DNA of 64,000 nt, taken from Trichocoleus sp. FACHB-46. Its GTDB lineage: Bacteria; Cyanobacteriota; Cyanobacteriia; FACHB-46. The stretch spans positions 1 through 64,000 of the forward strand of contig NZ_JACJOD010000011.1 of NCBI RefSeq assembly GCF_014695385.1, read 5' to 3'. The notes beneath the pieces were generated by a model. That model was not told where the DNA came from. It did no database searches and worked only from the letters and a program-made list of their open reading frames with translations. The position numbers were made by a program, and so were the translations under genes. Positions 1-64,000 of this stretch are shown in pieces. How positions within the stretch are numbered: position 1 is the stretch's first letter; each line of letters opens with the position of its first letter.

Positions 1-2
1 TC

Positions 3-107
3 GCTTACCAGAGCAGCAAAACCATCTATCAAGTCAAGCATGGGATGCTCTCGGACTACTTGATTGCACAACTCAAGCATCCGTCTGTTCAGATGGCTCT
101 TGCGTAA
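3..107 (+). CDS. C-terminal fragment of an unidentified protein, possibly a transposase
   Basis: An open frame enters from the window's left edge and ends at a TAA at 105-107, giving 34 residues that finish in PSVQMALA. Its start lies outside the window. The tail has a basic, aromatic composition (IYQVKHGML, then YLIAQLKHPS) that reminds me of the C-termini of cyanobacterial IS transposases, but this is a resemblance from memory and not a domain match. No inverted repeat or target-site duplication could be paired, because the other end of any element is not visible. It could equally be an ordinary protein tail. Confidence 0.4.
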   Translation, partial: AYQSSKTIYQVKHGMLSDYLIAQLKHPSVQMALA

Positions 108-419
108 GTCCTGCCACAGAGAAAACCGAGGGCTGGGAGGAACGGTCTTAGCTTAGACACAAAAGACCTCAGCATCATTAAACTAGCCAAAACAAGCAAA
201 CTAACACAGCCAAGCGTTACATTCAGGCTTTGTCTACCCGTTTTGGTTGGTCTGTGAGACCTAGATCTAATCCACCTCATCTAACTGCTACGTCAACCCT
301 ACTCAGAATTCCTCATATTACTATTCATATTTGAAACAGAGAGCGATTGTTTGTACTAATCAAAGGGATGATCGTTACTAGACCATCCCTTCAAACGCCG
401 CAGCAATACCTACTACTTA
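108..419. other. Intergenic stretch, nothing recognised
   Basis: About 310 bases between the partial left-edge frame and the small membrane protein on the minus strand. Short open frames exist on both strands, but none has a ribosome binding site or a recognisable protein. No hairpin with a T-run was seen. Confidence 0.5.
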
Positions 420-818
420 TTAGTAAGACGATGGGATGTTCTGAGTCATATCTTTTTCAGGTAGGTGTCGTTCTCGCTTATCTATATCTGTTATCAGCTT
501 TATTTTGCTTTTTTCGACTTCTAGGTTAATCATTAATCGACCACTAGTCATTTGCATCGCTGTAATACAGAAAAGTGTAGAAACCCACAGTATGCAGATA
601 GCAGTTATGGACTGCCAAGCAAATAGTCCAAGCTTAGAACTTTGACCAATCTCTTTCTTTTGGGCCAGTTGTAGTTCTCTATCAGTTGGCAATGCTTGCT
701 TTGAAAGTAAATGTTTGGGCTCTAAAGTGGGAGCGATCGCGTCATAATTCTTCTCGGCCTTTTTCGATGCAAGGCCATTAGCTGCCACCTCTAGAATCTG
801 AGCCATAAACTTGTTCAT
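420..818 (-). CDS. Small membrane protein, unknown function
   Basis: A 132-residue protein that I do not recognise. The start is ATG at 818 (MNKFMAQ): a GGAG lies six bases upstream, and the identical arrangement is kept in the downstream duplicate. A GTG four codons earlier is possible but would use up the ribosome binding site. Residues 1-75 are hydrophilic. A single hydrophobic segment (AICILWVSTLFCITAM) lies near residues 80-97, and a charged coiled-coil-like tail rich in E, K and D follows. The layout suggests a one-span membrane protein with a cytoplasmic N-terminus. Its first 30 codons and the upstream 100 bases are repeated at 1187-1367, so the gene and its control region were once duplicated. 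Function unknown. Confidence 0.6.
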   Translation of the reverse strand: MNKFMAQILEVAANGLASKKAEKNYDAIAPTLEPKHLLSKQALPTDRELQLAQKKEIGQSSKLGLFAWQSITAICILWVSTLFCITAMQMTSGRLMINLEVEKSKIKLITDIDKRERHLPEKDMTQNIPSSY

Positions 819-914
819 TTTCAACTCCACAATTGAACAAGTTCTTCGCAGCCTGTATAACGGCTAACCTGTCAACATTTTTCTGTGAAATATAAACGAA
901 AGATCAGCATTCAG
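732..914. repeat. Direct repeat copy A (5' end and leader of small membrane protein gene)
   Basis: About 180 bases covering the first 30 codons and the upstream region of the small membrane protein. They recur with modest divergence at 1187-1367 in the same orientation. Coding and non-coding parts are both conserved, including TAACCTGTCAACATTTTTC. Confidence 0.75.
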
Positions 915-1089
915 GCTATTCATTATCGAAAACATTTGAAATTAAACACCTTGTGATATGCACATATAAAGGTCAAAATTCAAAGTCTCGCTATACTTGA
1001 GTGTATAGGTACCTAAATCCAGGCGTACAACCAAATACTGCGATCGCTTCAGAGGAATGAGCTTTGAAGTAAAAATCTTTATGGTTCTC

Positions 1090-1142
1090 AGTTCACCCAG
1101 CTAGAGAGATTATCGAAGATAATCTCTCTAGCTGGGTGAACT
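1090..1142. repeat. Perfect 25-bp inverted repeat with 3-base loop
   Basis: Arms at 1090-1114 and 1118-1142 are exactly complementary, with loop GAA at 1115-1117. The outer part begins AGTTCACCCAGCTAGAGAG. No T-run follows on either strand, so a simple intrinsic terminator is not the obvious reading. The hairpin sits between the two copies of the duplicated small-protein leader. It could be a mobile-element remnant, a small RNA or processing hairpin, or a bidirectional terminator. Confidence 0.85.
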
Positions 1143-1177
1143 TATTTAATAAGAATTGAAGACTTAAGTTCTTAGTA

Positions 1178-1273
1178 CTATTTAGTAGCGATCGCGTCAG
1201 GATTCTTCTCGGGCTTTTTCGATGCAAGACTATTAGCTGTCACCTCTAGAATCTGAGCCATAAACTTGTTCAT
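1178..1273 (-). pseudogene. Truncated 31-codon duplicate of the small membrane protein
   Basis: An ATG at 1273 opens a 31-residue frame (MNKFMAQILEVTANSLASKK, then a short tail) ending in TAG at 1178-1180. It matches the first 30 residues of the 420-818 protein with few substitutions and keeps the same GGAG six bases upstream. Similarity stops after the DAIA codons, so the membrane segment and tail are missing. It is most simply a broken duplicate. The intact reading frame and leader leave open a short expressed peptide. Confidence 0.6.
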
Positions 1274-1367
1274 TTTCAACTCCACAATTGAGCAAGCTCA
1301 CTCTGCCTGTATAACGACTAACCTGTCAACATTTTTCCATGACATACAAACAAAAGATTGCATTCAG
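1187..1367. repeat. Direct repeat copy B (leader and 5' end of truncated duplicate)
   Basis: This is the second copy of the 180-base repeat at 732-914, in the same orientation. It extends from the AGCGATCGCGTCA block through the start codon into the conserved upstream TAACCTGTCAACATTTTTC block. Confidence 0.75.
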
Positions 1368-1560
1368 CTCAAAAGAATCTTTAGATTACGGGCCGAAAAA
1401 TATACAAAGCTGACACTATTTCCCTCACTAATAAGCTTTGTAGACAGTGTGGCAGTTAATGCGTTTTATTAGCTTTTATCAGCTCTTCATATAAAGCCGA
1501 TGAATTTATTGACAGCATTTATCCAGAAATTGATCGCCCCACAGGTAGCAGGGCAGTTAC

Positions 1561-1734
1561 TTAATTGGAACCAAATTTTTGTTTGGCTTGCTCGTAGACT
1601 TCGACCGTGATTTGGTTGATGCCTGCCTCTTGAGCAAACTTCTCGATTTTTTTGCGGGCAGCTGGACGAACAAAGAAGGGAATTTCTTTGAGACGGGCTT
1701 CTGCGTCAGTGGTCCACTGAATTGCATCACTCAT
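1561..1734 (-). CDS. PCP-reductase-domain small protein
   Basis: A 57-residue protein starting at ATG 1734, with AGGAGA about nine bases upstream. The sequence contains EARLKEIPFFVR, PAARKKIEKFA and GINQITVEVYEQAK. This is the pattern of the small domain found at the C-terminus of the light-independent protochlorophyllide reductase B subunit (PCP_red type), which also exists as free-standing small proteins in cyanobacteria. The stand-alone form has no settled function that I know of; a structural or chlorophyll-related role is only inferred from the shared domain. The gene stands alone, with no chl genes nearby. Length and motif fit the family well. Confidence 0.85.
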   Translation of the reverse strand: MSDAIQWTTDAEARLKEIPFFVRPAARKKIEKFAQEAGINQITVEVYEQAKQKFGSN

Positions 1735-2545
1735 CGTCTGTATCTCCTATGGGCTCATTGATTTGGGCTTTGCACCATTTTTAGAGCGTAGACTTGCCTG
1801 GAACAGATGGCAAGAAAAAATCCAGACTTAAATTATTTTTATACCGTGAACCTACCGAGCTCAGCCGACAGGGTGAAAAAGCCGCTAGCTTTAGGCTTGA
1901 AGCGCCATAGTATAAAAAATTACAACTCATTATTCTTGGTTTGCGGTTCTATTTTTAATTGGCTAAGTAATTTTAGGGATGACATAGCTTTATCAAAAAT
2001 TTAGATTTGTGTCGTTAGTGTGAAGTTGACTCCAAAAAGTGTGAAATCAGTCAGAATAGTGCTGAATTACCAGGGTGCTGAAGCTATATCCGTTATCTTG
2101 AAAGCCGTTGCGCTAGAACAACGGCCTTCCTTCCCTCAGTTGTGTGCGCTCTGAAGTAATGATCATCTCTGATCACACGAATTCTGTTACCAATAACGTC
2201 TACTCGTTCGCGCCGAACGATTGCAGATAATCCGAGTCCAGTCGTAAGGTTAAGCGCTAATTGATGATGTTCGATTGTTGATGGAATTTTTGGTTTAAGT
2301 TTTTCTCATTCAAATTAAGGCGATCGCCCCAACTCAACTTAGCTGTACCAGCTATACCAGTCTTCCTTTCTGCATTTTGTGGAAACACTGTTTCCGCTGG
2401 CTTTAGTCTTGGCATTGTTCTCTATCCAGTTAAATAAATATCCCTCTGAGCCCTGCTCAGACAGTCACTTGGGCTGACAACATTCACACTGCTTTGGAAT
2501 TCAACTTTGCCTAACTCCACGCGACATCGTAGAGGAGGCAATCAG
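1735..2545. other. Long intergenic region upstream of the cellulase gene
   Basis: About 810 bases with no convincing gene. A 7-bp inverted repeat (GCCGTTG at 2104-2110, CAACGGC at 2119-2125) followed by a pyrimidine-rich run could be a weak terminator. The rest, up to the strong ribosome binding site before 2546, probably carries the cellulase promoter, but no clear -35/-10 pair could be picked. Confidence 0.4.
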
Positions 2546-4270
2546 ATGGCACGTCAAACGACACTGCAACAGCAATCTGCTCAAAGCCAGCTTGTGGCTC
2601 AGCGTTCTCGCACCGCTCGCTTTTGGCGGTCCTTTTATCGAGGAGCCTTTGTACTTTCGGTCCTTGGTTTCACCTTACAACCGGGTGCAATGCAAGTTGC
2701 CGATGCAGCCACCAATGCTCAACTGCCGCTATCTACGAAAGGATCTCGGATTGTGGATGCTAGCGGTCAGCCAGTCCTGTTACGAGGAATCAACTGGTTT
2801 GGTATCGAAACTGAAACCCATGCACCACATGGTTTGTGGGTGCGAGATTACAAAGAAATGCTGGCTCAAATCAAAAGCCAGGGTTATAACCTAATTCGCC
2901 TACCTTACTCGGTGCAATCGTTGCGATCGAGCACTGTGCAAGGGGTTGATTTCAGCATCGGCAGCAATCGCGAGCTGCAAGGCAAAACTCCCTTGCAAAT
3001 CATGGATTTGGTGATTCAAGAAGCCAACCGTCAAGGACTGCTAGTGCTGCTCGACAGTCATCGACTCAACGATCAGCAAATCCCTGAACTTTGGTATGGC
3101 GATGGTTTTACCGAAGCGGACTGGATCGACACTTGGAAAATGTTAGCCACTCGCTACAAGAACCAGTCGAACGTGATTGGTGCTGACTTGAAAAACGAAC
3201 CGCATGGTCGGGCCAGCTGGGGCACAAATGACCCTGCAACTGATTGGCGGTTGGCGGCAGAACGAGCGGGTAAAGCGATTCAGGCGATCGCACCCCATTG
3301 GTTAATTGTGGTAGAGGGCGTCGAGAAAAACGTGGCAGGGCAACAACTTGCCAACCATTGGTGGGGCGCTAACTTAGAAGGCGTGAAGAATAACCCGGTG
3401 CGTTTACCTGTAGCCAACAAGCTAGTTTATTCTCCGCACGAGTACGGTCCTGGTGTTTTCAACCAAGCTTGGTTCTCTGATCCAACTTTCCCCAACAACC
3501 TGCCAACCCGTTGGGAAACTGGATTCCACTACATTGCCACTCAAGGAATTGCGCCCATCTTGGTTGGGGAGTTTGGCGGGCGACAAGTCGATAGCACCTC
3601 CAAAGAGGGGATTTGGCAACGCAAATTTGTTGAGTTTATTAACCAGAAAAATCTCAGTTTTACTTACTGGAGCTGGAACCCCAACAGTGGTGATACGGGT
3701 GGCATTCTGCAAGATGACTGGCGCACTGTTAATGCTGCTAAGCAACAACTTTTAGGTTCGTTGCTCTCACTGGCCACTGGTGTGGTTGGTTCTACCACCA
3801 ATCAGATTGGCAGTACGACTCCCAGTCCTACGCCCAGCCCAACTCCTGCCCCTAGTCCAACTCCCGTACCCAGCCCCAGTCCGAGCCCAACCCCCAGCCC
3901 AGCTCCTGCTCCCAGTCCAAGTCCATCTCCTACGCCAACACCAACTCCTACTCCCACACCTACAACTTCCACTGCACTAAAAGCAGAAGCGATTATGCAA
4001 TCCGATTGGGCTTCTGGCTTTTGTACCAATCTTCGTGTGACCAACTCTGGCACAACGAATAGTGGCTCTAACTGGCAAGTGACTTTTCAAATGAATCAAG
4101 CCGCGATCGCTAATAGCTGGAATGGCAATTTGGTGAAGCAAAGCACAGGTTATGTCGCCACGGCTCCAGATTGGGCCAGAGTCATTGCGCCAAACCAAAC
4201 CCTAGAGATGGGTTTCTGTGCCAACAAACTCGGCACCGACTATAAACCCACTCAAGTGACGGTGAAATAA
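2546..4270 (+). CDS. Secreted GH5 endoglucanase (cellulase) with CBM2
   Basis: The product is predicted to hydrolyse beta-1,4-glucan outside the cell. I chose ATG 2546 (MARQTTL, 574 residues) because GGAGG lies nine bases upstream; a TTG 39 bases earlier has no such site. A basic N-region and hydrophobic stretch ending ADA-A near residues 50-56 look like a signal peptide. The GH5 domain spans about residues 65-405: RGINWFG, acid/base Glu in KNEPHG (about 218) and nucleophile Glu in VGEFGG (about 342). Motifs such as [18 protein letters not shown] and [14 protein letters not shown] closely resemble Acidothermus E1, a GH5 subfamily 1 cellulase. A Pro-Ser-Thr linker (about 425-476) leads to a CBM2-like domain with two cysteines and several tryptophans. 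It is a single gene with a long upstream region. Confidence 0.93.
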
Positions 4271-4340
4271 CCAGCGATCGCAATTTGTGCTCCTCAGGTT
4301 TCTCTAGACAGTGATTGAGTTGCCACGTGCAACATTGTGA

Positions 4341-4360
4341 GGGCGAATCCCCATTCGCCC
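4341..4360. repeat. Palindromic GGGCGAAT hairpin
   Basis: Arms GGGCGAAT (4341-4348) and ATTCGCCC (4353-4360) flank a CCCC loop. The element sits between the cellulase gene and the next gene. It resembles the dispersed GGGGCGAAT/ATTCGCCCC palindromes common in cyanobacterial intergenic DNA. It may also stop or stabilise the upstream transcript, although no T-run follows. Confidence 0.7.
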
Positions 4361-4387
4361 CTACCTGCACCTTCATTTGGATTCATT

Positions 4388-4720
4388 ATGCAGAAATTGT
4401 TTGTTCGGTTGGCTACGGCTGTAACTGCTTTACTGGTCAGTGCTCCAGCGATCGCTCAAGTAGACACCCCTCGTCCAGCAACCACGATCAATCTCAGCTC
4501 GGATACTCCCGTTTGCTACATGGAAACCGACAGTAACCAACTAATCAACTTAGAAAACTTGTGTGGGCAGCGATCGCCCCAACCTACGGTGGCTGCCTTT
4601 AACTGCAATCGCACCGCCAGTGGCAACTACATCAACAGTAACTCCGGAGGTGGCTCAGTCTACGTCCCAGCAGATGTTCGCAAAGGGGAAGCTTACGAAC
4701 GGCAGAGCCAATGTGGCTAG
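4388..4720 (+). CDS. Small secreted protein, unknown function
   Basis: A 110-residue protein starting at ATG 4388 (MQKLFVRLA). Residues 1-22 form a classic signal peptide (LATAVTALLVSAPAIAQ) with an AIA-Q cleavage site. The mature part has four cysteines (PVCYM, NLCGQ, FNCNR, SQCG), which could form two disulphides, and is rich in Asn, Ser and Thr. I do not recognise a domain, though similar short exported proteins occur widely in cyanobacteria. It follows the cellulase in the same direction after about 117 bases, separated by the GGGCGAAT hairpin, so co-transcription is uncertain. Confidence 0.75.
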   Translation: MQKLFVRLATAVTALLVSAPAIAQVDTPRPATTINLSSDTPVCYMETDSNQLINLENLCGQRSPQPTVAAFNCNRTASGNYINSNSGGGSVYVPADVRKGEAYERQSQCG

Positions 4721-4742
4721 TTGCAAGCGATCGCTAGAAGCC

Positions 4743-5363
4743 CTAACCCTTGCGCGTGGCAGAGTCCGATGCCACAATTGCTTTGACTTCTTGCAATAGA
4801 GCATCCTGCTCCCGCTTGAGAACTTCTAGCCGATTCACAATTTCCGTCAATCTTTGCTGCTTCGATTCAGCTTCTTGCTTTGGACCCGAAGCCAGGGCTG
4901 CCTGAAATGACTTAGTACTAAAACCAAACAACCATTGGCTGAGCTGCCAAGGCGATCGCAGCAAAGCTAATCCTGCCCGTTGAATTAACTGGGCGATCGC
5001 ACTGAACAATCCTTGTAACAGTACCAACAACACCAGCAGCAACCCAACCGAGATCAAAGGATGCTGAATCAGCCAAGCCCAAAACTGATGTCCCGCCATC
5101 CACTGTTGTATTGCCCCACCCAAGGCATTTTGCATCGCGTCAGCCATACCACTACTCAAGCTCCCAGTTTGCTGCACTGTGCCTTCTACTGAGCTTTTGG
5201 CTTGTTCAACTGCATAAGTGATAGACATTTGTGCTTGTTGAGCTGTAGCACTCACAGCATCTGCCGCTCTAACTCTAGCCTGCTCAGCATGCGTCAGAAC
5301 CTGGTTCGTTGTAGCCCGCAAAGTATTGGAAATAGGATTGAGACCATCAACTTTGATCGTCAT
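4743..5363 (-). CDS. Membrane protein with C-terminal coiled coil, unknown function
   Basis: A 206-residue protein that I do not recognise. The N-terminal 75 residues are Ala/Gln/Thr-rich and helical, resembling phasin-like or apolipoprotein-like amphipathic helices (AEQARVRAADAVSATAQQAQ). A strong hydrophobic segment, LISVGLLLVLLVLLQGLF, lies near residues 104-121 and is followed by a second weaker amphipathic stretch. The C-terminal 45 residues (RLTEIVNRLEVLKREQDALLQEV) form a coiled coil. The start is either ATG 5363 or the adjacent GTG 5366; neither has a strong ribosome binding site. It converges with the secreted protein gene, leaving about 22 bases between the stops. Confidence 0.75.
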   Translation of the reverse strand: MTIKVDGLNPISNTLRATTNQVLTHAEQARVRAADAVSATAQQAQMSITYAVEQAKSSVEGTVQQTGSLSSGMADAMQNALGGAIQQWMAGHQFWAWLIQHPLISVGLLLVLLVLLQGLFSAIAQLIQRAGLALLRSPWQLSQWLFGFSTKSFQAALASGPKQEAESKQQRLTEIVNRLEVLKREQDALLQEVKAIVASDSATRKG

Positions 5364-5542
5364 CACTCTATTTAGATACGACTGAATAAGACGCCTTACC
5401 CTGCCAAGCTACCAACCGAGACCATAACCTGGGGACCTATGAACCAAATTCTTAGAAAACCGACACAGATAGATACAGTTTGATCATTGGACTGATATTC
5501 AACTTTCAAGCTCAAAGCCCTTCAAAAACTTTTGGAGGGAGC

Positions 5543-5566
5543 CTGAGGGACGCAACCGTCCCTCAG
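5543..5566 (-). terminator. Hairpin downstream of ilvD, possible terminator
   Basis: Arms CTGAGGGACG (5543-5552) and CGTCCCTCAG (5557-5566) are perfectly complementary, with a CAAC loop. Read on the minus strand they lie about 65 bases past the ilvD stop, with a short TTTT-containing stretch about a dozen bases further on. An intrinsic terminator is plausible but the T-run is displaced. Confidence 0.55.
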
Positions 5567-5629
5567 CGGGGGTTTGAGGGCAAGCGCCCCCAAGCATTTA
5601 CTGTCATGTAGAGAGCTGGGAAAAGACAA

Positions 5630-7312
5630 CTACAAACTCAGATCAGTCACCGCACCCACACTACTCGAAGCCACCAACTTCGCATACTTCGCTAAAACCC
5701 CCTTCGTATATCGAGGCGGACAAGGTTGCCAATTTGCCCGACGCTGCGCCAACTCCTCATCCGACACATTCAACTGCAACAGCCGCGCATCCGCATCAAT
5801 GGTAATAGTGTCGCCTTCTTGAACCAGCGCGATCGCACCTCCTACAGCCGCCTCAGGTGCAACGTGACCCACAACCATCCCGTAAGTGCCACCAGAGAAG
5901 CGACCATCTGTAATTAGACCTACCGAGTCACCCAACCCAGCCCCGATAATGGCTGATGTGGGAGCCAGCATTTCTCGCATCCCAGGACCACCTTTGGGAC
6001 CCTCGTAGCGGATGACAATCACATCTCCTGCTTGGATTTGCTTCGCCAGAATCGCTTTCAAACATTCTTCTTCCGACTCAAACACCCGTGCAGAGCCAGT
6101 GATGCGGCGGTTCTTCACCCCAGTTAGCTTCGCGACAGAACCTTCAGTCGCTAAGTTACCTTTGAGGATACCCAAGTGGCCTTGAGGATACATGGGATTG
6201 TTCCAGGGACGTATCACATCTTGGTCAACGCGAGGTTCAGCCGGGATTTCAGCCAGGACTTCAGCCAAAGTTTGCCCAGTCACAGTCAGCGCATCCCCAT
6301 GTAGCAGGCCATGTTCCAGCAGCATTTTCATCACTTGGGGAATGCCGCCCGCTTGGTGCAAATCAGTTGCGACGTATCGACCAGAGGGTTTGAGGTCACA
6401 CAAGACGGGCACACGGCCCCGGATAGTTTCAAAGTCGTCAATCGTGAGTTCAACGCCGATGGCATGGGCGATCGCGAGTAAGTGCAGCACCGCGTTAGTA
6501 GAACCACCTACAGCCATGATTACCGAGATCGCATTCTCAAAGGCTTTGCGAGTGAGAATTTGCTTGGGCAAAATTTGCTTGCGAATGGCATCGACCAAGA
6601 CAAAAGCTGACTTTTCAGCACTTTCCGCCTTCTCGGCATCTTCAGCCGCCATTGTGGAGGAGTAGATCAAGCTCATACCCATCGCTTCGATCGCGGAAGA
6701 CATGGTGTTAGCGGTATACATACCGCCGCAAGAACCTGCACCAGGGCAAGCTTTGCGTTCTACTTCTAGCAGTTCGTCTTGGCTGATCTTGCCAGCACTG
6801 TACTCGCCCACCGCTTCAAAGGCGCTAACCACGGTTAGATCTTTGCCGTTGTGATGCCCTGGCTTAATCGTGCCACCGTAAACAAAAACAGCCGGAATAT
6901 TCATCCGGGCGATCGCAATCATGGCCCCGGGCATGTTTTTGTCACAACCGCCTACGGCCAACACACCATCCATGCTTTGGCCCATACAGGCCGTCTCAAT
7001 CGAGTCAGCGATCACTTCGCGGGAAACCAGGGAGTACTTCATCCCTTCAGTTCCCATCGAAATACCGTCACTAATAGTAATGGTGCCAAACATCTGAGGC
7101 ATCGCCCCAGCCATTTTCACCCCTGTTTCTGCCCGCTTTGCCAAATCGTTTAGGCCCATATTGCACGGGGTAATCGTGCTATAACCGTTAGCGACCCCTA
7201 CAATGGGTTTGGTAAAGTCATCATCGCCAAATCCAACTGCCCGAAGCATGGCACGATTAGGCGATCGCTGGACACCTTGAGTTACGACTTGGCTTCTAAC
7301 GTTATCAGGCAT
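5630..7312 (-). CDS. ilvD: Dihydroxy-acid dehydratase
   Basis: This enzyme catalyses the third step of valine, leucine and isoleucine synthesis, dehydrating 2,3-dihydroxy-3-methyl acids to 2-oxo acids in the cytoplasm. The 560-residue length is normal. The three cysteines expected to bind the iron-sulphur cluster are present in [16 protein letters not shown] and [14 protein letters not shown]. Further family signatures are [15 protein letters not shown] and [19 protein letters not shown] near the C-terminus. The start is ATG 7312, with GGAAAGAAGA upstream. The gene is monocistronic and divergent from the first pentapeptide-repeat gene across about 290 bases. No attenuator-like leader peptide was noticed. 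Confidence 0.97.
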
Positions 7313-7600
7313 TCTTCTTTCCTGTAAAAGCTGTGAGGATTCGGTTCATTGCTTTCTCTGATTTTGTCAGAATGCAAGACTATTGGTGATGTTGTTTATC
7401 CTCACAGTAATGACTAAATCGCTGGCCTGATTTTTCTCTGACCCTTTTCAGAAAAGATTAATTGCCATCGTCACCAGTGGCGAAACAAGTAGCGAACGAG
7501 GCGATCGCTCGGAAAATTAAACTCTTAAGAATTAAAAGGAATGATGCACCTTGTATCCATTAAGGCACTCTAAAGCTAGTGACAGCAAAAGCGGACTAAG

Positions 7601-8443
7601 ATGACCTGGGTGCCTATGGATTTACTCAAGCGGTATGCAGCAGGCGAGCGAGATTTTCGCAGTGCCAATTTAGCAGGTGCAGATTTAGTCAAAGCCGATC
7701 TAAGTGAGGCGAATCTGCGAGGAGCTAATTTGAGCGGTGCCAAGCTGCTGGGTGCTTCCTTAATTGGCACAAATCTGAGAGAAGCCAATCTTCGCAATGC
7801 GAATTTACAAGCAAACTTGCAAGAAGCAAATCTCACAGGCGCTGACCTCACGGGTGTGGATTTACGAGAAGCTAAGTTGCAGACTGCCAATCTGCGGGGG
7901 GCCAATCTCACTAACGCGATTTGTGTGGCGGCTGATTTCAGTGAGGCGAGTTTGAGTGAAGCGAACTTACGCGGCGCTGATCTAAGTCGAGCCAAATTGG
8001 CAGAGGCGGCTTTGAATCGGGCCAACTTAACTGATGCGATTCTCAACGGAGCGATGTTAGAAGCGGCCAATCTCACCAATGCCATTTTGCAAGGGGCCGC
8101 CTTAGAGCTAGCTAACCTCACCAACGCCATTATGAATGGAGCCATTTTAGAATTGGCTAACCTGCAAGGGGCGCACCTCAGCCGTGCCCGCTTAAGCGGA
8201 GCCACCTTGATCAAGGCAAACTTGTCAGGAGCAAATCTGAGAGGCGCGAATTTGAGTTGGACTACCTTACGAGGGGCCAACTTGAGTCGCGCCAATCTTT
8301 ACCGAGCCAACCTGAGTTGGGCCAACCTCAGCGAAGGTAATTTGCAAGAAGCGATTTTGATCGATGCCAAACTCAATCAGGTGAATTTCCGTAACACTAG
8401 CTTAATCGGAGCCATCATGCCTAACGGTAGAACCTATGAGTAG
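7601..8443 (+). CDS. Pentapeptide-repeat protein 1
   Basis: A 280-residue protein built almost entirely of A(N/D)LXX five-residue repeats, expected to fold as a right-handed quadrilateral beta-helix. The N-terminus carries the short motif LLKRYAAGERDF shared with two further genes in the window, and the C-terminus ends in AIMPNGRTYE, also shared. One register break (NLQANLQEANL) near residues 65-75 shortens a coil by two residues. No signal peptide, membrane segment or extra catalytic domain is seen. The start is ATG 7601; an in-frame ATG at 7616 is possible, but the relatives have residues before LLKRY. Some proteins of this fold bind gyrase or act as scaffolds. Function here is unknown. Confidence 0.9.
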   Translation: MTWVPMDLLKRYAAGERDFRSANLAGADLVKADLSEANLRGANLSGAKLLGASLIGTNLREANLRNANLQANLQEANLTGADLTGVDLREAKLQTANLRGANLTNAICVAADFSEASLSEANLRGADLSRAKLAEAALNRANLTDAILNGAMLEAANLTNAILQGAALELANLTNAIMNGAILELANLQGAHLSRARLSGATLIKANLSGANLRGANLSWTTLRGANLSRANLYRANLSWANLSEGNLQEAILIDAKLNQVNFRNTSLIGAIMPNGRTYE

Positions 8444-8474
8444 GTTTTGGCCAGCTCGACCTAAGCGATCGCCC

Positions 8475-8804
8475 CTACTTGAGTGGATCATGGCCCCAGT
8501 TCATTAGAGAGTAACGCCAGCGAGTCTGCTCAATATTCCCAGATGGGTGTTGAGCTAAGTGGCGGTGGACATAGCTGATCACTCGCTTCATTTGGGACAA
8601 ATCACCTTCGTCGTAGTCTGCTTGGGATTTGCTGAGCAGCTCAACGATGTGTTTACCAGATTGATGGCCGATGGATTCATGTCCTAATTCTTTCTGACCT
8701 ACCGCTTTGGACTCTTCGGTTTGAAGCCAAGTGTTGAGTTCGCGAGCCGTCATATTGACAGTTTGCTTAAACTCTTCAACCACTGATTTAGCATCTGTAG
8801 TCAT
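8475..8804 (-). CDS. DUF3140-family protein
   Basis: A 109-residue soluble protein. It contains FKQTVNMTARELNTWLQTEES, GHESGKHI-like residues (SIGHQSGKHIVELL) and a C-terminal RHLAQHP, RWRYSLMNWGHDP, which match the DUF3140 family as I remember it. Function is unknown. It lies two bases downstream of the DUF2945 gene, so the pair is almost certainly one transcript. The two families are commonly neighbours in bacteria. The composition suggests a small helical, possibly DNA-associated protein, but no binding motif can be pointed to. Confidence 0.85.
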   Translation of the reverse strand: MTTDAKSVVEEFKQTVNMTARELNTWLQTEESKAVGQKELGHESIGHQSGKHIVELLSKSQADYDEGDLSQMKRVISYVHRHLAQHPSGNIEQTRWRYSLMNWGHDPLK

Positions 8805-8806
8805 TT

Positions 8807-9022
8807 TTAGTCCTCCACTTTTTTGAGGGCTTCGGGTTTGTGAGCCGCTTGTTTGCCAGTTTTTTCACTTTCAACTAAATACTCAGGATGCTCTTGAGAA
8901 GCTGCAACATGATGCCCTTTAATTTCAGTTGGAGCAGTAAGCTTTTGCTTGACCTCACCTTGGGTTGTCCCCTGAGAGGTCTTCCACTCCACTGAATCGC
9001 CCTGCTTAAATTGTTCTGTCAT
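8807..9022 (-). CDS. DUF2945 (hypervirulence-associated, Tudor-like) protein
   Basis: A 71-residue protein beginning MTEQFKQGDSVEWKTSQGTTQGEV. It continues with KGHHVAASQEHPEYLVESEKTGKQAAHKPEAL, the classic layout of the DUF2945/HVA1 family, a small Tudor/SH3-like beta barrel. The biochemical role is unsettled. It is the first gene of a two-gene unit with the DUF3140 gene, the stop and next start being two bases apart. Start ATG 9022 is preceded by GAGGTAACTGCA on the minus strand, a good ribosome binding site. Confidence 0.9.
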   Translation of the reverse strand: MTEQFKQGDSVEWKTSQGTTQGEVKQKLTAPTEIKGHHVAASQEHPEYLVESEKTGKQAAHKPEALKKVED

Positions 9023-9626
9023 TGCAGTTACCTCGTTTAATCAGTTGCTGAGTCAAGTGATTTTTTAGCTGTAGTTTGGTTTCTTTCGAGAAACTAACTA
9101 GCTTTTTAACTATTTGTTAAACTATGTAAATCTAGCCATAAATAACTCTGTCGAAATATGGATCAAGCACTAGTCTGTCAGTTGCGTCTTAGGTGGGACG
9201 GCACTTTGGCGATCGCCTAACCAAGCTCCAAAGAACCTTCAGATCCGGTACCTAGCTTGATTAAGAGATCTCAGTAGCAAGGATTATGCCAACTTCATGA
9301 ATTTAGAGTAGACTCATCTCATTTCAAGCCAAATATTGTTAGTAAAAGTGTGATCTCTGCCTAATCGGAAAGTAGTGTGTAACCACGAACCAAGAAGGTA
9401 GGATCAATTAATTTCATCACTATTAAGACGCATAAAAGTTTGTCAGGCTCTACTGATTAGAAGGGCAGCCTAGTGTAAATAGCTGCTATATCAGCAAGCA
9501 GCGATCGCTAGCTAAACCGGGATTTGCCTAGAGTTAGGCCCTGACCCTAAGCTGGTTTGAGCAAAAACTCATGGATGAGTGCACCTAGCTGACTTGCTTA
9601 CTTACAGAATTGCGAGAGGAAATCCT
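9023..9626. other. Intergenic region, divergent promoters presumed
   Basis: About 600 bases between the divergent DUF2945 and second pentapeptide-repeat genes. No supported gene, hairpin terminator or RNA was recognised. The DNA is relatively AT-rich just upstream of 9022. Confidence 0.4.
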
Positions 9627-10436
9627 ATGGATGCCGCTGAACTGCTGAAACGTTATGCAGCAGGGGAAAGAAATTTTCAAGATGTCAACTTGATGCGAGC
9701 ATCTTTGAGCGAGGTCAACCTTTGCGGGGTAGATTTGACAGGAGCGAACTTATTCGAAGCCAACTTAAGTGGTGCCAACTTGGGAGGAGCGAATTTGAGT
9801 CAAGCCAACTTAACGAATGCGACTCTGATTGGTGCCAACTTGATTCGGGTCAACTTTCGCGAAGCTAGCTTGAAGGGAGCGCAGTCGGGTGAAGCCAACT
9901 TTCGAGGTGCCATTCTGCAAAATACCAATTTGAGTGAAGCCAATATGGGCGGCGCTAGCTTAATTGAGGCAGATTTGCATGAAGCGAATCTTAGCCGCAC
10001 CAAGCTAGTGGAAGCAGCACTCAACGGCTCCAACCTGAGCAATACCAACATGACTCACGTCAACCTCAGTCGTGCCTGCTTAGACCGTGCCAATCTCGCT
10101 CATAGTATTTTGACCGGTGCCATTTTAGACGCGGCAAAACTTAGTGAAGTGAATTTGAGCAAAGCAGATTTGACAGGAGCGAATCTTCGAGTGGCCCAGC
10201 TGAAGCAGGCAAACCTCAGAAATGCCAACTTGAGTTGGGCCACTCTCCGGGGTGCCAACTTAAGTAACGTTAACTTGTATCGCGCCAACCTCAGCTGGAC
10301 AAACTTAACTGAAGCGACCTTAACAGATGCCATGTTGATGGATGCCAACCTGAGACGGGCAACGTTAATTGACACAGACCTAAAAAACGCTAATTTGAGT
10401 GGAGCCGTGATGCCTGATGGCACGATTCACAACTAG
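9627..10436 (+). CDS. Pentapeptide-repeat protein 2
   Basis: A 269-residue protein starting at ATG 9627 (MDAAELLKRYAAGERNF) with GAGAGGA six bases upstream. An earlier in-frame TTG lacks a site. After the shared head motif come about 45 consecutive A(N/D)LXX-type pentapeptides with no interruption by another domain, ending LSGAVMPDGTIHN. It is a close relative of the genes at 7601 and 11619 and is likely a paralogue made by duplication. It is predicted to be cytoplasmic, since no signal peptide is present. The biochemical role is unknown. Confidence 0.92.
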   Translation: MDAAELLKRYAAGERNFQDVNLMRASLSEVNLCGVDLTGANLFEANLSGANLGGANLSQANLTNATLIGANLIRVNFREASLKGAQSGEANFRGAILQNTNLSEANMGGASLIEADLHEANLSRTKLVEAALNGSNLSNTNMTHVNLSRACLDRANLAHSILTGAILDAAKLSEVNLSKADLTGANLRVAQLKQANLRNANLSWATLRGANLSNVNLYRANLSWTNLTEATLTDAMLMDANLRRATLIDTDLKNANLSGAVMPDGTIHN

Positions 10437-10626
10437 ATAAAGCTTTGTGCTAATAGGCGTTAATTCAGTGTAGCTAAGTCAATTTACCTAACTGAACAGT
10501 AGTATTTTGGGTGTTTCCTAAAGCGGAAAGGTTATAACAGTGGAGGTCGCTTGCTGGCAGCGTAGAAGAAATCGTGAGCTAGCAAACGGTTAGAAGTGAA
10601 ACGCTTGAAGCAGGAGTCTTGCCCCC

Positions 10627-11436
10627 ATGAAAGGGATCGCGATCGCAGCACTTTTTTCGTCAGCGTTCCTCTTACCTCCGCCCCAGGTGAAGGCCATTGA
10701 GCTGAAAGCTTTACCGCAACTTGCAGTTTCTACCTCCATTGCTCAGGTTGCCTATCCTGCCACTCCTTTGGTGAATGCTCCACGCAACATTACAGTGTTG
10801 GGACAAGGACAGGTAACGGCTCCAGCAGATATAGCTCGGCTGGAGATTCAAGTAATCACTCGCAATCCGTTTGGTGCCGATGCAGGAGCGCCAAATCAGT
10901 TGGCAGTGGGTAATCGACCGCTACAACCTGCGGTCCTACAACCTGTAGTCACAGCGCTACAAGCCATCGGTGTTCCAGCGGAGGCTGTCACAGTGCAAGT
11001 AACTTCTAGCGAAAGCGCTGACGTAATTGTTTTGCTCGAAAAGCCAACTCGTCCCCGGGTCCAAGAAGTGGTTTTAACCGCGAACAATGCAGCCCAGAAG
11101 ACCAATCGTCTTGCCGTTCAAAGCATTGGGGCGGAGTATGCTGTCAAAAACTGTAAGCCTTTAGAAAATGCTTCCCGGCGAGCCGCTTTAAGCGATGCCC
11201 AAGAGCGTCTGCGAGCTTTAGCAACAGCGGTGCGAGTTCGGCTCGGAGCCGTTTTGCAAATTACAGAATTGCCTGTCCTAGGATCGCCGTCTGCTTTTTC
11301 TAAATGCGGTTCTAAGGTGGGGGGGCCTGCCAATCCTCTCAGTCCTCCCAGTACAGGTGCGCCTCCCTACGATCCTGCGGCCTCTACAGAGGTAAGAGTT
11401 TTAAGCCAGATCAGCATCACTTACACAATTGAGTGA
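10627..11436 (+). CDS. SIMPL-domain (DUF541) exported protein
   Basis: A 269-residue protein. Residues 1-23 (MKGIAIAALFSSAFLLPPPQVKA) form a signal peptide with a KA cleavage region. The SIMPL/DUF541 signature begins with RNITVLGQGQVTAPADIARLEIQV and ends with the beta-rich EVRVLSQISITYTIE. Family members such as YggE/BP26 are periplasmic or outer-envelope oligomers linked to stress; the biochemical activity is unclear. It lies between two pentapeptide-repeat genes, all on the plus strand, but gaps of about 180-190 bases argue for separate promoters. A GC-rich Pro/Gly loop (GGPANPLSPPSTGAPP) near residues 235-250 is lineage-specific. Confidence 0.88.
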   Translation: MKGIAIAALFSSAFLLPPPQVKAIELKALPQLAVSTSIAQVAYPATPLVNAPRNITVLGQGQVTAPADIARLEIQVITRNPFGADAGAPNQLAVGNRPLQPAVLQPVVTALQAIGVPAEAVTVQVTSSESADVIVLLEKPTRPRVQEVVLTANNAAQKTNRLAVQSIGAEYAVKNCKPLENASRRAALSDAQERLRALATAVRVRLGAVLQITELPVLGSPSAFSKCGSKVGGPANPLSPPSTGAPPYDPAASTEVRVLSQISITYTIE

Positions 11437-11618
11437 TTTCAGGCACTAGCCTTGTTAGACAGCTTTGCTCAAAATTTGCTCAAACTCAGGTGAGCTAGCA
11501 CTCAAAGATGTTGAAGCTGTATAACACTTTGTGTCAATAGATACATTCGTTTTGAACTTGTTTTTGGTTTGGGCAGTTTAAACCTATTACCCGCCCAGAG
11601 CGATCGCGAGGCCATAGT

Positions 11619-12608
11619 ATGAATGCGGATGAATTACTGAAACGTTATGCAGCAGGGGAAAGAGACTTTAGTGGCCTCAATCTGATTGGAGTAAACCTGG
11701 AAAGAGCAAATCTGGCAGGTGCTAACTTTACAGGTGCCTCGTTTGCGTCTGCCAACTTGAGTCGGGCTTCCTTGACGGGTGCAAACTTAGATGGGGCATT
11801 TTTCTATTCAGCAGATTTGAGTTTCGCCAAACTGGGGTACACCCGATTAACGAATGCAGACTTAACCAAAGCCAATCTCAAGGGGGCGTTTCTGGTTAAA
11901 GCAGACTTAACAGGCGCTAAAGTGAGCGGAGCAATCCTGGCAGCAGTTAACTTACGAGCCGCTAACTTACAAGAAGTAAACCTCTGTGGAGCCGATTTGC
12001 GAAATATCAATCTTCGCTCCGCTAATCTCAGCAAGGCAAATCTTAGCTGGGCTAACTTGACCGGGGCACGGCTGAGTGGCGCTTCTCTCAATGGTGCGTT
12101 ACTAAATGGCGTCAAACTCAGTGCTGCCTTTTTGAATGGTGTGGATTTGAATGGGATTGACTTAGATGGCGTGAATTTAAGTGCTGCCAAGCTAGGCGGA
12201 GCCAATCTGAATGGAGCCACCCTCACAGCTGCAAACTTGAGTGCAACCCAATTACGAGTTGCGAGTTTGATTCGAGTGAACTTACATGCCGCTAATTTGA
12301 GCGAAGCCGATTTACGCCGAGCCAACTTAAGCGAAGCAACTCTGAGTAAAGCAGACCTCAGTGCTGCGGATTTGACTGAAGCAGACTTAACGGGCGCAAA
12401 CCTGAATGCAGCGAATCTCTGCGAAGCCAACTTAACCGCAGCTAGTTTTTACCGCGCTTACCTCTGGGGGGCTAAGCTGATGCAAGCAAACCTGTGGCAA
12501 ACTAACCTGGCAGAAGCGAGCCTCCGAGGAGCAGATATCGCTGATACCAACGAAGATGAGGCAATTCTAGTGGGAGCCACCATGCCCGATGGCAGCTTGT
12601 ACCGCTAA
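11619..12608 (+). CDS. Pentapeptide-repeat protein 3
   Basis: The largest of the three relatives, at 329 residues. It starts MNADELLKRYAAGERDF at ATG 11619 and is followed by some 55 A(N/D)LXX repeats. A central stretch (about residues 155-200) is Gly/Val-rich with DGVNL-type repeats in place of AN/AD. The tail ATMPDGSLYR matches the tails of the other two. No signal peptide or transmembrane segment is visible. The shared head (LLKRYAAGER) and tail (MP-DG) flanking a variable number of coils show that these genes vary by gain or loss of coils. Function unknown. Confidence 0.92.
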   Translation: MNADELLKRYAAGERDFSGLNLIGVNLERANLAGANFTGASFASANLSRASLTGANLDGAFFYSADLSFAKLGYTRLTNADLTKANLKGAFLVKADLTGAKVSGAILAAVNLRAANLQEVNLCGADLRNINLRSANLSKANLSWANLTGARLSGASLNGALLNGVKLSAAFLNGVDLNGIDLDGVNLSAAKLGGANLNGATLTAANLSATQLRVASLIRVNLHAANLSEADLRRANLSEATLSKADLSAADLTEADLTGANLNAANLCEANLTAASFYRAYLWGAKLMQANLWQTNLAEASLRGADIADTNEDEAILVGATMPDGSLYR

Positions 12609-12700
12609 TTCTTTGACTAAACTTTTCTGAATGGAGCGATCGCTTCCTGAGCTTCCTATACTTTCCGAGCCTACTGGAGGGGCGATCGCTACTAGAAACT

Positions 12701-13273
12701 TTAGCGGCCTTGAGCCGTGAGACTAGCTTGGCTACAAATAGTAGACCAGCGGGTGACATTCGCTTCCGCCCCGATCAACCCTTGTAGTCGACTGCGATAA
12801 GCTAGCAGTTCAGCTCGTTTTAATGAATTGGCAGGCAACAAAGGGGTTAAATTATCGATCACCGCCACTGCACATTGCCAATCTTGCCCTGCAGTTGCTT
12901 GTTGTAACGTTTGGCCCAAGGCATCTGCACGCTTTTGCCGCGCCACGTTAGCAGCCCTAATTAACTCGTTGCGTCGTACAAACCCTCTAACGTTACGTAG
13001 AGCTTTCGTGGCATAAGGATCGCCAGGACGGATTCTGAGCGCAGCTTGAAAACTCGATTGGGCGGTTTGGTAGTCTCGCTGTTTATTCGCAGCGTACCCT
13101 AGTCGCATGTAACGACGATAACTGGCAGCCTTAGCCCTTTGTTCTTTAGCTCTTTGTTGCTGTTGCGCCTGTTGAGCTGCGGCTGTGGGGGCAGCAATAG
13201 CAGGCGTAAGTTCAAAAACTGAACCCGTCAGAGTGAGAGGAATGCAGGCAAGGGCAGCTAGAAATCGTTTCAT
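12701..13273 (-). CDS. Exported TPR-like protein
   Basis: A 190-residue protein starting at ATG 13273 (MKRFLAALACIPLTLTGSV), chosen because this places a signal peptide at the N-terminus with an AIA-A cleavage site. An ATG 36 bases earlier would bury it. A Gln/Ala/Arg-rich segment follows, then one clear TPR-type unit (YAANKQRDYQTAQSSFQAALRIRPGDPYA) and a second helical region (DWQCAVAVIDNLTPLLPANSLKRAELLAYRSRL). Two cysteines remain in the mature protein. It probably acts in the periplasm as a small protein-interaction module. The role is unknown and no partner is nearby. Confidence 0.72.
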   Translation of the reverse strand: MKRFLAALACIPLTLTGSVFELTPAIAAPTAAAQQAQQQQRAKEQRAKAASYRRYMRLGYAANKQRDYQTAQSSFQAALRIRPGDPYATKALRNVRGFVRRNELIRAANVARQKRADALGQTLQQATAGQDWQCAVAVIDNLTPLLPANSLKRAELLAYRSRLQGLIGAEANVTRWSTICSQASLTAQGR

Positions 13274-13468
13274 AAATTGTCTCGCGCTTGGGTGAGCGAT
13301 CGCATCCAACTATAGCAGGCACAACCGTTCTGGAGCGCAAATTTGGAGCGTAACGGTTGATCACAGGCGACTTAGGTTGCGATCCGCTATGACGTTACCA
13401 AACGATGACGTAATTAAACTCAAAAAGTTCCGGAAACTCAATTTTTCTGCTGTAGGATTTTGCCTGAG

Positions 13469-13729
13469 TTAAGGCATAACTGCCCAAGCGTAGGTGAGCA
13501 CACTCAGCAAACTCACGCCCATAATCATTTCTCTTTGCTGATGCCACAAATGGCGCATATTTGCGAGCGTGAAGGCGATCGCGGCCCGCCGCTCTTGCCC
13601 TAACTCGCTCATCAGCTCGGCCACCCTAGCATCTACTTCGGGCAGTGACACTTCTCCCCGTTGGTAAGCCGCTTGTAGCTCGTTTAACTTGCGCCAATAG
13701 TCTTGAGTAGCTGCTAGTAAATTAGGCAT
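13469..13729 (-). CDS. Small tail-anchored protein, unknown function
   Basis: An 86-residue protein starting at ATG 13729 (MPNLLAATQDYWRKL), with GAGAG upstream on the minus strand. A start 42 bases earlier is possible but adds an unlikely leader. Residues 1-60 are helical and charged (YWRKLNELQAAYQRGEVSLPEVDARVAELM). Residues 64-83 are hydrophobic (EMIMGVSLLSVLTYAWAV), which suggests a C-terminal membrane anchor. I do not recognise the family. It stands between the TPR-like protein and the prolyl oligopeptidase genes, all on the minus strand. Confidence 0.62.
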   Translation of the reverse strand: MPNLLAATQDYWRKLNELQAAYQRGEVSLPEVDARVAELMSELGQERRAAIAFTLANMRHLWHQQREMIMGVSLLSVLTYAWAVMP

Positions 13730-13865
13730 GATAAAGGCACTCTCATTAAAATATTTAACTTTTGTAAACATGTTAACGAGGGTGCCTATGGGGTGAGTTC
13801 TGTAAATAGGAAGAACCGCGATCGCACGTTAGAGAGAGCTTGTCACTCTTCCTCAAGATGAAACT

Positions 13866-15971
13866 TCAACCTTCAGCGGCGATTGGAATGTTAAGGATCT
13901 GTACTAAGAAAGCCCAGCGATCGCTCACTTCCTCAATTACTTTGGCAGTAGGTTTGCCTGCACCATGCCCTGCTTTAGTCTCGATCCGAATCAAGACGGG
14001 AGCGGAACCTTGGTGGGCGGCTTGGAGCGCTGCGGCAAACTTAAAGCTATGGGCAGGAACCACGCGATCGTCATGGTCCGCCGTGGTGATCAGAGTGGCA
14101 GGATAAGCAGTCCCTGGCTTCAGGTTGTGCAGCGGTGAGTAGCCGTAAAGCGCCTTAAACTCTTCTGACTCTTCCGGAGAACCATAGTCCGAAGTCCAAG
14201 CCCAGCCAATGGTGAACTTGTGGAACCGCAACATATCCATCACGCCAACTGCGGGCAATGCTGCGGCAAATAAATCTGGGCGTTGAGTCATGCAAGCGCC
14301 GACCAACAAGCCACCATTACTCCCACCGCCGATCGCTAACTTGCTGGGAGCGGTGTATTGGTTAGCAATCAACCACTCGGCTGCGGCAATAAAGTCATCA
14401 AACACATTTTGCTTGTTGAGCTTTGTCCCTGCCTGATGCCACTCCTCCCCATACTCACCGCCGCCGCGCAGATTCGGCATGGCATACACACCGCCGAGTT
14501 CCATCCACACCAAGTTGCTAACTGAGAAGCTAGGTGTCAGCGACACATTGAAGCCACCATAGCCATAGAGGTAAGTGGGATTGTTGCCGTCTAGCTGCAA
14601 GCCTTTTTTATAAGTAATAAACATGGGCACTTGAGTCCCATCTTTACTGGCGTAAAAAACCTGCTTGGTTTCGTACTCGTCAGGGTTGAAGGCGACAGTT
14701 GGCTGCCGAAAAACGCTGCTCTCCCCATTCACCATGTCGTAGCGATAGATGGTCGGCGGAGTGGTGAAGCTCGTGAAGCTATAGAACGTTTCGGTGTCCT
14801 CTCGTCGTCCGCCAAAGCCCCCGGCTGAGCCAATTCCGGGGAGTACTACTTCTCGAACAAAGGCACCCTCTAAGTCAAAAATTTTGATTTGGCTGCGAGC
14901 GTCTTTGAGGTAGGAGGCCACAAATTGATGATTGAGTAGACCCACACCTTCTAAGGTTTCAACCGCTTGGGGAATCAGTTCCCGCCAATTTTCCCGGTCT
15001 GGAGCCTGAATATCAATCGCGATTACGCGACCCCGTGGTGCCTCTAAATCAGTCTGAAACCAAAAGGTTGAACCTTCATTATCAATAAAGCTATAGCTAG
15101 CTTCAAACTCAGAAATCAGTTCAACCACAGCGGCATTAGGGTCCGACAAATCCTTATAGAACACTAGATTTTTCGGATCAGTGCCGCGCCAAACCGAGAT
15201 GATTAAATAACGACCATCCTCGGTGACACCGCCATTAAAGCCCCACTCCGGTTGATCAGAGCGCTGATAGATCAGCAGGTCTTCAGCTTGAGGCGTGCCT
15301 AAATGATGGTAATAAAGCTTCTGAAAATAGTTGATGGCTTCCAGCTTAGTCGCTTCGTTCGGTTCGTCGTAGCGGCTGTAGAAAAAACCTTGGTTGTCAT
15401 GAGTCCAAGCAGCCCCAGAGAATTTAATCCACTCTAGGCGATCGCTCAAGTCTTGCCCCGTTTCAATATCTCGAACTTGCCATGCCTGCCAATCTGACCC
15501 AGATGTGGAGAGACCATAAGCCATGAGCCTAGCGTCTTCACTAATCACCAGCCCCGAAAGAGCCACTGTGCCGTCTTCGGATAGCTTGTTGGGGTCTAGC
15601 AAAACTCTAGGTTCAGCATCAAGCGAGGTCAGCGTATAGAGGACGCTCTGGTTTTGCAGACCATCATTCTTAAAGTAGAAATAACGCTCCGGGACGCCGT
15701 ACTTTTGGGCATCACCACCCCGAAAAGGAATGCCATATTTTTCATAGTCCCAGAGCTGGGTTAAGCGTTGCTGCAGGCGATCGCGAACCGCAATTTGATT
15801 GAGAAACTGAAAAGTGACTTGGTTTTGGGCTTCTACCCATGCCTGAGTTTCCTCGGAATCCGGGTCTTCTAACCAGCGGTAAGGGTCAGGGACTTCAACG
15901 CCGTGATAGACATCAACTTGAGACCCTTGGGGGGTGGGAGGATAAACGAAGGGTTCGTTGGAGTGGGGCAT
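13866..15971 (-). CDS. Prolyl oligopeptidase (S9A)
   Basis: A 701-residue serine peptidase that cuts short peptides after proline, in the cytoplasm. The N-terminal segment (HGVEVPDPYRWLEDPDSEET) is typical of the family. It is followed by a seven-bladed beta-propeller region and then the alpha/beta-hydrolase domain from about residue 430. The catalytic triad is visible: Ser551 in GGGSNGG, Asp in ADHDDRVVP (near 633) and His669 in KAGHGAGKP. The oxyanion-region motif YGYGGFNVSLTP is also kept. Length is normal and no signal peptide is present. The start ATG 15971 is well placed. The gene lies just past the terminator of the hmp operon. Confidence 0.95.
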   Translation of the reverse strand: MPHSNEPFVYPPTPQGSQVDVYHGVEVPDPYRWLEDPDSEETQAWVEAQNQVTFQFLNQIAVRDRLQQRLTQLWDYEKYGIPFRGGDAQKYGVPERYFYFKNDGLQNQSVLYTLTSLDAEPRVLLDPNKLSEDGTVALSGLVISEDARLMAYGLSTSGSDWQAWQVRDIETGQDLSDRLEWIKFSGAAWTHDNQGFFYSRYDEPNEATKLEAINYFQKLYYHHLGTPQAEDLLIYQRSDQPEWGFNGGVTEDGRYLIISVWRGTDPKNLVFYKDLSDPNAAVVELISEFEASYSFIDNEGSTFWFQTDLEAPRGRVIAIDIQAPDRENWRELIPQAVETLEGVGLLNHQFVASYLKDARSQIKIFDLEGAFVREVVLPGIGSAGGFGGRREDTETFYSFTSFTTPPTIYRYDMVNGESSVFRQPTVAFNPDEYETKQVFYASKDGTQVPMFITYKKGLQLDGNNPTYLYGYGGFNVSLTPSFSVSNLVWMELGGVYAMPNLRGGGEYGEEWHQAGTKLNKQNVFDDFIAAAEWLIANQYTAPSKLAIGGGSNGGLLVGACMTQRPDLFAAALPAVGVMDMLRFHKFTIGWAWTSDYGSPEESEEFKALYGYSPLHNLKPGTAYPATLITTADHDDRVVPAHSFKFAAALQAAHQGSAPVLIRIETKAGHGAGKPTAKVIEEVSDRWAFLVQILNIPIAAEG

Positions 15972-16023
15972 GGTGGCAAGTCAGAGAAGAATAGGGGCAA
16001 AAAATATTTTCCGTGAGACTGAA

Positions 16024-16059
16024 AAGGAGGGAACCCGTCAAAAGCGTGATTCCCTCCTT
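16024..16059 (-). terminator. Intrinsic terminator of the hmp operon
   Basis: Arms AAGGAGGGAA (16024-16033) and TTCCCTCCTT (16050-16059) are perfect complements with a 16-base loop. On the minus strand the stem is followed by TTTTC. It lies about 45 bases past the hmpE stop and before the prolyl oligopeptidase start. Confidence 0.75.
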
Positions 16060-16103
16060 GAAATGGCGCGATCGCTCCTAAGCCTTAGTAAGTGAGCTAG
16101 AAC

Positions 16104-19100
16104 TTATGCATGGCTCCCACTGCCTGCAATCAAAACTTCACCTTTTAGCATGCGTTGAGCGGCATCTAGTAAAGCTTCTTCTAAGTAAGGTTTGGTGAAG
16201 TAGCCCTTGGCACCGAGCTGGACAGCCATCTGTCTATGGCGATCAGCACCCCGTGAGGTGAGCATCGCGATCGGGATGTGGTTGAGGGTGGAATCCTTCT
16301 GAATGCGAGATAGCAGCTCTAGGCCGTCCATTCTAGGCATTTCAATGTCGCAGAACACCATATCGCAGGGCAAGCCAGAGCGCAGTTTTTCCCAAGCTTC
16401 TTGACCATCACGCGCTTGTTCAACTCGGTAACCCACTTTGTTGAACGTCATGGACAACAGCTCACGCACTGTAATCGAGTCATCCACAATCAGAACCGTC
16501 GGGTCAGTTTTGGCAACGGCTTCCGCTACAGGAGGTTCAGCGTTTTGATCCCATAGCGTCGTGCTAGCTTCTCGGCGAATCCGACCCATAGACAGGTCGA
16601 TCAGCTCTAAAACGTCCGCGATCGGCATAATCCGACCATCCCCTAGAACTGTCGCACCAGCAACCCCAATTGGTTTAGGGACAGGGCCTTCAAGTTGCTT
16701 AATTACAATTTCTTGCTCGCCCAAGACCTGATCGACCTGCAAAGCAATGAAGTTGCCAGCACTACGAAGCACCACAATGGAGACGATGTCATCTTCTTGG
16801 TTACCGCCGTAGACGCTACCACGACCGAGATAACGGTTGTATTTGAGAATGTCAGATAACGGTCGGAAGGGCAGCAGCAAATCGCGCCATAGAATACAGG
16901 GTTGTCCATCAGGATTAGCTTGAATCCGCTCCTTGGGCACATCTAGCATGTCTTCTACCCCATCCATCGGAAAGGCAATGCGAGCCCGATTACTGATGCA
17001 GCAGAGAGCTTTGGAAATGCTCAGGGTAAGGGGAAGGCGAATAGTAAACGTCGTTCCCTTCGCGACGGCAGAGTCAGTAGTGATGGCACCACGAATCTCA
17101 CCTAAGCTAGTGCGGACGACGTCCATGCCGACTCCACGGCCTGCGTAGTCAGTGACTTGATCCTTGGTCGTGAAACCGGGATGGAATAGTAAGTCATAAA
17201 CGTCCAAGCGCGAGAGAGTCCTGGCCTCTGCGGGCGTAACCAGACGTTTCTCGATCGCCTTTGTTTTCACTCGATCTGGATCAACTCCTGCCCCATCATC
17301 CGAGACAGAAATCACTGTTTGGTTCCCCTGGTGGAAGGCCCGGATCGTAATGCGACCGATAGGTGGCTTGCCTGCCGCTTGCCGTACATCTGGCGTTTCA
17401 ATCCCGTGGGCGATCGCGTTATTGACCAAGTGAGTCATGGGGTCATAAAGCTGCTCCAAAATCATCTTGTCGATTAAGGTTTCTCGACCTTCGACATGCA
17501 GCTCAGCCTGCTTGCCACACTTGAGGGCAATATCTCGCACTGCTCGCGGCAAGCGATCGGCAATTTGGGCGAAGGGAACCATTCGGGAGCGAGTCAGACC
17601 TTCTTGTAGTTGAGTCGTCACCTGCCGGAACATCCGAGTGACCTGATCGGTTTCATCCACGATGAATTCGATGTCAGAAGCAGACTCTCGAACTCGGACA
17701 ATCAACTCGATCATCTCTTGAGACAAGGTATGGAACCCAGTAAAGCGGTCCATCTCTAGGGCATCGAAGCTGGCTCCTGTGGAGTGGCTGTTCTGGGCAT
17801 CACCATTGGTACCATGTACCGGGGCATGATGACTTTGGCGGCTGGCTAAGAGTGAGCTTTCCAGCAGCGATCGCTCGTACAGGTCACGCATCCGCTGCCC
17901 AACATCGCTGAGTTGCTGCACTTGATAAAGCAAATTATCCAGGAACTGCCGCAACCGTTCTTGGTCTTGCTCCAAGCTATTCCGATTGACCACTAGTTCC
18001 CCAACCAAGTTGCTGAGGTTATCTAAGTGCTTAACCGGAACCCGCATCGTTTGCTCAGCAAAACCTGCTCCACCTCGACGCCCTGGCCGACGGTTAGCCT
18101 GAGGAGCAGCACCGCGGCTCGTTTTAACGGTTGGAGGACCACCCAAGGTTTTGTCAGCATCCTCTAGAAGCTTCTCTAAATCATCGAATTCACCGTCAAA
18201 AGCTCCAGCACCACTGGCAGTAGCACTAAACGCAGACGCTCCTAGCCCATTAACAGAACCAAAAGATTCTTCGTCCAGCAACGCTTCCAATCCTGAAAAG
18301 TCCGCGTCGTCTTTGCCTATCTCTGAGATGGAGGGTGGCGCAGCAAAATCATCCTCACTCAGTAAAGCTTCGAGGTCATCAAAGTTATCGAGAGAATCAG
18401 CGGGCGCTGTATTGCGCTCAAAGTTACCGTCAAAGCCATCTTCCTCACTAGCGATCGCTAGGAAGTCATCTAAGTCAGAGCCACCAACATCGGCAGTATC
18501 GACGCTAGCTTGAGCTTGACCCAAATCTAACCCATCGGAAAAATCATCCGTTGAATCTAGAGCAAATAAATCAAAGTCATTGAGATCTGCTGCTTCGGAA
18601 TCCTCTAGGCCAAAGCTGATATCCGTCACGTCCGCAGCTTCTGGAACTGCATCTGTTCCTAAATCAAACAGATCGAGATCAACCTCATCAAGGTCAAAGC
18701 TTGATTCTGTGGTCAGGTTTGGTGCTGATTCAGTGCTAGTAGTGACATCGTCTTCCAAGCCGAGTTCTGCATCAACCTCTGTAAAGGCATCTCCAAGCTC
18801 AGTCGTTTCCGCAACAGGTAAGCCAGAGAGGTCTAGCGCATCAAAGCCGAATTCATCAGTTGATTCAGTGGTGGGGGAGTCAGCAAAAAGATCGACCGCT
18901 TCCTCCTGTGCTGTATCGACGCTTTCCGTTTGGAAGAAGTCCCCAAACTCATCGCTGTTATCAGAGGCTAGGTCAGGGCCTACCTCAGAAGTGATAGCTG
19001 CATCAGCCTCATCTGCATCAAAGCCTTCAAGCCAACTTTCGGAATCTATGTTCTCAGAAATGCTGGCTTCGCTGAGGCTATCTGATGTTTGTTCGTCAAA

Positions 19101-22100
19101 CAGATCCACTTCACTGAGGCTATCTGACTCTTCTTCGTCAAACAAACTTGCTTCACTGAGGTTATCGGAGGTTTCTTCGCCATCGAATAAGCCTCCTAAC
19201 GCTAAGTCGTCGCCAAAATCTAGTTCGCTCTCAGCACCTAGAGATGGTTCTACAGGCGCTAGAGACTCGGTTAGATCAAGCTCAGAATCATCCAGTAAGC
19301 TATCGAATCCTAACTCGCTTTCGTCCAGGCTAGTTTCAGGAGTGTCTAAGTCAAAGGCGAAATCAGCCTCTGAAGATTCATCAAGCTCAACATTGGATAA
19401 AACATCAAGTTGAGTGTGATTGCTTTCAGAATCTAGGTTAAGAGCTAGTTCGTCGTCAAAATTCAACTCATCAGAAGTGTCTGCCACTGACTCAAAACTA
19501 AAGTCTTCAGTCGGTTCTGGGGCTTCAGTCGGTAAGCTATCTAAGGAGAAATCATCAAAGCTACCCAAGTCGAGAGCGATCGCCTCTACCCCTGCCTCAG
19601 GCTCCGAAGGCTCATCAAACAAGTCTCCTAGATCTGCTGCTGGAGTGAGTTCGTCACCAAAATCCAACTCATCCGAAGTGTCAGCCGCTGGCTCAAAACT
19701 AAAGTCTTCAGTTGCTTCGGGCACTGACGCAAAACTAAAGTCTTCAGTTGCTTCTGGGGCTTCAGTCGGCAAGCTATCTAACGAGAAATCATCAAAGCTA
19801 CCCAAGTCGAGAGCGATCGCCTCTACCTCAGGTTCTGAAGGCTCATCGAACAAGTCTCCTAGATCTGCTGCTGGAGTGAGTTCGTCGCCAAAATCCAACT
19901 CATCTGAAGTGTCAGCCGCTGGCTCAAAACTAAAGTCTTCAGGTGCTTCGGGCACTGACTCAAAACTAAAGTCTTCAGTTGGTTCTGGGACTTCAGTCGG
20001 TAAGCTATCTAACGAGAAATCATCAAAGCTACCCAAGTCGAGAGCGATCGCCTCTACCTCAGGTTCCGAAGGCTCATCGAACAAGTCTCCTAGATCTGCT
20101 GCTGGAGTGAGTTCGTCGCCAAAATCCAACTCATCTGAAGTGTCAACCGCTGACTCAAAACTAAAGTCTTCAAAGGCAGATGTTTCCTCAGTAGGCAAGC
20201 TATCTAGTAGCAATTCATTTGAGGGATCATTCAGCCCACCAAAGTCTGAGTTGGCATCTCTCGCCTCTAGAGACTCACTCATGAAGTCTTCTAAATCACC
20301 TAAATCAGCATTGGATTCTACTGTTTCCGGTGACAAGTCCTCATCAAAAAGCGAGGGTTCTGCCACTGTGGTTTCAGAAACTTCATTCAAGCTTGCGGCA
20401 GGCTCTGGCATCCAAGATTCATCAGCCTCATCAGCTCCCATGAGGTCAAAGTCGAGCTCGTCTGCGCTGGTGTTTAATTCGTCTGCATCAGTGGTGAGAT
20501 CAGCAAAATTAGCTTCTACCGAAAAGTCAGCTAGTGGATCGTCAGCGGAGCCACCTAAGTCAGCCGTTTCTTCTAGGTTTAGCGCTGCCAAATCGGTTTC
20601 GCCTGGTACGGCTTCAGGCCACAGGTCTGTAGCTTCAGAGCTGGCTAACTCAAAATCAAATTCTTCAGGAGTGACACCGAATTCGCTGGATTCGGTGAGG
20701 AGATCGGCTAGCTCGGCATCATCTGCAAAAGATTCTGCCAACCCAAGATCATCAACGCTTTCGGTAGCTGCAATTGGTGTAGCGAGTGATAGCTCCTCTA
20801 GATCAATCCCAGATGACAAATCGTCTCCCCAGAGGTCGTTAGTTTCATCACTGCTCAGGTCAAAGCCCAGATCGTCACTGCGATCGCTCAGCTCAGAGTC
20901 AGCCAATAAGTCTGCAAACTCGGCATCATCAGTAGGTTCTTCTAGGAGTAACGATTCGTCAAGCTCACTGTTGAGATCAGTGTCTGCTACCACCTCCTGG
21001 AGGTCTGTCTGATCGAAAGCTTCTGAACTCCACAGGTCTAAGGATTCATCTGCACCAAGAGCTAGGTTTAGCTCGTCGCTTGTATTGCGATCGCTAACCT
21101 CAGTCAACGACCAGTCAGATGAGGCGGCACTGTCGGTCAGTTCTTCTAACAGAAGCTCTTCATCAGCATCTGGAGCGAGAGTGAATGCCTCTTCAGAATT
21201 CTCAGTTTCTAGATCAAAATCAAGACTTTCTAACTGCTCAGCGATCGCAAAGGGATCTTCTCCGTCAGCTCTCGTTGCTTCAGGAGTCGTTAATAGATCC
21301 TCATTTAAATCTAAAGCGTCTAAGTTCCAACTCGCTTCAGGCTCAGAATTGCCACCTGTCAGTCCTTGTTCCTCCCAAGGATCGGCGATCGCAGCCACAG
21401 GCTCCTCGGAAGCCAGGTCTAGTACTGGTGTATTCGCATCAACATCAGGTTCATCTCCCTCGTTAGAGGAAGTGGCGAACAAATCATCTAAATCAGCTTC
21501 TGCTGACGTTTCCAAGGAAAAATCTAGGCTTTCTGGCTCAGCCGCTAAGTCTGCCTCTGCCAGTGATAGATCGAATGGAGTGTCATCTACCTCGCCCATG
21601 GGAGCGTCTAACCAAGAAGTCCCAGGCTCGGCTGAGTCGGTTGTCTCCTCTGACCAGAGGTCATCTGACACATTGTCTTGATCATCGCTGGCTACGAACA
21701 GGTCAGCTGCATCTAGAGAGGAAGGTTCCTCGGAGACACCAAATAAATCAGTCAGATCTGCCTCATCTTCAGCTAGAATCCCTGGTTCTAAATCGCTAGG
21801 AGATTCCTCACCAAACAGTCCAATAGATTCTGAACCCTCTAAAGCGGCCTCTAGCTCTGCATCAGGCTCAAAGGTTGGCTCAGCGCTGAAGAAATCAGGT
21901 TCGCTATCACCCAGCCCCTCAAGAGAGGTTTCTGGGGCGGGCTCATTGAAGAAATCAGTGAAATCATCTGAAATAGTCGCGTTAGTCAGCTCCTCAGAAG
22001 AAGTTTCTAGAGAGAGTAGCTCGCTTTCATCAGACTCAGTAAATAAGTCAGGGAACTCTCCCAACTCGTCAGAAGGAACCTCAACGACAATCTCATCAGC

Positions 22101-23780
22101 AACAACTTCAAATTCGGATAACTCAAAGCTTGACTCAGATAGTTCAAAGGCTAAGTTGTCTGCTGAGGTATCTATAGAGTCTTCTACTGCTTCTACACCG
22201 AGACTATTGAAAGCAGCATCGTCTGATTCAAGATCTCCGAAAAAGTCTAGATCAGGTTGCTCTTCAGCTTGGTCTTCAAAGGTGATCGCTGCCGCAGAAT
22301 CCAGTGAGGCATCAGTGAAATCTTCTAAGCCTTGGAAATCTAAAGATTCATCATTGAGCAAGTCATCACTGCCAAACAAGCTAGCGAGGTCATCTCCTCC
22401 CCTGGCCTTAGAACTTGAATTCCCAGAACTCTCTGCATCAAAAAGTAAATCTGAGAAATCATCTGAGTTGACATCGCTTTCTAGAGAACCATCTGCTGAC
22501 TCAGCAGTCTCTCTGATAATTTCTTCTTCCTGCCAAGTCACGCCTAAATCAAGAACTTCCCCTTCAAACAGATCGGCCAAGCTGTTTAGCTCCGCCATTC
22601 CTACCTCAGGGCCATTGCGATCGCCTGTAGCCTGCTCAGCCGTAACCAAGTCTGCGTTGAGGTCGGAGGATAAATCTAAACCGAGGTCTGCGTCGCTAGT
22701 GACTGCATCTGGTTCTAGGGCAGGGCTGCTAAACCAATCCTCAAGCCCATCTGACGGACTATCTTCAGTGAGGTCTACAGCAAAAATGTCATCAGCAGTA
22801 GGCTCTTCTGCCGTTTCAAATAAATCGAAGGCTTCAGTCAGAGACTCTTCCGGCTCATTAGTGAGTTCAAAGAGATCCCCAGCCAGAAGGTCATCAAATG
22901 TAGGTTCTGTTGCAGCTTCGGCGGCGGAAATAGGCACTAGAACGGTCAGAGCGTCCCCAGCTAAAATTGTCGCTGCTTGGTTAGCTAGAACCAACTCCTG
23001 TGCTTTTTTGATTTCTTTGATGACAATGGGAGCTAGAGTTCGGTAGGCATTATCAGGGCAGGCGATCGCTTGACGAGACACCTCAAGCAAGTTACACCAA
23101 TTCGGCAAATCGAATGGTTCACCTAGTTGACCCAAGCTACGGCAAAGGTCTTGCAGTTGTTTTCGATTCTCTGAGCTTTCCGACTGCTTGAACAACTGCA
23201 ACATCTCGCGTAAGCGGGTTGGCACATCGCTTTGAAAAAGCAATAGCAACGCACTCTCTTCTTGATGCAGAGGAGCCGCTGCAACTGGCGTTGGGATTGT
23301 TTCAACCACAACCGGGATAAAGCTAGACCCTTCTTCGACTGGAATTACACCGCCCGCTTGAGTGATCAGTCCTTCCAAGTGATTGGTGAGCTCGGTAAAG
23401 ATCGGCTCAATGCCTGACATGATACCGTTAGCAATATCTTCAGTCAGACCAAAAGGTCCTTGAAGTTGCTCTAGGAGTTCGTGCAGAGTATCGAACACCC
23501 TAAGAAACAAAGATTCTAATTTTTGATCAACTTTGATGGGGCACTCTTTTAAGAGTTTGAAGCAATCCTCTAGACGGTGCGAAACCTGCTGAATGCTATT
23601 GATTCCTAGCATGGCTGCTCCGCCTTTGACAGAGTGAGCCGCTCGGAAGACTTCATTCACCATTTCCGAGTCTTCGATGGTGCTTTGCAGATTCAGCAAA
23701 CCTTGCTCAATGGTGTTGAGGTGGTCTTTGGCCTCCTCAATGAAGTAACCCATGATCCGCTGCTGTTGTTCTGACTGCAT
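16104..23780 (-). CDS. hmpE: Giant CheA-type hybrid histidine kinase
   Basis: A 2558-residue kinase at the end of the chemotaxis-like operon, homologous to PixL/HmpE. An Hpt domain (about 1-130) has phospho-accepting His49 in AAHSVKGGAAML. A second helical module spans about 180-270. Residues from about 300 to 1850 form an extremely long acidic, Ser/Asp/Glu/Leu/Phe-rich low-complexity linker, including 77-residue near-identical tandem units. The CheA core follows: dimerisation helices from about 1885 (VKHLDNLSNLVGELVVNR), an ATPase with NNAIAHGIE, DDGAGVD and GRGVGMDVV, then a CheW-like domain to about 2410. The C-terminal receiver carries Asp2478 in FCDIEMPRMDG. It should take signals from HmpD through HmpC and phosphorylate HmpB and HmpA, steering type IV pilus motility. 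The linker is far longer than in CheA homologues I know. Confidence 0.93.
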   Translation of the reverse strand: MQSEQQQRIMGYFIEEAKDHLNTIEQGLLNLQSTIEDSEMVNEVFRAAHSVKGGAAMLGINSIQQVSHRLEDCFKLLKECPIKVDQKLESLFLRVFDTLHELLEQLQGPFGLTEDIANGIMSGIEPIFTELTNHLEGLITQAGGVIPVEEGSSFIPVVVETIPTPVAAAPLHQEESALLLLFQSDVPTRLREMLQLFKQSESSENRKQLQDLCRSLGQLGEPFDLPNWCNLLEVSRQAIACPDNAYRTLAPIVIKEIKKAQELVLANQAATILAGDALTVLVPISAAEAATEPTFDDLLAGDLFELTNEPEESLTEAFDLFETAEEPTADDIFAVDLTEDSPSDGLEDWFSSPALEPDAVTSDADLGLDLSSDLNADLVTAEQATGDRNGPEVGMAELNSLADLFEGEVLDLGVTWQEEEIIRETAESADGSLESDVNSDDFSDLLFDAESSGNSSSKARGGDDLASLFGSDDLLNDESLDFQGLEDFTDASLDSAAAITFEDQAEEQPDLDFFGDLESDDAAFNSLGVEAVEDSIDTSADNLAFELSESSFELSEFEVVADEIVVEVPSDELGEFPDLFTESDESELLSLETSSEELTNATISDDFTDFFNEPAPETSLEGLGDSEPDFFSAEPTFEPDAELEAALEGSESIGLFGEESPSDLEPGILAEDEADLTDLFGVSEEPSSLDAADLFVASDDQDNVSDDLWSEETTDSAEPGTSWLDAPMGEVDDTPFDLSLAEADLAAEPESLDFSLETSAEADLDDLFATSSNEGDEPDVDANTPVLDLASEEPVAAIADPWEEQGLTGGNSEPEASWNLDALDLNEDLLTTPEATRADGEDPFAIAEQLESLDFDLETENSEEAFTLAPDADEELLLEELTDSAASSDWSLTEVSDRNTSDELNLALGADESLDLWSSEAFDQTDLQEVVADTDLNSELDESLLLEEPTDDAEFADLLADSELSDRSDDLGFDLSSDETNDLWGDDLSSGIDLEELSLATPIAATESVDDLGLAESFADDAELADLLTESSEFGVTPEEFDFELASSEATDLWPEAVPGETDLAALNLEETADLGGSADDPLADFSVEANFADLTTDADELNTSADELDFDLMGADEADESWMPEPAASLNEVSETTVAEPSLFDEDLSPETVESNADLGDLEDFMSESLEARDANSDFGGLNDPSNELLLDSLPTEETSAFEDFSFESAVDTSDELDFGDELTPAADLGDLFDEPSEPEVEAIALDLGSFDDFSLDSLPTEVPEPTEDFSFESVPEAPEDFSFEPAADTSDELDFGDELTPAADLGDLFDEPSEPEVEAIALDLGSFDDFSLDSLPTEAPEATEDFSFASVPEATEDFSFEPAADTSDELDFGDELTPAADLGDLFDEPSEPEAGVEAIALDLGSFDDFSLDSLPTEAPEPTEDFSFESVADTSDELNFDDELALNLDSESNHTQLDVLSNVELDESSEADFAFDLDTPETSLDESELGFDSLLDDSELDLTESLAPVEPSLGAESELDFGDDLALGGLFDGEETSDNLSEASLFDEEESDSLSEVDLFDEQTSDSLSEASISENIDSESWLEGFDADEADAAITSEVGPDLASDNSDEFGDFFQTESVDTAQEEAVDLFADSPTTESTDEFGFDALDLSGLPVAETTELGDAFTEVDAELGLEDDVTTSTESAPNLTTESSFDLDEVDLDLFDLGTDAVPEAADVTDISFGLEDSEAADLNDFDLFALDSTDDFSDGLDLGQAQASVDTADVGGSDLDDFLAIASEEDGFDGNFERNTAPADSLDNFDDLEALLSEDDFAAPPSISEIGKDDADFSGLEALLDEESFGSVNGLGASAFSATASGAGAFDGEFDDLEKLLEDADKTLGGPPTVKTSRGAAPQANRRPGRRGGAGFAEQTMRVPVKHLDNLSNLVGELVVNRNSLEQDQERLRQFLDNLLYQVQQLSDVGQRMRDLYERSLLESSLLASRQSHHAPVHGTNGDAQNSHSTGASFDALEMDRFTGFHTLSQEMIELIVRVRESASDIEFIVDETDQVTRMFRQVTTQLQEGLTRSRMVPFAQIADRLPRAVRDIALKCGKQAELHVEGRETLIDKMILEQLYDPMTHLVNNAIAHGIETPDVRQAAGKPPIGRITIRAFHQGNQTVISVSDDGAGVDPDRVKTKAIEKRLVTPAEARTLSRLDVYDLLFHPGFTTKDQVTDYAGRGVGMDVVRTSLGEIRGAITTDSAVAKGTTFTIRLPLTLSISKALCCISNRARIAFPMDGVEDMLDVPKERIQANPDGQPCILWRDLLLPFRPLSDILKYNRYLGRGSVYGGNQEDDIVSIVVLRSAGNFIALQVDQVLGEQEIVIKQLEGPVPKPIGVAGATVLGDGRIMPIADVLELIDLSMGRIRREASTTLWDQNAEPPVAEAVAKTDPTVLIVDDSITVRELLSMTFNKVGYRVEQARDGQEAWEKLRSGLPCDMVFCDIEMPRMDGLELLSRIQKDSTLNHIPIAMLTSRGADRHRQMAVQLGAKGYFTKPYLEEALLDAAQRMLKGEVLIAGSGSHA
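19465..20180. repeat. In-frame 231-bp tandem repeats within hmpE
   Basis: The anchor string AAGTCTCCTAGATCTGCTGC starts at 19621, 19852 and 20083, an exact period of 231 bases (77 codons). A partial extra unit lies on the low-coordinate side. Encoded units contain TSDELDFGDELTPAADLG, LFDEPSEPE and LGSFDDFSLDSLP. Nucleotide identity between units is very high, so amplification is recent or maintained by gene conversion. Confidence 0.9.
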
Positions 23781-24068
23781 AGCAGTGCCCCGTTCCTTTG
23801 GAAAACGTTATTTCTTCTAAATGCTTGCTATCGAAGCGTAGCCCGAGGCCAAGGAGCACCCAAAACTATAGCGTTTGGGTTGTGTTTGACAGAATTTGAA
23901 GGCAGGGAGCCGCTCTAGGGCTATGCCATCAGCATCAATTAGCTTGTTTCCTGCGCTCAGATGGGCTTCTACCTAAGATTGTTTTAATGTACCCGATCCT
24001 TTTAAAATCGACATCAAAACAAATTAACTTCGAGTTATTCCGCGACATCCAAGCGTTAAAAGTTGCCT

Positions 24069-27026
24069 TTACTGCCGCTCCCCAGCCTCTACACGGAACC
24101 GTTCTACGGAAGTTAAGAGGTCGCGCGCAACTCCTACTAAGTTTTGTAGAGAACCCGAAACTCTTTGAGCTTCCTGAGAGGTTTCTTGTGCGGTTAATTC
24201 AACCGACTGCATTACCTGAGCGACCGCTCTCGAAGTTTCAGTCTGCTCTACCGTATCGGCAGTAATGGAACGGACAAGGGCATCAATGCGGTTAGACACT
24301 TGAATGATGTCTTCGAGCGATCGCTTCGCTTGTTCTGCTAAGCGAGTCCCCTCAATTACCTGTTGAGTTCCTTCTTCCATTGCTGTCATTACGGAGCCTG
24401 TCTCGCTCTGAATTTGCAGCACGATCTGCTCAATTTCCTTCGAAGCTTTCGCGGCCCTGTCTGCGAGCTGTCGGACTTCATCAGCCACAATGGCGAAACC
24501 ACGTCCAGCCTCACCTGCTCTCGCTGCCTCAATACTAGCGTTAAGTGCTAGCAGGTTGGTACGAGAAGCAATTTGGGAAATTAACGCCACAATTTTTGAG
24601 ATTTCTTGTGACGACTCGGCCAGCCGCTTTACCTTTCGGGTGGTTTCTGCCACTGTTTCGCGGATCTTGAGAATACCGGAAACCGTGCTTTCTACAGCCT
24701 CACCTCCTTTGAGCGCTGTCGCAGAGGCTGAGCGAGCCACCTCTTCCGCTTGGCGGGCACTTTCAGCTACCCGTTGAATGGAATCGGTCATGACCTGGAC
24801 AGAATTGAGGGTGACCGCTAACTCTTCTGCTTGCCGCAAAGCGTCAGACGATAAGCTGCGAGCGAACATTTCACTGTCGGAAGCGCCTTTGTTCACTTGT
24901 CGGGCAGCCAACTTCACCTGTTGCACAATCTCGCGCAGGTTTTGAATCGTTAAGTTAAACGAATCTGCCACTGCTCCCAGTACGTCAGCGGTGACTTCTG
25001 CCTGAACTGTTAAGTCGCCTCGCGCCGCCCCTTCCACGTCATCTAGGAGGCGAATTACTTGGCGTTGTAGGTCTTCTTTGGCTTGCTCTTGCTCTTCTGC
25101 CTTCCGTTGCGCCTCACTTGTAGTCGTGAGGATCACCCGTGCCATTTGGTTAAAGCCAGCGGCTAATTGGCCAAACTCATCTTCTGAATAGACCGAAGCC
25201 CGAGCATCTAAATTCCCTTGAGAGACCGCTTGAAATTGAGCTTGCAAGTTATCAGTTGCTCGCTGAATTTGATTGGCGGTTTTGCGCCCCATAAAGTAAG
25301 CGACACCACCGCTAGTGACACCAGCCACAACAGCCATGATTAGACCCGTTTGTCGCAAGCTAGCGATGACTTCAGGCCGCTTTTGCTCTACGGCACCCCG
25401 CGCTGCCACCCAACTAACAGTTGCCACTGCTAAAGCCGAAATCACTCCCACTGCACCCGCTGTGATCAAGTGCTTGGTTTTAAGCGAGGCGTTGTCTAAG
25501 AACGACAACATTCCCTGCTCGGAGGTGACGGTAGGCTCTACGTTGAGGCTATCACTTTGGGTGAAGATGGGGACTTGCTCAGAGTTGCCAGCAATCCCAA
25601 ATACTTCATCGTCTCGAATAATGGAGCGATCGCCGCTATCGCTGAAATCAACTTCTCCCATATTGGAAAAGCTCAGTCCTGCGCCTGCCTCTGGGGCAGC
25701 GCTCTCGTGGCCGCGACGGCTATTTAAGCCGGAAACTGTACCACCCATGCCTCCAAAAGCAGCTGAGCCGACCGAAGGACTAGTGAAACCCGCAGAGCTT
25801 TCAGAGATATCAAAGTCAGGTAGGTTGCCTAGATCATCAAATTCATCGAACTCATCTAGAAAGTCGATGCTGCTCTGGCGTCCACCTGCTTCACTAGAGG
25901 AGCCTCCGGTCACAGGAGATTCTGGATCTGAGAAGGCGTCGTCAAAGGTGCTAACGTTGTTGTCTTGGGCGTCAAAGCCGTTCCAGTTGGAAGATGAGAC
26001 GAAAGTTTGCTCATCTTGCTCGTAGTTGCTGGAGTTGTAGCCAGTTGAATCTAAGTCTGTGTAGCCAAAATTATCAGCATTAAAGTCATCTAGTTCCTCA
26101 TCAGCCATGAAGAGAGTTTCGTCTTCTCTCAAAGGAGGATTGGAGCTGTATGAACTATTGGCAGAAATGTTGCCGCCAGGGAAAGAGTCTAAAGCCGATG
26201 GGCGATCGCTAGGGAGGCTTTCCTCCTCAGCCGCATACAACTGAGCATCTGGACTCAGATCATCTTCTGGAAAATCTAGGGGTTGAAAGACATCGTCAAA
26301 CTGATCGAGCGATGCATCAAACTCACTCTGCCCCAAACTAGAGTCGTGGCCAAAGGGCGAAAACTCCTGGGAAGTCCCAGATTGAGATTGCGGATGAGTT
26401 CCTGGATCTTGAGCATCTAGATATTCGTCAAAGGCAAATGGATCGGCAGTATTGTCTAAAGGCTCAGAACTTGCATAAGAACTATTAGCAAATGGATCGG
26501 AGAACGGTGTTGCTGTCGCAGGCGTATCAACAGGCTCATCAAAAGCCATTGGCATTTCTGTCAAACCCAAGCCAGAGTCAAAATCGTCGAAGCTTTCTAA
26601 CTCAGCATTGTTAAAGTCAAAGGCGGGTTCTTCTTGGGCATTCCAGCTTTCTGCGGCTCCATAGTCAGAGCCACCTGAAAAACTATCTAGCTCTTGAACA
26701 TTAGGAGAGCCATCAGCCAAATTAGCTGCTGAAGCGGCTCCTGCATCCGCATCAGATTCGTTAGTGTAGGCCAATCCACTATTCGCGTAGTCAATAAATT
26801 CAGGATCAGAGGTCAAGCCCAGCACCCGTTGATATTGCTCGCGCGCCACATCATACTGCTGGAGTCCGTAGCAGTAAATATGACCCTTTAGAAGATGGAC
26901 ACTGGGGTCATCAGGAAAGTCTTGAGCCAGGCGATCGACAATCGCCGCTGCCTCTTCATAACTGCCCTGATAATATGCCTTCTGGGCTTGTTGATAGTCT
27001 TGCGCGTACTCAGTGCTGGATGCCAT
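24069..27026 (-). CDS. hmpD: Methyl-accepting chemotaxis protein with N-terminal TPR and no periplasmic domain
   Basis: A 985-residue receptor, homologous by position to PixJ/HmpD. Residues 1-90 contain TPR-like repeats ([23 protein letters not shown]). Residues 90-510 are an acidic low-complexity linker with FDDF/FDEFDDL motifs. Two hydrophobic segments follow at about 520-543 and 560-580, separated by only some 16 residues, so no periplasmic sensor fits between them. Two HAMP-like regions run about 580-710. The MCP signalling domain (about 740-980) has the conserved tip [20 protein letters not shown]. No GAF or bilin-binding domain is present, unlike PixJ1 of Synechocystis, so direct light sensing is not supported. 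It should pass signals to HmpC and HmpE. The gap to hmpE is 288 bases. Confidence 0.92.
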
Positions 27027-27151
27027 TTGCCTCCTCCTGCCATTGCACGTATCCCATTTGCTCGAAGCTCACCCTACTTGTATGGATTGGTTTACAGCGG
27101 GTGATTGAACCACCTTGCTCAACCCTAAATCTAACTAATTCATGAGCTAAC

Positions 27152-27682
27152 TCATGCTGCCCACCGCGCTGATCGAAGAATTGCAATTTGATCGAGTAGT
27201 CGGAGCAATTTGTCGTCTTTATTGTCCGTCATCCATTCGCCCCGCAAAAACGGAGCCATACTATCCGGAACATTCGCTGGCATCTGTACCTCGTCAATGT
27301 CTAGCCAATCCATGCCCACAATTCGATCAACTGCTAACCCTAACATGGTGTCTTGATCTTCGACTGCAATGACAGGAATCTCTGGTCTATCTGTATTGAG
27401 AGGATTAGCATCGCCTAGAAATTGGCCTAAATCAGCCACCCAAATAACGCGCCCACGTACATTCAGCGTACCCAAAAGCAAAGGGGAAACGTTCGGAATG
27501 GGAGTGATCCGATCCGGCGAAGGTGAAATAACTTCCCGAATTCCTGTAGCAGGTAGAGCAAACTCGTTGCCTGAAGATACATAGAATCTTAGGTGCAACT
27601 CACCTTCAGGACTTTCTAATTCCTGAAATTCTGGAGCTTGGTCTTGGCCTCTACCTGTTAAAAAATCTGGGTTCCCAACCAT
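27152..27682 (-). CDS. hmpC: CheW-like adaptor protein
   Basis: A 176-residue CheW-domain protein (PixI/HmpC position). After a 30-residue leader the domain begins with LRFYVSSGNEFALPATGIREVI. The family core follows: PNVSPLLLGTLNVRGRVIWVADLGQFLG, then VDRIVGMDWLDIDEV. It should link the MCP HmpD to the kinase HmpE in a membrane-associated array. It starts ten bases after the hmpB stop, so the two are translationally close, and it ends 125 bases before hmpD. Length is normal for cyanobacterial CheW proteins of this type. Confidence 0.92.
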   Translation of the reverse strand: MVGNPDFLTGRGQDQAPEFQELESPEGELHLRFYVSSGNEFALPATGIREVISPSPDRITPIPNVSPLLLGTLNVRGRVIWVADLGQFLGDANPLNTDRPEIPVIAVEDQDTMLGLAVDRIVGMDWLDIDEVQMPANVPDSMAPFLRGEWMTDNKDDKLLRLLDQIAILRSARWAA

Positions 27683-27692
27683 TCACGCCTAC

Positions 27693-28058
27693 CTATCCTC
27701 GTAGCAGCTGTTTGACTGTTCCAACTAACTCTGTGGGTTGAAAGGGCTTCGCAATATAAGCATCTGCACCTTGTTTCATGCCCCAGTAGCGATCGAACTC
27801 CTCACCTTTGGAAGAGCACATCACTACAGGCACATTTTGGGTTTTGGGATCTGCTTTCAAACGACGACAAACCTCATACCCGTTCATGCGAGGCATCACA
27901 ATATCCAAGACCACTAAGTCAGGGCAATGTGCTTGGATGCGCTCTAACGCCTCTACCCCATCGCTAGCTACAGTAACAGTTAGGCCACTTCCTTTGAGAA
28001 GGTCTGTGATCATCTCCCGTTGCGTGACACTATCTTCCACAACTAGAACTGTACTCAT
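27693..28058 (-). CDS. hmpB: CheY-like single-domain response regulator
   Basis: A 121-residue stand-alone receiver domain (PixH/HmpB position). I start at ATG 28058 (MSTVLVVEDS), where GGGTGG precedes and the receiver begins at once; an upstream ATG adds eight residues. Acidic pocket residues EDS lie at the N-terminus. The phospho-accepting Asp52 is in VLDIVMPRMNG, Ser in MCSSKG, and the conserved Lys in IAKPFQP. The likely role is output or phosphate sink for HmpE in the motility path. It sits between hmpA (144-base gap) and hmpC (10-base gap). Confidence 0.93.
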   Translation of the reverse strand: MSTVLVVEDSVTQREMITDLLKGSGLTVTVASDGVEALERIQAHCPDLVVLDIVMPRMNGYEVCRRLKADPKTQNVPVVMCSSKGEEFDRYWGMKQGADAYIAKPFQPTELVGTVKQLLRG

Positions 28059-28202
28059 AACCACCCTACCTGCTAACTGCAATGGTTAACGGGAAAGATC
28101 GACCGCGTACACTCTTAAACTTAATCTTTAGATTTGTGTTAGTCACCTTAATCCTTGATTTTTAGAATAATCACTAATTAATCACTAAAATACCCTCAAT
28201 GC

Positions 28203-29480
28203 TTAACTAAAAGGCGCTGAGGAAGCAGAAGCTGGATCGCCAAGGTCAATTTCTAACTCATCTTCTAGCGCATCAGCAAGCAGCCTGTCTGGTTTGGGGC
28301 GATCGGGGTCGCCTGAGCCAGCATACTTTTCTACTAGCATGAGTAACTCGTTTTCACCGAATGGTTTGGTCAGGTAGTCAGTCGCCCCGACCATACGAGC
28401 CTTGACCCGATCAATAAATCCGTCTTTCCCAGTCAACATCACAATAGGAGTTTGCCGGAAAGCCGTTGATTTGCGTAGCATGGCACAAATTTCGTAACCA
28501 TCCAACTCCGGCATAGCAATATCACAAAGAATTAGATCTGGCTTGAGTTGAAATACTAAGCTCAGTGCTTTAAGAGGATTCCCAATGGATGTAACTTCAT
28601 AACCATGTTGACTTAACATGTACTCCACAGTTTTACGAATGCTTGCCCCATCGTCGATACAAACCACTCTGGGAGTTCGAGCCATCTGTAGGGAAAACGG
28701 CTGCTTGCTAGCAATTGTTTCTTTGGAGATGGGATATAGCAGTTGTACTAGCCCCTGCTGCACGTAGGGGTAAATAGCTCTGGCAACAGTGAGAATATCT
28801 CGGTTGAGATAACGGGCCATCTGTCGGACTGAAGTTTTGCCATCTGCCCAGCGGTGCAGGCTGTTGAAGGCGTTTTCCGGCAAAGCCTCTTGTAGCTGCT
28901 TGGCATCAGCAATGATCGGACATTGATCAGGTGATTGAATGTGAGGGTGAAACTGTTTCCACTCTTGGACTTGCTTCATGATCTTGGCCACCAGCGGATT
29001 AATCTCCAGAGTGGTGAGTTGAGGAGACAAAGCGGAGCCAATTTCGAAAATAAATGAACCTTGATGGAGACTCAGCAAGTCGAAAAGTGTTTCATGCACC
29101 ATGCTCTGAATGATGCTACGTCCCTGAGCAGGTGTTAAAACATGATTTTCTAGCAGTGCCCATAAGTAGCCATACTCAGGGGCGTTGATCGCAGCAACCG
29201 AGGGGACGGTGACGTTATCGAGTGCGGCTTCTACTTTGTAGCGACGGAGATAGTCACGCAGGCGAAGTAAACTGTCATCCCCTTCTGCGGCATAGACAAT
29301 TTGGCCATTGAGAAAAAAGACAAACCAAGACTGGGTAGATAGCGATCGCCCGAGACGATCACTGCTGAGCAGGCTTGGCAGAGAACCATAGGCTTCAACA
29401 CAAAGCTCACCCGTTCTTTGACCTAGCTCAATCAGTTGTAGAATGCTGCGGATGTCTATCTCGTTTAACTTGCCTTGCAT
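28203..29480 (-). CDS. hmpA: PatA-type response regulator (PATAN/DUF4388 plus receiver)
   Basis: A 425-residue regulator homologous to PixG/HmpA, first gene of the minus-strand operon. Residues 1-250 form the PATAN (DUF4388) region: MQGKLNEIDIRSILQLIELG at the start, then a winged-helix-like segment (ADGKTSVRQMARYLNRDILTVARAIYPYV). A receiver domain spans about 270-390 with Asp320 in LCDIAMPELDG and Lys in LTKPFGENE. PATAN proteins are known in cyanobacteria for binding motility or filament partners such as the pilus motor region. The C-terminal 35 residues are acidic. The promoter for the whole operon should lie in the 1-kb divergent region upstream. Confidence 0.93.
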   Translation of the reverse strand: MQGKLNEIDIRSILQLIELGQRTGELCVEAYGSLPSLLSSDRLGRSLSTQSWFVFFLNGQIVYAAEGDDSLLRLRDYLRRYKVEAALDNVTVPSVAAINAPEYGYLWALLENHVLTPAQGRSIIQSMVHETLFDLLSLHQGSFIFEIGSALSPQLTTLEINPLVAKIMKQVQEWKQFHPHIQSPDQCPIIADAKQLQEALPENAFNSLHRWADGKTSVRQMARYLNRDILTVARAIYPYVQQGLVQLLYPISKETIASKQPFSLQMARTPRVVCIDDGASIRKTVEYMLSQHGYEVTSIGNPLKALSLVFQLKPDLILCDIAMPELDGYEICAMLRKSTAFRQTPIVMLTGKDGFIDRVKARMVGATDYLTKPFGENELLMLVEKYAGSGDPDRPKPDRLLADALEDELEIDLGDPASASSAPFS

Positions 29481-30480
29481 GATGCAGCTATGATGCTCTC
29501 CAAAGAACAGCTTCGACGCTTGTCAAGTGGAACCCTGACTCAAATCACTTCAAACTTATGGCTTACCGCAGGTGTTCCTACACAAAATAATAACGATCAG
29601 TAAGAAATTAAACTTGTGTTAAAACTTTTACCAACCTCCTACGAGTTTTCTTTTATGGCAGCCCGTTACTGATAGAACTAAACATTGAGCGATTTTCCTC
29701 GTTCGTAACATTAAAGATTTGCTTGTCAACAAACCAAAAGAATTTTTTGGTGGTACTTGGAAATGCCATAGAAGTTACTGCTTCGACATCACTACTAAAA
29801 ATGATGCTAAATTGTGGGGATGGGATGAGTCCACTGAAGTATATATTTCAGTTTAGTTTAAGACTTCAGCAGGTCTACTGGCATCTTCAATTCTTGGCCT
29901 GAAGCCAGAATCGGAACTGTGGATTCTAAATTTGTTGCTTTTACGATAAAAATTTGATTATTCAGATCCAATAGCTTTTTCTCACCGTAACGTGGGTTGT
30001 AGGGGTTAGTATGATGGCGCTAGGCTTTTACTTCGAGTGAATAGCTCTACTGCTTCATCTTTAATGGAGCTTTATATAGCGCTACTCACTGTAAGAGTCC
30101 TTAGTAAAGTCAATGTACATTGACTTCAGGTGGCAGCAAGTTGAGAGGCAAAACAGTCTAAGGATACGATGACGCTAAGACCGCTGCGTTTTCGGGTTGC
30201 AGAAGTGTTTGAGGATATGCCCCTCCCCAGAGACTGCTTGCAGCGAGCAACAGGTAAAAACCAATAAACTAGAGACGGTAGGAGCAGTAGACTCATCATG
30301 AACCTCTCATATTTATGTAGGTGGATTCAGTAGCGTTCCCAGCAGGAAGCCCAGTGTTAAAGAATATTGCTCAACCAATGTTCTCTTCTTAAACTGGGTT
30401 TAGCAGGGCGAATGAAACTGCTGGCAGAAGGCTTATCTGACACAAGGAACTGGGCATCGACACGGAAGAGGACGATTGGC
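29481..30480. promoter_or_regulatory. 1-kb divergent control region between hmpA and hmpF
   Basis: No convincing gene lies here. The stretch near 29570-29800 is AT-rich. A perfect 20-bp palindrome sits at 30107-30126. The region must hold the promoters for the hmpABCDE operon and hmpF, but I could not pick reliable -35/-10 boxes by eye. Confidence 0.55.
30107..30126. promoter_or_regulatory. Perfect 20-bp palindrome upstream of hmpF
   Basis: AAGTCAATGTACATTGACTT is identical to its reverse complement. It lies about 355 bases before the hmpF start and 627 bases before hmpA. Its size and symmetry fit an operator for a dimeric regulator. No second copy was noticed in the window. Binding is inferred only. 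Confidence 0.6.
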
Positions 30481-32235
30481 GTGCTGTATCTAGCAGAAGT
30501 ACAAAAAAAGACCGGATTCATTGGTAGTGGTAAGGCAGAGCTAAAGTTGCTGGCTTGTCAGCGCTCTGAGCAGAGTTGGGCTGCTGTCCCTGGGGAAGAA
30601 GTTATTCCTTCAGATGAGGCGAATAGCTTTAACGCAGGAGCCTTGGTACTAGCTGACTTGACTGCAAATAAGCAGGTGCAGCGGCTACAGGAAGCCTCCC
30701 GCCAGCTAGTGACTATTCTGCAAAATTTCTCTCGGCTGCAAGAAAAGTTTAAGACCCAGGAAGAAGAAATTGAGCAGTGGAAGCAGTCTCTGACTTATCA
30801 AAGCCAAGAGCTTAATCGCCGTGAAATGGAAATGGAAGCGCGGCGGGAGCAGCTTCAGCAAATAGAAGAAGATTTTGAGCAGCTAGAGCAGCAGCGCCAA
30901 GAAATTGAGCGATCGCGAGAAGAAGCCAACCGACTCCGGGAAGAATTAGAGCGCCGCAACCAGGAACTGGAGGGAGCTTGGGCTCACCTACATGGTGAAA
31001 TGCGACGCTTAGAGGAACGCCAATCCGAGATTCAGCAATCGGCGGTTCTAGATGATGAACAAGCCGGTAAAATTCAGGATCTATTGAACCGCTTATCTGG
31101 CTCCGTAGCTCCCACCGAATCGGCTCGTGAGCAACTGAATTTAGCCGTTGAAATCATCAATGGCCAGCAAAACATTCTGACCGAACATTGGCAGCGACTA
31201 GAACAACAACGGGCCAGCGCTCAACAGCTACAACAAGAGGTTGATCGTCAAGCCCAAGATCTACAAAATCGCTGGAATGAGTGGCAACAAGCCCAGACTT
31301 CTTTGGAGCAGGCCAAAGCTGAGTTGAAAGCACAGCAAAATGCTCTAAACCTCAAGCAAGACTATGCCCAGACGCTAGGTCTGCAACTGCAAAACCAGGA
31401 AGAGCTCCATCAGCAACTGTATCGGCTATCGGAAACTTCTGACAAAGTTAAGATTAGCCCTAAAGTTGACGTTGAAGCGCTAGAAACGATGCCGCTGGGC
31501 GAGCTTCAAGGAGTCCTTCAAGATCTCCAGCGTGACTGGGAAAAAATCCTCCGTTTCGTTAATGACCAGGAAGAAGAGTTAGGTTTTCAACAGCAAACGA
31601 TTGAAGAGGTGCAAGCGCAGATTCAGCAGGCCAGCGAGTATGACCGTCTCCGGCTAGAGACCGAGCTAGCGGATGAGCAAGACCGCTATCAAATGCTGAA
31701 CGAAACCTTGGTGGGACAACGACGCAACCTCAAGGAACGGGAAGAAATTCTAGCGCAACACCAAGCTGTTTTACTGCGACGAGAAGGCAAATCAGAAGCG
31801 GTGAAACAAGAGAGTGAAATTGACCTAGCACCTGCCTTAATTCAGATCGAAAACATTAAGCAGCAGCAAGCGGAAGAACTGCAAAAGCTAGAAAACCAGA
31901 TTGAACAAATGCGGGGGGCGATTCAACAAGCCCAAAGCATGGTCGATCATCAATCCAATGAGCAGACCCAGAAACAGAACGAGCTGAAGCAGCTAGAGCA
32001 AAACCTGCAAACTCAGCGAGCTAATTTGGCGGAGCTGTCGGGTAAGGTCAGTCTCTATCAAGAGATGATGCAACCCGTGCAAGACCATGTAGATGGAGTA
32101 CGGCAAAAGCTGGAAGCGATCGCGGGTGTCTTGAACCAAGTGCAAGAAGCCAGTGATTACCAACTGCAAGCGATCGCCGAAATGCGACAAGTGCTAGTCG
32201 GCTTGATGAATACGCCAGAGTTAGCAGCCCCTTAG
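30481..32235 (+). CDS. hmpF: Pilus motility coiled-coil protein HmpF
   Basis: A 584-residue protein. Its start is GTG 30481 (VLYLAEVQKKTGFIGSGKAELKLLACQRSEQSW), supported by AGAGGA nine bases upstream and by this being the usual HmpF N-terminus. Longer frames upstream start from unlikely codons. After about 90 residues of globular N-terminus, nearly the whole protein is Gln/Glu-rich heptad coiled coil (about 95-560). In Nostoc, HmpF localises dynamically at cell poles and is needed for type IV pilus activity and directional movement, working with the Hmp kinase system. Its divergent position next to hmpA-E fits that role here. No membrane segment is seen. Confidence 0.88.
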   Translation: MLYLAEVQKKTGFIGSGKAELKLLACQRSEQSWAAVPGEEVIPSDEANSFNAGALVLADLTANKQVQRLQEASRQLVTILQNFSRLQEKFKTQEEEIEQWKQSLTYQSQELNRREMEMEARREQLQQIEEDFEQLEQQRQEIERSREEANRLREELERRNQELEGAWAHLHGEMRRLEERQSEIQQSAVLDDEQAGKIQDLLNRLSGSVAPTESAREQLNLAVEIINGQQNILTEHWQRLEQQRASAQQLQQEVDRQAQDLQNRWNEWQQAQTSLEQAKAELKAQQNALNLKQDYAQTLGLQLQNQEELHQQLYRLSETSDKVKISPKVDVEALETMPLGELQGVLQDLQRDWEKILRFVNDQEEELGFQQQTIEEVQAQIQQASEYDRLRLETELADEQDRYQMLNETLVGQRRNLKEREEILAQHQAVLLRREGKSEAVKQESEIDLAPALIQIENIKQQQAEELQKLENQIEQMRGAIQQAQSMVDHQSNEQTQKQNELKQLEQNLQTQRANLAELSGKVSLYQEMMQPVQDHVDGVRQKLEAIAGVLNQVQEASDYQLQAIAEMRQVLVGLMNTPELAAP

Positions 32236-32279
32236 CTTGTACCGTTTAGATAAGTGTAGGTGGATGGATTAGCACAGAC

Positions 32280-33263
32280 CTAAAGCTGTTTTAGCCAAAT
32301 CCATTCACCTTCTACTACCGCGATCGCCCCTCCCGGAAACGGATCAGTTTGCGATCGGTTGGGGGCTGTAATCAGGTTGGTCACCTTTTCAATTTGTTCA
32401 AAATTAAGCGCCTTGGTCAGGGCTGCTTGGAGAAACTGCCGAACTACTCGTCTTTGCAGCGCGAGAGGAGCAGACCCTAGCACCAATCGATTCAAACCTC
32501 TTTGAGAGGGGTGTTGGGCTTGCTGGCGTAGCACGATCGCAGCTTGCTCCAAATATTCCACATCTGCCTGGAGCAACTCGGTCGCTTGTGCCAAAGCTTT
32601 TTCTACTTGCGGATTAAAGTGCTGCTGTAAGTAAGGCAGTAATTCTTGCCGAATCCGATTGCGGGCATACTTCAAATCCTGATTGGTCGAGTCTTCCCAA
32701 ACGGGTAAGTTAAACACTTGGCAGAATTGAGCAGTTTCTGGCCTCGTCAAATTTAGTAGAGGCCGCACCAGCATAATTTCTGGGCTTAAGGCTCGTTGCC
32801 AAGTCAAAGCTTGCAACCCATCGGCTCCGCTGCCCCGCATCAAGTTGTAGAGCAACGTTTCAGCGCGATCGCTAGCAGTGTGACCTGTCACTAAGCACTG
32901 GTAGGCATGAGCCTGAGCAATTTCGGTGAGTGCTTGATAGCGCCAGGCTCTTGCAGCTGCTTCGCTGGGTAAAGCTTGAGTGGCAGTACGTTGATAAAAC
33001 TCAACTTGCCAACTTTGCGCTAACTGTTGCACATGAGCAGCATTCGCCTCTGAGTCGGCTCGCCAGCGGTGGTCACAGTGCGCGATCGCGACCTGCCAAT
33101 TCCACTTGGGCTGCAAGTCTAAAAGTAATTTTGCTAGGCAGAGCGAATCTTGCCCGCCAGAGACGGCAATTAATAACCGCCGTTGTCGGGGTAGTAACTG
33201 CCGCGATCGCAGAGTTTGATGAACTTTGGCATGTAGAGGTGTCCAAGTAGAAGGAGCACTCAT
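32280..33263 (-). CDS. tilS: tRNA(Ile)-lysidine synthetase
   Basis: A 327-residue enzyme that modifies C34 of the CAU-anticodon isoleucine tRNA to lysidine, changing its reading to AUA. The PP-loop ATPase motif AVSGGQDSLCLAKLL (about 33-47) and HCDHRW are clear. So are TGHTASDRAETLLYNLMRGSGADGL and RNRIRQELLPYL. The length suits the shorter cyanobacterial/Aquifex-type enzyme lacking the long C-terminal domains. It converges with hmpF, with about 45 bases between the stops, and is upstream of and parallel to ccsA. Start ATG 33263 opens directly on MSAPSTWTPLHAKVH. Confidence 0.95.
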   Translation of the reverse strand: MSAPSTWTPLHAKVHQTLRSRQLLPRQRRLLIAVSGGQDSLCLAKLLLDLQPKWNWQVAIAHCDHRWRADSEANAAHVQQLAQSWQVEFYQRTATQALPSEAAARAWRYQALTEIAQAHAYQCLVTGHTASDRAETLLYNLMRGSGADGLQALTWQRALSPEIMLVRPLLNLTRPETAQFCQVFNLPVWEDSTNQDLKYARNRIRQELLPYLQQHFNPQVEKALAQATELLQADVEYLEQAAIVLRQQAQHPSQRGLNRLVLGSAPLALQRRVVRQFLQAALTKALNFEQIEKVTNLITAPNRSQTDPFPGGAIAVVEGEWIWLKQL

Positions 33264-33350
33264 AGACCCTAGTACGGCTAAATCATGTCAAAAAATAAGC
33301 AGCCAGCTCTTCAATTGAGAACTGACTGCAACTGCAAAATAACTTGCGGT

Positions 33351-34382
33351 TTAGAAGAACCAGCCGTAGCTGTGGAGTCCTTTACCCAGCAGGTTAACTC
33401 CTAGATAGCAGATCCAGACGACCACAAAGCCACTGGCTGCCAAAATCGCGGGACGACGACCTTGCCACCCTTTAGTGATCCGCGCATGGAGATAAGCTGC
33501 GAAAACTAGCCAGGTAATTAAGGCCCAGGTTTCTTTCGGATCCCAGCTCCAGTAAGAACCCCAAGCTTCGTTGGCCCACACCGCACCCGCAATGATACCA
33601 ATGGTGAGGAGAGGGAAGCCAAGACCAATAATCCGATAGCTGATGTTGTCTAAGGTTGAGGCCAAGCTCAGACGCTGAGGCGAAAGGAGTTCGCTAGTAG
33701 CTGTTTCAGCGCCAACCGCATTCAGGACTGCAGTGCCGCCACTACCGTTGCTGTCAGCAGCATAAGCTAACGCGGGTTCAGTGCTCACTTCTGAGTTGAC
33801 TTCTTCTCCCGCCCGACGTAAGCGATAGGCTCCTTCGCGGAAGCCACCTGTGCCGACCGAACTGCCGTGTAACTCGATTTTTTGGCCTCTTGTGGCAATC
33901 AAAAAGGCGATCGCTAGCAGTGCTCCCACCATCAAAGTGGCGTAGCTGAGCATCATGACACTGACATGCATCATCAGCCAGTTAGACTTGAGGGCGGGTA
34001 CTAAGGGTGCCGAAGCCTGCATTTCGTCTGGTAGGGTCAAGGCGGCAAAAGCAGTAATCCCCATCGTCACCGGAGCGGTGATAGTCCCCACCCAGCGGCT
34101 ACGGCTCATGTTCTCCGCGATCAGGTGGATGGTAGTCAAACCCCAAACTAGGAAAAACAAAGATTCATAGAGATTACTGATGGGAAAATAACCTGCTTCT
34201 AGCCACCGAGCCGCTAGAAGGGCTGCTGTGCAGAGGTTAGCGATCGCCATCCCAGTGGTGCCTAATGCTGGCAAGAGCGGAATCTTGGGAAACGCTGCCC
34301 CGATCCAGTAGATCAGCATGGTGACAAATAAAACGGCAAACGAGACATTGTCTAACTTGCCTTGAAGTTCAACCAAATCCAT
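33351..34382 (-). CDS. ccsA: Cytochrome c biogenesis haem-handling protein (CcsA/ResC family)
   Basis: A 343-residue integral membrane protein of the system II cytochrome c assembly pathway, presenting haem at the thylakoid lumen or periplasm. The WWD-type signature [20 protein letters not shown] is present near residue 270. Conserved histidines lie in [15 protein letters not shown] and HARITKG, and the C-terminus reads [17 protein letters not shown]. About eight membrane segments are visible. A hydrophilic insert (residues 180-230) is variable in this family. Some databases call this family CcsB; it is the haem-handling partner, not the Ccs1/ResB partner, which is not in the window. The start ATG 34382 has GGGAGAG upstream. 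Confidence 0.93.
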
Positions 34383-34481
34383 CGACGCTCTCCCAACAGT
34401 TTTGCAGACTGGATGCTAATAAGGCTGATCCTATCCTATCGACTCCTGGGTCTTGTCGGTAGCCTACCTATCAAGTGGCTC

Positions 34482-36248
34482 CTAAGGAGATGGCGTGGGA
34501 GAAGCTTCTGGAGCAGGGGTCGGTGATGCTGTGGGGCTAGAAGTTGCATCAGGGCTGGCATCAGGACTTGGTAGTGACCCTGGCTTATTACCTTGACGCA
34601 AACGCACAAACACATCGTAGCGAGTCGTGCGTTCGTCGCTGATGGCTCCTGTCACTCCGATCGCCTGAATTGCTTTTGCCCAAACCTGACTGCTGGGGGC
34701 CAGCCGAATCAAAGCTAGGTTGCTGCTCAGGGTGCGATCGACATCAATAAAGAAGTGCCCATTATTTGGTTTTAGCTCTGCGGGTACAGTGGACTGGAAT
34801 AATTCACTGGTGGCTAAAGGAGTTGCAGGCTTAGGAATAATGCTGGTAGCAACAGGCGCACCCACCGTCAAAAAGGCAACATTACTATCTAACCAGCCAT
34901 GACTGGCGATCGCGCCTCCTAAAGCAGGCGACCACGTAATTGTGGATTGATTGCCAACTTTGACTTCATTGACCTTGAAGTTGTACCGCTTGGCCATCAC
35001 CTCATCCAGTTGCTTGAATGCTTTGTCGGCAGCTCGGCGATCGCTCGCTTGCACCATAAACATCAAGCCAGCGGGTAAATCTGTCGGCGCTTTCTGTGGA
35101 TTGGAAATTAAAGCCAGGGAAAACTCTCCATCCATCCACTTCAGCAAATCTTTGTCCAGGTCCAAACCCGTCTGGGTTTGCAGCCCCTCTCGTAAAACCT
35201 GGGGATTGGTCAGGTTAGGCGAAGTGGCGGTGTTGGTTCCCTGAATGTACTGTTCCCAAAGCTGCTTGAGATTGCCACCCGAAGCCATGACCAAAGTTTC
35301 CGCAGGCAAGCGGTTAGTCATATTCTTGGCCGCATTCGCAACCGTGTACTTTTTCTTGCTATCTGGCTTCAACCAAGCCACGCTCTGAACCTGAATGCCC
35401 TGTGGCTGCAAACTAAAGGCAGCGGTCAAGCCTTGGATTTGCTGGCTGAGGCTTTCTGGCGCAACCGGAACGGCTGAACTGGTGGAGGCTACCGCTGCTG
35501 CTGCTGGCACATTGACATATAGGTTGGCAAAGCCTTGATTCGTACCAATCTTGTTAAGGGCGGCGGTATATCCAGGAGCGTTGAGGAGAGAAACACCACC
35601 TTTATAAGTGTCGATCGCTTGATCGGTGATCTTGGGATCGGTCGTAACCACCAAGAAGCGTCCATCTAGAACAGTAGCGGAGTAATTCTGGGTCGGTGCT
35701 CCCTGGGTTTCTCGGATCTGAAAGCCTTTGTAGTCCCGCTGCGTCCACTGAGTCCCCCCTCCAGTTTTGGGCTGAGAGAGTGCTTGCTGCGCTTGACCCG
35801 GATTGGTGATGGGTAGAACCAATACTACCGATTGTTGGCCTCCCGGAGTGGGAGCAGGCAGGGTAGGGGAGGGGCTGGCGGGTGTGGCTGTTTGAGAAGG
35901 TAGGAAGGCGAAAGTTGCTTGTCTGCCAACCCAGGGTTGAATATCTTTTTGGTAGTTATAGCCGTTGGCTGTCAGCAGGCGATCGCGCCACTGAGCCAAG
36001 TTTTGGTCTACTAAGGCTTGGGTTTCTGGGGTGCCAAATTGTCTGAGGGTTTGCCACTGCCCTGGATCAGTCGAGACCGAAACTGCCATGAGCGCGGTTT
36101 GCGGAATGATGTTGGCTCCCACGGGTAGCTCGCCTGACCCAGTGTTTCTCTGAGTAATAAACCAGTAGGTCGCTGCTCCCCCTGCAATCAGTAAGCCTGC
36201 GGCTCCTAGCGTTAGTGGTAGAGCAACCTTATTTTTCTTGTCGATCAT
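34482..36248 (-). CDS. DUF3352-family membrane-anchored protein A
   Basis: A 588-residue protein with an N-terminal membrane anchor (about 8-32, LPLTLGAAGLLIAGGAATYWFI), a large external domain, and a Pro/Ser/Thr/Ala-rich tail from about residue 555. The external part carries DUF3352-family features, with repeated halves including QTLRQFGTPETQALVDQ, KDIQPWVGRQATF and TGLDLDKDLLKWMDGEFSLALI. It is clearly paralogous to the protein at 39397-41043. Such proteins are common in cyanobacteria with no assigned role. It forms a divergent flank with the AT-rich accessory patch. The Pro-rich tail suggests contact with the cell wall or a flexible tether. Confidence 0.85.
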   Translation of the reverse strand: MIDKKNKVALPLTLGAAGLLIAGGAATYWFITQRNTGSGELPVGANIIPQTALMAVSVSTDPGQWQTLRQFGTPETQALVDQNLAQWRDRLLTANGYNYQKDIQPWVGRQATFAFLPSQTATPASPSPTLPAPTPGGQQSVVLVLPITNPGQAQQALSQPKTGGGTQWTQRDYKGFQIRETQGAPTQNYSATVLDGRFLVVTTDPKITDQAIDTYKGGVSLLNAPGYTAALNKIGTNQGFANLYVNVPAAAAVASTSSAVPVAPESLSQQIQGLTAAFSLQPQGIQVQSVAWLKPDSKKKYTVANAAKNMTNRLPAETLVMASGGNLKQLWEQYIQGTNTATSPNLTNPQVLREGLQTQTGLDLDKDLLKWMDGEFSLALISNPQKAPTDLPAGLMFMVQASDRRAADKAFKQLDEVMAKRYNFKVNEVKVGNQSTITWSPALGGAIASHGWLDSNVAFLTVGAPVATSIIPKPATPLATSELFQSTVPAELKPNNGHFFIDVDRTLSSNLALIRLAPSSQVWAKAIQAIGVTGAISDERTTRYDVFVRLRQGNKPGSLPSPDASPDATSSPTASPTPAPEASPTPSP

Positions 36249-36727
36249 GACCCCAAGCTCTCTTAGCCAGACAGAATACGCAACGCCGTTGACACTCTAG
36301 CAAAGTATTATCGGCCTGTGGCCTGCTAAATCCGGATATCTATCCAGGAGAAATCGATCAGTCATTGCTTCGTCTCACATAGGTCTCTACCGAAAATAAT
36401 TATTTTCCCCATTGGAGGGCATGTCAAAGATTTTTCAATTCTGCTGAATTTAAACCAATTGCTATTGGAGAAATGGGACTTCTCACGTTTTGTCCTTCTT
36501 GACTCAAGATATGCGCATAAATCGGTTCGACAACATATATTGCTGAGAGATTCCACCCATCTATTACATTTGAAGTGTTATAGGAAACCTTTCGTCCAAT
36601 CACTACCTACGAGCATGTTATACAAAAAGTTGCAGTCCAATAATGGCTAGCTTACTTTGTGTTCCAATTGAGATATGAATGTAAATTTCTCCAGATCATT
36701 GGAGATTGTGTAGACGCTAAATAGATT
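36249..36727. other. AT-rich intergenic region upstream of the orphan gene
   Basis: About 480 bases, visibly more AT-rich than the flanking genes and poor in GCGATCGC octamers. Short open frames on both strands overlap each other, and none has ribosome binding site or family support. It may be the left part of a transferred segment continuing to about 37750. Confidence 0.5.
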
Positions 36728-37465
36728 ATGGTTACCACCGATATTTCTAAATCTACTCAATTAAATATGGAATTGGACGCAAGACGGATCTTAGAAATCC
36801 TACAGGATAAGGGAGTGGAGAATCTTTATCACGCTAATACCGTACAAACTGCTTGTACCTTTTTACAGTCTGGACGGTTGATGGCTCGCGGTGTTGTAAA
36901 AGAAATGGGACTCCACCAAACCTCCCAAAATTCCGACAAAATTGACAAGAAATATAACATCTGGTTCGATCTATTTTTAGATAGTGTAGACATTCATGAT
37001 CGGATTAAACGTAGAAATGAATATGGTCCTGCTTTATTCGTTTTTGATTTAGAAGCATTAGAGCAAGATTGGCTACCATCGCTATGGGTTACAAAATCTA
37101 ATCCTATCCAATGGAAAGATAACGAGCGACTTACCGATAGATATTTTTCCAGTGAGGACGAGTTTAAACAAGAGCATCGATATGGTGAATTTAAGCAAAT
37201 GCTGGTCCTACGCCATTGCGGCGGAATATTGCCATTAGACCCTTACTTGAAAAAAGTATATTTAGATAATCCCCAAAAAAAATTAGGTACAGTTGATCTA
37301 TATAGCCAAGCTGTAGGCGCGTTAAAGGTTTCTGCCAGAATATCTGGAATGAAGAACTTAATTATTCAACCTTACCCCTGTAAACCTAAATGCAGTTGTG
37401 TTAGCGAGTATGAAAAATTATCTAAATCTAAATTGAAAAAATTTTTTGCACCTAATTTTGTTTAA
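36728..37465 (+). CDS. Orphan protein, possibly ADP-ribosyltransferase-like (DarT-like) fold
   Basis: A 245-residue protein that I cannot assign. It starts at ATG 36728 with no strong ribosome binding site. Features: NLYHANTVQTACTFLQSGRLMARG (residues 36-59) recalls the His-then-Gly-Leu opening of DarT/PARP-like ADP-ribosyltransferases. A central motif, KYNIWFDLFLDSVDIHDRIKRRNEYG, follows. A late Glu in RYGEFKQMLVLRHCGGILPLD is where such enzymes keep a catalytic Glu. The C-terminus has a CKPKCSC cluster that could bind metal. These parallels are my inference; the family may simply be uncharacterised. Codon use is AT-rich, with few GCGATCGC sites, unlike its neighbours, suggesting transfer. 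No classic antitoxin (macrodomain DarG) is adjacent. Confidence 0.65.
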   Translation: MVTTDISKSTQLNMELDARRILEILQDKGVENLYHANTVQTACTFLQSGRLMARGVVKEMGLHQTSQNSDKIDKKYNIWFDLFLDSVDIHDRIKRRNEYGPALFVFDLEALEQDWLPSLWVTKSNPIQWKDNERLTDRYFSSEDEFKQEHRYGEFKQMLVLRHCGGILPLDPYLKKVYLDNPQKKLGTVDLYSQAVGALKVSARISGMKNLIIQPYPCKPKCSCVSEYEKLSKSKLKKFFAPNFV

Positions 37466-37752
37466 AGACTAATGAAGTAAATTCTTTCAGAATCCATTAT
37501 TTAGTAATTTTAGAATGCGGGATATGATAACTCTTTAAACTAATCCATCAAGCAATCGCTAGCGTGATATCTCACGTTGCAAGATTAAGAGGTGATTTAT
37601 AAAGTAAATCTTAAGAAGCTCGAACATCATAATCTGTTTGACTTTGAGCTTGTGATCGTTTGAGAAAAGCAACTGTTCAAAAGTCCTTGATTTATAACGG
37701 TTCCAGGAGACTTTACAAATCAGCTCTAAGATGTAGGGTACACGAAAGCCAT

Positions 37753-38037
37753 ATGACACTTGCCCTTAACCTGTCACCTGAGTTAGAGCAATATCTTTTA
37801 CAGGAAACCACTCAGCAAGGGCTTTCGGTGGAAGCATTGGCATTGCAACTTTTGGCAAGTTCTTTCTTACTGAAGCAAAAGCAAACTGAAGCCGTTAACC
37901 TACTTCAGTCTTGGATGGACCACGAGAATGATCAGGAACAGCAGGCGACAGGCCAATATTTAATCCACACCTTAGAGGATGATCGGTTGTCTGAACGCAA
38001 GTTATTTCCGCCTAAGCTGAAAGGTGTCACTTGGTAA
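37753..38037 (+). CDS. Small antitoxin-like protein
   Basis: A 94-residue protein starting at ATG 37753 (MTLALNLSPELEQYLLQETTQQGLSVEALALQLLASS). A longer frame upstream exists but its extra residues look non-coding. The N-terminal strand-helix-helix pattern resembles ribbon-helix-helix antitoxins or the short CopG-like proteins common in cyanobacteria. The C-terminal half is polar, with LQSWMDHENDQEQQATGQYLIHTLEDDRLSERKLFPP. No toxin frame follows: cofH lies on the other strand right after it. It could act alone as a regulator or be a remnant of a toxin-antitoxin pair. Base composition is closer to the bulk genome than its upstream neighbour. Confidence 0.7.
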   Translation: MTLALNLSPELEQYLLQETTQQGLSVEALALQLLASSFLLKQKQTEAVNLLQSWMDHENDQEQQATGQYLIHTLEDDRLSERKLFPPKLKGVTW

Positions 38038-38070
38038 GCCGAGTCATCGCTTTAAAAGTTAGAAAGTAGT

Positions 38071-39225
38071 TCAAGAAGTCACTAGAGCTGGAGTTGCGAT
38101 CGCGTTATACAAAGTATCTCGTTGCTGATGTGGTCGGCCTAGAGAACTAATCGCGGCTTGTAACGTATCAACTTCCATACAAGTGCCGCCTTGGGCTCCC
38201 GCCATTGAGGTGATGTGCTCCTCCATCAAAGTGCCGCCGATATCGTTGCAGCCCCAAGTCAGAGCTTCTGTTGCCCCTGCTAATCCGAGCTTGACCCAAC
38301 TGGGTTGGTGGTTAGGAATCCAGCGACCTAAGTAAATGCGAGCCACCGCCATCAGCAGCAAGGCGTCAGCCAGAACGGGTTGATCGCGCCCAACTCGACG
38401 GCGTAGCGGTTTGGGCGCTTCCTGACCGACAAAGGGCAACAGAATAAACTCAGTAATGCCGCGATCGCCTCGGTCTTGAGCAGATTGCTGGAGCGATCGC
38501 AGCAAATCCAGATGCTTGATCTGTTGCTCTGGGGTTTCGATGTGCCCAGAGAGCATGGTGCTAGTCGTCGGCATTCCCACACGGTGAGCCGTGGCGACGA
38601 TTTCCAACCAGGTTGCACTGTCAGTCTTCTCTGGGCAGAGAATGCGACGCACTTCATCGTCTAGCACTTCTGCGGCGGTTCCTGGCATAGAGCCAACGCC
38701 CGCTGCTTGTAGGGCAGCAATCACTTCGGAATAGCTTAAATTATCTTCCCGCGCGATGAACTGCACCTCCTGAGGTGAGAAAGCATGGAGATGCAGGTGG
38801 GGAAATTGGCGAGTAATCGTTTCTACAACTTGGCAATAGTAGGCTAGGGAACTGCCATTAAGTTTGGCTTCCAGATTCAGCCCGCCTTGCATACAAATTT
38901 CGGTGGCACCCCGTTGCACTGCATCTGTAGCTTTTTCGAGAACCTTGGCATTATCCAGCCAATAAGCACCCTCATCTCCTGCATCCCGGCGAAAGGCACA
39001 AAAGCTACAGTGCTGCTCGCAGATATTCGTGAAGTTGATATTGCGGTTGATGACGTAAGTAACAGTGTTGCCTGCTTGCTGCTGGCGCAATTGGTCTGCC
39101 GCTTCTCGAATGGCAACGATCGCGGCTGGCTCTGTTTGTTGCAGCAGCGTCACCCCTGCCTTTGGAGAAATGTCGTCGCCCGCTAAGGCGCGGTGCAAAA
39201 TCGCGTCAACTCTGTTGTTAGTCAC
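38071..39225 (-). CDS. cofH: FO synthase subunit 2 (radical SAM)
   Basis: A 384-residue radical SAM enzyme. With CofG it makes the deazaflavin FO, the precursor of F420 and, in cyanobacteria, the antenna chromophore of some photolyases. The iron-sulphur motif [10 protein letters not shown] gives Cys69, Cys73 and Cys76. CofH-typical sequences follow: [42 protein letters not shown] and [17 protein letters not shown]. The C-terminus has [21 protein letters not shown]. The start is GTG 39225. No cofG is in the window, so the partner must be elsewhere. It converges with the antitoxin-like gene and is divergent from the DUF3352 B gene. Confidence 0.95.
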
Positions 39226-39396
39226 AAGAAATTCTTAAAGAAGGATTCAATCTTTGATCCATTGTGGCAGGGAACACTGGAATCAAGCCGAAGAATTGTG
39301 TTTCCTCTATCAAGCCCAGCGCTCATTCCGTCTTAGCTTTCGCCCCGTTTCACATTAGAGCTTAAAATTCCACGCTACTAGGAGAACTTGGTTCCC

Positions 39397-41043
39397 ATGT
39401 CTGCTTTCAAAAAAGTATTATTGCCTGTTGCTGCGATCGCGGTTGTTGTTGGGGGTGCTGCTTACTGGTTCATGAAAGGCGGCCCCATTGATTCATCCAG
39501 TCCCGCTGCGAGTGCGGAAGTGGTGCCTGATGAAGCGCTGATGGCTACTTTCATTGCGAGTGATGCCAAAGGTTGGGACCAACTGCAACAGTTTGGCACC
39601 CCAGAGGCTCAGAAGTTTGTGGGTCAAGGAGTGCAAAGCTTCCAGGCTTCATTGCTCAAAGGCAGCCAACTCAACTATGACAAAGACCTGAAGCCTTGGG
39701 TGGGCAATGTCATGGTGGCCGTGCTACCGAGTGCGTCTGAAGGCACCCAACAGTCGGACACCCTACTCGTAGTGGGCATTAAGGACAAAGTTCGAGCTTT
39801 AGCCTTTGCCAATCAAGCCAAGTCCCAGCCCGGAGTCCAAACTCGAGAGAGTGATTACAAAGGCATCAAAATCTCAGCCACCACGCAAAAGGATCAGCCC
39901 AACAGCACGATTTACAGTGCCGTGCTCAGCGATCGCCTGGTGCTTGCCCACAAAAAAGCCACGGTAGAACAAGCAGTCGATACGTTCAAGGGTGCGCCTT
40001 CCTTTGCCGATAAATCCGGGGCGGCTCGACTGATGGCAACGGGCGTAGATGTAGAAAATCCGATCGCGCAGATTTATTTACCCAACTACGGCACTTCGGT
40101 CAAACAACTGATCGCCAACAGCCCGCAAGCGTCCCAAATTCCGCCGCAAAGCATGCAGCAGTTAGACCAGGTGGAATCCTTGGTCGTGGGTGTGGGCGTA
40201 GATGATTCTGGGCTGCGGGTGAAAGCCAAGGCGAAAGCGAAACCTCAAGCCACCGCCATGCAGTACAAACCCGTTCCAGGCAAAGTAGTCGCTGCCTTTC
40301 CGACAGACACGATCGCCTTAGTGACTGGGCAAGGCCTGAAAGCTGCCTGGACAACAATGGTAGAGCAGGCTCAAAACGTGCCCCAGAGCCAGATAGTGGT
40401 TGACACTGTGAGGCAACAGCTACAGGCTGTCAACCTGGATGCTGATCAAGAAGTGTTTGGCTGGATGGATGGAGAATTTGGCCTAGGGGCGATCGCCCTC
40501 AATCAAGGCGTGCTGTCTTCGGTTGGCTTTGGCGGCGTGTTGGTGCTAGAAACCAGCGATCGTACGACTGCCGAGGCTACCTTGACCAAACTAGATGCGA
40601 TCGCCCAAAAGAACTTTATGCAGGTGGCGCAACGCAATGTGGATGGCAAAACTATTACTGAATGGAAATTGCCACAACAGGAAAGCGTTTTGGGGCACGG
40701 TTGGCTGAACCAAAATTCTCTCTTTATCGCAGTGGGTAGCCCCCTCATTGATGGCATGACCGCACCAGCCAAGCAGCCTCTAGATCAAAGCGCTGCCTTC
40801 AAAACGGTGACAAGTTCTTTGGCTAAGCCGAATGCAGGCTACTTTTATCTCGACATGGACAAAATCATGGCCGTGATGAATACCAGCCTGTTAAAAACTC
40901 AAACCAGCAGCATTACACCTGAGACAACTGCCATGCTGAACTCTATTCGTGGCCTTGGCATCACCGTGACCCAACCAGACAAAACCACCGCTCAGGTCGA
41001 GATGCTCTTAGCCCTCAAACCCAAAGCGGTGAGCCTAAAGTAG
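39397..41043 (+). CDS. DUF3352-family membrane-anchored protein B
   Basis: A 548-residue protein starting at ATG 39397 (MSAFKKVLLPVAAIAVVVGGAAYWFM), with AGGAGA 12 bases upstream. An in-frame TTG nine bases earlier overlaps that site. An N-terminal anchor is followed by an external domain with the same landmarks as paralogue A: DQLQQFGTPEAQKFVGQ, KDLKPWVGNVMVAVLP and VFGWMDGEFGLGAI. It lacks A's Pro-rich tail. The two copies sit on opposite strands about 3 kb apart, with the accessory patch and cofH between. Role unknown; probably exported and wall- or thylakoid-associated. Confidence 0.85.
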   Translation: MSAFKKVLLPVAAIAVVVGGAAYWFMKGGPIDSSSPAASAEVVPDEALMATFIASDAKGWDQLQQFGTPEAQKFVGQGVQSFQASLLKGSQLNYDKDLKPWVGNVMVAVLPSASEGTQQSDTLLVVGIKDKVRALAFANQAKSQPGVQTRESDYKGIKISATTQKDQPNSTIYSAVLSDRLVLAHKKATVEQAVDTFKGAPSFADKSGAARLMATGVDVENPIAQIYLPNYGTSVKQLIANSPQASQIPPQSMQQLDQVESLVVGVGVDDSGLRVKAKAKAKPQATAMQYKPVPGKVVAAFPTDTIALVTGQGLKAAWTTMVEQAQNVPQSQIVVDTVRQQLQAVNLDADQEVFGWMDGEFGLGAIALNQGVLSSVGFGGVLVLETSDRTTAEATLTKLDAIAQKNFMQVAQRNVDGKTITEWKLPQQESVLGHGWLNQNSLFIAVGSPLIDGMTAPAKQPLDQSAAFKTVTSSLAKPNAGYFYLDMDKIMAVMNTSLLKTQTSSITPETTAMLNSIRGLGITVTQPDKTTAQVEMLLALKPKAVSLK

Positions 41044-42150
41044 CTACTTGCTTTTCGCGCTGCTACGAATCTGGTTGAGTTGATCTTGAAGTTGCGATCG
41101 CAAAGCTTGGGCTTGTTGGTAAGCGTGCGATCGCTTGGGCTGATCTGGTGCTGTAACTCCTGCTTCCTGCCAAGGTTGGTAGAGCGGTTGCACCGTATAC
41201 TTGAGCCGCGATCGCATGGCCCACACGCCCATTGAGGGAAAGAGCACAAACGCTACCATCAGCAACGAAATGGGAAACAGCGGCAGCTTGATCCAACGAG
41301 CTAAGGTTTTGAAGTTCCAGGCCCAAGGGTGCAACAATTCATTGCCGATGCAAGTTACTGGCAAAATTGGCACATGGTGGCGATCGCTGACTTGAATAAA
41401 ACTAGGGTCAAACGTAGTCAACTGATAGCGCTGCCGCCACCCCTTAATCAAGCCGCGCCAGCCTTCTGGGGCATAAAGTACTACCGTTTCTGTCTCTGCA
41501 TTAGCTACGGCTACTTCAAAAGTTTGACGCTCCGCCCTTACCCCACCTAAGACTTGAGGCCAACTCGGAGGGAGCCACCAATTCAACCAAGGATGATCAA
41601 AGAAAATGGTGTGAGCTAGCGGCTGGATCACCCAATTTCGTTCCTGCTTAAGTAACCAACCTAAACTGATAAAATCCCAGGGGAAAGCCATACCTGCGTG
41701 ATTCATCACCACGACCAGTGGGCCTGTGACAGGCAAATGCTCTAGCTGGTGCAACTCTGCCCGGAAATAGTGTTGCACAATTGGACCCAGGATTTCATCT
41801 TGAAATGCTTGTTGATAAGCAGGGTTAACATTGCCTCCTTCAGATCGGGGTGCCCGACAACCGAGTCGCAACCAGCGGATAAGAGAGGCTAGGTAAAAGC
41901 CTCCCGGAATCAGAAACAGCATGTAATCCAACCAATTCCAGCCTTCAGGATCGTCATGGTAATGCTGCCAGTGGCGATTAAACAAAATCAGCCAGCCCGG
42001 TGGATACCACAGGCAAAACCAGTCAAACCAAATAAAACGATAAGCAGAAGGCGACTTAAGCGCAGGTGAACAATGCTGCTCCGTAGAATTGGGGCACGAA
42101 TCGTAGGGAGAGTCGCTGGCATCGTTGTAGGCCGTATGATCCCAGTTCAT
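41044..42150 (-). CDS. Lysophospholipid-type acyltransferase
   Basis: A 368-residue protein of the PlsC/LPLAT superfamily that should transfer acyl groups to a lipid or glycerol-phosphate acceptor at the membrane. The catalytic NHxxxxxD-type motif appears as VMNHAGMAFPWD near residue 165, and the later APEGWRG block replaces the usual EGT substrate motif. One or two hydrophobic segments precede the catalytic domain, and another lies near residue 320. ATG 42150 is chosen because its ATGA overlaps the upstream gene's TGA stop, showing translational coupling. A TTG six codons earlier is less likely. The N-terminal 80 residues, rich in Trp and Tyr, are unusual for the family. Confidence 0.8.
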   Translation of the reverse strand: MNWDHTAYNDASDSPYDSCPNSTEQHCSPALKSPSAYRFIWFDWFCLWYPPGWLILFNRHWQHYHDDPEGWNWLDYMLFLIPGGFYLASLIRWLRLGCRAPRSEGGNVNPAYQQAFQDEILGPIVQHYFRAELHQLEHLPVTGPLVVVMNHAGMAFPWDFISLGWLLKQERNWVIQPLAHTIFFDHPWLNWWLPPSWPQVLGGVRAERQTFEVAVANAETETVVLYAPEGWRGLIKGWRQRYQLTTFDPSFIQVSDRHHVPILPVTCIGNELLHPWAWNFKTLARWIKLPLFPISLLMVAFVLFPSMGVWAMRSRLKYTVQPLYQPWQEAGVTAPDQPKRSHAYQQAQALRSQLQDQLNQIRSSAKSK

Positions 42151-42371
42151 GTTGTGTACAGAGAGCAATTTGGGAATCTGCCTACTTGGTTCGCTTCAAC
42201 GATCGCATTGCGGCACTCCATCAAACTGGCTCCAGTGCGTCGGGAAAGTTCCTGTAGGTTAATGCCTGGATGACTTGCTTGGGGTGCTTCTAAATACAGT
42301 TCATAGGCCACCTCTAGCACTTTAGAATTCAGTTGTAGTGGCCGAATAGTGGTTTCTAATAAGCTAAACAT
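42147..42371 (-). CDS. Small helical protein coupled to the acyltransferase
   Basis: A 74-residue soluble protein (MFSLLETTIRPLQLNSKVLEVAYELYLEAPQ). It contains a helix-turn-helix-like stretch, GINLQELSRRTGASLMECRNAIVEANQVGRFP, reminiscent of small winged-helix or sigma-region-4 folds. I do not recognise the family. Its TGA stop overlaps the ATG of the acyltransferase gene by four bases, so the two are one translational unit, with this gene first. It may regulate or simply accompany the acyltransferase. Confidence 0.65.
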   Translation of the reverse strand: MFSLLETTIRPLQLNSKVLEVAYELYLEAPQASHPGINLQELSRRTGASLMECRNAIVEANQVGRFPNCSLYTT

Positions 42372-42470
42372 AGTGACATACCAGATAGCCGTATTGTCTG
42401 ATATGCCACTCTCTGCTTAGCTTTAGCGTCTACCAGAAGGCCAATCTATAGCACTTGGTAGGGCAGAAAC

Positions 42471-44534
42471 TTAATGTCGATTGTTACCGTTGCTGCTGCC
42501 GTTATTGTTGCCAATATTGGAGGCGAGCACCTTTTCAGCCAGCTTTTCTGGAACTTCTTGTAGGTGATGTGCTTCCCAGTGGAAGTAACCCACGCCCATC
42601 GTGAGCGATCGCAACTCCACAATCAGGTCGTACATTTCCGCCTGGGGCAAGTGAGCAGCAACCTCATCCCAGCCATGCCAACCCTCTTTGGCGGCATAAC
42701 CCAGGATCTGGCCCCGTCGCCCGCTCACCAGCTTCAGCACTTTGGAGGTGAAGTCAGTGGGTATAGAAATCGCGATCGCCAGAATCGGCTCTAGCAACGT
42801 GGGTTCACACTGAGTCATACCTTCCTGCATGGCAATCCGCGCTGCTTGCTTAAAGGCTTGCTCCGAGCTATCAACGTTGTGATAGGAACCATTGGTAAGA
42901 GTCACCGCGACGTCCACCACCGGGAAACCCAGCGGTCCATGTACCAAGAACTCCCGCACGCCTGTTTCCACACCCGGAATGTATTGCCGTGGCACCACAC
43001 CACCCACGATCGTTTCCTTAAAGTTGAAACCTTCTCCCCGTGGCAGCGGTTTGATGTCTAGGTGAACATCTCCAAATTGCCCATGCCCTCCGGTTTGGTG
43101 CTTGTAGCGCCCATGAGAAGAGGTGGGTTTGCGAATCGTTTCCTTGTAGGGTACTTGGGGCAGATGCGTGCTCATGGGCAAGTTGTACTTCCGCCGCAGG
43201 CGATCGAGCGCCACCTGCAAGTGGATGTCGCCTTGTCCCCAAAGAATAACTTCGTGCGTGTCGCCGTGTTGCTCCCAAGCCAGAGAGGGGTCTTCTTCTA
43301 GCAACTTGGTTAGGGCACCACTGAGCTTCACTTCGTCGTTGCGCTTCTCAGGAGTAATGGCAAGCGCAAACACAGGAGCCATGTGTTCGGCTTTCGGCAG
43401 TTCGGCGGTGGGTTGAGAGTCAGCCGTAGTTAGTGTGTCTCCGGTTCTCACACCTTCCAAGCGGCTAATGGCAATAATTTCGCCTGCCTGAGCCGTGGTC
43501 AAGCTGTGGGTTTGTTGCCCCATCAGGCGATACAAACCGCCTACTCGCACGCCGTTTAGCGTCATGCCATCGCTAATTGTGCCTTGCCAAACCCGCACCA
43601 AAGAGAGCTTACCGCCTTGAGGGGTGTAGTAGGTTTTGAGTACTTGAGCCAATGGAGTCTTGGCGCTGAGCACCGTGCCTCGATGCTCTGCCGTTGTTTC
43701 GGCATCGGGGGCTTCTCGCAGTAGCGCTTCTAACAGTGGCCTGACACCATAATCTTGCTCAGCTACGCCCACGAAGACAGGCACAATCAAATCGGCACCC
43801 AGATCCATTTTCAGATCTTGCAAAATTTCTTCTTCGGAGGGGTTAATTTCTTCCAGCAGTTCTTCTAGAAGATGATCATCAAAGTCTGCCAACACTTCCA
43901 GCATTTCCGCTCGGGCAGCCTGCTCTTCGCTCCGAAGTGCTTCTGGGAGTGGCACGGGGTCAGCAGGTGCACCCGGATGGTAGTGATAAGCTTGCTCGCT
44001 CACCAGATCGATAAAGCCCACAATCTCTTCGCCTTGGGCGATCGGGTATTGGTGCGGCACCAGAGGCCGACTAGAAACCGACTTCAGCGCCTGGAGCACG
44101 TCCATGTAGTGAGAGGTGGCGCGATCCATTTTGTTGATAAAGACGAGATGGGGAATTTCCCAGTCATCCAAAAACTTAAATAAGGGAGCGAGGGTGAGGA
44201 CGCGATCGCTCACTGCTTCACAAACCACGATCGCCGCATCGACACCAATCAAAGCGTTGTAGGTTTCTTGAGCAAATTCAACTGAGCCGGGACAATCTAC
44301 AAACGTAAAACGAACGCCGCCATATTCGGTACTGGCGGCGTTTATTTCCACACTCATTTGGCGATCGCGGGCTTCAGCGGCACTGTCCCCCACGGTGTTA
44401 CGGTCTTGCACCCGGCCTTTACGATTAATTGCTCCTGTAACCGATAAAAGACTTTCGAGAAGCGTGGTTTTTCCACTCAGATAAGGACCAACAATGGCTA
44501 CATTTCGCGAACCCACCTCTACTTTGTTGTTCAT
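42471..44534 (-). CDS. EF-G-like translational GTPase paralogue with altered G3 motif
   Basis: A 687-residue protein with the five-domain layout of elongation factor G. The P-loop GPYLSGKTT (16-24) and G4 NKMD (134-137) are intact. The G3 motif reads DCPGSVEF (80-87), not DTPGHVDF, so the catalytic His is Ser84. Switch I reads RDRQMSVEINAAS where classical EF-G has RGITI. Domains II-V follow, with EGMTQCEPTLLEPI and a GYFHWEAHHLQEVPEKLAEKV tail, then a short Asn/Ser tail. It is likely a second, non-canonical EF-G of the type widespread in bacteria and cyanobacteria. It may act in ribosome rescue, recycling or stress rather than routine translocation. The gene is monocistronic. Confidence 0.88.
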   Translation of the reverse strand: MNNKVEVGSRNVAIVGPYLSGKTTLLESLLSVTGAINRKGRVQDRNTVGDSAAEARDRQMSVEINAASTEYGGVRFTFVDCPGSVEFAQETYNALIGVDAAIVVCEAVSDRVLTLAPLFKFLDDWEIPHLVFINKMDRATSHYMDVLQALKSVSSRPLVPHQYPIAQGEEIVGFIDLVSEQAYHYHPGAPADPVPLPEALRSEEQAARAEMLEVLADFDDHLLEELLEEINPSEEEILQDLKMDLGADLIVPVFVGVAEQDYGVRPLLEALLREAPDAETTAEHRGTVLSAKTPLAQVLKTYYTPQGGKLSLVRVWQGTISDGMTLNGVRVGGLYRLMGQQTHSLTTAQAGEIIAISRLEGVRTGDTLTTADSQPTAELPKAEHMAPVFALAITPEKRNDEVKLSGALTKLLEEDPSLAWEQHGDTHEVILWGQGDIHLQVALDRLRRKYNLPMSTHLPQVPYKETIRKPTSSHGRYKHQTGGHGQFGDVHLDIKPLPRGEGFNFKETIVGGVVPRQYIPGVETGVREFLVHGPLGFPVVDVAVTLTNGSYHNVDSSEQAFKQAARIAMQEGMTQCEPTLLEPILAIAISIPTDFTSKVLKLVSGRRGQILGYAAKEGWHGWDEVAAHLPQAEMYDLIVELRSLTMGVGYFHWEAHHLQEVPEKLAEKVLASNIGNNNGSSNGNNRH

Positions 44535-45037
44535 AGGTCGCTCTCCTTATTTAATTATGTGAAAAAGTAAAGCGGTAATTGAGATAACTGCTCAGCTTTC
44601 AACACAGAAATCTTAATTGCTTAAAGCTTAGATTAACGCGCTTGGGATTAGAGAGAGAGGTTTGTTAGCAAAATTTCATGTAACAGCTATCTTGACGAGT
44701 CTTTACAGTTCTCAAGCTATTAATTCACAACTCTATGACTTGGTTTAATCTGTAGATTGCTAGCAATTCGGCAGGAATAGAATCGGGTGAATTTTAATAG
44801 CTTGTCTATAAAAAACTCGAATTTCGCTAAAAAGATGAGTTAGCTGCCGTATCTTCTCATCTGGCGATCGTGGCTGAATGGGATAGAGAAAATTCATGGT
44901 AGACAGCTATTTTGACTGTGCAGATGGTTGGAGCAAGGCAGAGTTAAGCCTTTGATTTGACTATGTGCAATAACAGCTATAAATTTGAAGATTGCTTTAA
45001 CTTTCTTCAAATTGTTGCATAGCCCTGCTGAAACTTC
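44535..45037. other. Intergenic region with repeated ACAGCTAT motif
   Basis: About 500 AT-rich bases between divergent genes. ACAGCTAT occurs three times, at 44683-44690, 44903-44910 and 44973-44980. The first two extend to ACAGCTATYTTGAC. They may be regulatory or -35-adjacent elements. No gene was seen. Confidence 0.4.
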
Positions 45038-46795
45038 ATGCCCCTTCCCCTACTTCAAGCTAGAACCCTAATTGCAACTACCAAACTTAACTGGGAACTT
45101 CTAAATAGTAAAAAATTTTGGTTGATTTTAAGCTTGGCGGCAACAGTTTATTTCGGTTTGATTTCATTAGCCGATTCGCTGAGCCTGCCCTATCTGATTC
45201 AAGATGATGCTCGTTTGCATGTAGTTTGGTTAGAACGATTTTCTAATCCAAATTTATTTCCTAATGATTTAATTGCTAATTATCTCGAATCTATTGCGCC
45301 TATAGGCTATAAAAGTTTCTATTGGGCGATGAACCAACTAGGAGTCGAGCCTTTAGTTATAGCTAAGTTTCTACCTTTATTCTTGGGGCTAATTGCTAGT
45401 GTCTATGGCTTTGGTACAGCTCTGCAATTATTTCCAGTTCCTATCAGTGCTTTTCTATCCACGCTCATTCTTAATCAGTCTTGGTGGCTTAATGACGACT
45501 TGATTTCCGCCACTTCTCGCGCCTTCTTATATCCAATTTTCTTGGCATTCTTGTATTACTTGCTAAAACGATCGCTCGTTCCCTGCCTGATTGCGATCGC
45601 GCTACAAGCCCTGTTTTATCCCCAAATGGCCTTACTCCAAATCGCCATTCTTACGGTACGACTGTGGCGTTGGCACAAAGGTCAATTGCGTTTGGTAGGC
45701 GATCGCCAAGCTTGGATCTTGGGGAGCTTGAGCTTAATCATCGCCCTTTTCGCCTTGTGGCCTTTTGCCCAGCAAGCTGCTGAATTTGGCCCCATTGTCA
45801 CAGCGGCTCAGGCTAAACTCATGCCGGAGTACGGTGTAGATGGTCGTGCCCAGTTCTTCATCCCAAATTTGCTCGCCTTTTGGTTTGTGGGGGATAGCGG
45901 CATCCGGTTGCCGTTGCATCCACCTGTCATTTGGGCTGGAGCGTTCCTGCCATTCTTACTGCGCTATCCGTCGGCGTTAGTGCGCCAAGTTTCTAGCCAA
46001 ATTAAGCTACTAGTTCAAGTGCTCATCGCCTCAGTAGGACTGTTTGGCTTGGCACACGTGGTTTTCTTGAAGTTGCACTTTCCCGGTCGCTATATGGAGT
46101 ACAGCCTCCGGATAGTCATGGCTTTAGCTGCAGGGATTACCTTAGTGCTACTTGCAGAAATAGGTCTACGCTGGCTGGTTCAGATGCGACGAAGCCGAAC
46201 CGCTTTGAACCTGTGGCAGCGGGGTTGTTTAGGGTTGGTGGCAATCCTGGCGATCGCTTCCCTTGTAGTTCCAGCCGTACCCAGTATTTTTTTGAGCACT
46301 CACTTGCAAGTTAAAGGTCGGGTGCCTGAGGTGTATGAGTTTTTGGCCCAACAGCCCAAAGATACGTTGATTGCCTCTTTGGCAGAAGAAGCTAGTAATC
46401 TGCCTGCTTTCGCCAAACGTTCTATTTTGGTGGCCCGAGAATTTGCTTTTCCTTACCACTTGGGTTACTACAAGCAAATTCGCCAACGAGCGATCGATTT
46501 GATGCAAGCCCATTACAGCCCTGAGCTTCAGGACGTGCAGCGCTTCATTGCGAAGTATGGAGTTGATTTTTTCTTAATTGAGCAGGATGCTTTTACACCA
46601 GCCTACTTAACGCCAGGGCCAAGATGGCAACGCTGGCTGCATCAATACCAACCTGTTGCATCAGAGGCGATCGCTCGTTTACAACAAGGACAAACGCCTG
46701 CCTTAGCTCAATTCATGGATCAATGTTCCGTTCTTCAAACCAAGCAGTTTACAGTGCTAACAGCAGCATGTTTGATGGGAGTTCAGCCTGGATGA
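45038..46795 (+). CDS. Polytopic membrane protein, unknown (GT-C-like topology)
   Basis: A 585-residue protein with about ten hydrophobic segments and a C-terminal soluble part from about residue 430. An early acidic motif, LIQDDARLHVVW, in the first external loop resembles the DD/DE motifs of GT-C glycosyltransferases, but other signatures are missing and I do not assign a function. Its C-terminal domain (RVPEVYEFLAQQPKDTLIASL, ILVAREFAFPYHLGYYKQIRQR) is like the soluble domains of such membrane enzymes. It overlaps the downstream TPR gene by four bases (ATGA), so the two are coupled. Start ATG 45038 has no strong ribosome binding site. Confidence 0.75.
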   Translation: MPLPLLQARTLIATTKLNWELLNSKKFWLILSLAATVYFGLISLADSLSLPYLIQDDARLHVVWLERFSNPNLFPNDLIANYLESIAPIGYKSFYWAMNQLGVEPLVIAKFLPLFLGLIASVYGFGTALQLFPVPISAFLSTLILNQSWWLNDDLISATSRAFLYPIFLAFLYYLLKRSLVPCLIAIALQALFYPQMALLQIAILTVRLWRWHKGQLRLVGDRQAWILGSLSLIIALFALWPFAQQAAEFGPIVTAAQAKLMPEYGVDGRAQFFIPNLLAFWFVGDSGIRLPLHPPVIWAGAFLPFLLRYPSALVRQVSSQIKLLVQVLIASVGLFGLAHVVFLKLHFPGRYMEYSLRIVMALAAGITLVLLAEIGLRWLVQMRRSRTALNLWQRGCLGLVAILAIASLVVPAVPSIFLSTHLQVKGRVPEVYEFLAQQPKDTLIASLAEEASNLPAFAKRSILVAREFAFPYHLGYYKQIRQRAIDLMQAHYSPELQDVQRFIAKYGVDFFLIEQDAFTPAYLTPGPRWQRWLHQYQPVASEAIARLQQGQTPALAQFMDQCSVLQTKQFTVLTAACLMGVQPG

Positions 46796-47718
46796 AAAAC
46801 CACAATCAATTTGTCTATAAGTTGGGTTGGCTGGGTGTGGCTGTGCTGATCCAGCTAGGATTACTGCACAGCAATTGGGATGGGCAGATGAGGCCATCAT
46901 TAGTTGCTCAAGCTCAATCTACCCAAACAGCCGAGGATGTAATGCAGCAAGGGTTGCGAGCGATTCAGCAAGGTCGGGTAGAACCCGCGATCGCCGCCTT
47001 TCAGCAGGCAGCCCAGCTAAACCCCACCTTAGCCGCTGCTCACTACAACTTGGGTTTAGCGCTACGGCAAAAAGGTGAGTTGCAACCTGCCGCCAATGCG
47101 TTTTACCAAGCAGCTCAAGTAGACCCCAAATTCGCTCTGGCTTATGCCAATTTAGGCGCAGCATTGTTAGAAGGCAACAATTTACAGCAAGCCAAGGAAT
47201 ATTTGCAGCGATCGCTAGAAATCGATCCCAAACTCGGCTTGGCTCATTACAACTTGGGCTTGGTGCTAGAACAGCAAGGTGCTTTAGACCAGGCGATCGC
47301 GACATTCAAGCGGGCACAACAGCTCAGCCCCACCGCTCCGGAACCCGCTTATCATCTCGGTGTGGTCTACATGCAGCAGGGCAAAATGTCTGAGGCGATC
47401 GCAGCGCTGCGTGAGGCGATTAAAATTAGCCCCAAGTATCCCGAAGCGCATTACAACTTGGGGTCGATTTTGCTGAAGCAGGGGCAGCTATCAAAAGCTT
47501 TAGTGGCTTTTCGCCAAGCAGCTGAGGCTAATTCTAACTATGCTAATGCTTACTATGGTGCGGGGTTAGTATTTCTGCGGCAAGGACAGTACAAAGATGC
47601 CCAACAGGTCTTGCAGTATGCCAAAGACCTCTACACCGCTCAAAACAATACTGCCTGGGCCGCAAATGCTGAAAAGCAACTGCAACAGGCTCAGGCAGGT
47701 AGTGCATCAGCACCTTGA
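46792..47718 (+). CDS. TPR-repeat exported or membrane-anchored protein
   Basis: A 308-residue protein starting at ATG 46792, whose ATGA overlaps the previous stop. Earlier in-frame starts lie inside the upstream gene. An N-terminal hydrophobic stretch, LGWLGVAVLIQLGLL (about 10-25), is a signal peptide or anchor. From residue 45 on are seven or so tandem 34-residue TPR units (for example LNPTLAAAHYNLGLALRQKGEL and IDPKLGLAHYNLGLVLEQQGAL). It should mediate protein contacts in the periplasm or at a membrane. Coupling with the polytopic protein suggests the two work together, perhaps in an envelope or polysaccharide assembly step; that is inference. Confidence 0.85.
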   Translation: MKNHNQFVYKLGWLGVAVLIQLGLLHSNWDGQMRPSLVAQAQSTQTAEDVMQQGLRAIQQGRVEPAIAAFQQAAQLNPTLAAAHYNLGLALRQKGELQPAANAFYQAAQVDPKFALAYANLGAALLEGNNLQQAKEYLQRSLEIDPKLGLAHYNLGLVLEQQGALDQAIATFKRAQQLSPTAPEPAYHLGVVYMQQGKMSEAIAALREAIKISPKYPEAHYNLGSILLKQGQLSKALVAFRQAAEANSNYANAYYGAGLVFLRQGQYKDAQQVLQYAKDLYTAQNNTAWAANAEKQLQQAQAGSASAP

Positions 47719-47742
47719 ATAGAGATTAAGGCTGAGGCAGAG

Positions 47743-48114
47743 TTAGTTGAATGAATCTAGATCCAGCGCTTGTGAGCCACCCTGCTCTAGCTGGATCAAA
47801 ATCTTGCCCAACTGCGACCAAACTAGCCAACTCGTGAAGATTGATAAGGGAAGAGAGAGGGCGTAGGACAATTTGGTGCTAAAACCAAAAATTTCCATCC
47901 CAGAACCTAGAAAGAGACAGGCACCTGCGGTAATTCCCAAGAAAGGCACAAACAGCTGCATGCCTTGCAAAGCAGCTAGGGTGCGAGTGGAGCGATTTTT
48001 GGCCCAATCTTGCACCGCTTGCTTTAGAGTTGCTTCAAACGCGACCCCAGAAGTAATGCTGATCAGGAGGCCAGCAACCAGTAAGAAGTACGGAGGGTCA
48101 GGGAAAGTAAACAC
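47743..48114 (-). CDS. Small membrane protein, unknown function
   Basis: A 123-residue protein with three hydrophobic segments, about residues 8-25 (PYFLLVAGLLISITSGVA), 52-72 (LFVPFLGITAGACLFLGSG) and 82-105. A short amphipathic, Gln/Leu-rich tail ends LDLDSFN. The family is not recognised, though similar small proteins are conserved in cyanobacteria. It converges with the TPR gene, leaving 24 bases. It lies 64 bases beyond the AarF-like gene's 3' end, with both on the minus strand but this gene downstream, so they could be co-transcribed. Confidence 0.72.
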   Translation of the reverse strand: MFTFPDPPYFLLVAGLLISITSGVAFEATLKQAVQDWAKNRSTRTLAALQGMQLFVPFLGITAGACLFLGSGMEIFGFSTKLSYALSLPLSIFTSWLVWSQLGKILIQLEQGGSQALDLDSFN

Positions 48115-48178
48115 AGAAAACTCCTAATATGCAGTTGCTGACGCTCAATTGTATCAATCTATGGATATTCCTCAATTT

Positions 48179-49957
48179 TTAGTGATTTTGAGGAGTCTGC
48201 CAACTAGCAAAGGGAATCGTGGGTAGCAGCGCCGCCGCTCCTTGCATGGAGGCTCCAGCTAATGCTCCCCAAGCCGCACTAAAAAGGCGGGCAGGTTTGA
48301 GTTCGTCTTTAACTAAGTTCCAGAGCCGCTGAACTTCCTCAGTATGTAGACGATCGTCCTCAATCAGAGCGAGAATGAGCTGTTGGCGTAGGAAGTTGGC
48401 TTCTGGCGACAGCAAATATTGCAGACCGAGTTGAGCTGTCGGTAGTAAATCAAAGTTGGTATCAGAGCGGGCGATCGCGATTAGATCTTCCAGTCGCTGC
48501 CACTGAAATCTACCATCCTTGAACAGCACATCAATTAGCCTACGCCGCAACTCAGGTGATTCTCCCTTCAACAACCGCTGAGCCACGTAGGGATAAGCCA
48601 CATCCACAATTTTGAACTGAGTATTCAAGCTCAGGGCCAGCCCCTCTTGCGTCACCAAGGAACGGATGATCAGGGCAAATTTAGCGGGAACGCGGAACGG
48701 ATAGTCATACATCAGTTCCGAGAACTTGTCGGTAATGGTTTTGAAGTTGAAGTCACCCACACTTTCGCCCATAATGTCGCCCAATACGCTTTCTAGCGCC
48801 GGAACAATCGGCCAAATGTTGGTGTTAGGAGCCAAAAAACCGAGCTTGACAAAGTCTGCGGCTAAATCCACATAGTCTTTGTTGATTAGATGCACCAACG
48901 AGTCCACCAAGGTTTCTTTATTGGTTTCGCTCAGTTGATCCATCATGCCGAAGTCGATATAAGCCATGCGACCGTCGGGCATGGCAAACAAGTTGCCAGG
49001 GTGCGGGTCGGCATGGAAAAAGCCAAACTCTAGGAGCTGGCGCAAACCAGAGGTGACTCCAATCCGGATTAGGGTATCTGTATCCAGCCCTGCGGCTTTA
49101 ATACTTTCGGTGTCGGTGAGCTTAAAGCCGTGAATCCATTCCAGCGTCAGGACGTGAGTATTGCTGTAGCTCCAATAGATGCTGGGAACTTTTACTGTGG
49201 GGTCGTCGCGGAAGTTATCAGCAAACTTCTCAGCGTTGTATCCCTCATGCAAGTAGTCGATTTCTTCAAACAGCTTGGTGCCGAACTCATCCACAATCAA
49301 GGTGAGATCGTGTCCTAGATTGAGCGGTAGCAAGGGGCCGAGCCAACTTGCAGCCCAGCGCATCAAGTACAAATCTAATGTCAGCGTTGGGAGCAAATTG
49401 GGCCGTTGCACTTTGACCGCAACTTCTTCCCCGCTATAAAGACGCGCCCGATACACCTGGCCTAAACTGGCAGCCGCGATCGGTTCTGGTGAAATCTGAG
49501 CGTAGATCTCGTCAACTGCGTAACCTAGCTCTTCCTGGATAATGCCAAAGGCGATCGCGGTTGGGAAGGGAGGTAACTGGTCTTGTAGCTTCACCAGTTC
49601 TTCTAAAAAGTCTTTCCGCACTAAGTCGGGTCTAGTAGAAAGCGCTTGTCCCACTTTGATAAAGGTGGGACCCAAGCGAGTCAGCAAAATCCGGAGTTGA
49701 GCAGCCCGCTTAAATTTATTGGCTTCGGTGTGGTGCTGCCAATCATCGAACTTTAAGCCCAGGACAAACCAGGCAAAAGACCAAAGAATATTAAGAGCAC
49801 GCCAGATAGCTTGGAGAGGGCGATAGCGGTAGTGACGGGCGATCGCCTGAGCATCATACTTGCGAGTGGAGAGCGGTTTTTCGCGGTGAGCCCGCCAGCT
49901 AAGGTCGGTGGAACGCGGTTGTGTTTCTGCTGTAGAAACCAGTTGATGCTGACTCAC
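48179..49957 (-). CDS. AarF/ABC1/UbiB-family atypical kinase
   Basis: A 592-residue member of the ABC1K family. Members of this family act on isoprenoid quinone metabolism or plastoglobule-like lipid regulation in plants and cyanobacteria. The family's KxGQ motif appears as FIKVGQALSTRPDLV, with an Ala-rich nucleotide loop in PIAAASLGQVYRARL and the ATP-binding Lys in VAVKVQRP. The catalytic region is FFHADPHPGNLF, and the metal-binding segment is YIDFGMMDQLSE. The C-terminus has a hydrophobic, Ala-rich stretch that may anchor it to a membrane. Substrate unknown. Confidence 0.92.
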   Translation of the reverse strand: MSQHQLVSTAETQPRSTDLSWRAHREKPLSTRKYDAQAIARHYRYRPLQAIWRALNILWSFAWFVLGLKFDDWQHHTEANKFKRAAQLRILLTRLGPTFIKVGQALSTRPDLVRKDFLEELVKLQDQLPPFPTAIAFGIIQEELGYAVDEIYAQISPEPIAAASLGQVYRARLYSGEEVAVKVQRPNLLPTLTLDLYLMRWAASWLGPLLPLNLGHDLTLIVDEFGTKLFEEIDYLHEGYNAEKFADNFRDDPTVKVPSIYWSYSNTHVLTLEWIHGFKLTDTESIKAAGLDTDTLIRIGVTSGLRQLLEFGFFHADPHPGNLFAMPDGRMAYIDFGMMDQLSETNKETLVDSLVHLINKDYVDLAADFVKLGFLAPNTNIWPIVPALESVLGDIMGESVGDFNFKTITDKFSELMYDYPFRVPAKFALIIRSLVTQEGLALSLNTQFKIVDVAYPYVAQRLLKGESPELRRRLIDVLFKDGRFQWQRLEDLIAIARSDTNFDLLPTAQLGLQYLLSPEANFLRQQLILALIEDDRLHTEEVQRLWNLVKDELKPARLFSAAWGALAGASMQGAAALLPTIPFASWQTPQNH

Positions 49958-50421
49958 GCCTCTTTACGCCTCTTTTGTGCGGGATTTAACGTCTCAAAAG
50001 CCTGACAGTCGCCGCAACATCTACATCTTGAGCTGTCACTCGGCCTGCCCAGTACCTACTGATCTTCGACTGAAATTTACGGGTAACCACCTAAGCTGCG
50101 ATTAGGTCAGACCCCTGAATCTTCTTATCTTTTTATTAACTATAGTATAGGAAACTACAAACAACTGGGATACGACCGCAGGCAGAGTTAAGTTTTGTGT
50201 CGCAGATCACTGCAATTAGCGTGAACCTCTGAGCAGTAAAAGTTCAGCAACCTCGACATTACAAGCAATAAGCAATTCAAACTCCAACGAGTCGAAGCCT
50301 AAGGATTGTAAATATTGCTGTATTTTCGTATTAAATCGCTGACAGCAGGGGTTTTATTAAATGGCAAGGCGCTCGGCACCAGCACAAGCAGACTTAAGGC
50401 TTTCGCTTGTAGTCTTCCCGA
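49958..50421. other. Intergenic region, no gene recognised
   Basis: About 460 bases between the AarF-like gene and the aminotransferase gene, both on the minus strand. No open frame, hairpin terminator or RNA could be supported. It should hold the promoter for the AarF-like gene. Confidence 0.4.
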
Positions 50422-51594
50422 TTAACTTTGACTCTCAACAGCAGTAGCCAAGCAATCTTTTAAGCTGTAAATCACTTGGTCTTGATCTTCAGCCGAAAGC
50501 TCAGGAAACATGGGCAGAGACAAAACTTCGTGGCACATTTGCTCGGACACAGGCAGTTGCCCTGGCTGATAGCCTAAATCTCGATAAACCGACTGCAAAT
50601 GCAACGGTAAAGGATAGTAAACAATCGAGCCAACGCCACGGCTTTGCAGCTCATTTCGCACCCAATCCTGCAAGGCTCCAGGTTCACGGCTCAGGTGGCT
50701 GGGTGCATCTGGCGAATTCACCAGGCGGATTGTGTATTGATTCCACACCGATCGCCCCCCACTAATTTCTTGAGGCGGAACGATGTGCGGAATACGGCTA
50801 AGTAATTGTTGGTAGCGCTCAGCAATCTGCTGCCGTTGTTGGTTCCAGGTATCCAAAAACCGCAGTTTAATTTGCAGCACTACGGCTTGTACCGCGTCCA
50901 GGCGACTATTCATCCCGATCGCCTCGTGATAGTAGCGCGCTCGACTACCATGCTCTTTCAACATTCGAATATTGGCTGCGATCGCTGGATCGTTAGTAGT
51001 AATTGCGCCTCCATCTCCTGCTGCGCCTAAATTCTTGGTGGGGTAGAAGCTAAAGCAACCAATGTGGCCGATACTGCCAACCTTCTGGCCTGTCCATTCG
51101 GCTCCGGTGGCTTGGGCACAGTCTTCAATTACGGCTAAGCTATGCGCTTCTGCGATCGCCATCAGTCGAGTCATATCGACTGGCTGACCAAACAAATGCA
51201 CTGGAATGATGGCGCGGGTTTTCTCAGTAATCGCCGCTTCAATCAAATTGAGGTCGAGATTGAACGTATTCGCATCAATATCGACAAAAACCGGGGTGGC
51301 TCCCACCGCACTGATCACTTCTGCGGTCGCGAAAAAGGTAAAGGGAGGCGCAATTACTTCGTCTCCAGGGCCAATCTCTAAGGCCCGCAGGGCTAAGAAG
51401 AGGGCATCAGTCCCAGAGTTGCAGCCAATACATTCCGAGGTGCCTGTGTAGGCGGCAAACTGCTGCTCAAAGTTTGAAACGGCGGGACCACCAATGTAAC
51501 CACCAGAACCCAAAACCTGGAGAACGGCTGCATTTACTTCTTCGCTGATGGTTTCAAATTGCCGCGTCAGGTTGAGCAGAGGGACTTTATTCAC
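50422..51594 (-). CDS. DegT/DnrJ/EryC1/StrS-family sugar aminotransferase
   Basis: A PLP-dependent enzyme of 390 residues that aminates nucleotide-linked keto-sugars in polysaccharide or lipopolysaccharide synthesis. Family motifs: GCNSGTDALFLAL, DEVIAPPFTFFATAEVI, VHLFGQPVDM and EDCAQATGA. The Schiff-base Lys (about 187) is in PTKNLGAAGDGGA. NSRLDAVQAVVLQIKL and the late C-terminal YYPLPLHLQSV are also present. I start at GTG 51594 (VNKVPLLNLTRQF), where most relatives begin; an upstream TTG adds five residues. The gene stands alone, without sugar-nucleotide genes next to it. Confidence 0.92.
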   Translation of the reverse strand: MNKVPLLNLTRQFETISEEVNAAVLQVLGSGGYIGGPAVSNFEQQFAAYTGTSECIGCNSGTDALFLALRALEIGPGDEVIAPPFTFFATAEVISAVGATPVFVDIDANTFNLDLNLIEAAITEKTRAIIPVHLFGQPVDMTRLMAIAEAHSLAVIEDCAQATGAEWTGQKVGSIGHIGCFSFYPTKNLGAAGDGGAITTNDPAIAANIRMLKEHGSRARYYHEAIGMNSRLDAVQAVVLQIKLRFLDTWNQQRQQIAERYQQLLSRIPHIVPPQEISGGRSVWNQYTIRLVNSPDAPSHLSREPGALQDWVRNELQSRGVGSIVYYPLPLHLQSVYRDLGYQPGQLPVSEQMCHEVLSLPMFPELSAEDQDQVIYSLKDCLATAVESQS

Positions 51595-51751
51595 TCGTTT
51601 ACACCACAAGTCTTGCTAGGTTAATAAAATCAAACTTTGTTAAAAAATGGAATCCGCCATTCCTCGGCTTTACCAGTTTCTAGAATAAAGCTGCCCTCAG
51701 ATTGTTTCAGCTCTGGCAAAATCAGGAAAACACGTTGGCAGGTCAGAGCTT

Positions 51752-52531
51752 GTGGATACGTTGATAAAGTTAGACATCCTGGATCTAGCTTGGGCCTTGG
51801 GAATGATGGCGATCGCGATCGGCTTATCGGCTTGGCAACGGGTTGGTTTGGAGTGGAATCTGACCGTGGCGACAGGCCGAACGGTGATTCAACTGGTCAT
51901 GGTCGGGTATCTGCTAGAGCTAGTTTTTGCCGTAGACAATCCTTGGGTGGTGTTAGGCATTATTGCGGGCATGCTGACCATTGCCACCATTGTGGCTCGT
52001 AACCGCATCAGCAAGAAGATTCCGCAATTGCTGCCGCTGCTCTGGGGTTCAATCTTTGTCGCCGCAGCCCTGACCTTGAGCTATACCAACCTGCTGGTGA
52101 TTCGCCCTGACACTTGGTACTCGCCCCAATATTTGGTGCCCCTAGCAGGGATTGTCTTGGGAAACGCCATGAATGGAGCGGCGATCGCAGGAGAACGCCT
52201 AGCCAGCACCATCAGTAACAGTCGCCTAGAAATTGAAACTTATTTAAGTCTAGGAGCAACCCCAGAGCAAGCAGTGGCTCAGTACCGTCGAGATGCGATC
52301 AAAGCAGGCATGATCCCCACAATTAACTCCATGATGGCAGTGGGATTAGTCACCCTACCAGGCATGATTACGGGGCAGTTGCTCAGCGGTGTCAGTCCTC
52401 TAGATGCTGCGAGTTACCAAATGCTGATTATGTTTATGCTGGCGTTTACGACGCTGGTGACAACAATTTTAGTAACCAGAGGTCTCTGCCGTGTATTTTT
52501 TAATCAAGCCGCTCAACTAACTTTGTATTGA
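51752..52531 (+). CDS. fetB: FetB-like ABC transporter permease (UPF0014)
   Basis: A 259-residue membrane protein with seven hydrophobic segments. The conserved core SPQYLVPLAGIVLGNAMNGAAIAGERL and LGATPEQAVAQYRRDAIKAGMIPTINSMMAVGLVTLPGMITGQLLSG are the signatures of the FetB/YbbM family, which with the ATPase FetA is linked to iron export and peroxide resistance in E. coli. No fetA gene is adjacent, so the partner must be elsewhere. The start is GTG 51752, with an AGGTCAG-type site; a TTG three codons later is possible. A clear terminator follows at 52597-52623. Confidence 0.88.
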   Translation: MDTLIKLDILDLAWALGMMAIAIGLSAWQRVGLEWNLTVATGRTVIQLVMVGYLLELVFAVDNPWVVLGIIAGMLTIATIVARNRISKKIPQLLPLLWGSIFVAAALTLSYTNLLVIRPDTWYSPQYLVPLAGIVLGNAMNGAAIAGERLASTISNSRLEIETYLSLGATPEQAVAQYRRDAIKAGMIPTINSMMAVGLVTLPGMITGQLLSGVSPLDAASYQMLIMFMLAFTTLVTTILVTRGLCRVFFNQAAQLTLY

Positions 52532-52596
52532 GTTGCAATATAGCCTTGGCAAGGGGTAGCCCAAAACTTCATAATTTCTCAGCCACACAAAATTTG

Positions 52597-52623
52597 TCCG
52601 CTCTGCTTTACGAGCGGATTTTT
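52597..52623 (+). terminator. Intrinsic terminator after fetB
   Basis: TCCGCTC (52597-52603) pairs with GAGCGGA (52612-52618) around an eight-base loop and is followed directly by TTTTT (52619-52623). It lies about 65 bases past the fetB stop and is the best-formed plus-strand terminator in the window. Confidence 0.85.
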
Positions 52624-52683
52624 CAGTAGCACTGATTTTTTCAAAAATTTTTCAAAACGCTGAGGGGGGCGATCGCTCCCAAA

Positions 52684-54519
52684 CTATTGGGCTAAAGAAG
52701 GTACATAGCGTCCTAGCAAAGAGCCGTTTTCGTCGTAGAGTTCGATGGCGATGTTGGCATTTTCGCTGATGGCTTCTAGAGCGGCTTCCAAAGTTTGAAT
52801 GTGATCGCGAACGTCTACTTGGGTGCCAATGTCACCATTTGCTTCAGCGGTGATCGCGGTTCGTACCAGCTTTCTGACATGGTCAGGATTTAACTGAACT
52901 TTGATTAGGGCGAGACTCACCGCGAAGTCGCATACCCTGGGAGAGCCAGCACAAGTACGGCGAAGGTCAGCGCGAGCGCCTTCTAAAATATTTGCCAAAC
53001 TCAGCTTATTCTCGGCTTCGGTCAACGAGTTGCCATAGGAACTAATTAATGGCTGAGCTTGGTTGTAAAACAGGCTGTCTGTGGGAACCTGCTTGGCTGC
53101 AGCTAGGGCATCTCGCCAGTTAGCAACTGCTTGGGACCATTGGTTTTGCTGCTCAAAACTTTGGGCTTGACGGGCTAAGTTCACGGCTTGGCGATAAGCA
53201 TTGACAGACAACTGCTCCTTCGTTTTGCGATCGCGGGCTGCTAGAATCTTTGGCTGATACTCACCGAGCAATTGCTGAGCTTCTTGATAGGCCATCGTGC
53301 CGCGTGGAACTTGCCGCAAGGTGTTGGTAGACATGCGCCAAGTCGCATCTGCTAGCTGCCAACTCGCTAAGGATTGAGCAATTCCCTGGCGAGCCTCCGC
53401 CACCTGAGCGGTAGACTTAGCCTTCGCTAAAGTTGCATTAGCTTGTTGCTCCAGTTTGGCTCGCTTATTGGTCATGACGAGGTTGGCGCGGTATTCCTTC
53501 AGCTTCTTCTGCGCGACGGGGTAAGCAGTACTGATTTTGGGAACTGCCTCTAATTGTGTGATTGCCCCTCGCCAGAGCTTTTGAATCTCAGTCCAGTCTG
53601 CTAAGGGATGCGGCGGGTTCTGGCTCTTTTGCGCGGCGGCGATCGCTTGGTTTTGTGCAGCTACTACTTGAGCGATCGCTTGCTCCTGTGCTTGATAAGT
53701 GTTTAGCAAAGTTTGGGCTTCCCCATGATGACCTGACCAAGCAGGAATGGGCGCTAGAGCTTGGGTTGCTGTCTCTAATTTTTGTTGAGCCGTTAAAACT
53801 TCTTGCCCAGACTTTGTGGTTCGCAGAATTTTTGCTGACTCTTGGCTGAGTTGCTGCGCCGTGGCGATCGCGGGACAACCGCCAATTACGCAGGGCCGCG
53901 TCAGGGCATAAATGACTCCCGCCAAAGCAAACAGCCCTACCCCTGCTCCAGCTACCAGCAAAGGTAACCTAGTGCGTTGGTCTGGCTTGCTGGGCTTGTG
54001 GGTGGGAACTATCTCATCCCTAGGCTCAGTCAGAGGTTGAATGGCAGAACCAAAAGGGTTATCCTCTGCATCGTTCAAGTCTGGTGGGTCGGCAATCTCG
54101 GTATCCAGCAGCGCATTGGTAGACTCAAAGTTGTGGCTGGTATTAGCTGAGTTGTCCGGTGGTGTAGCAACATCGCCCTCTAGAAGCTCGGCAGGTGCGG
54201 TGGGCTCCAGCGTCAGGGAATGGCTAGCGTAAGGTTGTTTCTGTCCAGCGACTCGCAAATACAACCGGACGGTGTAGTTAAACTCGGAATCAGAAAAATC
54301 GGGTTGTAGAGACTCTAAGGCTTGCTCTAAAAGCGTGAAAACTGACTGAGGAGTGGGTGGGTTAATACCAGGAGAGTGTTGGCCTAAAATCATGAGTACG
54401 CCTTGCTTTAGCGCACACTGAATCTGGATCGGAACTGGCTGGCCCAACTCGGATTGCAAATGTTGCTGTAACTGCCGTGCCAGCACCTGCAAACTATCCT
54501 GATGCACTGCGGTTTCCAT
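52684..54519 (-). CDS. Large membrane-anchored helical-repeat protein
   Basis: A 611-residue protein starting at ATG 54519 (METAVHQDSLQVLARQLQQHL), just after a GTGGAGTGGG-type site. A soluble N-terminal domain (about 1-185), a single membrane segment (LLVAGAGVGLFALAGVIYAL, about 185-205) and a long helical C-terminus follow. The C-terminal part carries at least three related 40-residue units of the form W-x3-A/T-x6-V-P-x5-Y/F-x2-AQ (for example WRGAITQLEAVPKISTAY, WRMSTNTLRQVPRGTMAY and WRDALAAAKQVPTDSLFY). A distinct C-terminal domain has two cysteines (RTCAGSPRVCDF). I do not recognise its function. It has conserved-cyanobacterial character. Confidence 0.8.
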   Translation of the reverse strand: METAVHQDSLQVLARQLQQHLQSELGQPVPIQIQCALKQGVLMILGQHSPGINPPTPQSVFTLLEQALESLQPDFSDSEFNYTVRLYLRVAGQKQPYASHSLTLEPTAPAELLEGDVATPPDNSANTSHNFESTNALLDTEIADPPDLNDAEDNPFGSAIQPLTEPRDEIVPTHKPSKPDQRTRLPLLVAGAGVGLFALAGVIYALTRPCVIGGCPAIATAQQLSQESAKILRTTKSGQEVLTAQQKLETATQALAPIPAWSGHHGEAQTLLNTYQAQEQAIAQVVAAQNQAIAAAQKSQNPPHPLADWTEIQKLWRGAITQLEAVPKISTAYPVAQKKLKEYRANLVMTNKRAKLEQQANATLAKAKSTAQVAEARQGIAQSLASWQLADATWRMSTNTLRQVPRGTMAYQEAQQLLGEYQPKILAARDRKTKEQLSVNAYRQAVNLARQAQSFEQQNQWSQAVANWRDALAAAKQVPTDSLFYNQAQPLISSYGNSLTEAENKLSLANILEGARADLRRTCAGSPRVCDFAVSLALIKVQLNPDHVRKLVRTAITAEANGDIGTQVDVRDHIQTLEAALEAISENANIAIELYDENGSLLGRYVPSLAQ

Positions 54520-54690
54520 AGGGCAGTCCCACTCCACCTGATTAGTTTAGAAAGATAAATACAACTTCCAGATTGCCCAATACAGAAGTTGCGATCGCGA
54601 CCGTATCAATACAATCTACATCCTGCTTGTGGGTGATTTCGGTCGAATTTAATCGTCATTTGTAGAAAATGGGGAAAAGCGGCAAAGCCA

Positions 54691-55437
54691 ATGGAAATCT
54701 TAATCGTCGAGGATGAAGCTGAAATTGCCCAGCTCATTCAACTGTATTTAGAGAAGGAAGGCTTTTCGTGCCGCATTTGTCGGGATGGCATCACGGCGCT
54801 GCAAGTGTTTCCAGAACAAAAGCCAGATTTAGTCATCCTAGACCTGATGATTCCTGGCTTGGATGGCTTAGAGGTGTGCGCTCGGATTCGGCAACGTCCC
54901 GGCGCGAAAGATCCCTATATTTTGATGCTGACGGCCAAGGGTGAAGAAATCGATCGCATCATTGGCTTATCTACTGGGGCGGATGACTACCTGGTGAAGC
55001 CCTTTAGTCCACGAGAGTTGGTAGCACGGGTGCGGGCGCTGTTGAGACGAACGCTCCGACAAGGTGGCCAAACCCAAACTTACCGCACCCAGCATTTTCT
55101 GATTGATATTGAACAGCGCACCGCTTCCCGCTTTATGGATGGCGTTACAGAAGGCGCTATAGGGGGGGCTATAGGGAGCGATCGCGCAGAAGCATTGGAT
55201 CTAACTACCCTAGAGTTTGAGCTATTAGCCACGTTTATGAGTTATCCAGGACGAGCCTGGAACCGCACCCAACTCATAGACAAACTCTGGGGTAGTAACT
55301 TTTTTGGCGATGAACGGGTGGTGGATACCCATGTAGCGCGACTCCGCAAAAAAATTGAGCCCGACCCCGCAAATCCCACGTTCATAAAAACGGTGATCGG
55401 GGTAGGCTATAAGTTTGAGGATCAAGCCCAAGCTTGA
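54691..55437 (+). CDS. OmpR-family response regulator
   Basis: A 248-residue DNA-binding response regulator. The receiver domain (1-120) has acidic pocket VEDE, Asp51 in LVILDLMIPGLDG and Lys in LVKPFSP. The C-terminal winged helix (about 155-245) shows LTTLEFELLATFM, RAWNRTQLIDKLWG and VDTHVARLRKKIEPDPANP. A 20-residue Gly/Ala-rich insert between the domains (VTEGAIGGAIGSDRAEA) is longer than usual. Its likely partner is the histidine kinase at 56485, but a pirin gene on the opposite strand lies between them. Target genes unknown. Confidence 0.93.
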   Translation: MEILIVEDEAEIAQLIQLYLEKEGFSCRICRDGITALQVFPEQKPDLVILDLMIPGLDGLEVCARIRQRPGAKDPYILMLTAKGEEIDRIIGLSTGADDYLVKPFSPRELVARVRALLRRTLRQGGQTQTYRTQHFLIDIEQRTASRFMDGVTEGAIGGAIGSDRAEALDLTTLEFELLATFMSYPGRAWNRTQLIDKLWGSNFFGDERVVDTHVARLRKKIEPDPANPTFIKTVIGVGYKFEDQAQA

Positions 55438-55439
55438 AG

Positions 55440-56156
55440 TTACGCTAGGTCAAACAGCAAGAGTTCTGCGCCTGTATCGGTGCTGAGGTCTAACTGCTCG
55501 CCAGCCGCGATCGCGACACCATCTCCTTCCCGGAGAGTTTGATCGCCCCAAGCAACCATACCTTTTGCCACTTGCAGCCAGCCGTAGCGTTCTGGTTGGA
55601 GGGTGTAGGAGAGGCGATCGCCAGCAGCCAAGATGGACACATACAGGTCAACATTTTGGTGAATCGTGACGGCTCCATTACGGCCATCTTTAGCACCAAT
55701 CAAGCGCCATTGACCTTGCTTTTCTTCTAGAGGAAAGTCCCGCTGCTCGTATCGGGGCTTCAACCCTTCCTCATCTGGCAGAATCCAGATTTGTAAAAAG
55801 TGAACAGGTTCGGTGCTGGAAGAGTTGAACTCGCTGTGAGTAATGCCTGTGCCTGCACTCATCACCTGAGCTTCTCCGGGCTTAATGATGGCACCGTTGC
55901 CTAAGCTATCCTTGTGCTCCAAGGCTCCTTCAATCACATAGGTCAGGATTTCCATATCCCGATGGCTATGCATGGGAAACCCTGCGCCTGGTGCTACGCG
56001 ATCGTCATTGATTACTCGTAACGCCCGGAATCCCATCCGACCGGGATCGTAGAAGTTGCCGAAGGAAAAGGTGTGGTAGCTGTCGAGCCAGCCGATTTTA
56101 GTGCGACCACGGGCATTGCGATCATGAATTAGGTTACTCACTGTCCCTTGGGTCAT
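55440..56156 (-). CDS. Pirin-family (cupin) protein
   Basis: A 238-residue bicupin of the pirin/YhhW type. The N-terminus reads RGRTKIGWLDSYHTFSFGNFYDP. Metal ligands are the histidines in FPMHSHRDMEI, with a third His and Glu in GTGITHSEFN. Members include quercetin-oxidising enzymes and transcription co-factors; which applies here is unknown. It sits on the minus strand between the two parts of a two-component pair, converging with the response regulator gene: the two stop codons are two bases apart. This arrangement suggests an insertion or inversion separated the pair. Confidence 0.93.
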   Translation of the reverse strand: MTQGTVSNLIHDRNARGRTKIGWLDSYHTFSFGNFYDPGRMGFRALRVINDDRVAPGAGFPMHSHRDMEILTYVIEGALEHKDSLGNGAIIKPGEAQVMSAGTGITHSEFNSSSTEPVHFLQIWILPDEEGLKPRYEQRDFPLEEKQGQWRLIGAKDGRNGAVTIHQNVDLYVSILAAGDRLSYTLQPERYGWLQVAKGMVAWGDQTLREGDGVAIAAGEQLDLSTDTGAELLLFDLA

Positions 56157-56484
56157 GGCTTAAACCTCGTAATAAAGGCGATCGCTGAAAACACTCCTGG
56201 TGTGTTGCGTCAGGGAGGTGTTTCTCAGCTGAAATCTTGCTTTTATCCAAATGAAATTGGTTATTTCTTGGATGTCTTCTTACTCTAAACTAGCTAGCAT
56301 CAATATGGGAAGTACATACTTGAAAGTGCAATACTATCCAAAAAGATACTAAGCAAAACAACTGAGTTTGAAGTTAGCCTAGAACTAGCGTAGCGAGCTA
56401 AGGCTGAGGCAATAGGTTAAGAGATAGAACTAGTTAAATAGCACTGGCGATCGTGAACGATTAGATTCAGGACATCGAGCATTC
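56157..56484. other. Divergent intergenic region
   Basis: About 330 bases between the divergent pirin and histidine kinase genes, presumably with both promoters. It is AT-rich in the middle. No gene or hairpin was recognised. Confidence 0.4.
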
Positions 56485-57576
56485 GTGGCTAAAATTGGGC
56501 TGCAAGGACGACTATTTCTATCCCATGTGATTGTCATGGTAGTGGGGCTGAGTACCCTGATCACAGTGGGCAAGTTTTACTCACCTCGCTTGTTTGTGCT
56601 GCATTTAGCCAAGTTAGAAGGAAGCGGATTTAAGTTAGGTTATGTGCGCTACCAACTGATTAAAGGCTTCGAGTATGCCTGGGGACGTGGGGCACTTTGG
56701 TCAGTCGTGGTCGGCGGATCGACTGCGGGAGGACTGAGCTATTTAGTGGCGCGGCGCATTGTCAAACCCCTAACTCAAATGGAAGCCATCACTCAGAAAT
56801 TCGCTTCTGGCAACCTGAGTGAGCGCATGCCTGCCAACGACATTCGTGAGTTGCATCGGTTGGCGGCAAGTTTCAATCGCATGGCAGCGGATCTGCAAGG
56901 AGTAGAGCAGCGGCGGCGGGAGCTAGTGGGCGATCTGACTCATGAGCTGCGCACTCCCCTAACTGTAGTGGAAGGGTATCTAGAAGGTTTGGCAGATGGC
57001 ACGATCGAACCTTCTGTTGATATCTATCAACGCTTGGCGAAGGAAACCAGACGCTTACGACGCTTGGTGAATGACCTGCAAGAACTCTCCCAAGCTGAAG
57101 CAGGTTATCTGCCCATTCATACCCAAAAGTTGGAACTGCTGCCTTTGTTGACGTCACTGATTCAAAAGTTTTCTGACCAACTGCTGGAAGAAGGGCCAGA
57201 GTTACGTCTAGACTGTCCAGCCGCGCTTCCTCTGGCATTGGCTGATCCAGAACGAGTAGAACAGATTTTGATCAATCTATTAGGAAATGCGCTGCAATAT
57301 ACCGAGCAGGGTTCAATTACAGTGCAGGCTTGGAGTGAAGCAGGAAAAGTGTGGGTTGCAGTGGTAGATACGGGTGTAGGCATTGCTCCTGCCGATCTAC
57401 CCCATGTCTTTGAGCGCTTCTGGCGGTCTGATCCCTCGCGCGATCGCAGTTCTGGCGGCACCGGAATTGGGTTATCCATTTCCCGCCGCTTGGTAGAGTT
57501 GCAAGGGGGCCAAATTGAAGTGGAGAGCCAGGTAGGGCAGGGTAGTACCTTTAGATTTTCCTTACCCTTGGCTTGA
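56485..57576 (+). CDS. Membrane sensor histidine kinase
   Basis: A 363-residue kinase beginning at GTG 56485. Two membrane segments (about 9-30 and 72-90) enclose a short external loop of about 40 residues. A HAMP domain spans about 90-140 and the HisKA domain holds His153 in GDLTHELRTPLTVVEGY. The ATPase domain has N-box INLLGNALQY, G1 DTGVGIAP and G2 GGTGIGLSISRRLV. Layout and motifs resemble BaeS/Cpx-type envelope stress sensors; the signal is unknown. Its probable partner is the response regulator at 54691. Confidence 0.92.
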   Translation: MAKIGLQGRLFLSHVIVMVVGLSTLITVGKFYSPRLFVLHLAKLEGSGFKLGYVRYQLIKGFEYAWGRGALWSVVVGGSTAGGLSYLVARRIVKPLTQMEAITQKFASGNLSERMPANDIRELHRLAASFNRMAADLQGVEQRRRELVGDLTHELRTPLTVVEGYLEGLADGTIEPSVDIYQRLAKETRRLRRLVNDLQELSQAEAGYLPIHTQKLELLPLLTSLIQKFSDQLLEEGPELRLDCPAALPLALADPERVEQILINLLGNALQYTEQGSITVQAWSEAGKVWVAVVDTGVGIAPADLPHVFERFWRSDPSRDRSSGGTGIGLSISRRLVELQGGQIEVESQVGQGSTFRFSLPLA

Positions 57577-57678
57577 ATAACCCACTCCTTGAGGTGAGCC
57601 ATATCCGATGACAAAACTTTGTGATGTTGTGGTCACGAAGATGCCAAACAGAATCGCTAAAGTCAGGCGGTTGGCACA

Positions 57679-57792
57679 ATGGTAATCCCTATGTCTCCCC
57701 TCTCATTAGCGATCCTTCTGGTGAGCCTCGCCCTGACTTTAGGTGTGGTTGCAATTAGCTATCTTTTTCCTCCCAGTCGCTTTCCTGACTAA
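57679..57792 (+). CDS. Candidate single-span small membrane protein
   Basis: A 37-residue frame, or 33 if it starts at ATG 57691 (MSPLSLAILL). It has a strong hydrophobic segment (LSLAILLVSLALTLGVVAISYLF) and a short PPSRFPD tail. CAGGCGG lies ten bases before the first ATG. Its size and shape are those of the small one-span subunits found in photosynthetic and respiratory complexes, but it matches none that I know. It lies in the gap between a histidine kinase and the converging glucokinase gene, and it may be translated. Confidence 0.45.
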   Translation: MVIPMSPLSLAILLVSLALTLGVVAISYLFPPSRFPD

Positions 57793-57824
57793 TACTGCTA
57801 CTGCCAGTAACCGCAATCAGAGAG

Positions 57825-58901
57825 TTAACCCTCTAATCGGGCAGCACAGAGGGCAGCTCCAATTAAGCCAACCTGAGGATTTAAGACAATATGGACTGGG
57901 ACTCTCTCTAGCAACGGGCTAATTCTGCCCTTTTGGCCGAATGCTCGGATAAACAGACCAGTCTGCATTAATGGCAAAATTTTGCTGGCAATGCCACCCG
58001 CCACATAAAGGCCACCGTAGGGTAGGAGTTTCAGTGCTAGGTTGCCTGCTTCAACCCCATAAGCTTCCACAAAGATTTGCATCGCTTGCTCACAGAGCCG
58101 ATCTGTCTCTTCTAAAGCAGCAGTGGCGATCGCGGCGGCTGGGTCTACGGTTTTTTCGCTCCGCCCCGCTTCATGCTCCCAAGTTCTCACGATCTGCCCC
58201 ACTGGAGACTCAGCAATCGGTTGAGCGCTGCCTGTGAGTTGGCGATCGCGCAAAAACTGATAAATAGCGGTAATACCTTGCCCAGAAACTACACGCTCTA
58301 CAGAAATCCGTTGAATGTTGTTGCGATCCAACAAGTACTTCAGCAGTTGGAACTCTAGCTCGGAGCGAGGCGAAAAGTCAGCATGCCCCCCTTCGGAACC
58401 AAACACTTCATAGCCGTTGTTGCAAGGAATCAGAAACCCTTCTCCTAAGCCCGTTCCCGCCCCAATCACCCCGATGGGAGCGCTCGGATCTGGTTTGCCT
58501 GCTTGCAAGGTGAGTAAGTCTTCGGGATTCAAGCCCACGACTCCATACCCTACCGCCACAAAGTCATTGATTAGCCGTACATGCTTCAGGGCTAGCTCTG
58601 CTTCTAGCCGCTTACCATCGAGAGACCAACCCAAATTTGTCAAAATGGAGGTGTTGTTGACCACAGGCCCAGCGATCGCAAAGCAAGCTTCTTGGGGCGC
58701 GGGAGCATAGCCTACTTTTTCTGCGGCTTCCTTATAGAACTGCTGCACCATCGGCACCAAGTCAGGGAAGTGCTGACTAGAGTAGCGGGCTTCATAGAGT
58801 GTTTTAAGATTAATTTTGGCTTGAGGTGATGTCGTTTGGGCTTCTACTAACCGCAGGATAGTTTTAGTACCGCCAATATCTCCCGCTAATAGTAACGTCA
58901 T
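57825..58901 (-). CDS. glk: Glucokinase
   Basis: A 358-residue ATP-dependent kinase making glucose 6-phosphate. The phosphate motif LAGDIGGTKTILRLVE is at the N-terminus, the sugar-binding block INDFVAVGYGVVGL near residue 110, and GAGTGLGEGFL near 147. EVFGSEGGHADFSP and the adenosine motif YVAGGIASKILPL follow. Length is right for the bacterial glucokinase family (ROK-unrelated type). The gene is monocistronic and converges with the small membrane frame. Confidence 0.95.
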   Translation of the reverse strand: MTLLLAGDIGGTKTILRLVEAQTTSPQAKINLKTLYEARYSSQHFPDLVPMVQQFYKEAAEKVGYAPAPQEACFAIAGPVVNNTSILTNLGWSLDGKRLEAELALKHVRLINDFVAVGYGVVGLNPEDLLTLQAGKPDPSAPIGVIGAGTGLGEGFLIPCNNGYEVFGSEGGHADFSPRSELEFQLLKYLLDRNNIQRISVERVVSGQGITAIYQFLRDRQLTGSAQPIAESPVGQIVRTWEHEAGRSEKTVDPAAAIATAALEETDRLCEQAMQIFVEAYGVEAGNLALKLLPYGGLYVAGGIASKILPLMQTGLFIRAFGQKGRISPLLERVPVHIVLNPQVGLIGAALCAARLEG

Positions 58902-59072
58902 AGCTTTTATGTACTCCCTCTCAACGCTAACTCAGGCAAGAAGCTGCCTAGGATGCAACTCCAATGGTAAGTGTAAGGCGTGGTTCCCATTTACAACTCC
59001 ATGAATGGTCATAGATTCCATTCGGCCAGCTAATAATTTGATCCCTCATCATTGCTCGATATACAACCGTCC

Positions 59073-59717
59073 ATGAACAGTTCGATCGCTGATCTGCGTA
59101 AAGACTACGCCCTACAAGCTCTCACCGAAGCAGAAGCCCATCCTGATCCGTTTCAGCAATTTCAAATTTGGTTTGATCAAGCGATCGCCGCCCAACTCCA
59201 CGAACCGAATGCGATGACCTTGGCGACCGCAACCAAAACAGGCATGCCCTCGGCCCGCATTGTCTTGCTCAAAGGCTTTGACCCGCGAGGCTTTGTGCTC
59301 TATACCAACTACAACAGCCGCAAGGGCCAAGAGCTAGGCGAAAATCCCCAGGCAGTCTTGGTGTTTTGGTGGGCCGAGCTAGAGCGGCAAGTCCGCATCG
59401 AAGGTCGTGTAGAAAAAGTCGCAGACTCAGAAGCCGATGCTTATTTCCAGAGTCGTCCCCGTGGTAGCCGTTTAGGTGCTTGGACTTCTAATCAAAGCGA
59501 AGTGATCAGCGATCGCGAAGTGTTAGAACAACGGTTGCAAGCATTAACCGAGCAATATCAAGACCAAGAAATTCCCCGCCCTCCTCACTGGGGAGGCTAT
59601 CGCGTGGTGCCATCGGCGATCGAATTTTGGCAAGGTCGACCCAGTCGTCTCCACGATCGCTTGCATTATCGCCAAGGCGAAGCTGGCCAATGGTTGATTG
59701 AGCGCTTAGCACCTTGA
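59073..59717 (+). CDS. pdxH: Pyridoxamine 5'-phosphate oxidase
   Basis: A 214-residue FMN enzyme that oxidises pyridoxine or pyridoxamine 5'-phosphate to pyridoxal 5'-phosphate. I start at ATG 59073 ([17 protein letters not shown]); a TTG 21 bases upstream is less likely. FMN- and substrate-binding motifs are present: [52 protein letters not shown] and [16 protein letters not shown]. The C-terminal [11 protein letters not shown] block ends the protein. It is followed after 33 bases by the next hypothetical gene on the same strand, possibly one transcript. Confidence 0.96.
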
Positions 59718-59750
59718 GTTGTCACAGCATTGCGGCGGCAGGAGTGCTCC

Positions 59751-60791
59751 ATGCAGCCTTATGAGCTAGACCTCTGGTTCACTCCAGAATGTCAGCAGCA
59801 TTACATGACGCTGTTGTCTGGACGCATTGGCCTAACTCGGCGTCGAGCCGAATGTTTCGTGCGGTTGTGGGCCTACTTGTCTCTGAAGCAGCAACAAGCT
59901 GTGACGCAATTACCTCCTCTCCCTATCTCGCGATTACAGCCATTAGCAGAGTTAGTCGCTTGTAGCCATCGAGAAGCGGCACAACTCTTCTACACAGGTA
60001 AAGACCAAGGAAGCGATCGCGCAGCGGGAATGATGCTAGACCGACTCGTTGCCCTAGGGTTGATTGACAAACAATTTGACGGCAACCGCGTCTCTATTCG
60101 CATTCGGGCGGTGCCAGAACTGCTCGAGTCGCCTCGGTTGTCTCCCTTCCCCAGCGTGCAACCAGACGCCTTTAATCCCCGCACCGATGCCATTCCAATT
60201 GCAAGTTTGCTAACTCACACCTATGGTTGGCTGGTCAAAGATGCCGCGATCGCTCAGCCCAAAATCATCAAAACTCTGCGAGCTTGGGCACAACAATATT
60301 CGACTGGAATGCGGGTCTTGCGGCGCTGCGATAACCTTCAGCCCGTCGGCATGTCGATTTTATTTCCGGTTGCCAGTGAGTCAGAAGCTAATTTCTTCAG
60401 GCCACCCGCCAAGAGTTTTTACTTAACCTCCAAGGCCAAAAGCGACCCATTCCAGATCGCATCCTTAGGAGATGTGAATTGTACGGCTGTGTTTGAGCGA
60501 TTTTGGATTGTTGATAGTGAATATCTGCGCCGCGATTATCTTTGCCAGTTTTTAGAAGATGCGCAAGCCACTCTGACGCAGATGAAACAGGATTTCCCTA
60601 ACCTGTGCGATCTCTACATCGTGGTGGTACATCCGATTCATCTTTCATCCTTGGCCACTACCTTGGGTTTTCAAAAAACAGGGCAAGAGGCTTCCCTCTC
60701 GGCTTACTGGATGTATCAATCCATCGATCGCTTCTTGGAGTTGGACATGAAGCAAGTCTTAGCAGATCTGCAACTTGAAGCCGCACGGTAA
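59751..60791 (+). CDS. Conserved cyanobacterial protein, unknown function
   Basis: A 346-residue protein starting at ATG 59751 (MQPYELDLWFTPECQQHYM), with AGGAG seven bases upstream. It has a helical N-terminal part resembling a winged-helix region (AELVACSHREAAQLFYTGKDQ, MMLDRLVALGLIDKQFDGNRVSIRI). The C-terminal half contains patterns suggestive of a GNAT-like fold (LYIVVVHPIHLSSLATTLGFQKTG). No catalytic residues can be named. It lies 33 bases after pdxH, so it may be co-transcribed with it. Family not recognised. Confidence 0.75.
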   Translation: MQPYELDLWFTPECQQHYMTLLSGRIGLTRRRAECFVRLWAYLSLKQQQAVTQLPPLPISRLQPLAELVACSHREAAQLFYTGKDQGSDRAAGMMLDRLVALGLIDKQFDGNRVSIRIRAVPELLESPRLSPFPSVQPDAFNPRTDAIPIASLLTHTYGWLVKDAAIAQPKIIKTLRAWAQQYSTGMRVLRRCDNLQPVGMSILFPVASESEANFFRPPAKSFYLTSKAKSDPFQIASLGDVNCTAVFERFWIVDSEYLRRDYLCQFLEDAQATLTQMKQDFPNLCDLYIVVVHPIHLSSLATTLGFQKTGQEASLSAYWMYQSIDRFLELDMKQVLADLQLEAAR

Positions 60792-60837
60792 ACTCAATAT
60801 TTTTCAGATGTTTTGTAGGCAAAACTTCTGAGACTGC

Positions 60838-61656
60838 CTAGTTGCTGCTAGCAAGCTGTAAGACTTGATTGAGCTTGCCACTACGAAAGCCTTCTAAGTC
60901 GAGGGTAACGTAGAGAAAGCCGTAACTTTGGAAAGCCGTCACGAGGGTAGAGAGGTCGTTAGCTGAGACAAACTCTTTGATTTGCTCTGGAGGTAACTCG
61001 ATCCGGGCTGTGTCGCCTTCAGATCGCACCCGGAGATTTTGGAGGCCTAAATCGCGCAGATAACGCTCTGCTCGTCCGACTCTTTGTAGTTTGGCTACCG
61101 TAATTTCTTCACCGTAGGGAAAACGTGAACTGAGGCAAGGTTGGGCGGGTTTGTTCCACCACGGTAAACCCAAAGATTTAGCCAGTTCTCGTACTTCCAG
61201 CTTGGAAATGCCCACCTCGGCTAAGGGCGATCGCGCTCCTCTTTCTTTGGCCGCTTGGATGCCCGGACGGTAGTCTTGTAAATCGTCTGCATTCACTCCA
61301 TCGACCACGTAAGGGTAGCCCCGTTCTAGAGCGAGTGGTTTTAAGGTGTCGTGCAGTTCACTCTTGCAGAAGTAGCACCGGTTGACGGGATTAGAGGCAT
61401 AGTTGGGGTTATCCATTTCATGGGTGTTAACCACCTCATGGGCGATGCCAATCTCAGCCGCTTGAATCCGAGCATCCTCCAGATCTTCTGGCATCAAGGA
61501 GGGAGACTCTGCCGTGACTGCGAGGGCGCGATCGCCCAAGACATCGTAAGCGACTTTAGCAACCAGGGTGCTGTCAATGCCGCCTGAGTAGGCAATCAGA
61601 GCCCGCTCCATTTCGGCCAATAAGGTTCTCAATTGCTCAAGTTTTTGTAGCAGCAT
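60838..61656 (-). CDS. larE: ATP-dependent sacrificial sulphur transferase LarE
   Basis: A 272-residue protein of the LarE family, which donates sulphur from its own cysteine to the nickel-pincer cofactor. I start at ATG 61656 (MLLQKLEQLRTLLAEM). The PP-loop AYSGGIDSTLVAKVAY is near residue 22. The sacrificial-cysteine region PCLSSRFPYGEEIT keeps the cysteine. NRCYFCKSEL adds two further cysteines, as in the multi-cysteine variants. No larA, larB or larC is in the window. In cyanobacteria a LarE may serve other sulphur-transfer chemistry, which is inference. Confidence 0.92.
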   Translation of the reverse strand: MLLQKLEQLRTLLAEMERALIAYSGGIDSTLVAKVAYDVLGDRALAVTAESPSLMPEDLEDARIQAAEIGIAHEVVNTHEMDNPNYASNPVNRCYFCKSELHDTLKPLALERGYPYVVDGVNADDLQDYRPGIQAAKERGARSPLAEVGISKLEVRELAKSLGLPWWNKPAQPCLSSRFPYGEEITVAKLQRVGRAERYLRDLGLQNLRVRSEGDTARIELPPEQIKEFVSANDLSTLVTAFQSYGFLYVTLDLEGFRSGKLNQVLQLASSN

Positions 61657-61770
61657 GGTCTGGCAATCCCCAAGCAATGATAGTCACTTAACTTTCGGCA
61701 GCTTTTGGCAACTTTTGGCATCAAGCGCCTCACCTAGGGTAGCGAATTTCAACTGAATTTTTAATCTGGC

Positions 61771-64000
61771 TCAAGCTTGCTGCGGCAACCTGTGATTGGG
61801 TTCAACCCCACCGCTGTATTTCGCTACCATTTGCGCCAATGCACTCAAGTCAATTGGTTTGGTGAGGTAGTCGGTGAAGCCTGCTTCCAAGCAAACTTCG
61901 CGATCGCCTGTCATCGCCATTGCAGTTTGAGCAATGATTGGCAGTTGTTGGTATGCCTGGTAAGACCGCAACTCACGGGTTAGGCACAGGCCATCAATCT
62001 CAGGTAGATGAATGTCCATCAACATCAGAGCAGGTAATGAAATGGCTAACGCTTGCCACATTTCGGTCGCATTTTTGACCCAGGTGACTTCATAACCCAG
62101 CTTGCTCAGGTAAGCAATCAACAGCTTGGCATTGGGGACGTGGTCTTCGATCAGCAGGATATGGTAGGGCCGAGTGTGCGTACTCAGGGCTCTGGGGCGG
62201 CTTGAAATTCGCATACCTGTAGCAATCTCTTCCGGAGTTGCTGCTATCACTGATTCTGTGTTGTGGCGTAGAGCAGCTTGAGCCGAGGGACTCGCTGCTT
62301 GCATGGCAGTTCGCTTCAAGCGCGATCGCTGAGCCGTAGGAGTAGCTGAGCTAGTCGGGCTGGCAATGTCTGGGGTGGTTCTTGGCTTGCCTGGACTCTG
62401 GTTAGACCGAGGGTTAGATCGAGGGCTTGAGTGAGAGGCAGTAATTTCAGTCTCAACTTGATACTTGGCAGCACTCTCCACGACAGCAGAAGTAGAGCTG
62501 ACTGCGGGGCTGGCTGTTGTAGAGATTGCAGGCAAAGCTTCCGCGCATTCCCGCATAGGCTGAGTGTTGAGCTGCGGCGTTAATGGCAACTTGACAGTAA
62601 AACGCGAACCCCGATTGAGTTCTGACTCGACTTCTACCCAACCGCCATGTAGTTCAGCTAGCTTCTGGGTTAAAGCTAAGCCTAAACCTGTGCCTTCGTC
62701 TCGGCTCACCACGGCATTGGCAATCTGTGAATAAGGCCGAAACAACTGTTGTTGCTGTTCGTGAGAAATCCCGGTTCCGGTATCCCAAACAGTGAAGTCC
62801 AGAAAAATCCCCGCTAACCGGACTTGTAAACCTACAGTGCCTTTGGTGGTGAACTTCAAAGCGTTGGATAGTAGGTTGAATAACATTTGCTTCAACCGCA
62901 ACGGGTCAGAAACAAACGTTGTCACATTTGGATCGAGGTCAAGGCGCAACTCTAAGCCTTTGTCGCTAGCTTTTTCTTTGACTAATTTCAGAACGCTACG
63001 ACAAATCTCTTCAACTTTAGTCGTTTCACATTGCAAATCGAGTTGATTCGCTTCGATTTTGGACAAATCCAAAATGTCATTAATTAAGGCTAATAAATGC
63101 TGACCACTCGTCAAAATAATGTTGAGATATTCTCGATGGCGGAGGCTACTGGGGTTGAAGCCTTGCTCTCGTAACAAATGAGTAAAACCTAGAATGGAGC
63201 TGAGGGGAGTCCGAATTTCGTGACTCGTATTGGCTAAAAACTCACTCTTGAGTTGATTGGAGCGCTCTAGCTCCCGGTTACGAGCTTCTAGGTTTTGGCA
63301 CTGCGGACAAGTGGCATTCAGTTGTCGAGCTTGCTGAACTGCGATCGCACATTGATGGATCAGCCGTTCAATTAAATGGGTTCTTAAGGGTTCCTGCCAG
63401 GCTTGCAAGGTGGCCAGTTTGGTTTCGCCAACCGCATCACAAACAACATCAGAAGCAATTAGCCAACCCAAAGCTTTGCCATCCAAATTCAGAATTGGCC
63501 AAGCAATCGGATCGCTTTGGTCATGCAGCGTTTGTAAATCAGTCAGGGGCAACAATTCACCCAAACTAAATTTGAACGGCTTGCTAGTGGCGATCGCGAT
63601 GGGTGTCACGGAATTGCTGGAGCGCTGCAATTGCTGAGGCGCTACATGACCGATGCGAAAAGCCAGTATTGCTTCTGAAGCGGCTGGAACTGTCGCTAAG
63701 GGAGGAGTGGGTGACTGGTAAGGTAGGGCGATCGCAACGATTCCGCTGCCTAGAGCGCTTCTCAGCTCGTTGACAATGATTTGAAAAATTTCTGCTTCTG
63801 GCTGTAGCGCAGTCGCGAGTTCCGGTTGATGTTTGTGGTTCAGGAGTTGGTTGGCTAGGCGATCGCTGAGTTGATTGCAAAAGCGCTCGACCCAAAGCTC
63901 AGCTTCCAATTGCTGAATTCGAGACGAAGCTGCTCGCTGCGGTGCTCCGTGCGTCTGCAACTCTGGCAGAGATGTCTCTGACGACTCCTCAGCCTGCCAA
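61771..64000 (-). CDS. Hybrid sensor histidine kinase, 5' end cut by the window edge
   Basis: The frame is open from its stop at 61771 to the window's right edge, so the true start lies outside; a TTG at 63960 is possible but not needed. The visible part has a GAF-like sensory region (about 60-210 counted from 63960), a short coiled coil with CPQCQ, and HisKA with His247 in FLANTSHEIRTPLSSILGF. The ATPase domain shows NLLSNALKF, DTGTGIS and GTGLGLALTQKL. A low-complexity Ser/Pro/Thr linker and a C-terminal receiver follow (ILLIEDH, Asp in LMDIHLPEIDG, Lys in LTKPIDL). It is likely a soluble phytochrome-like or stress-sensing hybrid kinase; the signal is unknown. Confidence 0.9.
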   Translation of the reverse strand, partial: WQAEESSETSLPELQTHGAPQRAASSRIQQLEAELWVERFCNQLSDRLANQLLNHKHQPELATALQPEAEIFQIIVNELRSALGSGIVAIALPYQSPTPPLATVPAASEAILAFRIGHVAPQQLQRSSNSVTPIAIATSKPFKFSLGELLPLTDLQTLHDQSDPIAWPILNLDGKALGWLIASDVVCDAVGETKLATLQAWQEPLRTHLIERLIHQCAIAVQQARQLNATCPQCQNLEARNRELERSNQLKSEFLANTSHEIRTPLSSILGFTHLLREQGFNPSSLRHREYLNIILTSGQHLLALINDILDLSKIEANQLDLQCETTKVEEICRSVLKLVKEKASDKGLELRLDLDPNVTTFVSDPLRLKQMLFNLLSNALKFTTKGTVGLQVRLAGIFLDFTVWDTGTGISHEQQQQLFRPYSQIANAVVSRDEGTGLGLALTQKLAELHGGWVEVESELNRGSRFTVKLPLTPQLNTQPMRECAEALPAISTTASPAVSSTSAVVESAAKYQVETEITASHSSPRSNPRSNQSPGKPRTTPDIASPTSSATPTAQRSRLKRTAMQAASPSAQAALRHNTESVIAATPEEIATGMRISSRPRALSTHTRPYHILLIEDHVPNAKLLIAYLSKLGYEVTWVKNATEMWQALAISLPALMLMDIHLPEIDGLCLTRELRSYQAYQQLPIIAQTAMAMTGDREVCLEAGFTDYLTKPIDLSALAQMVAKYSGGVEPNHRLPQQA

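Follow-up and report, generated by a model that had tools for sequence, protein, structure and literature searches.

The locus described here raises the question of what is gained by a CheA kinase that carries a very long, acidic sequence between its Hpt domain and its catalytic core. The gene lies in a 64,000-nucleotide stretch of Trichocoleus sp. FACHB-46 (contig NZ_JACJOD010000011.1, positions 1 to 64,000; hereafter, the window), and its product belongs to the PilL/HmpE type. Cyanobacterial type IV pilus steering, that is, phototaxis and hormogonium motility, runs through this kinase, and a need for it in motility has been established only for the Synechocystis and Nostoc relatives.

The kinase gene, its operon and its linker

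The gene occupies positions 16104-23780 of the minus strand as a single open reading frame that starts with ATG and encodes 2,558 residues. The Pfam search identified an Hpt (P1) domain (aa 9-107, 23460-23756, minus strand as all the features of this gene), a long dimerization domain (17583-18056) with the H-kinase_dim match at aa 1909-1965 and two helices of 70 and 60 residues in the AF2 model, HATPase_c (aa 2115-2252, 17025-17438), a CheW-like domain (aa 2259-2395, 16596-17006), and a C-terminal receiver domain, REC (aa 2429-2541, 16158-16496). This is the domain order of a CheA histidine kinase; His49, in the sequence AAHSVKGG, is the phospho-acceptor of the Hpt domain, and the C-terminal receiver is the hybrid feature of the cyanobacterial PilL/HmpE proteins. 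The first-pass annotation had called the product a CheA kinase, and the domain order and His49 bear this out. Between the Hpt and the dimerization domain Pfam recognized no P2 (CheY-binding) domain, which is found in many CheA proteins, though not in all, and is not a required domain. The Hpt is followed by a segment without Pfam match (aa 108-283, 22932-23459) that is kept in the orthologues, and of which aa 161-283 gave no match at E<=10.

Upstream of the kinase gene, and on the same strand, are found a pilJ-type MCP gene (24069-27026) whose product includes a TPR, an acidic disordered segment, a TM region, HAMP and the MCP signalling domain, and, assigned by Pfam, a pilI-type CheW (27152-27682), a pilH-type CheY (27693-28082), and a pilG-type regulator with DUF4388 (PATAN) and a receiver (28203-29480). 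The operon order is thus pilG-pilH-pilI-pilJ-pilL (tax3, hmp), with pilL in the last place as in the PilL/HmpE loci; the MCP gene is in the expected position at nearly all the orthologous loci. From its domains and neighbors, the predicted product is confirmed as a PilL/HmpE-type CheA of the type IV pilus system. The other CheA kinases of this genome are much shorter (frames of 978, 865, and 829 aa). Elsewhere in the window (9579-12608, plus strand), a protein that looks secreted lies between two ORFs with many five-residue repeats of the A(N/D)L type, which are pentapeptide-repeat-like.

Given that the conserved segment without Pfam match follows the Hpt, the disordered part begins at approximately aa 284, with a first acidic stretch (aa 284-384, 22629-22931), and it extends to about aa 1896, that is, 1,613 residues. 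Asp and Glu account for 30.8% of its composition, Lys and Arg for 0.9%, and Phe, Trp and Tyr for 7.3%; Cys is absent, and the charge-hydropathy criterion places the linker among disordered sequences. The central spacer was assessed by composition, and the AF2 models cover the juxta-kinase part and PilJ. The vast acidic disordered linker that had been proposed on first reading is therefore correct in extent and character. A folded domain hidden in it was rejected, given that Pfam at E<=10 gave nothing beyond one chance match. An assembly artefact, which had been raised as a possible refutation, was ruled out by a congener genome assembled as a single contig that has a gene of the same length class (2,488 aa). 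The ORFs found on the plus strand opposite to the linker (18151-21681; Ser/Lys-rich frames that start with TTG and reach 530 aa) are probably mirror frames of the Asp/Glu codons, and as genes they were rejected from the sequence alone.

Distribution, growth and evolution of the linker

Of 386 genomes from the phylum, 214 yielded relatives with an N-terminal query. All the 59 fused orthologues, window included, have an acidic linker (D/E 18-33%) of 128 to 1,729 aa, with a median of 835, although these orthologues are not phylogenetically independent. An acidic linker is also present in 67 complete named-genome entries, a set that overlaps with the former since it includes partly the same assemblies, with lengths from 423 aa in Planktothrix rubescens to 1,757 aa in Elainella sp. 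Prado103. The linker of the window is in the upper tail of this range and it is not alone there: in two congeners the linker has 1,533 and 1,528 aa. Hence the idea that it is unusually long for a CheA homologue does not hold within this kinase family, and the comparison of lengths across homologues that had been suggested as a check reveals that a long linker is kept in the closest relatives. As judged from these genes, the acidic linker is a constant and characteristic feature of this kinase among cyanobacteria. Neither a clear orthologue nor a CheA-borne copy of the C-terminal conserved motif described below (island B) was found in 12 genomes of the same phylum outside the class. In Nostoc carneum NIES-2107, a complete PilL with a linker of 1,193 aa is located on a plasmid record (plasmid1; L195).

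The first-pass annotation also called attention to short repeated motifs in the linker. DLGDLFDEPSEPE (aa 1229, 1306, and 1383) and FDDFSLDSLP (aa 1252, 1329, and 1408) are indeed present in three copies each, within a tandem repeat of three units of 231 bp, or 77 aa (19485-20172, minus strand; 94% matches). Both congeners lack the extra copies, and these motifs are therefore recent duplicates, the result of a tandem triplication at the species level, and were discarded as conserved sites. The 231-bp unit includes GCGATCGC, the HIP1 octamer that is common in cyanobacteria and that may help recombination between the copies. Tandem arrays (period 18 or more) were observed in 56 of 125 orthologue linker entries, and since the period is divisible by three in all 112 arrays, the linker region must be translated; these arrays indicate that the linkers generally lengthen, and also shorten, through tandem duplication in frame.

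Most of the linker is a fast-evolving acidic spacer (aa 426-1796, 18393-22505, minus strand) in which Phe/Trp and Asp/Glu recur at even intervals. The congeners share 58% identity in the linker and 97% in the kinase; in the closer pair dN/dS is 0.27 for the linker and 0.013 for the kinase, and dS approaches saturation in the more distant pairs. The residues do not change at the same rate: W (.83), L (.77), F (.76), D (.73), and E (.71) are kept between congeners, while A (.51), S (.48), T (.38), and N (.28) drift and Val is also poorly kept; Phe, Asp, and Glu are well kept despite having few synonymous codons. Changes of E to K amount to zero in the comparisons of the window with its congeners (about 1,420 aligned sites), versus 37-39 changes between A and T, and to two in the closer pair. 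In addition, the aromatic residues are spread more evenly than in shuffled sequences (z -3.7, a sign shared by 92% of 120), and the same is true for the acidic residues; evenly spaced and conserved aromatic stickers are the pattern of a sticker-and-spacer sequence. Because D, E, F, W, and L are kept, because E-to-K changes are absent when the window is compared with its congeners, and because the spacing is even, these substitution patterns indicate that the spacer is under selection for acidity and for dispersed Phe, Trp, and Leu, and not for an exact sequence. The earlier suggestion of many weak binding sites is thus favored as regards the conserved, evenly spaced Phe, Trp, and Leu, but not as regards the repeats that it named.

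Two conserved islands and the free Hpt proteins

When windows of 40 residues were projected onto the orthologues, only two places of the linker were found to be strongly conserved. Island A (aa 385-425, 22506-22628, minus strand), with the sequence GPEVGxAELNxLADLFEGExPDLxxTWQEEE, is present in 54 of the 59 fused orthologues and in 1 of 12 orthologues of the solo-Hpt type, in which the kinase has no Hpt; it is missing from the shortest linkers, and in 13 genomes it gives one strong match per genome, in the PilL gene only.

Island B came from an unbiased scan for gapped patterns, in which F.DL, L..LF, and DL..L ranked with the most enriched ones. It consists of one to five copies of a predicted amphipathic FxDLExLL helix placed just before the dimerization domain, with the last copy 21-45 aa ahead of it in 61 of 71 genes; in about 10 of the 71 it is absent or diverged. 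The strict motif F.DL..L[FL] occurs 94 times versus 0.9 expected from shuffled sequences, and is enriched in 43 of the 59 orthologues; in each genome the strong matches are essentially restricted to the PilL gene. An island B peptide reads FDDLEKLLEDADKTLGG. The copies in the window are FDDLEALLS (aa 1800-1808, 18357-18383), the variant FSGLEALL (aa 1829-1836, 18273-18296), and EFDDLEKLLEDADKTL (aa 1864-1879, 18144-18191), all on the minus strand. In the AF2 model three short helices coincide with these copies over a background of pLDDT<50, the confidence of the helices being modest (block means about 52-73). Between island B and the dimerization domain there is a basic patch (aa 1886-1902, 18075-18125, minus strand), with a mean of 5.6 K/R per 30 aa versus 0.6 in the remaining linker for 126 fused orthologue entries. 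Matches of both islands to PDB profiles were rejected as short chance matches. Islands A and B look like docking sites and are considered here as candidates for this role.

One set of cyanobacteria has a PilL without a usable Hpt of its own, together with a free Hpt protein, the split pilL arrangement known in Synechocystis (PMC7656254). An acidic N-terminal arm of 246-644 aa is kept in 12 of 12 of these Hpt-less kinases; most of them keep island B, and island A is lost. According to this distribution, island A travels with the Hpt module and island B with the kinase. In a tree of Hpt regions, the free Hpt proteins of the genomes with Hpt-less PilL form one clade (support 100/100), nested inside the group of free Hpt paralogues found in other genomes alongside a fused PilL. 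The simplest reading of this tree would be that the Hpt was lost from PilL and an existing free Hpt took over, and that the gene was not split, so that in the textbook split pilL a free paralogue would have replaced the Hpt. The genome of the window itself carries a free Hpt of the serving clade (G000:C31:12712-13497, L086) that is 51% identical to the PilL N-terminus. Genomes with Hpt-less PilL also contain CheA-like frames of 2,013-2,462 aa (L111, L112, L113, and L114) with 1,341-1,794 aa of mixed charge ahead of the kinase and a second Hpt-like match inside; these represent a different giant CheA type.

A possible recruitment arm and its alternatives

We propose, with a probability of roughly one half, that the linker is the disordered recruitment arm of the kinase module in the chemosensory array of the type IV pilus. 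Islands A and B would be the docking motifs, and the acidic spacer would keep them soluble and accessible. Most likely, island B would stand in for the absent P2 domain by keeping the Hpt, free or tethered, and/or the PilG receiver close to the catalytic core. In a more specific version, island B would be a short linear motif, present one to five times within disordered sequence, that takes the place of the folded P2 in docking these partners; this would have made the covalent Hpt dispensable and allowed the takeover by a free one. This version is tentative, and we hold it to be possible rather than probable.

Two-hybrid assays in Synechocystis bear on this proposal. Removal of 360 N-terminal residues of Hik43 (PilL-C) abolished its binding to Hik36 (Hpt) and to Rre6 (PilG), and removal of 614 C-terminal residues did not; the N-terminal deletion takes out the dimerization domain too, and the authors assigned the effect to this domain (PMC7656254). 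As judged from the orthologous genes and not from Slr0322, the acidic arm and island B should be lost in this deletion as well. It has been reported as well that the hik36 and hik43 deletions have different pilus phenotypes (PMC7656254), which implies that the Hpt and kinase modules do not act only together.

The MCP of the operon could contribute to the same surface. PilJ has an N-terminal TPR together with an acidic, aromatic-rich disordered segment (25527-26741, minus strand, for both). The segment, of 244-834 aa, has its own conserved motif, which ends in (L/I)P (25812-25856, minus strand, approximate bounds). With both proteins, the edge of the array would be an acidic brush with specific docking points. 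The TPR was considered as the acceptor of the motifs; its fold resembles the TPRs of Tah1 and CHIP, but by eye it does not have their carboxylate-clamp residues and it is not basic, and in the AF2 model of PilJ its own motif is not docked in any ordered way.

Among the other roles that could be envisaged, a length tether, suggested on first reading, would let one Hpt reach many response regulators or neighboring kinases of the array, and with 1,613 aa the r.m.s. end-to-end distance is predicted at about 46 nm, which would span several array units. However, in a Gaussian-chain model the effective Hpt concentration falls from about 0.5 mM at 128 aa to about 6 uM at 1,613 aa, little better than a free protein, so that docking would be required for very long linkers to work efficiently. 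Linker length varies from 128 to 1,757 aa, and because the acidic arm persists in kinases whose Hpt is a free protein, tethering the Hpt cannot be its conserved role; we consider the tether quite improbable. The instability of this length, together with the tandem arrays and the low identity between congeners, would instead suit a spacer that is mostly drift, a repeat-driven bloat tolerated in an unconstrained linker in which only the islands work. This seems very improbable, given that the residue-specific conservation of D, E, F, W, and L, the lack of E-to-K changes between the window and its congeners, and the even spacing point to selection on bulk properties.

The same stickers, evenly spaced and under selection, would be expected if the acidic linkers of PilL and PilJ formed or tuned a phase-separated array compartment, and the basic patch that adjoins the acidic arm would fit as well. 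Nevertheless, a strong net negative charge disfavors self-association, and the linker of PopZ, of similar charge, raises the saturation concentration when it is lengthened (PMC9512792). In the PilL family, unlike in PopZ, the longer linkers are more acidic (Spearman 0.39 with D/E). A role in driving condensates, as the first-pass annotation had put forward, or in modulating them is judged unlikely. The fixed position of island B and of the basic patch, directly before the dimerization domain, could also reflect autoregulation, with island B or the arm docking on the own ATPase, Hpt or basic patch to restrain the kinase; the variable copy number and spacing of island B argue against it, and we regard it as improbable.

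The analysis yields two short motifs that can be tested and a bulk-property rule (acidic, with evenly spaced Phe, Trp, and Leu). A survey of CheA architectures described the long dimerization helices of the cyanobacterial Tfp CheA; it does not discuss disorder, and linkers come up in it a single time, in connection with E. coli and Thermotoga (PMC10782961). In the literature searched, which lies outside subscription journals, no description of the acidic arm or of islands A and B was found, and the largest part of PilL appears to be undescribed there.

In its folded parts, the kinase matches the cyanobacterial PilL/HmpE proteins (tax3/pilG cluster; Hik36-Hik43 in Synechocystis), with the same gene order and Hpt-dimerization-HATPase-CheW-REC domains, and with long dimerization helices as in the cyanobacterial Tfp CheA (PMC10782961). 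ChpA of the Pseudomonas Pil-Chp system, which also belongs to type IV pili, is likewise a large hybrid CheA that ends in a receiver, but it reaches its size through nine or more folded phosphotransfer domains (PMC12632253), whereas the bulk of PilL is one disordered stretch and Pfam recognizes one Hpt. The P2 domain of CheA and the LID of the Vibrio CheA are also partner-recruiting regions, for CheY and ParP, respectively (PMC10782961, PMC5706961); in PilL the putative recruitment would depend on short helical motifs in disorder and not on a folded domain. The CheY-binding N-terminal helix of FliM includes QAEIDALL, which resembles FxDLEALL (shuffle p 0.02); this is a lead only, given that it lacks the Phe, scores 2.1 bits versus a minimum of 11.4 for real instances, and FliM was not found by the island B profile; the resemblance to FliM/CheZ is weak. 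The closest parallel in bulk properties is the PopZ linker, also acidic and disordered, with a net charge per residue of -0.28 versus -0.30 in PilL and a composition that is conserved while the sequence is not (PMC9512792). The PopZ linker, however, is proline-rich and of conserved length (78 aa), whereas the linkers of the PilL family are Phe/Leu-rich, carry islands, and provide, from 128 to 1,757 aa, a natural length series for the role of disorder in a chemosensory array.

Follow-up and report, generated by a model that had tools for sequence, protein, structure and literature searches.

HmpD of a cyanobacterial Hmp/Pil operon: a pilus-taxis receptor without a recognizable sensor, and a tentative case for cytoplasmic docking

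How is a chemotaxis receptor switched that appears to carry no sensor? The question is raised by a methyl-accepting chemotaxis protein encoded in the 64,000-nucleotide stretch of Trichocoleus sp. FACHB-46 DNA analysed here (denoted the window). From gene order and the neighbouring HmpF, the gene is, close to certainly, hmpD (pilJ), the receptor gene of the Hmp/Pil (type 1) pilus-taxis operon (Table 1). That HmpD/PilJ lacks a photosensor domain and that its input is unknown has already been published in the sources consulted (PMC5812497, PMC7690835), and the sensor-less state of HmpD is recognised in reviews; what is added here is a conserved groove in the TPR domain, two short linker motifs, kinase-dead remnants of the operon and a picocyanobacterial TPR. 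The parts of the literature searched hold no description of the TPR, (D/N)PF or FDxFDDL elements of HmpD, which may stand in Risser 2014, Cho 2017, Harwood 2021, Wuichet and Zhulin 2003 or Chung 2001.

Like a type 1 Hmp/Pil receptor, the protein combines an MCP signalling domain with HAMP (Pfam), a place in an hmpA-B-C-D-E operon with adjacent hmpF, and the absence of a photosensor domain. The order hmpF followed divergently by hmpA-B-C-D-E recurs in most named cyanobacterial loci with flanks long enough to judge (80 loci listed, from public genomes); exceptions are a few loci in which hmpE is split, cut off or more distant, and locus L060, where hmpF lies downstream of hmpE. The TPR is present in 119 of the 120 genomes with HmpF, and HmpF in 119 of the 124 genomes with the TPR. 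The NCBIfam matches included no HmpD-specific model; the orthology rests on gene order and on named close relatives from Rivularia, Plectonema and Richelia (L114, L115 and L117). The same operon has been described as Hmp of Nostoc punctiforme and as the pil/tax3 genes of Synechocystis, with HmpD/PilJ as receptor (PMC6495340, PMC7076178, PMC12288463). The Hmp (Pil) system is widespread and steers pilus-driven movement in cyanobacteria.

Several features of the neighbouring genes deserve mention. Because the NF038350 match begins at residue 40, the true start of hmpF is probably near 30480. The gene at 32280-33263 of the window, presumably tilS, adjoins hmpF; TilS-like frames also occur close to the reduced hmpC-D-E operon and the f2 TPR genes described below. 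DUF4388 of HmpA we take to be PATAN. Within its linker, HmpE contains near-identical tandem stretches; among 50 HmpE sequences compared, the length ranges from 1458 to 2629 aa, and residues 170-280 and 391-420 are conserved without a domain assignment. Six CheR matches are found elsewhere in the Trichocoleus genome. Methylation was rejected as a core part of the system on the ground of a control, Synechococcus elongatus, which matches MCP but has no match to the CheR family.

Table 1. Features of the hmp locus in the window and of the HmpD protein.
Feature	Position	Strand	Basis
hmpE, CheA of 2558 aa: Hpt, ~1600-aa acidic linker, H-kinase_dim, HATPase, CheW, REC	16104..23780	(-)	Pfam, synteny
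hmpD/pilJ, methyl-accepting chemotaxis protein, 985 aa	24069..27026	(-)	ORF, Pfam, synteny
MCP signalling domain, residues 762-942	24201..24743	(-)	Pfam
Second segment taken as HAMP-like by resemblance, residues 651-700	24927..25076	(-)	4.08 of 4.32 bits
HAMP 1, residues 584-630	25137..25277	(-)	Pfam
Membrane helix 2, about residues 559-581, after 16-residue connector	25284..25352	(-)	AF2 (helix 551-602), hydropathy
Membrane helix 1, residues 515-546	25389..25484	(-)	AF2, hydropathy
Conserved island with FDEFDDL, residues 388-407	25806..25865	(-)	Alignment, AF2, motif counts
Acidic linker, predicted disordered, residues 104-507	25506..26717	(-)	AF2 pLDDT below 50 over 103-390 and 401-502; composition
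DPF motif 2, residues 195-197	26436..26444	(-)	Alignment, family-wide motif count
DPF motif 1, residues 177-179	26490..26498	(-)	Alignment, family-wide motif count
TPR, residues 4-103, 2.5 repeats	26718..27017	(-)	Pfam, AF2, fold searches, conservation
hmpC, CheW	27152..27682	(-)	Pfam, synteny
hmpB, CheY-like REC	27693..28082	(-)	Pfam, synteny
hmpA, DUF4388 + REC	28203..29480	(-)	Pfam, synteny
hmpF, divergent	30367..32235	(+)	NCBIfam NF038350, 756 bits vs cut-off 200

To survey the family, a TPR profile of 48 rows was run against 386 genomes of the phylum and yielded 124 strong matches (E≤2.4e-23). All but one of the corresponding frames (G021) were taken whole, and 120 of these 123 are complete receptors with MCP and HAMP; the remaining three (G075, G250 and G390) are not. 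Conservation figures from the 120 homologues are less biased than those from the 80 named loci, which were found with patterns including DEFDEFDD, so that conservation of the FDEFDDL island is inflated in their alignments. From a set of 110 loci, 11 without a full-span frame were dropped, and an identity ceiling of 85% left 75 of 100 rows.

We searched HmpD for a sensor domain at the level of both sequence and predicted structure. Pfam assigned the TPR (residues 11-71), HAMP and MCPsignal domains and returned no GAF domain and nothing convincing within residues 90-510 up to E=1; the remaining matches were below cut-off (E of 0.25 or worse) and lay outside this region. In the AlphaFold2 model, computed with 75 homologues, the TPR helices (residues 8-103) have pLDDT values of 95-98, the linker is of low confidence, and the two membrane helices lead into HAMP and the long receptor coil; there was no extra domain, and the best fold matches of the model were receptors. 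Only 16 residues separate the two membrane helices of this HmpD, which leaves no room for a ligand domain outside the membrane; across the homologues, the membrane cores lie 4-57 residues apart (median 21). No GAF or PAS domain is inserted further along, because the stretch from HAMP segment to coil is 39-40 residues long in 120 of 120 sequences. A Pfam scan of N-terminal regions, which covered 54 of the 120 homologues, gave TPR-type families and no sensor domain; Alkyl_sulf_dimr was matched in three regions, and pentapeptide repeats, UGSC and Pam17 each in a single region. Judged from these sequences, the lack of a sensor is the rule across the HmpD family and not peculiar to this window. A first-pass annotation made from the DNA alone had described the same anatomy (an MCP fronted by a TPR and an acidic linker of 400 residues, with about 16 residues between the two membrane segments), had held that no outside ligand domain fits and that GAF is absent, and had proposed a structure prediction of residues 1-100 and 500-600 and named a sensor domain in residues 90-510, sought by profile search, as counter-evidence; its description was borne out in each of these respects. 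In a 1391-aa HmpD frame (L196, from G069) the linker holds pentapeptide-like repeats, and we take the single Pfam Pentapeptide match in the A3 scan to be this frame.

The TPR domain, when modelled alone (mean pLDDT of 93), consists of helix-turn-helix repeats with the TPR fold and superposes on the peptide-binding TPRs of SycD, Tah1 and CHIP; its best fold match is 2vgx_B (Z of 16.3, rmsd of 1.3 over 89 residues). FimV is absent among the structural neighbours listed, which excludes nothing. Among the 120 homologues Tyr11 is conserved in 117, Tyr18 in 118, Leu45 in 120 and His49 in 118, positions that we assume to face the ligand groove and to be usually variable. As a class, the groove positions are more conserved than the other non-structural positions at p=0.054. 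The domain is itself acidic (median net charge of -9), and binding of the TPR to its own acidic linker is therefore unlikely.

The linker of HmpD is rich in acidic residues (D+E 21%, K+R 1.7%), and in the complete homologues it spans 161-799 aa with 16-36% D+E. Two types of short motif recur within it. (D/N)PF is found in the linkers of 102 of the 120 homologues, compared with 30.4 expected from shuffles, and Pro196 of the second DPF motif is nearly invariant in alignments A1 and A3. The strict FDxFDDL-type pattern occurs in 61 of 120 (0.8 expected from shuffles); the island that carries it contains the only helix predicted by AlphaFold2 in the linker (residues 392-401), and a search of the genome with the codon pattern for EFDxFDDL matched a single site, in hmpD. 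A relaxed pattern is present in 72 of 120, with 13 changes on the tree versus 37.6 in shuffles. The strict pattern is missing in 59 homologues, including all 14 f28, 6 f32 and 5 f36 genomes and also f31, and the core mechanism therefore cannot depend on it; on the strict and relaxed counts and the 13 changes, FDxFDDL was rejected as a universal element.

Motifs common to the linkers of receptor and kinase had also been suggested by the first-pass annotation. This holds at the level of motif type: words of the form (F/L)(D/E)(D/E)(F/L) are enriched over shuffles in both the HmpD linker (5 versus 0.36) and the HmpE linker (13 versus 5.7), and EFDDL and SFDDF are present in both. It does not extend to the sequence as such, as common 5-mers do not exceed chance (5 versus 2.8 in shuffles, p=0.17), there is no common 6-mer, and FDEFDDL is absent from the HmpE linker. 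Homology of the two linkers is accordingly unsupported.

Natural deletions show which parts of HmpD are retained when signalling components are lost. Two genomes of one genus in family f29 (G075 and G250), which we take for Nostocaceae, carry a reduced hmpC-hmpD-hmpE operon (L157:4688-8216 and L158:4588-8151, respectively). Their HmpD proteins of 487 and 491 aa, located between HmpC and an HmpE remnant of 488 and 494 aa, keep the TPR, FDEFDDL and the membrane hairpin, whereas both HAMP segments are gone and the tip is changed. The HmpE remnants are without Hpt and receiver and have lost motifs that we presume to be the N, D and G boxes. There is no HmpA or HmpB in the locus examined, and neither HmpF over cut-off nor another MCP in the two genomes; both have strong PilB-family matches, a term that here denotes matches below the curated cut-off, since that of TIGR02538 was reached in 0 of 386 genomes. 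Comparison of G075 with G250 yielded omega values of 0.31 for HmpD, 0.37 for HmpE and 0.45 for HmpC, versus 0.017 for an FtsH-like neighbour. The reduced operon is thus under purifying selection, constrained though loosely; as its omega of 0.3-0.45 is far above that of FtsH, the remnants may instead represent slow decay.

Receptor-less relatives of the TPR were detected in picocyanobacteria-like (f2) genomes, 14 of 57 of which match the profile of the HmpD TPR (E≤1e-8); 13 of the 14 are without MCP (these three counts are hand tallies from listings), strong PilB-family matches are present in every one of the 14, and none has HmpF over cut-off. The frames that were read measure 252-395 aa, apart from one of 625 aa in G346, and DPF motifs are present in two of the three that were checked. 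A reverse search with one f2 TPR protein gave a hit in one of eight genomes, HmpD of the Trichocoleus genome, at an E of 8e-5, and by sequence the relation to HmpD is best regarded as remote. Examples lie at L278:8903-9700, L281:8821-10005 and L282:9546-10301, beside what are presumably an RNase J-like and an aspartate kinase-like gene. Other arrangements of the domain were also noted: a 359-aa remnant, not near any hmp genes, that combines an HmpD-type TPR with a degenerate piece of an MCP (L284:1085-2161, G023); a pair of identical 113-aa frames that consist of the TPR alone and are separated by 11.6 kb (L156:2830-3168 and 14477-14815); and an HmpD-type TPR fused to a membrane fusion protein, presumably HlyD-like (L151:767-2518).

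The TPR also fronts receptors that do have sensors. A second taxis cluster of the Trichocoleus genome (L291:4588-11946, contig C7 of G000), with CheA, CheW and two receivers, encodes a receptor (L291:7585-10440) that resembles HmpD in its N-terminal TPR, short hairpin, HAMP, HAMP2-like segment and tip; over residues 639-980, which run from the HAMP2-like segment through the tip, the two are 48% identical. It differs in its short linker and in the two PAS domains that separate its HAMP segments. The short hairpin is therefore not special to HmpD. In three f24 genomes, a TPR-fronted receptor with an acidic linker has ~300 residues, read by eye from the sequence, between its membrane segments (L153:1570-4995, L154:2235-5759 and L155:2351-5659). 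TPR-fronting accordingly accompanies several pilus-type receptors, whatever their sensor. These findings split the first-pass suggestion that input enters through the TPR or the linker: strong conservation, which such input would need, is seen in the TPR and in two linker motifs, but because the TPR also occurs on receptors with PAS or extracytoplasmic regions it is not evidently a replacement sensor.

We tentatively propose, short of calling it probable, that HmpD, as receptor of the Hmp/Pil pilus-taxis array, works as a cytoplasmic docking hub anchored in the membrane, a role that the sequence favours. From front to tip, the sequence shows an acidic TPR with a conserved groove, a motif-bearing linker, a featureless anchor of two membrane helices, a pair of HAMP-type relays and a canonical tip for the control of CheA. 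At the pilus base or the cell pole, partner proteins would bind the groove and the linker motifs; binding would position the array and, via HAMP1 and the almost invariant HAMP2-like segment, set the activity of HmpE, which would act through HmpA/HmpB on HmpF and the pilus motors. The Hmp system has been reported to control HmpF at the leading pole, the uncoupler CCCP and light to alter HmpF localisation, and Hmp has been proposed to sense PMF (PMC9239167, PMC12288463). With docking as the input, uncoupler and light would act on HmpF indirectly, pilus or energy state being reported through a partner. Conservation, the lack of a sensor and the retention of TPR, FDEFDDL and hairpin after kinase loss speak for docking, as do the likeness of the TPR model to peptide-binding TPRs and the HmpD-like TPR of f2 genomes. 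Against it stand the TPR of sensor-bearing receptors, which suggests that the domain may only localise; the p value of the groove class; the homologues without FDxFDDL; the remoteness of the picocyanobacterial TPR; and published work that favours proton motive force as the signal.

The same evidence bears on a bolder and doubtful extension, namely that the N-terminal module (TPR groove and linker motifs) is a pilus/polarity docking platform separable from chemotaxis signalling. It would survive in receptor-less picocyanobacteria-like genomes and, in the two Nostocaceae-type genomes, in a pseudo-array under selection that is made up of CheW, a receptor lacking HAMP and a dead CheA. If true, such a pseudo-array would amount to a chemosensory array maintained for its structure and not for signalling.

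A rather unlikely rival is that the membrane hairpin and HAMP themselves sense proton motive force or membrane potential, the TPR and linker serving only for localisation. It draws on the published CCCP and light effects and PMF proposal, on the finding of no other sensor in HmpD by Pfam or AlphaFold2, and on the HAMP2-like segment, the most conserved of six segments compared (the kinase-control tip has 3.92 bits). The membrane segments themselves argue the other way. Their cores consist mostly of Ala, Gly, Val, Leu and Thr, and their sequence is poorly conserved except for small residues; no protonatable residue is conserved, an ionisable one being present in only 2 (TM1) and 5 (TM2) of 120 homologues, and an intramembrane charged residue for PMF sensing was rejected on this basis. 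In addition, the remnants retain the hairpin, yet have lost both HAMPs.

It is unlikely that the TPR and linker serve for localisation or spacing only, with HmpD keeping HmpE constitutive and regulation acting downstream or on HmpE/HmpF. The wide range of linker length, the TPR on receptors with other sensors and the S. elongatus control, by which methylation need not be core, speak for such a role; the nearly invariant HAMP2-like segment and tip, and the conservation of groove and motifs as sequence and not just as length, speak against it. We consider it improbable that HmpD has no input of its own and is a structural array member switched by sensor-bearing neighbours such as the PAS-containing paralogue: the identity of the two signalling regions would suit this, but the paralogue belongs to a separate cluster that includes CheA, CheW and two receivers. 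A sensor domain hidden within residues 90-510 can practically be dismissed, as Pfam, NCBIfam, AlphaFold2 (75 sequences) and Pfam on 54 homologues all failed to reveal one.

These data direct attention to the conserved groove of the TPR and to a pair of short linear motifs, not to the cell exterior or a chromophore domain. Groove and motifs are each open to test by a few point mutations, and the kinase-dead remnants constitute a natural experiment on receptor roles besides signalling.

Among known systems, PilJ of Pseudomonas aeruginosa is likewise the receptor of a pilus system, Chp, with two receivers and a long CheA. Its periplasmic region is said to read PilA; none fits in HmpD, where the loop is 16 aa long (4-57 in 120 homologues). 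PixJ1 (tax1) shares with HmpD two membrane segments, an MCP module and T4P control, but has two GAF domains, one of them bilin-binding (PMC5812497), whereas HmpD has nothing between its HAMP segments and an insert is lacking in 120 of 120 homologues. PixJ, to which the first-pass annotation had compared the receptor, is thus the wrong counterpart, since the operon identifies it as HmpD/PilJ. The match is to HmpD of Nostoc punctiforme and PilJ (Ctr1, Slr1044) of Synechocystis tax3, the MCP encoded with CheA, CheW, CheY, PATAN-REC and HmpF in the hmpA-F / pilG-H-I-J genes and likewise devoid of a photosensor domain (PMC6495340, PMC7076178, PMC5812497, PMC7690835, PMC12288463). The likeness to FimV/HubP we regard as analogy only, a resemblance of type and not homology. 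FimV is not known to have an MCP domain. It further differs from HmpD in its periplasmic LysM, single membrane segment and three TPRs, but like HmpD it is membrane-anchored, with an acidic cytoplasmic TPR region for docking that links T4P and chemosensory systems (PMC7033161).
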